Source: an uncultured Geobacteraceae bacterium (lineage in GTDB: Bacteria > Desulfobacterota > Desulfuromonadia > Geobacterales > Pseudopelobacteraceae). Taken from it: DNA of 33,334 bases. Positions 1 through 33,334 of this stretch are shown piece by piece. Location: the NCBI GenBank assembly GCA_903901875.1, contig CAIUSO010000099.1, positions 1 to 33,334 on the forward strand. Direction: 5' to 3'. Numbering within the stretch: the stretch's first letter is position 1; each line of letters starts with the position of its first letter. The translations under genes and the position numbers were made by a program. Under the pieces are notes generated by a model. The model worked only from the letters and a program-made list of their open reading frames with translations. It ran no database searches and was not told the DNA's origin.

Positions 1-612
1 AACCATACAAGAAATATCGGGATGCCCATAATCGGAATCTATTTTTTGGGTCACAAACTTGATCATAACGAATCTGCCGTTATCGGTGTCAACAGGGTAT
101 ATACGGATTTAATAACCGGTGAAATATTAACCACCAAAGAGAGCTTCATAGAGAGCCTGACCCATGACAGTTATGTGATCCAGATACCAAATCTGAGGAT
201 GAAGCGTCGCACAGAGCTTGAGGCACTGCTGAGTATCTTCGACCAGACTCTTTCGGTTGATGCGGCACACCATATGCTGAATGTACAGGAAGGTGATTTT
301 CCTGAGAAGTACCGTCCGTTAATACGCAGGTTGCAGATGGCGGTATCTGAGCCTGAGATGAGGAAACAGATGACCCTTGAGGATGGACTTTTGCAGGATT
401 TTGAAAATATGCAGAGAGAAATAGAAGAGTATAAACAAAAGACCGCCGAGGCCGAGAAAGCTATTGCAGCGGCAGAGAAAGCTACTGAAGAGGAGAAACA
501 TAAGACTGCCGAGGCCATACGGGAAATCGAGGAATTAAAGAAACGTCTGAGTACCCTTGAACAGAACACACCTCCACCGATGCACGCCGATAAAATCGGA
601 GAGGCCACATAA
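1..612 (+). CDS. PD-(D/E)XK nuclease/transposase family protein, 3' part, possibly frameshifted
   Basis: The reading frame is open at the left edge; its first ATG is at 22 and it ends with TAA at 610-612. The segment after 22 starts with a PIIGIYFLGHKLD-like strand that I recognise from the PD-(D/E)XK nuclease family transposases (Rpn/PDDEXK_2 type), followed by a helical middle and a long charged coiled coil rich in Glu, Lys and Ala at about residues 125-180. The nuclease catalytic residues would lie upstream, outside the window, so activity cannot be judged. In bases 3-23 a different frame reads PYKKYRD, which would join naturally to PIIG in the main frame, so a one-base shift near base 24 may have broken the gene. 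These proteins are often strain-variable and sit beside surface-polysaccharide loci. No terminal inverted repeats are visible. The family call comes from memory and is moderately sure. Confidence 0.6.
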   Translation, partial: NHTRNIGMPIIGIYFLGHKLDHNESAVIGVNRVYTDLITGEILTTKESFIESLTHDSYVIQIPNLRMKRRTELEALLSIFDQTLSVDAAHHMLNVQEGDFPEKYRPLIRRLQMAVSEPEMRKQMTLEDGLLQDFENMQREIEEYKQKTAEAEKAIAAAEKATEEEKHKTAEAIREIEELKKRLSTLEQNTPPPMHADKIGEAT

Positions 613-636
613 ACAACCACAGAGGATTAAACCATA

Positions 637-2373
637 ATGCCCGTATTCAAACGAATCATTCTCTACATGAAACCCTACTGGTGGCGCATCCTGTTTGCGG
701 CACTGGCTTCCTCGGCTTACGGCGGACTTGATGCCGCCTTCGCCTATATGGTTGAGCCGTTACTGAAGAAGATATTTGTAACCAAAGACCTTTTCATCTT
801 CTCCATTCTGCCGCTTATCATTATTTTAATTTTTATCTTCCGGGGCCTCTGCCGCTATTTCAACGACTATTTCATGAGAACCGCCGCCCAACTGGCCGTA
901 CAAGACGTTCGCAATGAAATCTTCAAACGCAACATTGTTCTTGATTTAAAGTTTTTCCATAACAACCAGACCGGTTCCCTCATGTCCCGGATTGTCAACG
1001 ACGTCGCCATGATGCAGGAGGGGGTCGGAGGCCTGGTTACCGGCATATTCAGGGATGCAATCGGGCTATTCTCCCTCCTTGGCGTAATTTTTTACCGTGA
1101 TTGGCAGCTCGCCATCATTTCCATACTGGTAATCCCCCTCTCCATTTACCCGGCACAGATTCTGGGCAAAAAGATCAAGATCAATGCCCGTAAAGGGCAG
1201 GATGAGGCGGGACTCTTTGCCAATATTCTCCAGGAATCCTTGAGTGGTATCAAGGTTGTCAAGGCATTTTCCCTGGAACGTATCATGACCGACAAGTTTC
1301 TCCTGGCAAACCGGGCCTATTACCAGTTCACCCGTAAATTAATCAAATACAGCTCCTTGTCATCCCCCATCATGGAGATCATCACCTCGTTCGGAATTGC
1401 GGCGGTCGTGTTATTTGGCGGTGCCAAAGTTATGTCAGGGAAACTGTCTTCACCGGAGTTCTTCTCATTTATCACCGCCATGGCCTTGGTGTATTCACCA
1501 TTAAAAAAGCTGATTTCAGCCTATAGCGATGCCCAGCGATGTATTGGAGCTTCCGAGCGAGTGTTTGAAATAATTGATGCCCTGCCGGAAATCCTTGACC
1601 CTGCCGATGGATACCGATTGACACCGGCTGATGGACGTGTTGAATTCAAGAATGTGTCGTTCAGGTATCAGGATGATTTAATCCTGAACAAGGTAAACCT
1701 CGTCGCTGAAAAAGGGGAAGTAGTCGCCCTGGTGGGCCCTTCCGGTGGTGGTAAATCCACGTTGGTATCCTTGATTGCCCGTTTTTTTGACACGAGCGAA
1801 GGGGAAATCACCATTGGCTCCCACGATGTTCGACAGATCACCAAAGCGGATCTTATGAATCATATTGCCCTGGTCGATCAGGAGTCCACCCTCTTCCACG
1901 ACACCATTACCAATAACATTCGCTACGGAAGACCCGGAGCTTCAGACGGTGAAGTTATAGCCGCTGCTCAAGCGGCTTATGCCCATGATTTCATTATTGA
2001 AATGCCGGACGGGTACCAGACAAATATTGGAGACCGTGGGGTCAGGCTTTCCGGCGGGCAGCGTCAACGGATATGTATTGCGCGGGCACTTCTGAAAAAC
2101 GCACCAATCCTGATTCTCGATGAAGCAACCAGTGCCCTGGATACCGAAAGCGAGCAGATGGTACAAAAGGCTCTAGACAACCTTATGGTAGATCGAACGA
2201 CCTTTGTCATTGCCCACCGGCTCTCAACAATTGTAAATGCTGACAAAATAATTGTGCTTGACAAAGGGGCGGTCGTTGAAACGGGGACACACGGTGCTCT
2301 TCTTGAAATCGATGGTCTTTACAGCAGACTCTGCAGTCAGCAGTTCGGAACTGCCACCACCGATAGCATATGA
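637..2373 (+). CDS. msbA: MsbA-type ABC exporter (lipid A/LPS-precursor flippase), permease-ATPase fusion
   Basis: This is a 578-residue half-transporter with a membrane domain (about residues 15-300) and a C-terminal ATPase domain (about 335-570), the usual length and order for MsbA. The ATPase has a complete motif set: Walker A GPSGGGKST near 367-375, signature LSGGQRQR near 471, Walker B ILILDEATSALD near 490 and the H-loop IAHRLST near 525. Known MsbA homodimers flip core-lipid A across the inner membrane using ATP. The gene heads a packed run of sugar-nucleotide and glycosyltransferase genes, which supports an LPS-related cargo. Its stop overlaps the next start by 4 bases (ATGA), so the two are probably translationally coupled. 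An AGAGGA-like ribosome site lies before the ATG. A dedicated O-antigen or glycolipid flippase of the same fold is possible. Confidence 0.87.
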   Translation: MPVFKRIILYMKPYWWRILFAALASSAYGGLDAAFAYMVEPLLKKIFVTKDLFIFSILPLIIILIFIFRGLCRYFNDYFMRTAAQLAVQDVRNEIFKRNIVLDLKFFHNNQTGSLMSRIVNDVAMMQEGVGGLVTGIFRDAIGLFSLLGVIFYRDWQLAIISILVIPLSIYPAQILGKKIKINARKGQDEAGLFANILQESLSGIKVVKAFSLERIMTDKFLLANRAYYQFTRKLIKYSSLSSPIMEIITSFGIAAVVLFGGAKVMSGKLSSPEFFSFITAMALVYSPLKKLISAYSDAQRCIGASERVFEIIDALPEILDPADGYRLTPADGRVEFKNVSFRYQDDLILNKVNLVAEKGEVVALVGPSGGGKSTLVSLIARFFDTSEGEITIGSHDVRQITKADLMNHIALVDQESTLFHDTITNNIRYGRPGASDGEVIAAAQAAYAHDFIIEMPDGYQTNIGDRGVRLSGGQRQRICIARALLKNAPILILDEATSALDTESEQMVQKALDNLMVDRTTFVIAHRLSTIVNADKIIVLDKGAVVETGTHGALLEIDGLYSRLCSQQFGTATTDSI

Positions 2374-3353
2374 ATAAAGCACCACTTCTGACCATAGCAA
2401 TCCCGACGTATAACAGGGCTTCATATCTGACCCGCTGCCTGGATTTGATTGTCAAACAGGCCGTGGTCTATGGAGAGCTGATTGAAATAATTGTCTCGGA
2501 CAATTGTTCCACGGATAACACGGAAGAGGTCGTTAGTCACTTCATCTCCAACGGACACCGGATTACTTACCTGAAAAACCCATGCAACATCGGACCCGAC
2601 GGGAATTTTCGCCAATGTTTTGAAACCGCGACGGGAACCTACTTTCTCCTCTTCTCCGATGATGATCTGTTGCTTGACACCTCTCTGGAAAAGATTATCA
2701 ATCTGATACGCAGGGACAGTTTTGGCGTTATCTACCTGAAAAGTTACTTCTTTGTAGACAATTATATCAGTGAACGACCGAAGCGTACGGCGGATGGCCC
2801 CATAATATTTGACGATCTGAAACGCTTTATTGACAGGGTTGATGTCTGGTTTACCTTCATATCCGGTAACATCATCAACAAAAGCCTGGTAAACCCCAAT
2901 CTCGATCTGGATGACTTTGCGCACACCAATCTGCTGCAACTTTCCTGGACCTTTTCCAGCCTGTTCAATTCGAACAAAAACGTCTATTATGACGATTACC
3001 TTGTTGCCGGTCAGGGAGATAACACCGGAGGATACAAGTTTTGTGAGGTATTCGGCAGCAAGATGCATGCGGTCTTTCAGATATTCATTAACAAATTCGG
3101 GGTAGACCGGGAATATTTTGACATAATAACGAGAAAATCGCTTAAAAAGCATTTGTCAAAATTCATCCTTTCTTCAAGAAAGGGGTTCGGCAGTTACGAT
3201 GAAGAGGACTATCTGCGGATCCTCCACCCGATTTACCAGTCATACATCAGCTACTGGATTTTCATATACCCGGCGATCACCTGGCCACTTCCCCTGGCAA
3301 AAATGTGGTGCAAGGTATTCCGTTTTTTTGCAAAGCTGTTCAAAAGGCTGTAA
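2370..3353 (+). CDS. Family 2 glycosyltransferase, abequosyltransferase-like
   Basis: This 327-residue GT-A enzyme opens with LTIAIPTYNRASYLTRCLD, the N-terminal strand-helix of GT2. A nucleotide-binding SDNCSTDNTEEV segment lies near residue 43 and the metal-binding SDDDLLL motif near residue 100. It would transfer a sugar from a nucleotide donor to a lipid-linked acceptor at the cytoplasmic face. The overall look resembles RfbV-type 3,6-dideoxyhexose transferases. The nearby rfbFGH genes, which make a CDP-3,6-dideoxyhexose precursor, fit that, but the donor is an inference. It overlaps the MsbA-type gene by 4 bases. The C-terminus ends in a basic, aromatic stretch (about 285-327) that may associate with the membrane. 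The family is sure; the specificity is not. Confidence 0.87.
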   Translation: MNKAPLLTIAIPTYNRASYLTRCLDLIVKQAVVYGELIEIIVSDNCSTDNTEEVVSHFISNGHRITYLKNPCNIGPDGNFRQCFETATGTYFLLFSDDDLLLDTSLEKIINLIRRDSFGVIYLKSYFFVDNYISERPKRTADGPIIFDDLKRFIDRVDVWFTFISGNIINKSLVNPNLDLDDFAHTNLLQLSWTFSSLFNSNKNVYYDDYLVAGQGDNTGGYKFCEVFGSKMHAVFQIFINKFGVDREYFDIITRKSLKKHLSKFILSSRKGFGSYDEEDYLRILHPIYQSYISYWIFIYPAITWPLPLAKMWCKVFRFFAKLFKRL

Positions 3354-3427
3354 GGGGCTGACTAAGTTTCCCGACATGATTAACCATCCACTGTCTACCT
3401 TGAACAAACGCGAAAGGGGTATCTGAG

Positions 3428-4204
3428 ATGAAAGTTGTAATCCTAGCCGGAGGATTCGGCACCCGCATCAGCGAAGAATCCCATCTGAAGCCCAAACCGA
3501 TGATAGAAATCGGCGAACGGCCAATCCTGTGGCATATCATGAAAATCTATTCAAGTTTTGGCTTTAATGATTTCGTCATCTGCCTCGGATATAAGGGGTA
3601 CTGCATCAAGGAATACTTTGCCCATTACTTTCTCCACGAATCGGACGTCACCTTTGACTTTAAAAATCAGAGTGAAAGGATGATCCATCATCATTCCGCC
3701 GAACCATGGACAGTCACTCTGGTAAATACAGGCATCGAGACGATGACGGGGGGGAGAGTCAAGCGTATCCGGGAGTATGTGGAAAATCAGCCGTTTATGC
3801 TCACCTATGGTGACGGCGTAGCAAACGTGAACATCGCCAATCTGGTCCGCTACCATGAGACCAACGGCAGGTTGGCCACTGTTACCTCTATTCAGCCAGC
3901 CGGTCGTTTTGGTGCGTTGGAACTTGATGAAAACAATCTCATACGGGGCTTCCAGGAGAAACCAAAGGGAGACGGAGCCTGGGTAAACGGCGGGTTCTTC
4001 GTCCTGCAACCAGAAGTATTCGACTATCTGGACGATGATACAACCGTGTTGGAAAAGGAGCCACTGGAACGTCTTGCCCGTGATGGTCAATTGATATCAT
4101 ACAAACACTCTGACTTCTGGCAGCCGATGGACACACTTCGTGACAAACTTTATCTGGAAGATTTATGGAAGAGCGGTTCCGCCCCGTGGAAAACATGGAA
4201 ATAA
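3428..4204 (+). CDS. rfbF: Glucose-1-phosphate cytidylyltransferase
   Basis: RfbF joins glucose-1-phosphate to CTP, giving CDP-D-glucose and pyrophosphate, the first step towards CDP-3,6-dideoxyhexoses. The 258-residue protein matches the usual length (about 257). It carries the nucleotidyltransferase signature GGFGTR at residues 8-13, the KPMIEIGERPILWHIM sugar/nucleotide-binding region at about 23-38, and a YGDGVANV metal-site segment near 130. The ATG at 3428 has a purine-rich GAAAGGGG stretch about 8 bases upstream. The stop overlaps the rfbG start by 10 bases. Together with rfbG and rfbH it forms a complete cytidylyl, dehydratase and 3-dehydrase set. Confidence 0.97.
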   Translation: MKVVILAGGFGTRISEESHLKPKPMIEIGERPILWHIMKIYSSFGFNDFVICLGYKGYCIKEYFAHYFLHESDVTFDFKNQSERMIHHHSAEPWTVTLVNTGIETMTGGRVKRIREYVENQPFMLTYGDGVANVNIANLVRYHETNGRLATVTSIQPAGRFGALELDENNLIRGFQEKPKGDGAWVNGGFFVLQPEVFDYLDDDTTVLEKEPLERLARDGQLISYKHSDFWQPMDTLRDKLYLEDLWKSGSAPWKTWK

Positions 4205-5274
4205 ATTTTTGGCATAACAGAAAAGTCTTTATCACCGGCCACACCGGCTTTAAAGGGAGCTGGCTCTGTATCTGGCTTACCCGCCTCGGTGCCCAGGTAA
4301 CCGGCTATGCCCTGGCTCCTCCGACCACTCCAAGCCTGTTTGAGCTTGCAGGGGTAAAGGATCATGTTGACTCCCGAATAGCCGATGTGCGGGACATGGA
4401 CCGACTGACCAGAACCATGTGCGAAGTCCAGCCGGAAATTGTTATCCACATGGCAGCGCAGCCACTCGTACGGGATTCCTACACCATTCCGGTGGAAACC
4501 TACGGGATAAACGTCATGGGGACGGTTCATCTGCTGGAGGCCGTCCGTGCCTGCCCGTCCGTACGAGCTGTGGTCAATGTCACCACCGACAAATGCTACG
4601 AAAACCGGGAATGGGTATGGGGCTATCGGGAAAACGACCCAATGGGGGGATTTGACCCCTACTCCAGCAGTAAAGGGTGCTCAGAGCTGGTGACGGCCGC
4701 CTACCGAAACTCTTTTTTCCGGGAATCAACAGTCTCAGTTGCAACGGCTCGGGCCGGCAATGTGATCGGTGGAGGGGACTGGGCAACGGACCGGCTCGTC
4801 CCGGATATTATCCGTTCACTGCTCGCCGGTAAGCCGGTCACCATACGCAACCCCTTGGCAATCCGCCCCTGGCAACACGTACTTGAACCCCTTTCCGGCT
4901 ACATGCTTCTGGCCCAACGGCTCCATGAACAGGGGAGCACATTTGCCGAAGGCTGGAACTTTGGACCCTCCGACGCAGATGCCAAGCCAGTGGAGTGGAT
5001 CGTGCAAAAGATATGTGACATCTGGGGTGGCAATGCCCGGTATGAACTGGATCAGGGAGAACACCCCCATGAAGCCCACTATCTGAAACTTGACTGTTCC
5101 AAAGCCCACAGCGGACTGGCATGGCAACCCCGCTGGGGCCTGGAAACGGCTCTGGAAAAGATTGTTACATGGGTGGATGTCTACCGGTCCGGTGGCAATC
5201 TTTATGATTGCTGCCGGGAACAAATTGCATCCTACCAAAACTGTTCACGAGGTGCGTGTGAAAAAGACTCTTGA
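4195..5274 (+). CDS. rfbG: CDP-glucose 4,6-dehydratase
   Basis: RfbG converts CDP-D-glucose to CDP-4-keto-6-deoxyglucose using bound NAD. I chose the ATG at 4195 ([15 protein letters not shown]) rather than the in-frame ATG at 4165. Starting at 4195 gives 359 residues, the classical RfbG length, and puts the Rossmann motif GHTGFKG at residues 15-21. The SDR catalytic pair YSSSK lies at 156-160, with the upstream TTDKCYEN segment providing the family's Thr/Asp/Glu-type catalytic region. The gene overlaps rfbF by 10 bases and, with the rfbH start proposed here, overlaps rfbH by 17 bases. All expected motifs are present. Confidence 0.97.
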
Positions 5275-6601
5275 AGAAGAACTTCGTAAAGAAGCAGTAA
5301 ATGCCGCCATTGCATATTATACGCAGGTTCACGCCCCCAAGGCGGATTTTGTACCAGGTGACCGCATCCCCTATGCCGGGAGGGTATTTGACCAGTCGGA
5401 AATTGCCAACCTGATTGACTCCTCCCTTGATTTCTGGTTGACCACTGGTCGATATTCCGATCGGTTTGAAAAAGAATTTTCCGGTTATCTCGGTGTTCAG
5501 CACTGCTCGCTGACCAACTCCGGCTCTTCGGCAAACCTGCTGGCCTTCATGGCATTAACCTCTCCGAAGCTCGGTGATCGAAGTATCCGGCGGGGAGATG
5601 AAGTGATTACCGTTGCAGCCGGTTTTCCAACCACAGTGGCACCGATTGTCCAATATGGAGCTGTTCCGGTCTTTGTGGATGTTTCGCTCCCCACCTATAA
5701 TATCGATGTTACACAACTGGAGGCGTCACTGTCCGACAAGACCAGGGCTGTCATGGTTGCCCATACACTCGGCAATCCCTTTGACCTTGCCGCCGTCAAA
5801 TCCTTCTGCGATAGACACCGTCTCTGGCTGATCGAAGACAATTGCGACGCACTCGGCTCCCGCTATCTCCATAATAACGTATGGAAATATACCGGCACCA
5901 TTGGCCACATCGGCACTTCAAGCTTCTATCCACCCCACCATATGACCATGGGAGAAGGTGGTGCCGTCTACACTGATGACACCCAACTGAAACGTCTGGT
6001 CGAGTCGTTCCGCGACTGGGGTCGTGACTGCTGGTGCCCGTCGGGGCGTGACAATACCTGTAATAACCGGTTCGGCCAGCAATTTGGCGAACTGCCGTTT
6101 GGCTATGACCATAAATATGTGTATTCACACTTTGGCTACAACCTGAAAGTCACTGACATGCAAGCGGCCATTGGCTGCGCCCAACTTGAGAAACTGCCTG
6201 CATTTATTGAATCCCGCAAAAAGAACTGGAAACTGTTGCGCGACGGTCTTGACGGACTTGAAGACAGATTTATCCTTCCCGAGGCAACTGAGAATTCTGA
6301 TCCTTCCTGGTTTGGTTTCCTGCTCACTGTCCGGGAGAATAGTGGTCTTACCCGGGAAAAGTTCGTGAATCATCTTGAGGGCAAAGGGATTCAGACCCGT
6401 ATGCTTTTTGCCGGAAACTTGATTAAGCATCCCTGTTTTGACGAGATGCGCCAGAAGGGGGAAGGCTATCGGTCCGTTGGCTCACTTGAAAATACCGACC
6501 GGATCATGCGGGATACATTTTGGGTGGGCGTTTATCCAGGGATGACCGATACGATGATAGAGCATATGATTTCCAGTATAAAAGACGCGATAAACCGATA
6601 G
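5258..6601 (+). CDS. rfbH: CDP-4-keto-6-deoxyglucose 3-dehydrase (E1), PMP and [2Fe-2S] enzyme
   Basis: RfbH removes the C3 hydroxyl of CDP-4-keto-6-deoxyglucose to give, after reduction, CDP-4-keto-3,6-dideoxyglucose. It has the aminotransferase fold, but the PLP-binding lysine is replaced by histidine: [15 protein letters not shown], with His227 at the lysine position, the hallmark of the E1 family. The [2Fe-2S] cysteines are present in DNCDALGS and in the DCWC...TC cluster. I chose GTG 5258 (VKKTLEEEL) because a GAGG sits 5 bases upstream and it gives 447 residues, near the usual 437; GTG 5252 is the alternative. The longer in-frame extension to 5090 lies inside rfbG and looks like chance coding. 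The partner reductase RfbI is not in this window. Confidence 0.96.
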
Positions 6602-6615
6602 GAGTTGAGACAACA

Positions 6616-7494
6616 ATGACTATCCTCCTTACCGGCGGCAGCGGCTTTATCGGCAAAAATATAATTGAGGCTCTTGGAGGGCGATACACCATACTCTCAC
6701 CAAGCAGTCAGGAACTCGACTTTTGTAATGAGGTTGAGGTAGCAAAATTCTTTAGTGCCCACTCTATTGAAACGGTCATTCATTCCGCCGTCAGACCTGG
6801 ACATCGAAATGCCAAAGACCCTTCAACGCAGCTTTATAACAATACACGTATGTTTTTCAATATCATACGCAACTCAGCACGATACCGGCGTCTCATCTCT
6901 ATTGGTTCCGGAGCAGTGTATGATATTCGTCAACCACTTATAAAAGTTCCCGAAGAATTTTTCGACCGGTATGTACCGGCAGACGAGCATGGCTTCTCAA
7001 AGTATATTATCGCCAAACATATGGAGAAGCTTGAAAATGCTGTAAAGCTTCGAATTTTCGGTATCTTCGGAAAATATGAGGATTACGCCATACGTTTTAT
7101 TTCCAATGCTATCTGCAAAACAATCTGCAATTTGCCAATAACGATCAGACAGAATCGGATGTTTGATTACCTTTTCGTTGATGACCTGATGCCGGTTATC
7201 GAACACTTTATCCACAACAAGGCCGAACAAAGCGCATATAACATCACTCCAAACAGTGCCGTTGATCTATATACTATTGCCCGCATAGTTCTGAGCTGTT
7301 CTGGAAAAGATCTGCCAATAGTCATTAAAGAGTCAGGAATGGGCCCCGAGTATAGCGGCTGCAATGAACGTTTGCGCCGGATATTCCCCTGTTTGGATCT
7401 TACTCCCCTTGACGAAGCTGTGCGGCGTCTGTATGAATGGTATGAAAATAATCGTGAGCACATTGATGTGGAGAAACTGCTGTTTGATAAATAA
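6616..7494 (+). CDS. NAD-dependent epimerase/dehydratase family protein, possible CDP-3,6-dideoxyhexose 4-reductase
   Basis: This is a 292-residue extended-SDR protein. The ATG at 6616 is preferred because it follows rfbH by 14 bases, places TGGSGFIG at residues 6-13, and has TAGGAG about 11 bases upstream. The reading frame also extends back into rfbH, but without motifs. The length is close to CDP-abequose and CDP-paratose synthases (RfbJ/RfbS, about 280-300), and its place straight after rfbH suggests it acts on the 4-keto group of CDP-4-keto-3,6-dideoxyglucose or a branched derivative. Oddly, the usual YGxSK catalytic tyrosine is histidine (HGFSK at 125-129), while a second YxxxK (YIIAK) starts at residue 130. 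The SDR fold is sure; the reaction is inferred. Confidence 0.85.
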   Translation: MTILLTGGSGFIGKNIIEALGGRYTILSPSSQELDFCNEVEVAKFFSAHSIETVIHSAVRPGHRNAKDPSTQLYNNTRMFFNIIRNSARYRRLISIGSGAVYDIRQPLIKVPEEFFDRYVPADEHGFSKYIIAKHMEKLENAVKLRIFGIFGKYEDYAIRFISNAICKTICNLPITIRQNRMFDYLFVDDLMPVIEHFIHNKAEQSAYNITPNSAVDLYTIARIVLSCSGKDLPIVIKESGMGPEYSGCNERLRRIFPCLDLTPLDEAVRRLYEWYENNREHIDVEKLLFDK

Positions 7495-7508
7495 TTTGGG
7501 GGTGAAAC

Positions 7509-9323
7509 TTGATCAAAGTCTCAGACTACGTTGTCAAACGGCTTGCTGAATATGGAATCCGCCACGCATTCATGATTACCGGTGGAGGAGCCATGCACCT
7601 TAACGACTCGTTTGGCACATCCGAATCAATCAAGTATATTTGTAATCACCATGAGCAGGCTTCGGCAATTGGTGCGGAAGGTTATGCCCGCGTTTCAGGT
7701 TCCTTGGCAGTTGTAGTTGTCACCTCAGGCCCGGGTGGAACCAACACCTTGACCGGAGTAATCGGACAGTGGCTTGATTCTGTGCCGGTGCTCTATCTCT
7801 CAGGCCAGGTCAAACAGGAAACGACAATCGAGTCCTGCCGTGAATTGGGGTTGCGCCAACTTGGTGATCAGGAGATAAACATCGTTGATATGGTCCGACC
7901 CGTGACCAAGTTTGCCGCCATCGTGCAAAAGGCCGATGAAATAGGCATGCTACTTGACGGAGCTCTGTTTATAGCAACCCATGGTCGTCCAGGCCCCGTA
8001 TGGCTTGATATACCACTTGATATTCAGGGAGCACTGATTGACGAGAGCAAGCTGTCAGCGTACTCCCCAAAAGACGACGGTATTGCTGTTCCGATCATTC
8101 TGTCACAGATTGACAAAATTGTTGGACTGTTGCAGAAAGCAAAACGCCCGGTTTTTTTAGCAGGCCAGGGGATCAGGATTGCCGATGCTCAGGAGACTTT
8201 TCTGAGCCTGGTAGAACGACTGCAGATTCCCGTCGTCAGTTCGTTTTCCGGAGTAGATCTTATCCCTTCTGACCACCCCCTGTTTATGGGGAGAATCGGG
8301 ACGCTCGGAAGCCGGCCAGGAAACTTTACACTCCAAAATGCGGATCTCCTTATTTCCGTGGGCTCTCGTAACAATATTCGTCAGGTAAGCTATAATTGGC
8401 AATCCTTTGCCCGCGAAGCAATCAAGGTAATTGTAGACATTGACCCTGCAGAACTCACTAAACCGACTCTTGTTCCTGACTTGGCAATTCATGCCGATGC
8501 AGGAGAGTTTCTCACCCTTTTGGATAAACAGATTAAGATCACGTCACTTCCTGAGTGGACTGGTTGGGTGGAGTGGTGTGGTGTACGCCGGGAAAAATAT
8601 CCCGTTGTTCTCGCCAAACACCGGGTTTCAGAAACCAATATAAACCCCTACCATTTTATTGATCGGTTATCAGCCGAACTGGCCTCTGATGCTATTGTTG
8701 TTGCAGGCAACGGCACCGCCTGTGTTGCCCTCTTTCAAGCGGGCAGAGTAAAGAAAGGACAGCGGTTTATCTGGAACTCAGGCTGTGCCTCAATGGGCTA
8801 CGACCTTCCAGCCGCCATAGGGGCTTGTTTTGCGGCAAAAGGTCACGATGTTGTCTGTCTTGCCGGTGACGGCAGTCTGCAGATGAATATTCAGGAGCTT
8901 CAGACCGTAGTCCATCACCAACTCCCACTCAAACTGTTTGTGCTGAGCAATAACGGCTATATCTCTATCAGGCAGACTCATCAGGCGTTCTTCGGCGGTC
9001 GCTTGACCGGCTGTGACCAGAGCAGCGGCGTCAGTTTTCCAGATATTTCTAAAATAGCAGCCGCCTACGGGCTGCCGGCCACAATAATCGACAGCCATGA
9101 TCTGCTTGATGAGAAAATAGCTGCCGTCCTGGCAACACCGGGGCCGGTTGTGTGTGATATCCGACTGCAACATGACTACATCTTTGAGCCAAAACTCTCT
9201 TCAGAGAAAAGGCCAGACGGTCGCATGGTCTCAAAACCGCTTGAAGACCTCTATCCATTTCTTGACCGAGATGAATTGAGAAGCAACCTTCTTATTCAGC
9301 CGTTGGACGAAGGCGATAAATAG
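7509..9323 (+). CDS. Thiamine-diphosphate-dependent acetolactate-synthase-like enzyme of an O-antigen locus
   Basis: This 604-residue protein has the three-domain layout of acetohydroxyacid synthases: an N-terminal Pyr domain (about 1-175) with the ThDP-activating glutamate in HHEQASAIGAEGYAR (Glu49), a central domain (about 195-335), and a C-terminal PP domain with the Mg/ThDP motif GDGS at 453-456 and NNG near 482. The start is TTG at 7509, supported by a GGGGGTG ribosome site just upstream. In sugar loci, relatives such as YerE use ThDP to add a two-carbon unit from pyruvate to C4 of CDP-4-keto-3,6-dideoxyglucose, making branched yersiniose-type sugars. RfbFGH directly upstream would supply that acceptor. 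Housekeeping acetolactate synthase is less likely: no small-subunit gene follows, and the setting is polysaccharide synthesis. The true substrate is unknown. Confidence 0.85.
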   Translation: MIKVSDYVVKRLAEYGIRHAFMITGGGAMHLNDSFGTSESIKYICNHHEQASAIGAEGYARVSGSLAVVVVTSGPGGTNTLTGVIGQWLDSVPVLYLSGQVKQETTIESCRELGLRQLGDQEINIVDMVRPVTKFAAIVQKADEIGMLLDGALFIATHGRPGPVWLDIPLDIQGALIDESKLSAYSPKDDGIAVPIILSQIDKIVGLLQKAKRPVFLAGQGIRIADAQETFLSLVERLQIPVVSSFSGVDLIPSDHPLFMGRIGTLGSRPGNFTLQNADLLISVGSRNNIRQVSYNWQSFAREAIKVIVDIDPAELTKPTLVPDLAIHADAGEFLTLLDKQIKITSLPEWTGWVEWCGVRREKYPVVLAKHRVSETNINPYHFIDRLSAELASDAIVVAGNGTACVALFQAGRVKKGQRFIWNSGCASMGYDLPAAIGACFAAKGHDVVCLAGDGSLQMNIQELQTVVHHQLPLKLFVLSNNGYISIRQTHQAFFGGRLTGCDQSSGVSFPDISKIAAAYGLPATIIDSHDLLDEKIAAVLATPGPVVCDIRLQHDYIFEPKLSSEKRPDGRMVSKPLEDLYPFLDRDELRSNLLIQPLDEGDK

Positions 9324-9344
9324 AACTATAAGGAGTACAAACCG

Positions 9345-10013
9345 GTGAATGGTCGAACGGCACTGATTACAGGAGCTGCAAGAGGTATTGGGTGCGCTAT
9401 TGCACATCTGTTTCAGGAGCAGGGAGCGATGGTACTGACTCCAAGTCGTAAAGAGCTAGATCTGTCGAGCAACGACTCTATTGACAGATATTGCACTCAG
9501 CTTACCCAAAAGGTTGATGTTATTGTAAACAACGCTGGCATTAATCCGTTGGGTGCGGCAGATGAATTCAACGATGCAGATCTGTCGGAAACCCTACAGA
9601 TCAACCTTGTAGCACCGATGCGATTGATACGGGCACTTTCCCCAGGCATGGCTCAACGTGGCTACGGTCGTATAGTAAATATCAGTTCTATCTGGAGCGG
9701 AGTGGCAAAACCTCGCCGCTTTGTCTATGCGACAACCAAAGCGGGTATAAATGGTATGACGCGAGCCTTGGCCGTTGAGTTAGCTGCATCCGGTGTATTA
9801 GTCAATGCGGTGGCCCCTGGTTATACAAATACAGAATTAACCCGACAGAATAATTCTGTTGAATCAATTCACCAGATTGCTGCTGCTATCCCTGCGGGCC
9901 GCCTGGCTGAACCGGAGGAGATTGCACAGGTAGTTGCCTTCCTCTGTTCGCAGAATAACAGCTATCTAACTGGACAGACTATCTTTGTGGATGGAGGTTA
10001 CACGTGTCAGTGA
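9345..10013 (+). CDS. Short-chain dehydrogenase/reductase
   Basis: This is a classical SDR of 222 residues. It has the cofactor motif TGAARGIG at about 9-16, NNAG near 66-69, the catalytic serine in NISSIWSG, the YATTK catalytic pair near 132-136, and the C-terminal [10 protein letters not shown] typical of FabG-like enzymes. The start is GTG at 9345, with AGGAG at 9331-9335. It lies 21 bases after the ThDP enzyme and overlaps the cyclase-like gene by 10 bases, so it probably reduces or oxidises a carbonyl/alcohol made within this four-gene block. It is somewhat shorter than FabG (about 245), mostly from a compact region after the first strand. The substrate cannot be read from the sequence. 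Confidence 0.88.
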
Positions 10014-11089
10014 TAACAATAAAATCCAATCTACGGAATTACACAGTGTATTTTCAGGAAACTGTCGAATTCATTAAAGGCTTTTCCCGGTTCCCCCATC
10101 GGCTTTTTGTTATTGATGAATCCGTCTGGCGACTTCACGGCAACGGTTGTCTCTCCACCATTTCAGAATCTGAACGAATGATTTTCCCCATCAGCGAGGA
10201 TCAAAAAAACCTCGACAGTGTCATGATAATATATGACCGCCTCATGGAGTCGTCTGCCAAGAAGAATATGACCATCATTTCCATCGGTGGAGGGATCACT
10301 CAGGACATCACCGGTTTTGTCGCCTCAACTCTCTATCGCGGACTCAACTGGGTGTTTGTACCCACTACTCTTCTTGCCCAGGCAGACAGTTGTATTGGTA
10401 GTAAAACATCTCTTAATTACAGGAGGTTCAAGAACTTGATAGGAACGTTTTACCCTCCGAGTGAAGTGCATATTTACCCCCCTTTTCTTCAGACACTCGC
10501 AACGAGTGATTTTCTAAGTGGTATGGGAGAAGTTGCCAAGCTTCATATCATGGGTGGTGCCGAAACGACATCCTCACTGTCTAATGCGCTACCGGCAATC
10601 CTGGAGAGAGATGAAGAAGCACTGTTATTGGCTATCCGGTGCTCACTTGAGGTGAAGTTGCAGTATATGGAGGGTGATGAATTCGATACCGGTCGACGTA
10701 ATCTGCTCAATTTCGGTCACTGTTTTGGTCATGCATTAGAGACAGTCTGCAACTATGCAATTCCGCATGGGCAGGCCGTCGTGATCGGTATTCTCGTGGC
10801 AAATCGTGTTGCAGTGATGCGTGGCTTGCTTTCTGCCAAGAACGACCAGCACATGGCGACACAACTGCTTGCATTACTGCCTGACTTCAAACAGGATCTC
10901 TCAAAATATTCAGCGACTGAATTGATAGCTGCGATGAAGCACGACAAAAAGCGGGTTGGTGAAGGTCTTGTGGTGGTTATGATTACCGATGCATTGACAC
11001 TGGTAAAAGCCGATGACGTAACAGCGGAAGAAATTGAAACAGCTATGTCAGGTTCATTTGCATCATATCCATTTCGAGGAGAATTATAA
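10004..11089 (+). CDS. 3-dehydroquinate synthase-like sugar-phosphate cyclase
   Basis: This 361-residue protein belongs to the dehydroquinate synthase superfamily, NAD- and Zn-dependent enzymes that cyclise sugar phosphates. The NAD-binding GGGITQD is at 95-101, and [14 protein letters not shown] and KNLIG follow. The metal ligands match Glu176 (SGMGEVAK), His239 ([11 protein letters not shown]) and His255 (PHGQ); the Lys/Arg/Asn active-site residues around RRNLLNFGH and the terminal HDKKRVGEG are also kept. The usual HGE after the third ligand is HGQ. GTG 10004 is preferred because TGGAGG lies about 6 bases upstream. The gene overlaps both neighbours, so it belongs to the polysaccharide operon rather than to an aro cluster. 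It may be a duplicate AroB or a cyclase with another substrate, as in EEVS or DOIS relatives. Confidence 0.87.
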
Positions 11090-12717
11090 TGCGTACTATA
11101 GAAATACTCGATTGCACGTTGCGAGATGGCGGATTTGTAAATGACTGGAATTTTGGTGCAGGTAGCATTGCAAATATAATAGGCAGGCTAGTCAAAGCAG
11201 GTATCGATATTATTGAAGTTGGTTTCATAGATGCGAGAAGATCCTATGACATTAATCGTTCAATATTCCCTGACACTGATTCCATAAAGCCCATTTTCAA
11301 TAACCTCGAAACGGACAACGCACTCATTCTGGGCATGATTGATTTCGGTACATGCCCCATTGAGGCGATAACCGAGCAACAGGACTCTGTGTTGGACGGA
11401 ATACGGGTAATATTTAAGAAACAACATTCCAGGGAGGCTCTTGAATTCTGTGCAGCAATAAAAAAGAAGGGATATAAAATTTTTGTAAACCCTGTATCGG
11501 TAACAAGCTATTCAGATACGGAGATGCTCAACCTTATAGCAACAATAAATGCATTGGCTCCGGACGGTGTCGCCATAGTTGATACGTATGGTCTTATGCA
11601 TAAACAGGAATTACTCCACTATTATTCGCTGTTAGACAAAAACCTGATTACCGGCATAAAAATTGGATATCACGCTCACAATAATTTTCAGCTTGCGTAC
11701 GCTAATTCTTTAGAACTTGTTGCACTTGATTCAGAAAGAGAGTTAATTATTGATACTTCTCTTTTCGGGATGGGAAAAAGTGCTGGTAATACCTGTACCG
11801 AGCTTGTTGCCATGCATCTTAATGAAAATTATGGTAAGTGCTACGATATGTATCAATTACTTGAAGCAATTGATGTTGACATTTCAAAGGAATATGCACG
11901 AAAGCAGTGGGGGTACACACTTAATCACTTTGTGGCAGCCTCAAATGACTGTCATCCTGATTACGTATCTGCCCTGATTGGCAAGAGAACACTGTCTGTA
12001 AAAGCGGTCAACGAGATCCTTGCCAGAATAGAGCCTCCCGCCAAACTGACATTTAGCAAAGCTCTGATTGAAAATCTGTATTTGGAATATCAAAATAAAT
12101 ACATTGATGATTCCGGAGCATATGTGGCTCTTGCTCGTCAGTTAATAAGCAGAAAAATACTGATCATTGCCCCGGGAAGATCTATAGAGACCGACAAGAC
12201 ACATATTCAAGACTTCATACATGAAAATGAACCTGCCGTTATCACCATTAATTTTATTGACGAGAACTACAAGCCCGATTATGTTTTTATGGGAAATTCA
12301 AAAAGATACAGCCAATTTTACAATAAAATATATATGGGTGAATGTAGCGCAAAGGTTATTTGTACTTCAAATATAGCTGAGTCAAATAGAAAAATTGACT
12401 ACATTTTCAATTTTAATTCCTTGATTAGCGAAGACGACGTTATCCGAGATAATCCCGTTTTGATGCTCCTCAATTTATTAACTAATATGAAAATTAATAC
12501 CGTTTTTCTCGCGGGGTTTGACGGATACACAAACGACAACATGAAAAATTACCCCGAAGAATATATTCCGTTTCTCTACTGCAATGACCAGGTTATACTG
12601 CGCAATGAAGCGATAAGAAAGGCAATCAGAAGCTTGGATAATAAAATCAGCCTGAAGCCATTAACATCATCGTTTTATTTTTCACCTTTAGTATCATCGG
12701 AGTACGCCCCCCAATGA
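11089..12717 (+). CDS. Two-domain DRE-TIM (HMGL-like) aldolase with a C-terminal MptE/DUF115-like domain
   Basis: Residues 1 to about 300 form an HMGL-like TIM barrel. LDCTLRDGGF at 7-16 supplies the metal-binding Asp and catalytic Arg, HAHNN at 195-199 gives the two His ligands, and GMGKSAGNTCTE near 228-239 is the second signature, closest to 4-hydroxy-2-oxovalerate aldolase. Such enzymes make or break C-C bonds next to a 2-oxo acid. Residues about 345-542 form a separate domain starting KILIIAPGRSIE, resembling MptE/DUF115-like Rossmann domains found near polysaccharide genes; its role is unknown. The gene overlaps the cyclase by 1 base and the next glycosyltransferase by 4. It is clearly more AT-rich than its neighbours (for example 17 G/C in bases 12301-12360), suggesting separate acquisition. 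The substrate is unknown. Confidence 0.82.
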   Translation: MRTIEILDCTLRDGGFVNDWNFGAGSIANIIGRLVKAGIDIIEVGFIDARRSYDINRSIFPDTDSIKPIFNNLETDNALILGMIDFGTCPIEAITEQQDSVLDGIRVIFKKQHSREALEFCAAIKKKGYKIFVNPVSVTSYSDTEMLNLIATINALAPDGVAIVDTYGLMHKQELLHYYSLLDKNLITGIKIGYHAHNNFQLAYANSLELVALDSERELIIDTSLFGMGKSAGNTCTELVAMHLNENYGKCYDMYQLLEAIDVDISKEYARKQWGYTLNHFVAASNDCHPDYVSALIGKRTLSVKAVNEILARIEPPAKLTFSKALIENLYLEYQNKYIDDSGAYVALARQLISRKILIIAPGRSIETDKTHIQDFIHENEPAVITINFIDENYKPDYVFMGNSKRYSQFYNKIYMGECSAKVICTSNIAESNRKIDYIFNFNSLISEDDVIRDNPVLMLLNLLTNMKINTVFLAGFDGYTNDNMKNYPEEYIPFLYCNDQVILRNEAIRKAIRSLDNKISLKPLTSSFYFSPLVSSEYAPQ

Positions 12718-13475
12718 ATCATCCGCCCCTTGTGACGATTATCACCGTAGTCCGTAATGATGCTGCAAGCCTGTTGCGCACCATACAGAGTATCGTTCCG
12801 TTTAAAAATTCCCGTTTCGAGTATGTTGTTGTTGACGGAGCCTCAACAGATGAAACTCTTCAGGTGGCAGAATCACACCGCGACCTGATTGATATTCTTG
12901 TCAGTGAACCGGACAAAGGGATCTACGATGCCATGAATAAAGGGATCAAGCTTGCCCATGGCACCTATCTGCTGTTCCTCAATGCCGGTGATGAGCTGCT
13001 CGTCTCTCCCGATAACATCGTTGCTGCCGCTCCCGAAAAAAGTGTCATTGTCTACGCAAAGGCAAAAATGTTCAATCCGGACGGCTCTTTTGACTACATC
13101 AAGGGAAAACGCCTCAAAAACATCAGACGTTTTTTACAGGGGATGCCACTCTGCCATCAGGCAATCTTCTACCGACGGGAGCTGATCGGAGAATATGACC
13201 TTGGCTTCAAGGTGATAAGTGACCGGGTACTGACGTACAATTTGCTCCGCACCTACGGACGAAGGCGCGCTTTTTTTGTGGACAGCGTTATGGTAAATTA
13301 TTATCAGGACGGTTTCAGTTGCAACGGCGTTTCCGATGCCTTTCTCGCCGAGGAGGATGCCCGCTTTTATCGGAGTGTGGGTAAAGCCTATTACATCAAG
13401 ATTAAAATCATTAACTACCATTTCAAACACAAAATTAAACGTCCTTTCCTGCGACTGTTTGGCAGGAAGTTCTAG
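12714..13475 (+). CDS. Family 2 glycosyltransferase, WcaE-like
   Basis: This 253-residue GT-A enzyme has PLVTIITVVRNDAASLLRTI at the N-terminus, the nucleotide-binding VVVDGASTDET near residues 38-48, and the GIYDAMNKG segment characteristic of the colanic-acid WcaE-type GT2 subgroup. FLNAGDELL stands where other GT2 enzymes have DxD. It would add one sugar to the growing cytoplasmic saccharide. The C-terminal 25 residues are rich in Lys, Arg and aromatics, suggesting peripheral membrane binding. It overlaps the aldolase-like gene by 4 bases (ATGA), but its base composition returns to that of the flanking LPS genes. The donor and acceptor are not readable. Confidence 0.88.
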   Translation: MNHPPLVTIITVVRNDAASLLRTIQSIVPFKNSRFEYVVVDGASTDETLQVAESHRDLIDILVSEPDKGIYDAMNKGIKLAHGTYLLFLNAGDELLVSPDNIVAAAPEKSVIVYAKAKMFNPDGSFDYIKGKRLKNIRRFLQGMPLCHQAIFYRRELIGEYDLGFKVISDRVLTYNLLRTYGRRRAFFVDSVMVNYYQDGFSCNGVSDAFLAEEDARFYRSVGKAYYIKIKIINYHFKHKIKRPFLRLFGRKF

Positions 13476-13501
13476 AATCATCTCGGTACAGGTTCTCAGG
13501 T

Positions 13502-14272
13502 ATGCCGCCAATTTCCGTAGTAATCATAACCTATAATGAAGAACGCAATATCGAACGCTGTCTCCGCGCTGTCGAAGGAATTGCCGACGAAATTATTGTG
13601 CTTGATTCATTGTCAACGGACATTACTTCTCAGATATGCCGGGGTTTCGGTGCCACCGTCATCGAACAGCCATTCCTTGGTTATGTGGCGCAGAAAAACA
13701 AAGCTGTTGAACATGCATCTTACGACCATATCCTTTCCCTTGATGCCGATGAAGTGCTCTCTGAGGAGCTGCGACGGTCAATTTTGGCGATCAAAAACAA
13801 CTGGCAACACGATGGCTACTGCTTCAACCGGCTCACCAATTACTGCGGCAGCTGGATACGCCACTGCAGCTGGTACCCGGACCGGAAACTGAGGCTGTTC
13901 GACCGCCGCACCGGGAAATGGTGCGGAGACACCATTCACGAGCGTTACCTTCTTGATAATGGCGCAAAGCCCCGGCATCTGACGGGCGACCTGCTTCATT
14001 ACTCGTACGACTCCATAGATCAGCACATTGAACAGATCAGAAAATTTACCACCATCATGGCTGACGTGCAATGGCGTAAGGGCAATAAGCCCGGAGTGGC
14101 CAAACTGCTGTTAAATCCGCTCTGGTGCTTCTTCCGACAGTATTTTGTCCGACTCGGCTTCCTTGACGGATACCATGGGTTAGTTGTATGCATCCTGTCG
14201 GCAGTCGCCAATTTCATCAAGTATGCCAAGACCAGGGAGCTATTCTCTTCAAAAGGGCTTCCGGATGCTTAA
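13502..14272 (+). CDS. Family 2 glycosyltransferase of the WaaE/KdtX type (LPS core)
   Basis: This 256-residue protein closely follows the WaaE/KdtX pattern: PPISVVIITYNEERNIERCL, then IVLDSLSTDIT, then the metal-binding SLDADEVLSEEL near residue 80, then WYPDRKLRLFDRR, then a GDTIHERY segment carrying the likely catalytic acid. WaaE is a beta-1,4-glucosyltransferase acting on heptose I of the LPS inner core in enterobacteria. The next gene is a GT9 heptosyltransferase-like enzyme, so a core role fits. A hydrophobic stretch near 215-240 may touch the membrane. It overlaps the next gene by 8 bases. The family is sure; the exact sugar added is an inference. Confidence 0.88.
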   Translation: MPPISVVIITYNEERNIERCLRAVEGIADEIIVLDSLSTDITSQICRGFGATVIEQPFLGYVAQKNKAVEHASYDHILSLDADEVLSEELRRSILAIKNNWQHDGYCFNRLTNYCGSWIRHCSWYPDRKLRLFDRRTGKWCGDTIHERYLLDNGAKPRHLTGDLLHYSYDSIDQHIEQIRKFTTIMADVQWRKGNKPGVAKLLLNPLWCFFRQYFVRLGFLDGYHGLVVCILSAVANFIKYAKTRELFSSKGLPDA

Positions 14273-15284
14273 AAACATTATCATCAGCCGCACCGACGGT
14301 ATCGGTGACGTTATCCTCACCCTGCCGGTGGCCGGTTTATTGAAGAAAGTCTATCCCAATGTCACCATCTGGTTTATTGGCCGCTCCTATACCGCTCCGG
14401 TCATTGCTGCCTGTGAGCATGTGGATGAATTTATTAATCGTGATAATCTGGAACCCATGACTGAACGCCAGCAGGTTGATCTGCTGCAGCAATCACTGGC
14501 CGATGCCATTGTCCACGTTTTTCCCGACAAATTCATTGCACGGTTGGCAAAACGTTCCGGCATCCCGATTCGGATCGGCACATCCCACCGTTTCCACCAC
14601 TGGTTCACCTGTAACAAGCTCGTCCATGAAGGGCGCAAACGCTCCCCCTTGCATGAGGCAGAGCTGAATGTCAGGCTGCTCCGCCCCCTTGGCATTCAAC
14701 CTCCGGTGTCACGGGCAGAACTGGTGCCCTTAACAGGGCTGACCCGCCCCGAACCGCTGGAACCGCAGTACGAGGCGTTGCTGGATCCCCACCGTTTCAA
14801 TCTCATCCTCCATCCGACATCAAAGGGGAGTGCCCGTGAGTGGGGAGTTAACAACTACAGTGAACTGATTCAGCTTCTCCCGCAGGAACGGTATAAGGTG
14901 TTTGTCTCCGGCAGTGCTGAAGAAGGGGCACGCCTGCTTCAGCATCCCAAGCTCTGGCAGCACGGGGCCACCAACATCACCGGTGCCATGCCCCTTGACC
15001 AGTTCATCGCCTTTATTGCCAGGGCCGACGGGCTGATTGCCGCCAGCACCGGTCCCCTCCATATTGCGGCGGCTCTTGGCAAGGTTGCCCTCGGAATCTA
15101 TGCCCCCATGCGCCCCATTCATCCGGGCCGCTGGTGCCCTCTGGGACCACGGGCGGGATTTCTTGTGCGGGACAAGCAGTGCCAGCTCTGCCGTCACGAT
15201 AACCACTGTGCCTGCATGGAAAGCATTACACCGGTCGAGGTTTGTGCCCGACTGGAACAATTGATCGTAACAGACGGGAAATAA
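14265..15284 (+). CDS. Family 9 glycosyltransferase (ADP-heptose:LPS heptosyltransferase-like)
   Basis: This 339-residue GT-B enzyme begins MLKNIIISRTDGIGDVILTLPV, the typical N-terminus of WaaC/WaaF/WaaQ enzymes, which add L-glycero-D-manno-heptose from ADP-heptose to the inner core. The donor-binding half has LILHPTSKGSAREW near residue 184 and the signature AASTGPLHIAAALG near 260, followed by GIYAPMRPIHPGRW. The ATG at 14265 is chosen over the upstream in-frame ATG at 14184 because GT9 proteins start at this strand and AAAAGGG lies just upstream. A Cys/His-rich segment, CQLCRHDNHCAC, near residue 300 is typical of many heptosyltransferases. It is placed between the WaaE-like and GT4 genes, supporting core assembly. 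The specific heptose position is unknown. Confidence 0.9.
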   Translation: MLKNIIISRTDGIGDVILTLPVAGLLKKVYPNVTIWFIGRSYTAPVIAACEHVDEFINRDNLEPMTERQQVDLLQQSLADAIVHVFPDKFIARLAKRSGIPIRIGTSHRFHHWFTCNKLVHEGRKRSPLHEAELNVRLLRPLGIQPPVSRAELVPLTGLTRPEPLEPQYEALLDPHRFNLILHPTSKGSAREWGVNNYSELIQLLPQERYKVFVSGSAEEGARLLQHPKLWQHGATNITGAMPLDQFIAFIARADGLIAASTGPLHIAAALGKVALGIYAPMRPIHPGRWCPLGPRAGFLVRDKQCQLCRHDNHCACMESITPVEVCARLEQLIVTDGK

Positions 15285-15289
15285 TACCA

Positions 15290-17134
15290 ATGGCACTCAG
15301 GATACTGCACGTTCTGTCATCTAATTTTTTTGCCGGTTCGGTGGCCTACGCTCTGCAGCTTGCCGAACGCCAGCGAGCCGACGGCCATCTGGTGGTCATG
15401 GCCACCGACCAGACCGGTCTTTCCGACTCATGTGACTGCCTGCCTCTCCCGGTATCCGACCGTTCACTATTACAACGCTTTCGTAATATTCGCCGTCTTC
15501 GCAGCATTATCCGCGACTACGACATAGGTGTCGTTCACGCCCACTCACGGGCAGCAAGCTGGATCTGCCACTACGCCCTTCGCGGCACCAGAGTGCCCCT
15601 TATCTCAACGATCCATGGCCGCCAGGTAAAGCATTCACGCTTGAAATCAAATGACATTTACGGTGAAAAGGTCATTGCCATCTGCCCCGAACTGGTTGAA
15701 CAGCTGGCCACCGACTTGAAAATGGAGCGAAGCAAACTACATTGTCTGCCCAATCCCCTAGATTTTGAGCATCTGGAACCGTACCGCACAACCGGTGTCC
15801 GCAACAGCGGACCGCCGATCATTTCCGTTGTCGGAAGATTCAACGGCCCCAAAGGTGCCCATATTGCTGAATTGGTGGCTGAAGTATTCCCCGGCCTGCT
15901 GCATCAGCACCCCGATCTCTCGATCAGGCTTATTGGCGGGGAGTGGGAGTCATTCCCTGCGAAAGGAAAGGAAGCCTTCGATTCACTGCGGTCCCGCTTT
16001 GGGGAACGCATCAGCTATCGGGGCTTCACCCGGCAGGTACTACCGCTCATAGCCGAATCAACCATTGTGATCGGTGCCGGACGGGTCGCCATGGAGGCAC
16101 TGGCCCTCGGCTGCACCCTGTTTGCCCTCGGTGAAGCCTGCTGCCACGGAATTATCACCAGAGAAAATCTTGAGGCCGCCATCGGCAGCAATTTCGGGGA
16201 TATTCGTCGGGAGGCTGCTTCGTTCCACCCCGATTGCGGAGCAATCAACCGTGAACTGGTGAACTGTCTGAACGGAGCAGCACTTGGGGAGATTGACCGG
16301 CAAAAACTGGTACAAGTCTACGATATGGCCCACATCATGCCGCAGATCATAGCCATTTACGGTGCCGCACTCATGGGAAAACTCTCCCCGTCTCCCATTC
16401 CGGTACTGATGTACCACCGGGTACCCGATACCCCGATTGACACAAAGCACCGCACCTTTGTCACAAAACAGAACTTCGAAAAGCACCTGATTTTTTTTGC
16501 CCGGCGCGGCCTGCAGGCCATTACATTTCAAGACTATCTGGCCTTTGCCACCGGCACAAGGCCCCCCCAGAAATTTCCCCGGAAGCCATTCATCCTTACC
16601 TTCGATGACGGCTACGCGGACAATTTCACCAACGCGCTCCCTCTCACCCGGGCCTATGGTTTCCGGGGGGTACTGTTCCTGCTGGGTGACTTTACGGCAA
16701 AGGGGAATTTTTGGGATCGTGGGGAAGATGTTGAGGCAAACCGCCTCATGACGTCGGAGCAGAAAAAGGCATTCGTGGCCGCTGGGTGGGAGATTGGTGC
16801 CCACACCATGACCCATCCCCACCTGACCCAGATACCCGATGAAGAGCTCCGGTATGAGTTGTGCGAGAGCAGGCGAAAGCTGGAAGAAGAGCTGGAGACC
16901 AGCGTCATCTCGTGTGCCTACCCGTTTGGCACCCATGATGAACGGGTCAGGAGCTGTATTAAAGAGTGCGGTTTTACCTTCGGAATTGCCACCGATACGG
17001 GGGGAACGGTCATTGAGGACGACCGCTTTGCCATTTTTCGGGTTAACATGTTTCCCGAGGAGAGCTTCTTCAGTCTCTACAAAAAAACCTCTTCCTGGTA
17101 TCGCGCCTATTACCGACGCAAACGGGGAAAGTAG
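15290..17134 (+). CDS. Fused family 4 glycosyltransferase and polysaccharide deacetylase (NodB/CE4)
   Basis: This is a single 614-residue frame starting at ATG 15290, six bases after the GT9 stop. Residues 1 to about 360 form a GT-B fold: RILHVLSSNFFAGSVAY at the start, VVGRFNGPKGAHIAELV near 180, and the donor-binding AGRVAMEALALG segment near 265. Residues about 370-614 form a NodB-type deacetylase: PVLMYHRV, the TFDDGYADN motif with Asp439/Asp440, and HTMTHPHL with zinc ligands His505 and His509, then a SCAYPFGTHDE segment. The fusion suggests that an N-acetylated sugar is transferred and then de-N-acetylated on the same lipid-linked glycan, leaving a free amine, but this is inferred. There is no signal peptide, so it acts in the cytoplasm. 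It ends the plus-strand LPS run. Confidence 0.9.
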   Translation: MALRILHVLSSNFFAGSVAYALQLAERQRADGHLVVMATDQTGLSDSCDCLPLPVSDRSLLQRFRNIRRLRSIIRDYDIGVVHAHSRAASWICHYALRGTRVPLISTIHGRQVKHSRLKSNDIYGEKVIAICPELVEQLATDLKMERSKLHCLPNPLDFEHLEPYRTTGVRNSGPPIISVVGRFNGPKGAHIAELVAEVFPGLLHQHPDLSIRLIGGEWESFPAKGKEAFDSLRSRFGERISYRGFTRQVLPLIAESTIVIGAGRVAMEALALGCTLFALGEACCHGIITRENLEAAIGSNFGDIRREAASFHPDCGAINRELVNCLNGAALGEIDRQKLVQVYDMAHIMPQIIAIYGAALMGKLSPSPIPVLMYHRVPDTPIDTKHRTFVTKQNFEKHLIFFARRGLQAITFQDYLAFATGTRPPQKFPRKPFILTFDDGYADNFTNALPLTRAYGFRGVLFLLGDFTAKGNFWDRGEDVEANRLMTSEQKKAFVAAGWEIGAHTMTHPHLTQIPDEELRYELCESRRKLEEELETSVISCAYPFGTHDERVRSCIKECGFTFGIATDTGGTVIEDDRFAIFRVNMFPEESFFSLYKKTSSWYRAYYRRKRGK

Positions 17135-17187
17135 AAAGTGCCCCTGAACTGTGACGATGTAATTATTTTGAGCATTCTCCGAATGAA

Positions 17188-17226
17188 TTAAGTTGCCTGC
17201 AAATCAGCTTCAATAATTGTTGGCAT
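17188..17226 (-). other. 12-codon ORF with a strong ribosome site; possible remnant of a lumazine synthase start
   Basis: On the minus strand GAAAGGAGAG lies 4-6 bases before an ATG that opens MPTIIEADLQAT and then TAA at 17188-17190. The twelve residues resemble the N-terminus of 6,7-dimethyl-8-ribityllumazine synthase (pattern MPxIIEGxLxAxG), but the next codons do not continue that protein. It starts 42 bases after the DUF535 stop. It may be a gene fragment left at a recombination edge, or a chance ORF behind a real leader. Low confidence. Confidence 0.25.
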
Positions 17227-17268
17227 AGCACTCTCCTTTCATTTCTGCAACGAGGAGTCTTTGGGTAC

Positions 17269-18231
17269 CTACCCCTGTGGCAGAAAATACGTGTCAATCT
17301 GGCGGGAGACCTCATCAAGCATGGCATAGCGCTTGGTATACATGGAGCGTTTGTTGGACTTGATACTTTCGTAGGGACGCCGTTCCAGCTGCAGTGGCAC
17401 TTCGAACCACCCCTCATGGGCCGGTTCCCCCCCCAGTTCGCCCCACAATTCATCGTAGTCAAAGGTGAGGCCGTGGCGGGATTTGATATGGATAATATGT
17501 TTCTTCCGGTGGGAATGGATGGAATTGCCAACACCGAAAATCATGCCGATGCCCAGTGACCGGGCAATTTCCTGGATGGCAAACACAATGAATGCTTTGG
17601 GAAACAGACCATGCATTGCTTTTGAAATCGGTTTATTATCAACACCGTTCCGCCCCTGAATACAGCCGACATACAAGAGCCACGCTCCGTCATCTCCCCG
17701 TTCAAAAGCAAAGGCCAACGCGATGATATTCCCACCCGGTTCGGGAGAGCGAAGGGTGACCACCATCTCCCCCTCCTTGCGATAGGTATTGTCATAGCCC
17801 AAAACAAGCTCTGCATCACCGATCGATGGAAGCGGGATCGTAGCCAGAACAACTCCACCAGGGCGGAACAGGGCATCACGGAGCGGCGCACCAATGGACT
17901 CTATAAATGCATAGCTGTCACGGAGTACTTTGATTTTTCTCTCGATTTTCCAGTTTTCAGAGAGGTACACCCGGAGCGGCTTCAAGGCCATGCGTGGATT
18001 AAGATCAACGTATGTACGGAGCGGATAATCGGCCGAACAGTCGAACCACCCGGCGGCATCACTCCCTTTGAGAGCAGCGGCAAACGCCCATCTGACCTGC
18101 TGTTTCAGCAGTTTCAAAAAAGGCTCGCCGGCGTACCCTGCGGTAGCCAGTCGCCATCCTTCACGGGCCGCCTGCCAGGGGGCAAGAACAGCACTATTCG
18201 TACGTTTCACAGCATTTGAATCCGCTACCAA
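17269..18231 (-). CDS. DUF535 (VirK/YbjX family) protein
   Basis: This 320-residue cytoplasmic-looking protein without a signal peptide matches the DUF535 family, recognisable from LRVYLSENWKIERKIKVLRDSYAF near residues 80-105, the DAELVLGYDNTYRKEGE segment, LYVGCIQGR, and the C-terminal SRHGLTFDYDELWGELGG. In enteric bacteria VirK and YbjX are linked to envelope integrity, antimicrobial peptide resistance and virulence, but the biochemical activity is unknown. The start is TTG at 18229-18231 because AAGGAA sits about 6 bases upstream on the minus strand. It points towards the LPS operon, is convergent with it, and is divergent from tcdA. A link to LPS is suggestive only. Confidence 0.85.
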   Translation of the reverse strand: MVADSNAVKRTNSAVLAPWQAAREGWRLATAGYAGEPFLKLLKQQVRWAFAAALKGSDAAGWFDCSADYPLRTYVDLNPRMALKPLRVYLSENWKIERKIKVLRDSYAFIESIGAPLRDALFRPGGVVLATIPLPSIGDAELVLGYDNTYRKEGEMVVTLRSPEPGGNIIALAFAFERGDDGAWLLYVGCIQGRNGVDNKPISKAMHGLFPKAFIVFAIQEIARSLGIGMIFGVGNSIHSHRKKHIIHIKSRHGLTFDYDELWGELGGEPAHEGWFEVPLQLERRPYESIKSNKRSMYTKRYAMLDEVSRQIDTYFLPQG

Positions 18232-18260
18232 TTGTATTCCTTATGTAACTCTGTTAGTAT
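18232..18260 (+). promoter_or_regulatory. Candidate sigma70 promoter for tcdA
   Basis: TTGTAT at 18232-18237 and TAGTAT at 18255-18260 are separated by exactly 17 bases, in the divergent gap between the DUF535 gene and tcdA. Start would be near 18267. It overlaps the minus-strand ribosome site of the DUF535 gene. Both hexamers are imperfect, so this is only a candidate. Confidence 0.3.
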
Positions 18261-18379
18261 CCTCGCGCGTGCGAACACATGAACGAACAGGCTAACATCG
18301 TTTTACCCGTAACGTCAAAATAAATTTCAAGTACGCCGTGGAGATAGCCATTATTTCCGTGGCAAGGTGAGCAAAACCC

Positions 18380-19165
18380 ATGGCACTCCATCGTTTTTCC
18401 CGCGCCGAACTGTTAATCGGCACCGAAGGGCTCTCCCTTCTGGCACACAGCCACGTCATGATCTGCGGTATTGGCGGCGTCGGCAGCTATGCCGCTGAAG
18501 CGGTGGGGCGGGCGGGCGTTGGGCGCATTACCCTCATTGATTTTGATGACATCTGCCTGACCAATATTAACCGGCAGATCCATGCGCTGTCCAGTACCGT
18601 CGGTATGTCAAAGGTTTCCGCCATGGCAGAGCGACTGCGGGATATCAATCCGTCCGCCACCATCATTCCGGTGAAAGCCTTCTTCTCCCCGGAAAATGCC
18701 GCCGAACTTCTTGAACCGCGCCCCGATTACGTGCTTGACGCCATCGATCACTTCACCGCCAAGGCCTCGTTGATAGCCAACTGCCGCCAACGGGAGATTC
18801 CGATCATCTCAAGCATGGGAGCGGCAAACAAGCTTGATCCGACAAAAATCGAGCTGGCTGACATCTCTGCCACCCGTAACTGCCGCATGGCCCGGAGCAT
18901 GCGGAAAATCCTCAAAAATGCCGGCATCACCTCGGGAGTTCCGGTGGTCTATTCCACCGAACTGCACCGGGAACTGGATACGGCGTCTGCCACGGCCTGC
19001 GGCAGTGACTGCATCTGCCCCAACCGATCAGAACAGACGTTCCGCTGTGAACATCGCCGGGTGATACTGGGCAGTATTTCCTACATTCCCTCCCTGTTCG
19101 GCCTCACCATGGCGGGAGCTGTCGTCAATCAACTGCTGGAGCAAAGGACGTCACCATCTCCCTGA
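18380..19165 (+). CDS. tcdA: tRNA threonylcarbamoyladenosine dehydratase (TcdA/CsdL)
   Basis: TcdA is an E1-like, ATP-dependent enzyme that converts t6A at position 37 of ANN-decoding tRNAs to its cyclic form. The 261-residue protein has the family layout: the N-terminal FSRAELLIGTEGL segment, the nucleotide-binding GIGGVGS at 30-36, DFDDICLTNINRQIHAL with the adenylation Asp and Arg, VGMSKV, and DAIDHFTAKASLI. Later come SSMGAANKLDPTKIE, VVYSTE and a CGSDCIC cysteine cluster near 205-215. The ATG at 18380 has AAGGTGAG upstream. It appears to be transcribed alone, divergent from the DUF535 gene. Confidence 0.93.
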   Translation: MALHRFSRAELLIGTEGLSLLAHSHVMICGIGGVGSYAAEAVGRAGVGRITLIDFDDICLTNINRQIHALSSTVGMSKVSAMAERLRDINPSATIIPVKAFFSPENAAELLEPRPDYVLDAIDHFTAKASLIANCRQREIPIISSMGAANKLDPTKIELADISATRNCRMARSMRKILKNAGITSGVPVVYSTELHRELDTASATACGSDCICPNRSEQTFRCEHRRVILGSISYIPSLFGLTMAGAVVNQLLEQRTSPSP

Positions 19166-19208
19166 TTCAGAAACCACCACACTATTTTATCAAAATATGT
19201 TTTTTCTA

Positions 19209-19238
19209 TTGACAAGCCCTGAAAATAAAGGGTAACGT
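19209..19238 (+). promoter_or_regulatory. Candidate promoter for rho
   Basis: A perfect TTGACA at 19209-19214 is followed after 18 bases by TAACGT at 19233-19238, a weak -10. It lies in the 294-base gap between tcdA and rho and would give a leader of roughly 215 bases. The -35 is strong; the -10 is uncertain. Confidence 0.4.
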
Positions 19239-19343
19239 CACTCTACCTCATACGTAACACCCTGGCATCCAAACAGATCCCTAGACATCTTCGTGCGCAT
19301 TAATATATCGGACCTCTGAAAATTCAACACTCTGCTACAATAG

Positions 19344-19407
19344 GCCGGTTCTTCCGGCTGGTTAAATCCCTGGCAACCATCACTACAACACTTCCCGAAA
19401 TGTCGGG
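19344..19407 (+). promoter_or_regulatory. rho leader with two short hairpins
   Basis: Two perfect 5-bp stems lie in the rho leader. GCCGG/CCGGC (19344-19358) has a TTCTT loop; CCCGA/TCGGG (19394-19407) has an AATG loop. Neither is followed by a U tract, so they are not intrinsic terminators. E. coli rho is autoregulated by Rho-dependent attenuation in its leader, and a similar role is possible here. The rest of the gap 19166-19459 shows nothing beyond the candidate promoter. Confidence 0.35.
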
Positions 19408-19459
19408 CTCAAAATAACGCGCATTCTCATACCAGACAAGGTATCACCCAGGAGAACCG

Positions 19460-20707
19460 ATGAATCTACAAGAACTAAAAGGTAAAAAAATCAGTGATCT
19501 TAACACCATTGCCCGTGACCTCAACATTGAAGGGGCATCGAGTCTCCGCAAGCAGGATCTCATTTTTGCCATCCTGAATGCCCAGACGGAGCAGAACGGC
19601 TCCATCTTTGGCGAAGGGGTTCTGGAAACATTGCAGGACGGCTTCGGCTTTCTCCGGGCTACCGATTACAACTACCTTCCAGGTCCCGATGATATTTACG
19701 TCTCACCGAGCCAGATCAGACGGTTTAACCTCCGTACCGGCGATACGGTGTCGGGACAGATCAGACCCCCCAAGGAGGGAGAGCGCTATTTTGCCCTGCT
19801 CAAGGTCGAATCGGTCAACCATGAATCACCGGAAATTGCCCGGGACAAGATTCTCTTTGACAACCTGACCCCCCTCTACCCCCAGGAAAAACTCTGCCTC
19901 GAAACCACCCCGGATAATATGCCAATGCGCGTGATCGAGCTGGTTGCTCCCATCGGCAAGGGGCAGCGTGGTCTGATTGTGGCACCACCCCGCACCGGTA
20001 AAACCGTATTGATCCAGAATATCGCCAACTCCATTGCCGCCAATCACCCCGAAGTATATCTCATCGTTCTCCTGATCGATGAGCGGCCTGAAGAGGTTAC
20101 GGATATGCAGCGGTCGGTCAATGGTGAGGTGGTTTCCTCCACCTTCGACGAACCGGCAACCCGCCACGTTCAGATCGCCGAAATGGTCATCGAAAAAGCC
20201 AAGCGGCTTGTTGAGCATAAAAAAGATGTTGTCATCCTCCTCGACTCCATCACCCGCCTGGCCCGTGCCTACAATACGGTACTGCCGCCGTCGGGCAAAA
20301 TTCTCACCGGCGGTGTTGATGCCAACGCCCTGCAAAAACCGAAACGTTTTTTTGGCGCGGCACGCAATATCGAAGAAGGCGGCTCCCTGACGATCATCGC
20401 AACGGCACTGGTTGATACCGGCAGTAAAATGGATGAGGTTATCTTTGAAGAGTTCAAGGGAACCGGTAACATGGAACTGCATCTTGACCGCAAACTGGTT
20501 GAAAAACGAACCTTTCCGGCCATTGACATCAATAAATCCGGCACCCGCAAAGAAGAACTGCTCGTGGAACGTGCCTCACTGAATCGCATCTGGATCCTGC
20601 GTAAAGTAATCCACCCGATGAATGTGGTAGACAGCATGGAATTCCTTCTGGACAAGCTTTCGGAAGCCAAGACCAATCAGGCGTTTCTTGACTCAATGTC
20701 AAAATAG
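19460..20707 (+). CDS. rho: Transcription termination factor Rho
   Basis: Rho is a hexameric RNA-dependent ATPase that ends transcription at rut sites. This 415-residue protein is close to E. coli Rho (419). It has an N-terminal helical region ([14 protein letters not shown]), a cold-shock-like RNA-binding fold with DGFGFLR near 55-61, and an ATPase domain with Walker A APPRTGKT at 175-182 (Lys181 as in E. coli). Walker [15 protein letters not shown] lies near 255-268, followed by the Q-loop region [27 protein letters not shown] (shown in part: [13 protein letters not shown]) and the R-loop [19 protein letters not shown] (in part). An AGGAGA ribosome site precedes the ATG. It is followed by rpmE, a common pairing. 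Confidence 0.98.
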
Positions 20708-20770
20708 CAAATTAATTGTTGCAATAAACAATTAAAATAGTTAGAATGATCTTTTACTATTGATAATTGT

Positions 20771-20787
20771 CGATTAGTACGTAATCG
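20771..20787 (+). repeat. Perfect hairpin-forming inverted repeat in the rpmE leader
   Basis: CGATTA and TAATCG are separated by GTACG, ending 26 bases before the rpmE start. An AT-only stem, AATTGTT/AACAATT, lies further upstream at 20714-20733. Several bacterial groups use leader structures to autoregulate L31, so a regulatory role is possible, but chance is not excluded. Confidence 0.3.
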
Positions 20788-20813
20788 TCGTAACGCATAG
20801 AGAGGAGGAAGAG

Positions 20814-21014
20814 ATGAAAGAAGGTATTCACCCAGATTATTCCGAAATTACCGTAAAGTGCCTGTGCGGTAACACATTCCTGACACGCTCCACCAAAAAG
20901 GAAATCAACACTGAGATCTGTTCGGCCTGCCACCCTTTTTATACCGGCAAGCAGAAACTGATTGATACTGCTGGCCGTGTTGACCGCTACAAAAAGCGCT
21001 ACGGTCAACTGTAG
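20814..21014 (+). CDS. rpmE: 50S ribosomal protein L31 (zinc-binding form)
   Basis: The 66-residue protein starts [16 protein letters not shown] and carries CLCGN at 16-20 and [13 protein letters not shown] from residue 37. These are the cysteine pairs that bind zinc in the C+ (RpmE) form rather than the zinc-free RpmE2 paralogue. L31 sits on the central protuberance and helps bridge the subunits. An excellent AGAGGAGG ribosome site lies at 20801-20808, as expected for a highly expressed gene. It follows rho by 106 bases and is closed by an intrinsic terminator. Confidence 0.98.
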
Positions 21015-21036
21015 ACCTTTGTTATTCAGCTACAGA

Positions 21037-21074
21037 GAAGGGGCTTTGTCGTAAGGCAAAACCCCTTTTTTTTC
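21037..21074 (+). terminator. Intrinsic terminator after rpmE
   Basis: AAGGGG-C-TTTG (21038-21048) pairs with CAAA-A-CCCCTT (21057-21067) around an 8-base loop, and a run of T follows (21066-21073). It lies about 20 bases after the rpmE stop and separates rho-rpmE from thyX. Confidence 0.88.
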
Positions 21075-21083
21075 TCCCGAAGG

Positions 21084-21108
21084 CCGGTATGTTTCTATCG
21101 GATACCGG
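21084..21108 (+). repeat. Inverted repeat upstream of thyX
   Basis: CCGGTAT (21084-21090) and ATACCGG (21102-21108) form a perfect 7-bp stem with an 11-base loop. An alternative pairing, CTCCCG (21075-21080) with CGGGAG (21106-21111), overlaps it. It may be an operator or leader structure for thyX; the function is unknown. Confidence 0.3.
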
Positions 21109-21186
21109 GAGAAACCACACTACAGCGGAGCATGCCGGCCCCCGATCCCCCTTCATGGCCTCCGAGCATGGCTCACACAGGATACC

Positions 21187-21882
21187 ATGAACGTTACCCT
21201 GATCGAACACACACCCAACCCTGAGCGCACAGTGGCACTGGCCGCCCGCCTCTGTTATTCCCCCACTTCGATAGACGATTTGCGTGATAAACTGGCAGAA
21301 TCGGATATCAAGTCATTTCTGGACAAGATCATGTCCCTGGGTCACCACTCCGTACTTGAGCACGCCTCGTTCACCTTCGGCATCGAAGGGATCTCCCGGG
21401 TAACCTCCCATCAACTGGTGCGGCACCGTATCGCCTCTTTTTCCCAACAATCCCAGCGATATGTATCCCATAAGGATAACTTCCTTTCCATAATGCCCGA
21501 GAGCATAGCCGGAAACAGTGAGGCGCGGCAGATTTTCGACTTCATGTCCGATGCGGCCCACAAAGCCTACGCCCAGTTGGTCGACATGGGTATTCCGGCT
21601 GAAGATGCCCGCTACCTGCTGCCGAACGCCACCGAGACCAAAATAGTCATGACCATGAATGCACGGGAACTGCTCCATTTCTTTGAGCTCCGTTGCTGCC
21701 ATCGTGCCCAGTGGGAAATTCGTGCCATGGCCGTGGAAATGCTCCGTCTGGTGAGACCGGCGGCACCGGTCATCTTTGGCAATGCCGGTCCGGGGTGTGT
21801 CACCGCCCCCTGCCCGGAAGGTAAATTCTGCTGTGGGGAAACGGAAAACGTCAGGGCATTTTACCGGAACCTGACCAAGTGA
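21187..21882 (+). CDS. thyX: FAD-dependent thymidylate synthase (ThyX)
   Basis: ThyX makes dTMP from dUMP using methylene-tetrahydrofolate and reduced FAD. The ThyX motif is RHRIASFSQQSQRY at residues 79-92. LEHASFTFGIEGISRV (residues 58-73) precedes it, and PNATETKIVMTMNARELLHFF (in part: MNARELLHFFELRCC) and the substrate-binding RAQWEIRAMA follow. At 231 residues the protein has the usual length. The last 25 residues are cysteine-rich (CVTAPCPEGKFCCGE), as seen in many ThyX proteins from anaerobes. It is followed after 6 bases by the DUF1385 gene. No thyA is present in the window. Confidence 0.96.
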   Translation: MNVTLIEHTPNPERTVALAARLCYSPTSIDDLRDKLAESDIKSFLDKIMSLGHHSVLEHASFTFGIEGISRVTSHQLVRHRIASFSQQSQRYVSHKDNFLSIMPESIAGNSEARQIFDFMSDAAHKAYAQLVDMGIPAEDARYLLPNATETKIVMTMNARELLHFFELRCCHRAQWEIRAMAVEMLRLVRPAAPVIFGNAGPGCVTAPCPEGKFCCGETENVRAFYRNLTK

Positions 21883-21888
21883 GGATTT

Positions 21889-22827
21889 ATGGATAAGATT
21901 CATGTGGGAGGCCAGGCGGTTATTGAAGGGGTTATGATGCGGGCCCCGCGCTCCATCGCCATTGCGGTCCGTCGTCCCGATGGCGTGATTGTGGTCAAAA
22001 AAGAGCTTGCCATACCGCTCTCCGAACGTTTCCCCATCGTCAAACTCCCCATTATCCGTGGGGCCGTGGCACTTTTCACCTCTTTGATCATCGGCATCAA
22101 GGCACTCAATTTTTCTGCCACCGAAGCCATGACAGAAGAAGAGAAAGAGAAGGAAAACGGCACAGGGGACAAGGATTCCGGCAGTGAACTATCGTCCTGG
22201 GCAATGGCCGGCACCATGTCGATTGCCTTCGGCTTCGGTATCTGCCTGTTCTTTCTCTTTCCGCTCTACCTGACCAAAATGTTGACTCCAATTATTGGTG
22301 ACAACAACATTGTCTTCAACCTGGTTGATGGTGTCATCAGGGTCATCGTGTTCCTTGCCTATATCTGGATCATTTCTCGTATGGAAGATATCCAGCGGGT
22401 TTTCCAGTACCATGGGGCCGAACACAAATCCATCTTCGCCTTTGAAGACGGTGTCGCTCTGACGGTGGAAAACGTCCGCCGCTACAGCCGCCTGCACCCC
22501 CGCTGCGGCACCAGCTTCCTGCTTATCGTCATGCTGGTCAGTATTGCCGTATTTTCCCTGATTCCCAAACTCTGGCCCTTCTATCTCAAGGCGGGCTCAC
22601 GGATCGTGCTTCTCCCCATGATTGCGGGGATCTCCTACGAATTTCTGAAATGGAGTGCCCAGCACGATGGTCATCCTCTGGTCAAAATGGTGATCGCCCC
22701 CGGTCTGGCCCTGCAGAAGCTCACCACCCGCGAGCCCGATGACAGCCAGCTTGAGGTTGCAATCACCGCAATGAACGAAGCACTGATCGTCAATGCAGGT
22801 TTCAAGGATGACCGATTAGTTGTCTGA
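21889..22827 (+). CDS. DUF1385 (YqhQ) family membrane protein
   Basis: This 312-residue protein starts with the family hallmark VGGQAVIEGVMMRAP (about residues 6-20). It has about four to five membrane segments (near 58-77, 103-130, 148-168, 206-226 and 238-255), with the conserved FQYHGAEHKS near 175-184 and HPRCGTSFLL between them. DUF1385 proteins are predicted metal-dependent enzymes because of these His/Glu/Cys residues, but no reaction is established. In related genomes the gene often stands near rho, rpmE and prfA; here prfA is not next to it and a pseudouridine synthase follows. It starts 6 bases after thyX, with GTGAGG overlapping the thyX end as ribosome site. Confidence 0.93.
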   Translation: MDKIHVGGQAVIEGVMMRAPRSIAIAVRRPDGVIVVKKELAIPLSERFPIVKLPIIRGAVALFTSLIIGIKALNFSATEAMTEEEKEKENGTGDKDSGSELSSWAMAGTMSIAFGFGICLFFLFPLYLTKMLTPIIGDNNIVFNLVDGVIRVIVFLAYIWIISRMEDIQRVFQYHGAEHKSIFAFEDGVALTVENVRRYSRLHPRCGTSFLLIVMLVSIAVFSLIPKLWPFYLKAGSRIVLLPMIAGISYEFLKWSAQHDGHPLVKMVIAPGLALQKLTTREPDDSQLEVAITAMNEALIVNAGFKDDRLVV

Positions 22828-22852
22828 TCCGGTCCATCCCACGTAAGGCCCT

Positions 22853-23731
22853 ATGCTCACCTTTGAAATAAGCCACCGGGACCACTGTCGCCGGTTTGAA
22901 AGTTTTTTGCGCACCCTGCTGCCGACCTCCCCCTTCGGCTATGCACGTAAACTTATCAAAAGCGGTGCCGCCACACGGAATGCCGCTCCAGCGACGGCTG
23001 ACACGTTTCTCCTGCGCCACGACACCATCACCCTTAAAGAGAGTGGCACCACTCTGTCGTACCTGTCGTCCGCCCCCCCTCCCCTTGACATACTCTTTGA
23101 GGACAGCCTGCTCCTGATTGCCAACAAACCTTCCGGTATGCCGATGCACCGGACGGCAGAACAGGATGATAATCTGGTTGACAGTGCCATTCAAGCTATG
23201 GAACTGCGGGGAACACCCTGCAAACTGTCTCCGATCAATCGACTGGACCGGGGAACTTCGGGCGCGGTCATTCTCGCCAAAAGTTCCCGCGCTGCCGGCA
23301 TCTTCGGCCGGCAGGTCAAAGAGACCGGCCTGGACAAGCTGTATCTGGCCCTGGTGCAGGGAGTTCCTGAAGAAAGCGGCGTTATCACCATTCCTCTGGA
23401 TGGCAAAGATTCGGAGACCCGCTATCGCATCCTACGGTCGGGAGAGAACGGAACACTCCTTGCGGTAACCCCCATCAGCGGGAGAATGCATCAGATTCGC
23501 CGCCATCTGTCAGCCATGGGGCACCCCATTATTGGAGACAAACGGTATGGCGGCGGTGAACTAGCAGAAAACTCCGGCTTTGCCCTCCACTCCTTCCGCA
23601 CCTCATTGTCCCTCACCGAATCGGAACGAATGACCGTCTATGCACCGATTTCCGATGAATTCATGGTTCTCTGTGAAAAAAGTGGCATTACCGGTGACGA
23701 GCTGTTGGCATCCATTAGTGGATTGATGTAG
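22853..23731 (+). CDS. RluA-family pseudouridine synthase
   Basis: This 292-residue enzyme would isomerise uridine to pseudouridine in rRNA or tRNA. The N-terminal part (about 1-65) resembles an S4 RNA-binding domain, with RTLLPTSPFGYARKLIKSG. The catalytic domain begins ILFEDSLLLIANKPSGMPMH, and motif II is NRLDRGTSG at 129-137 with catalytic Asp132 (the common His is Asn here). LYLALVQG and GRMHQIRRHLSAMGHPIIGD follow. The target base cannot be read. It is 25 bases after the DUF1385 gene, on the same strand. Confidence 0.93.
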   Translation: MLTFEISHRDHCRRFESFLRTLLPTSPFGYARKLIKSGAATRNAAPATADTFLLRHDTITLKESGTTLSYLSSAPPPLDILFEDSLLLIANKPSGMPMHRTAEQDDNLVDSAIQAMELRGTPCKLSPINRLDRGTSGAVILAKSSRAAGIFGRQVKETGLDKLYLALVQGVPEESGVITIPLDGKDSETRYRILRSGENGTLLAVTPISGRMHQIRRHLSAMGHPIIGDKRYGGGELAENSGFALHSFRTSLSLTESERMTVYAPISDEFMVLCEKSGITGDELLASISGLM

Positions 23732-23772
23732 GATGGTATTTTTGGTGATTCTACCCTGAAGAGGTATCTCGC

Positions 23773-24537
23773 ATGACAGGAAAAACGTTCTTTATTACCG
23801 GTGCTTCAGCCGGGTTTGGTGCGGCCGCTGCCCGGCTGTTTGCCGCCGAAGGAAACCGGCTTATCCTGGCGGCCCGGCGCGTTGATCCGCTCCTGCAACT
23901 CCAGGATGAGCTGGGAAAACGGGCGGACATTCATATCATACCTCTCGATGTCCGGGACCGTGAAGCGGTACAGGGTTCCATAGAAGGGCTGCCAGAGCGT
24001 TTCCGGGCCATCGATGTCCTGCTCAACAACGCCGGACTGGCACTGGGACTGGAACCGGCACATCAGGTAAATCTGGATGACTGGGAAACCATGGTGGATA
24101 CCAATATCAAGGGGGTCATGTACTGTACCCGCTTTATTCTCCCCGGCATGGTGGCCCGTAACAGCGGACATATCGTCAACATCAGCTCCACTGCCGGTGC
24201 ATGGCCCTATGCCGGCGGCAACGTCTATGGCGGCACCAAAGCCTTTGTCACTCAGTTTTCCCGCAACCTGCGCTGTGACCTGCTCGGCACGCGGGTCCGG
24301 GTAACCTGCATTCAGCCCGGCATGGCAGAAACCGAATTCTCCCAGGTCCGTTTCAAAGGGGATGGGGAGCTGGCCGCCGGTGTATACCGTGGCACCGAGC
24401 CGCTGAAGGCCGACGATATCGCCGAAACGGTACGCTGGGTAGTCAGCCAACCACCCCATGTGAACGTCAACACCATTGAACTGATGTCCATTGACCAATG
24501 TTGGGGCCCCTTTGCCATCAACCGGCAGTCGAAATAA
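23773..24537 (+). CDS. SDR oxidoreductase, YdfG-like (NADP-dependent 3-hydroxy acid dehydrogenase type)
   Basis: This is a 254-residue classical SDR. It has TGASAGFG at 9-16, an AARRVDPL segment that usually selects NADP(H), NNAGLALGLEPA near 86-97, the catalytic Ser in NISSTAG (about 137-143) and YGGTK at 152-156. The NNAGLALGLEPAHQ segment and the C-terminal PPHVNVNTIELMSIDQ are typical of YdfG, which oxidises L-serine, L-allo-threonine and other 3-hydroxy acids, and also reduces malonic semialdehyde. It is 41 bases after the pseudouridine synthase and shows no clear pathway partner here. Confidence 0.9.
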   Translation: MTGKTFFITGASAGFGAAAARLFAAEGNRLILAARRVDPLLQLQDELGKRADIHIIPLDVRDREAVQGSIEGLPERFRAIDVLLNNAGLALGLEPAHQVNLDDWETMVDTNIKGVMYCTRFILPGMVARNSGHIVNISSTAGAWPYAGGNVYGGTKAFVTQFSRNLRCDLLGTRVRVTCIQPGMAETEFSQVRFKGDGELAAGVYRGTEPLKADDIAETVRWVVSQPPHVNVNTIELMSIDQCWGPFAINRQSK

Positions 24538-24557
24538 ATTGAAACAAGGAACTTACC

Positions 24558-25127
24558 ATGGCTAAAGAACTTTACGTCGGACATATTTCTGAACAGGCAA
24601 CGGAACAGGATCTTCGCAAACTTTTTGAGGTTATGGGGGTTGTCACTTCGGTCCACCTGATTGTTGACCAGGATTCCGGGGAGTTCAAGCGCTGCGGCTA
24701 TGTGCGGATGCTGTCCGAAGTGGACCTGAACGAGGTGGTGGAAACCCTGGACGGCACCTGGCTGATCGACCGCTGCATCGTCGTGAGCATCGCCAAACCG
24801 CAGAAAGATCGCCCGGCAAAAACACCCTATATCAAGAGAAGGCAGCTGGCACCACGTCCGGCAGCGGCAGACGGTGCCCCTTCATCAGGTGGTAAGCGTC
24901 CGGTGGCGGAAAAAAAGAGTAAAACACCCCGTCCGGCACAAAAGGAAGCGGGACAAACCGGCCGCTCCTCTGCAGCCAAAGAGGCCACCGCAAAACGAAG
25001 ACCGGCAGCCCCACCGGAGAGCCCGAAGAAAGGGCGCCCGGGCCCCTCGGCCCCACGCTCTGCCCGTCCGGCCGGCACCACTCCCGGCAGAACCGGCAGT
25101 CGCCCCTCCAGCAGAGGGCGTGGCTGA
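24558..25127 (+). CDS. RNA-recognition-motif protein with a basic Pro/Ala/Lys-rich tail
   Basis: This is a 189-residue protein. Residues 1-80 form one RRM: RNP2 is LYVGHI at 5-10 and RNP1 is KRCGYVRM near 47-54, both with the aromatic residues needed to stack on RNA. Residues about 85-189 are low complexity, rich in Pro, Ala, Lys, Arg and Ser, and look disordered and strongly positively charged. Bacterial single-RRM proteins with such tails are common in cyanobacteria and several Geobacter-like bacteria; some bind mRNA or act in cold response. The ribosome site AAGGAA lies before the ATG. The stop overlaps the next start by 1 base. The RNA target is unknown. Confidence 0.92.
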   Translation: MAKELYVGHISEQATEQDLRKLFEVMGVVTSVHLIVDQDSGEFKRCGYVRMLSEVDLNEVVETLDGTWLIDRCIVVSIAKPQKDRPAKTPYIKRRQLAPRPAAADGAPSSGGKRPVAEKKSKTPRPAQKEAGQTGRSSAAKEATAKRRPAAPPESPKKGRPGPSAPRSARPAGTTPGRTGSRPSSRGRG

Positions 25128-25603
25128 TGAAAGCCGTTCTCCGTGCCCTGTTATTTTTCACCCTGTACGGAATCGGCTCCAGCGTATCTTTTGCCGCCGA
25201 CACAGCATCACTCCCCCGGGGGTACGAAAAGTGGCCAAAGAGCAGGGCGCGGATCATCACCGACAAGAATTCGCTTTTTTATGGCATCCATTATATTTAT
25301 GTGGAAAACAACACCTTGAAAACCTACCGAAACGGCGGCGCGTATCCCCAAGGGAGCCGCTTTGTGGTGGAAAACTTCGCCATTCGGGACGGCGGGGGGA
25401 AGCCGGTCGAGGGGAAAAAGAGCATGATTGTCATGATGCGAAAGGATCGGAAACAGCAGGCAACCGGCGGTTGGCTCTTTGCGGGCTTCACCCCGGAGGG
25501 AAAGCCCGCAGGAATTGACCCCCGCCAGAACTGCTTTGAATGCCATCAGAAAGATACCGGAGCAACCGATCTGGTCATCTCAAAATTTGCCGACTTCCGG
25601 TAA
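25127..25603 (+). CDS. Cytochrome P460-family periplasmic c-haem protein
   Basis: This 158-residue protein has an N-terminal signal peptide (MKAVLRALLFFTLYGIGS..., cut probably after AFA-like SFAA near residue 23-24) and one c-haem site, CFECH at 136-140, close to the C-terminus. The small size, the WPKSRARIITDKNS segment and the C-terminal haem motif followed by TDLVISKFADFR fit the cytochrome P460/cytochrome c'-beta fold, whose members bind NO or hydroxylamine, or act in electron transfer. The cross-linking Lys of true P460 cannot be confirmed here. It is translationally coupled to the RRM gene by a 1-base overlap, an odd pairing without obvious functional sense. It is convergent with the methyltransferase gene. 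Confidence 0.85.
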   Translation: MKAVLRALLFFTLYGIGSSVSFAADTASLPRGYEKWPKSRARIITDKNSLFYGIHYIYVENNTLKTYRNGGAYPQGSRFVVENFAIRDGGGKPVEGKKSMIVMMRKDRKQQATGGWLFAGFTPEGKPAGIDPRQNCFECHQKDTGATDLVISKFADFR

Positions 25604-25617
25604 GCTTCAGAGAAACG

Positions 25618-26793
25618 CTACACAGCCTGCAGCACAAAACATTTCAAATATTCCGCTTCCGGGAAGGTCAGCAGCACCGGATGATCGGCCGCCTGGAAGC
25701 GTGTTTCCACCAGCCGCACCTCACGCTTTGCCAAACGCGCCGCCTGAATCAGCATATCCCGAAACGGCTCCCGCCCCATGAGGTAGGAGCAGGAGCAGCT
25801 GATCAGATACCCGCCCGGCTCCAGAAGTTCCAATGCCCGCCGATTGACCGTCAGATACCCCTTGGTGGCCTCGGCAATATTTTTGCGGCTTTTGACAAAT
25901 GCCGGGGGGTCCATGACAATTACTCCGAACCGCTGCCCCTCCTGATTAAGGGAACGAAGGCGTTCAAATACGTCGCACTCTTCGAAACGGACCCGGTCGG
26001 CCACCTTGTTCAAGCGGGCGTTGCTGCACGCCTGACCGATGGCCCGCTCCGAAATATCCAGCCCCAGAACGGAACGGGCACCGAACGACGCCCCATGAAT
26101 ACCCCATCCACCGGTATAGCAGAAACAATCGAGGACATTCTGGTCGGTGCAGATATCACGGAGCAGCAGATGGTTCTGCTTCTGGTCGAGGAAGGTACCG
26201 GTTTTTTGCCCTTCCCGCAGATTCACCTGAAAACGGAGACCGTTTTCCACCATCTCAACCCGCTCGGGAATCTCCCCCCACAACAGCTCAACTTTTTCTT
26301 CCAATCCCTCAAGGGTGCGGACACCAACATCATTGCGGAGAATTATTCCGGTCGGCGCACAGACGGTCCTGAGTCCCTCCCCGATCAGTTCCCGCCGCAT
26401 ATCCATACCGGCAGAGAGAAACTGCACCGACAGGTAATCGCCATACCGGTCAACCACCAACCCGGGAAGAAAATCACTTTCCCCATAGACCGCCCGGTAT
26501 GTCTCAAGTCCGGGGTAGCATGCGGTCCGCATGGCAACGGCTGAAGCGATGCGGTGCTCAAAAAACTCCACTGTTTCGATATCTTCCCGCTGCCGTGACA
26601 AGAGGCGGAACGCAATCAATGAATGGGGGTTATAATGACCGACACCGATAAAAATACCGGCAGCATCATACAACTCGGCACCGATGCCGGCACTCTTTTC
26701 TCCCTTTATCTCCCGGATCTCATTGCTGAACACCCAGGGGTGCCCCCCTTTGATGCGGCGTTCTTCATTTTTATGTAAGGTAATTCTGGTCAT
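25618..26793 (-). CDS. rlmI: RlmI-type class I SAM-dependent 23S rRNA methyltransferase
   Basis: This is a 391-residue enzyme on the minus strand. The ATG at 26791-26793 (MTRITLHKNEERRI) is chosen because GAGGTG lies about 7 bases upstream and the PUA domain begins right there; the longer in-frame extension runs through the divergent promoter region and is unlike the family. The N-terminal PUA domain (1 to about 75) has KGGHPWVFSNEI. The methyltransferase has the SAM-binding VLDCFCYTGGWGIHGASFGA near 215, MDPPAFVKSRKN near 290 and the SCSCSYL catalytic cysteine region near 345. In E. coli RlmI methylates C1962 of 23S rRNA. The enzyme class is sure; the site is inferred. Confidence 0.93.
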   Translation of the reverse strand: MTRITLHKNEERRIKGGHPWVFSNEIREIKGEKSAGIGAELYDAAGIFIGVGHYNPHSLIAFRLLSRQREDIETVEFFEHRIASAVAMRTACYPGLETYRAVYGESDFLPGLVVDRYGDYLSVQFLSAGMDMRRELIGEGLRTVCAPTGIILRNDVGVRTLEGLEEKVELLWGEIPERVEMVENGLRFQVNLREGQKTGTFLDQKQNHLLLRDICTDQNVLDCFCYTGGWGIHGASFGARSVLGLDISERAIGQACSNARLNKVADRVRFEECDVFERLRSLNQEGQRFGVIVMDPPAFVKSRKNIAEATKGYLTVNRRALELLEPGGYLISCSCSYLMGREPFRDMLIQAARLAKREVRLVETRFQAADHPVLLTFPEAEYLKCFVLQAV

Positions 26794-26838
26794 ATAGTAC
26801 ACCTCGGCCGGTTCGGAATATTTTTCCCCATGTCGTTC

Positions 26839-26867
26839 TTGACACCCCTCCCCTTGTACACCATTAT
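26839..26867 (+). promoter_or_regulatory. Candidate sigma70 promoter for rsmI
   Basis: TTGACA at 26839-26844 and CATTAT at 26862-26867 are separated by exactly 17 bases, giving a start near 26874 and a 29-base leader before the rsmI ATG. It lies in the divergent gap between the methyltransferase gene and rsmI. Confidence 0.55.
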
Positions 26868-26902
26868 GCAGGAAAATACTCCCATAAACCGCTGAGGGCC
26901 CC

Positions 26903-27751
26903 ATGACGCCAGCCGCCACCCTGTACATCATCGCCACACCGATCGGCAACCTTGAAGACATCACCTATCGGGCCGTACGCATTCTCGGTGAAGTAGACCT
27001 TATCGCCGCCGAAGACACCCGGCACTCACTGAAGCTGCTCAGCCACTTCGGCATATCAAAGCCCCTCACCTCCTACTTTGACCATAACCAGCAACTAAAG
27101 GGAGAGCGGATTCTCTCTGCCCTGCGCCAGGGAAAATCCGTGGCACTCATATCCGATGCCGGCACCCCCTGTGTTTCCGATCCGGGGTATCAACTGGTTC
27201 GTGATGCGGTCGCCGAACATATCCGGGTAATCCCGATCCCCGGCTCCTGTGCCGCCATTACCGCACTTTCAGCCTCGGGGTTGCCAAGCGATACCTTCAC
27301 CTTTGCCGGTTTTCCCCCATCGCGCCAAGGAAAACGACGCACATTTCTGACCAGCATGGCAGCACTTCCCGGCACCCTCATACTCTACGAAGCCCCCCAC
27401 CGGTTACTCCAAACATTGCTGGACATCAAAGAGGTATGCGGTGACCGCCCTATTATTGTTGCACGGGAGCTTACCAAGATTTATGAAGAATTTATCCGTG
27501 GCACCGTATCGGAGGTGCTCGCATCCCTTGACAGCATTACCATTCGGGGTGAAGTGGCACTCCTTGTCGCGCCGGGGGAGAGGGAAGAACCGGAGCATGA
27601 AACCCTTGAATCGGTGCTTGCCAGACTCATGGCCGACAGTACCCTTTCGATCAAGGACATAGCCCGGCAAGCTGCCGCCATTACCGGCGTTTCCCGAAGT
27701 GAGGCATACCAGGAGGCCCTCAGGGTAAAAAATATCAGGGAAGACGCTTAA
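26903..27751 (+). CDS. rsmI: 16S rRNA (cytidine1402-2'-O)-methyltransferase
   Basis: RsmI adds a 2'-O-methyl group to C1402 of 16S rRNA in the decoding centre. The 282-residue protein has the full tetrapyrrole-methylase-like signature: LYIIATPIGNLEDITYRAV near 7-25, AAEDTRHSLKLL near 38-49, ALISDAGTPCVSDPGYQLV near 80-98, PSDTFTFAGFPP near 132-143, and the EAPHRL loop. The C-terminal part (about 250-280) has the KDIARQAAAITGVSRSEAY helix-rich tail. The ATG at 26903 has GAGGG about 6 bases upstream. It is monocistronic or reads on into ugd. Confidence 0.96.
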   Translation: MTPAATLYIIATPIGNLEDITYRAVRILGEVDLIAAEDTRHSLKLLSHFGISKPLTSYFDHNQQLKGERILSALRQGKSVALISDAGTPCVSDPGYQLVRDAVAEHIRVIPIPGSCAAITALSASGLPSDTFTFAGFPPSRQGKRRTFLTSMAALPGTLILYEAPHRLLQTLLDIKEVCGDRPIIVARELTKIYEEFIRGTVSEVLASLDSITIRGEVALLVAPGEREEPEHETLESVLARLMADSTLSIKDIARQAAAITGVSRSEAYQEALRVKNIREDA

Positions 27752-27816
27752 AACATGGAAATTCAGATGGATAGTGTGATATATAGTGTCGAATACCTAT
27801 TAATTTGGAGCATCCC

Positions 27817-29175
27817 GTGAAAATCTGTATTTTTGGTGCCGGTTATGTTGGTCTGGTGGCAGCCGCTTGCTTTGCTGAGAGTGGTAACAGTGTCATAACG
27901 GTTGATATTGACCGGTCCCGCATAGACAACCTGACCAAGGGAATCATCCCTATCTACGAACCGGGACTCAAGGAGATGATCCTCCGTAACCAGGCCGAGG
28001 GACGGCTCACCTTTACTCTGGACAAGGAAACGGCCATCCGGTCTTCCCTGGTCTGCTTTATCGCCGTCGGAACACCTCCGGGGGAAGACGGCTCGGCCGA
28101 CCTCAAATATGTGCTGGGCGTGGCCCGTGACATTGGCCGGGCCATGGACGGCTACAAAATAGTTGTCGACAAATCAACGGTTCCGGTCGGTACCGCCGAT
28201 AAAGTTCGTGCCGCCATTGGCGAAGAGCTCTCCAACAGATCCGTCGATTTCGAGTATGACGTGGTTTCCAACCCGGAATTTCTGAAGGAAGGGGCCGCCA
28301 TTGAAGACTTCATGAAGCCGGACCGGGTGGTTATCGGCTGCGACAACGTTCGTACCGCCGAGATCATGAAAGAGCTGTACGACCCCTTTATGCGCAAGCA
28401 GAACCGAATGATCGTCATGGATATCCGAAGCGCAGAAATGACCAAATATGCCGCCAACGCCATGTTGGCTACCCGCATCTCCTTCATGAACCAGATCGCC
28501 GGACTCTGTGAGCGGATGGGTGCCGATGTCATGGCGGTTCGTGAAGGCATCGGCTCCGACTCCCGCATCGGCTACGACTTCCTCTTCCCCGGTCCCGGCT
28601 ACGGCGGCTCCTGTTTCCCCAAAGATGTGAAAGCCCTCATCAAAACCGCCGAAGAGGCTCACTATGACTTCCTGCTGCTCAAATCGGTGGAAGAGGTCAA
28701 CGAACTGCAAAAAGAGGTGCTGGCCGACAAGCTCATCAAGAAGTTGGGTACCCCCGATGAAGAACAGCCCCTCACCGGTCGCATCATCGCCTGCTGGGGA
28801 CTGGCATTCAAACCGCGTACCGACGACATGCGTGAAGCTCCGGCCCTCACCATCATCGAGCGGCTTCTCTCCGCCGGTGCCACCGTCCGGGCCCACGACC
28901 CGGAGGCACTCAAGGAGGCACAACACCATTTCGGTGACCGCATCGAGTACAGCACCAACCAGTACGCCATCCTGGATGGTGCCGACGCCCTGGCAATCAT
29001 CACCGACTGGAACGAATACCGCAACCCGGATTTCGACCGCATCAAGGGGGCCCTCCGCTCTCCACTGATCGTTGATGGGCGCAACCTGTACAAACCTGAC
29101 CGTATGGCGGCCGCTGGTTTCGACTACGCCCCCCTGGGTCGCAGCAGCAGCGGCGTCTCTGGAGGAGTCAAATAA
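27817..29175 (+). CDS. ugd: UDP-glucose 6-dehydrogenase
   Basis: Ugd oxidises UDP-glucose twice with NAD to UDP-glucuronate. I prefer GTG 27817 ([12 protein letters not shown]) because TTTGGAG lies 6 bases upstream and it gives 452 residues, the usual length; the in-frame TTG at 27805 would be inside that ribosome site. The NAD motif GAGYVG is at 7-12. [20 protein letters not shown] (starting near residue 151) matches the family core, and the catalytic cysteine is Cys266 in [10 protein letters not shown]. It is followed by uxs with one base between stop and start, so UDP-glucuronate is probably passed to UDP-xylose synthesis. Confidence 0.97.
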
Positions 29176-29176
29176 C

Positions 29177-30112
29177 ATGCGCATCCTGGTCACCGGCGGA
29201 GCCGGTTTTGTCGGTTCACATCTCTGCGAGCGACTCCTGAACGAAGGACATGACGTCGTCTGCCTGGACAACTTCTTTACCGGCAGCAAGAACAACATCA
29301 TCCACCTGATGGACAGTCACCGTTTTGAGTTGATCCGCCACGACATTACCGAACCGATCCTGCTGGAAGTGGATCGTATCTATAATCTGGCCTGCCCCGC
29401 CTCACCGGTTCATTACCAGTACAACCCGGTAAAGACACTCAAGACCAGCGTCATGGGCACCATCAACATGCTGGGCTTGGCCAAGCGGGTAAAGGCTCGC
29501 ATCCTGCAAGCTTCCACCTCGGAGGTCTACGGTGACCCCCATGTTCATCCCCAAACCGAAGATTACTGGGGCAACGTAAACCCCATCGGCATCAGAAGCT
29601 GCTACGATGAGGGAAAACGGGTTGCCGAAACCCTCATGATGGATTACCACCGCCAGAATAACGTGGATATCCGCATTATCCGCATATTTAACACCTATGG
29701 CCCCCGTATGGCGGAAAATGACGGCCGGGTGGTGTCCAACTTCGTTCTCCAGGCACTGCGCAATGAGGATATCACCGTCTACGGTGAAGGCTCCCAGACC
29801 CGCTCATTCTGTTACGTTTCCGATCTGGTGGAGGGGATGATCCGCATGATGGAGTGTGATAACTTCATCGGTCCGGTCAACATTGGAAATCCGGTGGAAA
29901 ATACAATTCTTGAGTTTGCCGAAAAAATCATTACAATAACCGGCTCACAATCAAAAATAATTTTTCAGCCGCTCCCCCAGGACGATCCAAAGCAGCGACG
30001 ACCGGATATTTCACTCGCCGGTGAAAAACTGTCATGGGCACCGCTGGTCCCACTGGATGATGGCTTGCGGTCTACGGCTGCGTATTTTTCGGAGCAAATC
30101 AGGAAAGGGTAA
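29177..30112 (+). CDS. uxs: UDP-glucuronate decarboxylase (UDP-xylose synthase)
   Basis: Uxs decarboxylates UDP-glucuronate to UDP-xylose through a 4-keto intermediate, using bound NAD. The ATG at 29177 gives 311 residues and puts TGGAGFVG at 6-13; the GGAGGAG ribosome site sits inside the end of ugd. Diagnostic features are [20 protein letters not shown] near 73-92, STSEVYGDP with the catalytic Ser/Glu, YDEGK at 143-147, and [10 protein letters not shown]. The GR...[15 protein letters not shown]-terminal region is also typical. Xylose for LPS or an exopolysaccharide is the likely use. The next gene, ftsB, starts right at the following base. Confidence 0.95.
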
Positions 30113-30409
30113 ATGTTCACTCTGCGCTTCCAAAAAAGAATGTATATCATTCCAGCCGGATGTCTGGCGTTCATTCTCTTTTTCACCGTCTTTGGTGACA
30201 AGGGATTGCTGCGCATCATCGAGCTGAAACAGGACAAAAACAAGGTTGAGACGCGACTGGCCGACTGCAGAAGCGACAACGAAAAAATAAAACGTGAGAT
30301 CGTAGCCCTCAAGTCAGACCGACGTTACCTTGAAAGCATCGCACGGAAAGATTTCGGTCTGGTCCGCAGCAACGAGGTCATCTACCAATTCCAGCAGGAC
30401 AAGAAATAA
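30113..30409 (+). CDS. ftsB: Cell division protein FtsB/DivIC family
   Basis: This 98-residue bitopic protein has a short cytoplasmic N-terminus, one membrane segment (about 10-27, IIPAGCLAFILFFTVFG) and a periplasmic coiled coil (about 35-72) rich in Lys, Glu and Asp, ending in YLESIARKDFGLVRSNEVIYQF, the conserved FtsB tail. FtsB joins FtsL and FtsQ in the divisome and helps switch on septal peptidoglycan synthesis. It starts immediately after the uxs stop, so it is co-transcribed with the sugar-nucleotide genes. The position before argS is usual in this lineage as far as I recall. Confidence 0.9.
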   Translation: MFTLRFQKRMYIIPAGCLAFILFFTVFGDKGLLRIIELKQDKNKVETRLADCRSDNEKIKREIVALKSDRRYLESIARKDFGLVRSNEVIYQFQQDKK

Positions 30410-30430
30410 CACCAACAGGGAACCACTCCC

Positions 30431-30589
30431 ATGACACGACAAAGCTGTGCCAGCTGCGCCTGGCGTGAAAACTGCTCAAAACGATTCTGCATCCCTGACG
30501 GTGGCTCCCGCTGCCCCGACTATACCCGTGATGTCAGCATAAAATGTGACCCGGTTGACACCGATACACAACCTGAAAAGAAAGAATAA
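30431..30589 (+). CDS. Small six-cysteine protein between ftsB and argS
   Basis: A 52-residue ORF starts at ATG 30431 and ends with TAA at 30587-30589. Cysteines at 6, 9, 15, 20, 28 and 39 form a C-x2-C-x5-C-x4-C-x7-C-x10-C pattern, with an SCAWRENCSKRFC core and PDYTRDVSIKC after it; the tail is acidic and hydrophilic. An AACAGGGAA stretch lies about 10 bases before the start. It is 21 bases after ftsB and 9 bases before argS, on the same strand, so it is almost certainly in the same transcript. It looks like a small zinc- or iron-sulfur-binding protein. No known function is recognised. Confidence 0.7.
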   Translation: MTRQSCASCAWRENCSKRFCIPDGGSRCPDYTRDVSIKCDPVDTDTQPEKKE

Positions 30590-30598
30590 CCAACCACT

Positions 30599-32290
30599 AT
30601 GATGCGAAACCGAATCACCCCCCTGCTGGAATCGGCACTGCTCAAGGCCCATGGGGCCCAGGAGATTGTCACATACCCACTTCCTCCGGTCGTTCTCGGC
30701 CATCCAACCAACCCGGAACATGGCGATTTTTCCTGTAATATTGCCATGCAGCTTGCAAAGAACGAGCGAAAATCACCCCGCCAGGTGGCTGAGATTCTCC
30801 TCAAGTATCTGGGTGACGGTGACGGTCTCATCGCAAAAGCCGACATCGCCGGACCCGGCTTCATTAACCTGTTTGTTTCCGCCACCGCTTGGCAGGCAAC
30901 TCTCCTTGAGATTGAGGCAGCAGGGAGCAGCTACGGTCATACCTCCAGCGGAGCCGGAAAAAAAGTTCAGGTGGAATTTGTCAGCGCAAACCCCACGGGC
31001 CCGCTCCATATCGGCCACGGCAGGGGCGCAGCCATCGGCGATACCCTCTGCCGCGTGCTGAATGCCGCCGGCTGGGATGTGACCAGAGAGTTTTATTACA
31101 ACGACGCCGGAGTGCAGATCAGCAATTTGGCACTCTCCGTACAACTCCGCTGCCTGGGGCTTGAGCCGGACGACCCCCGCTGGCCCGAAGGGGGCTACCA
31201 GGGGGAATACATTAAAGATGTGGCCCGTGCCTACCTGGCCGGAGAAACCGTGGAAGCCTCCGACCAGCAGACCACCGCCTCGGGCGACCCGGAAGACGTG
31301 GAAAATATCCGCAGCTTTGCCGTTGCCTGGCTCCGCCGGGAGCAAGACCTTGACCTTGAAGCATTCGGCGTCGGGTTTGATGTCTACACCCTTGAATCCT
31401 CACTCTACCGTGAAGGAAGGGTGGAGGCGGTCGTACAGCAGCTGACGGCAAACGGCCACACCTATGAGGAGGGCAACGCCCTCTGGCTCCGCTCCACCGA
31501 TTTCGGTGATGACAAGGATCGGGTCATGCGTAAGGCCGATGGCACCTATACCTATTTCGTGCCGGACGTTGCCTACCATCAGGCCAAATGGGAGCGGGGC
31601 TTTACCCGCGTCATCAACGAGCAGGGATCGGACCACCACAGCACCGTCACCCGTGTCAGGGCCGGTCTCCAGGCTTTGAATATCGGCATTCCCGCCGGAT
31701 GGCCCGAATACGTGCTGCACCAGATGGTTACCGTCATGCGGGGGGGCGAGGAGGTGAAAATTTCCAAGCGGGCAGGCAGCTATGTCACCCTTCGGGATCT
31801 CATTGATGAAGTAGGACGGGATGCCACCCGTTTCTTCTTTCTGATGCGGAAACCCGATGCCCAACTGGTCTTCGACATCGACCTGGCCAAGCAGCAGACC
31901 AACGAAAACCCGGTCTACTACGTACAATATGCCCATGCCCGTATCTGCAGTATTTTTGAAAATGCCGCCGAAAAAGGATTTACCCCCCCAATCACTCCGG
32001 CCACGGCGGACCTTGCATGCCTGAATACCCCGGAAGATCTGCAGATGATCAAACTGCTGACGGCACTACCCGACACCATTGACGATTGTGCCATTCACTT
32101 TGAACCGCACCGCCTCACCTATTATTTAAGTGAACTGGCCAGCTGTTTTCACAGTTTCTACAACAAAAACCGGGTGATCAGCGAAGATTCCACCCTGACG
32201 GCAGCCCGTCTGTACCTGCTGCAGCGGACCGCCCAGACCCTTAAAAATGCCCTTGCCATACTTGGCATTACGGCACCGGAACGAATGTAG
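30599..32290 (+). CDS. argS: Arginine-tRNA ligase
   Basis: ArgS charges tRNA-Arg with arginine using ATP. The 563-residue protein has the N-terminal Add-1 domain (about 1-95), the class I HIGH motif in [15 protein letters not shown] with H137-I-G-H140, the [15 protein letters not shown] and [11 protein letters not shown] segments, and KISKR at 387-391 in place of the classical KMSKS. The DALR anticodon-binding domain with ARICSIFEN follows near 450 and the ending is [11 protein letters not shown]. The ATG at 30599 is followed by a second ATG at 30602. It follows the small Cys-rich ORF by 9 bases. Confidence 0.97.
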
Positions 32291-32295
32291 CGGAG

Positions 32296-33126
32296 ATGAC
32301 CATGCGTATTGACTACAGCGAACCGAAAAAATCATACAGCACCCCCCAATCACCCCAAAACCGGAGTCCCCGCAAGGAATCTTCCGGAGGCTCCGGCAGT
32401 TCCGGCAGCTCACTGATGGCACCGCTATTAACCGGCGTACTCTGTCTGGCGGTCGGCTTCGGTGGCGGCTGGACACTTTCCCAGCGTTCGGCAAAAAAAG
32501 CATTCAAGTTGGCCATGGAACAGCAGAGTCTGGAGACCTCACCGGCACCGGCAGCACCACCGGCAGCAGTGAAACCCCAACTGGCTGCCCTTCCCCAACA
32601 GGCCCAACCTCCCCAGAAGACTGATTCGGCCTCCACCGATCCATCGGCAGCCGCCCCACCAGGGACAAAGCCCCCCAGTGACCAGCCCCTCAGCTTTTAC
32701 AAAACACTCCCCAGCGGGCAGAAGAGTAATGTCATGGGAAGCGGTGTCAACAGCAGGGATGAGAAACCGGCCAAACAACCGCTACAGGCAGCCTTACCGG
32801 CCAACATGGCCCGCACCGTCCCCCCGCAGGGTGAAGAGAATCAACCGGCTCCCGCTTCCCCCGCCCCTCCCGCAAAGGGGGGAGGACGTGCCGATGCAAG
32901 TGGCCTCACCGTGCAGGTTGCCTCCTTCAGCCTGAAATCGGAAGCCGAAACCCTTCGGAGCAAACTGGCTTCCAAAGGGTATAACGTCAATATCGTTGAA
33001 TCCCGCCTGGGTGACAAAGGTACCTGGTACCGGGTGCGTGTGGGGAAACATCTTGAGCCCGACGGAGCAAAGGAACTGGCAAGCAAGTTGGGTAAAGGAT
33101 CCATTGCCATCCCCGACAAGGAATAA
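32296..33126 (+). CDS. SPOR-domain inner-membrane protein
   Basis: This is a 276-residue bitopic protein: a short charged, Ser/Gly-rich cytoplasmic tail (1 to about 38), one membrane helix (about 40-60, LLTGVLCLAVGFGGGW), a long Pro/Ala/Gln-rich periplasmic linker (about 75-200), and a C-terminal SPOR domain (about 203-276) with LTVQVASFSLKSEAETLRSKL and WYRVRVGKHLE. SPOR domains bind denuded glycan strands at division septa, so it probably localises to the divisome, which fits ftsB three genes upstream. The start is at 32296, 5 bases after argS; ATG 32302 is an alternative. It is followed by a likely terminator. Confidence 0.92.
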   Translation: MTMRIDYSEPKKSYSTPQSPQNRSPRKESSGGSGSSGSSLMAPLLTGVLCLAVGFGGGWTLSQRSAKKAFKLAMEQQSLETSPAPAAPPAAVKPQLAALPQQAQPPQKTDSASTDPSAAAPPGTKPPSDQPLSFYKTLPSGQKSNVMGSGVNSRDEKPAKQPLQAALPANMARTVPPQGEENQPAPASPAPPAKGGGRADASGLTVQVASFSLKSEAETLRSKLASKGYNVNIVESRLGDKGTWYRVRVGKHLEPDGAKELASKLGKGSIAIPDKE

Positions 33127-33152
33127 CTCCCCCATGGTTGCGTCACCATAAT

Positions 33153-33191
33153 GGCATCGATTCAATAAAAAATGTGGTGCCTTGTTTTTTT
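33153..33191 (+). terminator. Probable terminator after the SPOR gene
   Basis: GGCATC (33153-33158) pairs with GGTGCC (33176-33181), with one G-T pair, around a long AT-rich loop, followed by TTGTTTTTTT. The loop of 17 bases is long, so it is weaker than the rpmE terminator. Confidence 0.5.
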
Positions 33192-33193
33192 AG

Positions 33194-33222
33194 TTGACAG
33201 TTTCCAGAGTATAGGCTATATA
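33194..33222 (+). promoter_or_regulatory. Near-consensus sigma70 promoter for initiator tRNA
   Basis: TTGACA at 33194-33199 and TATATA at 33217-33222 are separated by exactly 17 bases. Transcription would start near 33229, 9 bases before the mature tRNA end. Confidence 0.85.
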
Positions 33223-33237
33223 AGGTATTCAATTTGT

Positions 33238-33314
<77 letters not shown>

Positions 33315-33334
33315 AATCATTTCAGGGATATGCC

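Follow-up and report, generated by a model that had tools for sequence, protein, structure and literature searches.

Gene organization of the locus

The window, by which we mean the whole 33,334-nucleotide stretch of DNA analysed here, from an uncultured Geobacteraceae bacterium, carries adjoining genes for a ThDP enzyme, a short-chain dehydrogenase (SDR), a dehydroquinate synthase (DHQS)-like enzyme (CYC) and an aldolase (ALD), preceded by rfbF, rfbG, rfbH and an NAD-dependent reductase gene (NDR) (Table 1). The open reading frames of the four genes were found exactly where the initial annotation had placed them, with spacings of +21 bases between ThDP and SDR, -10 between SDR and CYC, and -1 between CYC and ALD in ORF coordinates. 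Only 14 bases separate the end of NDR from the start of ThDP, and ALD overlaps the glycosyltransferase gene, read from 12714, by 4 bases. The GC content of ALD is 0.385, compared with 0.457-0.502 for CYC, SDR, and ThDP. As genes for deoxy-keto-sugar supply, rfbF, rfbG, and rfbH all score over their family cut-offs (3428-6601); the open frame of rfbH begins at 5090 and its NF011936 match at frame residue 60, and the true start probably lies downstream of 5090.

Table 1. Genes of the locus, with coordinates in the window.
Gene and product	Position	Strand	Length and start	Family evidence
rfbF, glucose-1-phosphate cytidylyltransferase	3428..4204	+		TIGR02623, 428.5 bits (cut-off 300)
rfbG, CDP-glucose 4,6-dehydratase	4165..5274	+		TIGR02622, 508 bits (cut-off 278)
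rfbH, CDP-4-keto-6-deoxyglucose 3-dehydrase	5090..6601	+		NF011936, 748.7 bits (cut-off 423)
NDR, NAD-dependent epimerase/reductase	6616..7494 (from first ATG)	+		PF01370
ThDP, YerE/JanthE-like carboligase (predicted)	7509..9323	+	604 aa, TTG	PF02775/02776/00205
SDR, classical short-chain dehydrogenase	9345..10013	+	222 aa, GTG	PF13561
CYC, dehydroquinate-synthase-like sugar-acid phosphate lyase/cyclase (predicted)	10004..11089	+	361 aa, GTG	PF01761+PF24621
ALD, DRE-TIM (HMGL-like) aldolase	11089..12717	+	542 aa, ATG	PF00682
Glycosyltransferase family 2	12714..13475	+		PF00535

Conservation of the set and exchange of its aldolase

A scan of 84,980 species provided the CYC loci, and all counts of CYC loci refer to the best 80 of 177 relatives, which were divided into group I (50 loci) and group II (30 loci) on the basis of CYC similarity and gene neighbours; a quick tree places L046 and L047 within the clade of group I, but their neighbours are of the group II type and they were counted as group II. 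A protein was scored as ThDP at 40% identity or above with its window counterpart, and as RfbH at 44% or above. Co-occurrence in other genomes, which the initial annotation had proposed as a check, was borne out, as CYC, SDR, a YerE-type ThDP, and an aldolase are all present in 41 of the 50 group I loci from the best 80 of 177. These 41 loci are spread over 19 phylum-level labels, ThDP and CYC share a strand in every one of them, and the order ThDP-aldolase-SDR-CYC is kept in 26. In 77 of the best 80 loci, CYC is immediately preceded by SDR in the same orientation, and in 43 of the 50 group I loci ThDP accompanies the pair; the only exceptions are L016 and six loci whose contigs measure 3 to 12 kb. 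In group II, ThDP is absent from all 30 loci of the best 80 of 177 and from the three whole genomes searched. Given the full set in group I, its single strand, and the absence of ThDP from group II, the co-occurrence of the four functions is more than chance.

The expected linkage to rfbH is seen in the window, with rfbFGH upstream, and in 27 of the 50 group I loci (best 80 of 177). In this sample, 27 group I loci have 9.5 kb or more of upstream sequence, and rfbH was found in all but 7 of them; whole-genome searches for four of these seven recovered RfbH for L013, L034, and L042, not for L039. An apparent lack of rfbH in Geobacter AOG1, suggested by a 20-kb view, was dismissed, as rfbFGH lie in the same cluster and rfbH ends about 7 kb before ThDP. 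A homologue of NDR with 62% identity is located directly 5' of ThDP in L007, and matches at 35% identity or more occur in 19 of the 50 group I loci from the best 80 of 177.

The window's own combination of four families proved to be rare, and ALD was rejected as a conserved partner, its family being present in only 2 of the best 80 of 177 loci besides the window. The aldolase of the 50 group I loci in this sample is HpaI-like (HPCL) in 38, NeuB-like (NEUBL) in 7, and ALD in 2, with none found in 3, and two aldolase families never occur in one group I locus. The HpaI-like, NeuB-like, and HMGL-like families are unrelated to each other, and the best-known members of all three make 3-deoxy-2-keto acids. 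The HPCL model resembles class II pyruvate aldolases, as PDB ranks 1 to 24 (TM about 0.52-0.55) are, we assume, HpcH/HpaI-type aldolases or SbnG; its E113 and D142, invariant in 27 of 27 sequences, may be read as metal ligands.

The relatives of ALD include 3dxi_A and 4-hydroxy-2-oxovalerate aldolases, although its score against the family of the latter, TIGR03217, is 73.6 bits, below the cut-off of 286. ALD shares with HOA (DmpG/BphI) the DRE-TIM domain and the R-D and HxH motifs of the metal/pyruvate site, and R12, D13, H195, and H197 are invariant in 10 aligned sequences, that of the window included. In contrast to HOA, it has a Phe for a His, a DmpG communication domain was not found in it, and it carries an additional C-terminal domain of about 215 aa with no named fold (model mean pLDDT 73); two ALD relatives match MptE-like below the cut-off. 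The claim that key residues are intact holds for ThDP, CYC, and the other positions checked, but not for residue 16 of ALD, where Phe replaces the His of the RDG-x-H motif present in three 4-hydroxy-2-oxovalerate aldolases. This His is catalytic in 4-hydroxy-2-oxovalerate aldolase, and its replacement makes the acceptor and mechanism of ALD uncertain.

The dehydroquinate synthase-type site of CYC

The best-scoring family for CYC is TIGR04425 (AroB-related putative sugar phosphate phospholyase, cyclizing), the function of which is putative by its very name; with 398.3 bits, CYC is 1.7 bits short of the cut-off of 400, and a group II relative reaches 472.8 bits. CYC belongs to the same family as AroB and shares with it 13 checked DHQS positions (R112, D128, K134, K143, N144, E176, K179, K218, R232, N236, H239, H243, and H255), which all 51 group I sequences, the window included, retain, and for which roles and A. 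nidulans numbering are assumed. It differs from AroB in its location in sugar loci, in the family-specific residues Q100 and S136, and in its score against aroB TIGR01357 (268 bits, below the cut-off of 305). The CYC clade is separate from AroB in a quick tree (99 SH-aLRT). The possibility that CYC is the shikimate gene was rejected on the grounds of the aroB score and of a separate AroB-like gene elsewhere in the window genome.

K218 and R232, which we take to be the carboxylate pair of DHQS, are present in every CYC sequence, 51 from group I and 30 from group II (best 80 of 177 plus the window). C7-cyclitol synthases (EEVS, DDGS, and kin) have lost this Lys/Arg pair, whereas CYC keeps both residues, and an assignment to the sedoheptulose-phosphate cyclase type was discarded because K218, N236, and the DKK motif are present. 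Four non-DHQS cyclases (L147, L148, L149, and L151) lack K218, N236, the DKK motif, and R232 in its own column, showing M/M/M/H and E/K/D/A at K218 and R232, respectively; as all four carry an Arg one column after R232, the test of this Arg is not a clean one. Retention of the 13 DHQS positions suggests a free keto-acid phosphate as a candidate substrate of CYC.

Predicted donor of the ThDP enzyme and proposed pathway

The closest solved relative of ThDP is 8rph (452 bits; next PDB chain 294), presumably JanthE, a YerE-like enzyme. ThDP has the catalytic Glu and the GDG...N motif (E49, G453-D454-G455, N481), and in CYC-linked ThDP sequences E49 and N481 are each found in 37 of 37 and D454 in 36 of 37; its score against biosynthetic acetolactate synthase TIGR00118 is 379 bits, below the cut-off of 538. 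The CDG motif of 8rph agrees with JanthE as described in the part of PMC12247030 at hand. By relative, motifs, and neighbours, ThDP is thus predicted to be YerE-like, as had been proposed, and to perform carboligation to a ketone. According to the same part of that source, YerE prefers pyruvate, ErwE uses 4-hydroxy-2-oxo acids as donors, and JanthE accepts cyclic ketones, e.g. beta-tetralone (PMC12247030). The window resembles these systems (yersiniose A, erwiniose) in its YerE-like ThDP enzyme and its predicted acceptor CDP-4-keto-3,6-dideoxyglucose, and differs from them in the added CYC and SDR and in an aldolase swapped among three families. The terms 'cyclase' and 'dehydroquinate' do not occur in the portion of the main text of PMC12247030 that was available, and a literature search covering some of the potentially relevant papers found no description of this enzyme set. 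Judged from the sequences, the four enzymes appear to form a variant of YerE/ErwE systems not described before.

ThDP loci without CYC helped to assess the donor. In 18 such loci of the home phylum, among them L129, whose 3.2 kb contig carries no recognised gene and was counted as a miss, rfbH is present in 12 and CYC in none, and an aldolase-like gene lies at or one gene from ThDP in 11, six of these genes at only 24-29% identity. A survey of a second phylum matched ThDP in 24 of 346 genomes, 18 of them at 34-36% identity; in six loci from this phylum rfbH is present in 5, and neither an aldolase nor CYC was recognised in any. TIGR04425 searches of nine CYC-less genomes gave no match over the cut-off (best 287 bits), and a plasmid search with ThDP gave none at 1e-100. 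In L058, a ThDP gene comes immediately after genes for acetaldehyde dehydrogenase and 4-hydroxy-2-oxovalerate aldolase, each scoring above its cut-off, in agreement with the 4-hydroxy-2-oxo acid donors of ErwE (PMC12247030, in part). Taking both phyla together, 11 of 24 CYC-less loci have an aldolase beside ThDP, so the keto acid transferred by ThDP to a CDP-4-keto-3,6-dideoxyhexose is probably the product of the aldolase. Pyruvate, with which the initial annotation proposed to assay ThDP, may not be the donor, and these aldolases together with L058 favour a longer 4-hydroxy-2-oxo acid.

A known sugar has the shape that such a route would give. Caryophyllose of Mycobacterium marinum LOS (MMAR_2332) is a 4-C-branched 3,6-dideoxyhexose with a 2'-deoxy, CH3-terminated six-carbon branch, namely a 1,3,4,5-tetrahydroxyhexyl group (PMC5706390, in part), which implies a donor with a DAHP skeleton ending in CH3. 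We tentatively propose, with the odds somewhat against us, that the locus builds a long-chain C-branched 3,6-dideoxyhexose of the caryophyllose type for a surface polysaccharide, via an open-chain, CH3-ended keto acid. RfbFGH, as members of established families, would provide CDP-4-keto-3,6-dideoxyglucose, while ALD, or its HpaI- or NeuB-like counterparts, would join pyruvate or PEP with an aldose phosphate, e.g. a tetrose 4-phosphate, to a DAHP-like, terminally phosphorylated 3-deoxy-2-keto acid. In the most speculative step, CYC would run the oxidation, phosphate elimination, and reduction of DHQS and leave a methyl ketone without closing a ring. SDR would then reduce the methyl ketone to give the CH3-ended 3-deoxy-2-keto acid, which ThDP, by analogy with YerE and ErwE, would decarboxylate, attaching the resulting acyl group at C4 of the CDP-keto sugar, and NDR is a candidate for the final reduction of the branch ketone. 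The data themselves show that the set is conserved and linked to rfbH, that its aldolases are interchangeable, and that CYC has a DHQS-type site. Against the open-chain step, a non-cyclising sugar-phosphate cyclase would be without precedent, as all those known to us close the ring, the last DHQS steps can be spontaneous, and with a complete DHQS site in CYC, ring closure is the default.

Ring closure could also take place after ThDP, close to the carbocyclic idea of the initial annotation: a CDP-sugar-attached branch with a terminal phosphate would be closed by CYC onto the branch ketone to yield a carbocyclic branch, and SDR would reduce the ring ketone. The attached chain, R-CO-CH2-(CHOH)n-CH2-OP, has the DAHP layout except that R replaces the carboxylate, and the frequent company of ThDP in group I fits this order. 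Yet a sugar in that place would not need the carboxylate pair retained throughout both groups, and group II has CYC-SDR without ThDP, so we consider this route rather unlikely. Of the branched or carbocyclic sugar envisaged earlier, the conserved, rfbH-linked set stands, whereas the carbocycle is unproven and only one option, given the DHQS-type site and neighbours in both groups which suggest that the C2 keto acid survives.

Two separate arms are less plausible still, with aldolase, CYC, and SDR, in parallel to DAHP synthase, DHQ synthase, and a quinate-type reductase, making a free quinate-like carbocyclic acid that decorates the polysaccharide, and ThDP and NDR making a yersiniose-like sugar from pyruvate. 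The DHQS-like active site, the pyruvate preference of YerE, and the ThDP clusters L132, L176, and L177, where rfbH is present and no aldolase was recognised, are compatible with such a division, but aldolases accompany ThDP even without CYC, ThDP is missing from group I almost only on short contigs, and no acid-activating gene was recognised in the families common to at least 4 group I loci, the unlabelled ones being judged from one example each. We regard as improbable that a cyclic ketone made by CYC serves as the acceptor of ThDP, leading to a C-branched cyclitol instead of a branched hexose, as the cyclic ketones accepted by JanthE might suggest; the rfbFGH linkage offers a better known ketone acceptor, and rfbH persists in home-phylum ThDP clusters devoid of CYC. 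An ordinary yersiniose-type locus with unrelated metabolic genes adjoining by chance is hardly credible: O-antigen loci are often shuffled and just 3 of the genus's 39 genomes have CYC, but the same set, confined to a single strand and usually in the same order, recurs across the phylum-level labels counted above.

The open-chain, CH3-ended keto acid can be placed in a wider frame with the group II loci. CTP-transferase-like genes are found in 23 and HpaI/NeuB-like aldolases in 13 of the 30 group II loci from the best 80 of 177, and three of the CTP-transferase-like genes put to NCBIfam each pass a KdsB-family cut-off. With these genes present and ThDP absent, group II too seems to yield a 3-deoxy-2-keto acid in which C2 is left intact, although the KdsB-like genes could be ordinary Kdo genes. 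It is conceivable, if somewhat doubtful, that CYC is a DHQS relative turned deoxygenating enzyme, and that aldolase, CYC, and SDR make up a transferable module of three genes that produces CH3-ended 3-deoxy-2-keto acids and has two outlets, ThDP transfer to CDP-keto sugars in group I and CMP activation in group II. If true, the aldolase-lyase-SDR module would be an unrecognised deoxy sugar route and the missing step towards caryophyllose-type sugars. In the available portions of the mycobacterial LOS papers' main texts, 'aldolase' is absent, 'dehydroquinate' is absent where checked and 'synthase' is absent in the remaining one; in that of the bradyrhizose paper, only 'gene cluster' matched among the terms looked for.

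One CYC-less locus, L131, carries a gene for a HAD-family hydrolase at the place of SDR-CYC, a point in favour of the open-chain proposal. HAD genes occur in 5 of 21 CYC-less loci (L129, L159, and L180 left out) and in 0 of 40 CYC-bearing loci, a post hoc contrast in which L131 is the only clear case.

The cassette and its relatives

The four open reading frames of the initial annotation were reproduced with their coordinates, gaps and overlaps, each intact on the + strand, and Pfam and NCBIfam upheld the assigned families: a TPP-dependent enzyme (ThDP, a YerE/JanthE-like carboligase), a classical SDR, a dehydroquinate synthase (DHQS)-like enzyme (CYC) and an HMGL-like (DRE-TIM) aldolase (ALD). 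The gene unit extends further, as rfbF, rfbG and rfbH (all above curated NCBIfam cut-offs) and an NAD-dependent reductase (NDR) lie directly upstream, where the view ends at base 1 of the contig, and ALD overlaps a glycosyltransferase gene downstream. ALD may have been acquired separately, since its GC content (0.385) is lower than that of CYC, SDR and ThDP (0.457 to 0.502). Its C-terminal domain of about 215 aa has no Pfam match, and two distant relatives match MptE-like proteins below the cut-off. CYC occurs in 3/39 genomes of the genus, a patchiness expected of a variable surface-sugar locus.

Features with coordinates in the window and in related loci
Feature	Coordinates	Location
Four-gene set	7509-12717	window, + strand
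ALD	11089-12717	window, + strand
630-aa frame, glycosyltransferase family 4 and polysaccharide deacetylase domains	15242-17134	window
Cytochrome P460 family gene, amid housekeeping genes	25127-25603	window
UDP-glucose dehydrogenase family gene, then overlapping epimerase-family frame (further sugar-nucleotide pair)	27805-30112	window
ThDP gene row with HAD hydrolase	4395-10028	L131
Acetaldehyde dehydrogenase and 4-hydroxy-2-oxovalerate aldolase	1792-3724	L058

Scanning 84,980 species genomes with a CYC alignment yielded 177 relatives, the best 80 of which were analysed and split by similarity and neighbours into group I (50 loci) and group II (30 loci). The initial annotation had called for a search for conserved co-occurrence and rfbH linkage, and both were found in group I: all four functions are present in 41/50 loci, and rfbH (at least 44% identity) in 27/50 (20/27 where at least 9.5 kb of upstream sequence is available) and in 0/30 of group II. 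SDR was counted in 48/50, an aldolase in 47/50, ThDP (at least 40% identity to the window protein) in 43/50 and NDR in 19/50. Of the seven loci lacking ThDP, six come from contigs of 3 to 12 kb, and the seventh (L016) carries a transketolase-like gene, judged from translation. The four-function loci span 19 phylum-level names (labels from the CYC tree), 26 of the 41 having the order ThDP-aldolase-SDR-CYC. Group I hosts include Geobacteraceae, Chlorobiaceae, Chloroflexi, Nitrosomonadaceae, Nitrospira, Omnitrophota, Elusimicrobia, Patescibacteria and a Micrarchaeota bin, among others. Whole-genome searches agree with these counts, ThDP being detected in 4/4 group I versus 0/3 group II genomes, and RfbH in 11/12 group I-locus genomes (including the window's) and 0/14 control genomes; RfbH was not found in the genome of L039. 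As far as sequence comparison can tell, the set thus appears to be a conserved, widespread extension of YerE/ErwE-type branched-sugar pathways, of which no description was found in the literature searched, some potentially relevant papers lying outside that search. The cassette or parts of it were also seen in a Micrarchaeota archaeon bin and Patescibacteria bins (L051, L053, L054, L055, L063).

Group II lacks ThDP, as well as HpaI-like, NeuB-like and ALD aldolases at group I thresholds. CTP-transferase-like genes lie near its CYC-SDR pair in 23/30 loci (16/17 of those of at least 14 kb), each exceeding a KdsB-family cut-off in L072, L076 and L078 and matching PseF below the cut-off in L046; HpaI- or NeuB-like aldolases were recognised in 13/30 (11/17 of those of at least 14 kb) and a GmhA-like isomerase in 20/30. 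In L046 and L047 (Campylobacterota), CYC falls inside the group I clade, but the genes around it match the group II pattern; SDR-CYC thus seems to be a pair that passes from one pathway to another.

The aldolase slot and loci without CYC

The best-known members of the HpaI-like, NeuB-like and HMGL-like families join pyruvate or PEP to an aldehyde, giving 3-deoxy- (4-hydroxy-) 2-oxo acids. The group I slot holds an HpaI-like aldolase (HPCL, PF03328) in 38 loci, a NeuB-like one (PF03102) in 7 and ALD (PF00682) in 2 plus the window, and none was found in 3 of the 50. The three families are unrelated and no two of them share a group I locus; the window's closest CYC relatives themselves differ, with ALD in L010 and L013 and HPCL in L011, L012, L014 and L015. 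Nothing points more strongly to the role of the slot than this exchange of non-homologous enzymes. A structure model of HPCL (pLDDT 94) retrieved from the PDB, at ranks 1 to 24, class II HpaI-type pyruvate aldolases or the related SbnG (ranks 10 and 20), with TM-scores of about 0.52 to 0.55; its E113 and D142, invariant in 27/27 sequences, are read as metal ligands. Adjacent paired HPCL matches occur in L024, L033, L039, L040 and L045, some of which may be true tandem paralogues.

Among 395 home-phylum genomes, 19 carry a ThDP relative (E of 1e-110 or better), 2 of them with CYC. In 11 of 18 CYC-less home-phylum loci, an aldolase-like gene stands next to ThDP or one gene away, with identity of only 24 to 29% for six of the 11, and rfbH is present in 12/18. 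Six CYC-less loci of another phylum include rfbH in five and a recognisable aldolase in none (11/24 with both phyla pooled); clusters that have just ThDP and rfbH may represent the pyruvate (yersiniose) type. A FastTree phylogeny of 37 CYC-linked and 17 CYC-less ThDP sequences, several branches of which are weak, sets 11 CYC-less sequences apart and intersperses 6 with the CYC-linked ones, so that CYC-SDR looks like an add-on, probably gained or lost more than once. L058 has its dehydrogenase and aldolase, both above NCBIfam cut-offs, directly before a second ThDP gene, and a full CYC cassette adjoins this row; we read it as two branched-sugar routes side by side. A Desulfobaculum plasmid (L103, NZ_CP090010.1) carries rfbF, rfbG, rfbH, a split transketolase and a 337-aa ALD-like aldolase, which we read as another combination following the same logic.

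The CYC active site and the CYC-SDR step

Thirteen DHQS positions with catalytic, metal, phosphate and carboxylate roles are conserved in 51/51 aligned group I CYC sequences. In four comparison cyclases (two annotated sedoheptulose 7-phosphate cyclases, one from a Nostoc cluster that looks like the mycosporine type, and one Ebo-cluster enzyme), the equivalents of K218 and N236 and the DKK motif are missing in 4/4 and H243 in 3/4; the R232 column lacks Arg in 4/4, yet Arg follows one column later in 4/4. Because CYC keeps positions of which several are missing in these enzymes, its substrate should resemble DAHP (a carboxylate beside the ketone, plus phosphate), that is, the aldolase product itself. 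Family-specific changes in the alignment set CYC apart from a plain AroB: Q100 (51/51 in group I, 29/30 in group II) is Gly in four and Cys in one of five AroB sequences, and S136 (51/51 and 30/30) is Gly in three and Ala in two.

Ring closure by CYC is possible, since the DHQS site is complete and, to our knowledge, no CYC relative halts before that step. We favour a different reading, in which CYC would eliminate phosphate to leave a methyl ketone without forming a ring, and SDR would reduce this ketone, because both putative outlets, ThDP transfer in group I and CMP activation in group II, need a C2 keto acid that ring closure at C2 would destroy. The caryophyllose branch, described as 1,3,4,5-tetrahydroxyhexyl (PMC5706390), would on that description have to derive from a CH3-ended C7 acid, exactly the proposed type of product. 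The case for this methyl-ketone route is weakened by the Arg one column past R232 in all four cyclases and by the 0/6 aldolases of the other phylum; that ALD lacks the 4-hydroxy-2-oxovalerate aldolase histidine also counts against it. L131 offers a natural contrast to CYC-bearing loci, as its row ThDP-HPCL-HAD hydrolase-NDR-GT2 has a hydrolase (HAD-IIA, above cut-off) in the SDR-CYC position of its relatives. HAD-motif genes lie near ThDP in 5/21 CYC-less versus 0/40 CYC-bearing loci (p 0.0034, post hoc comparison).
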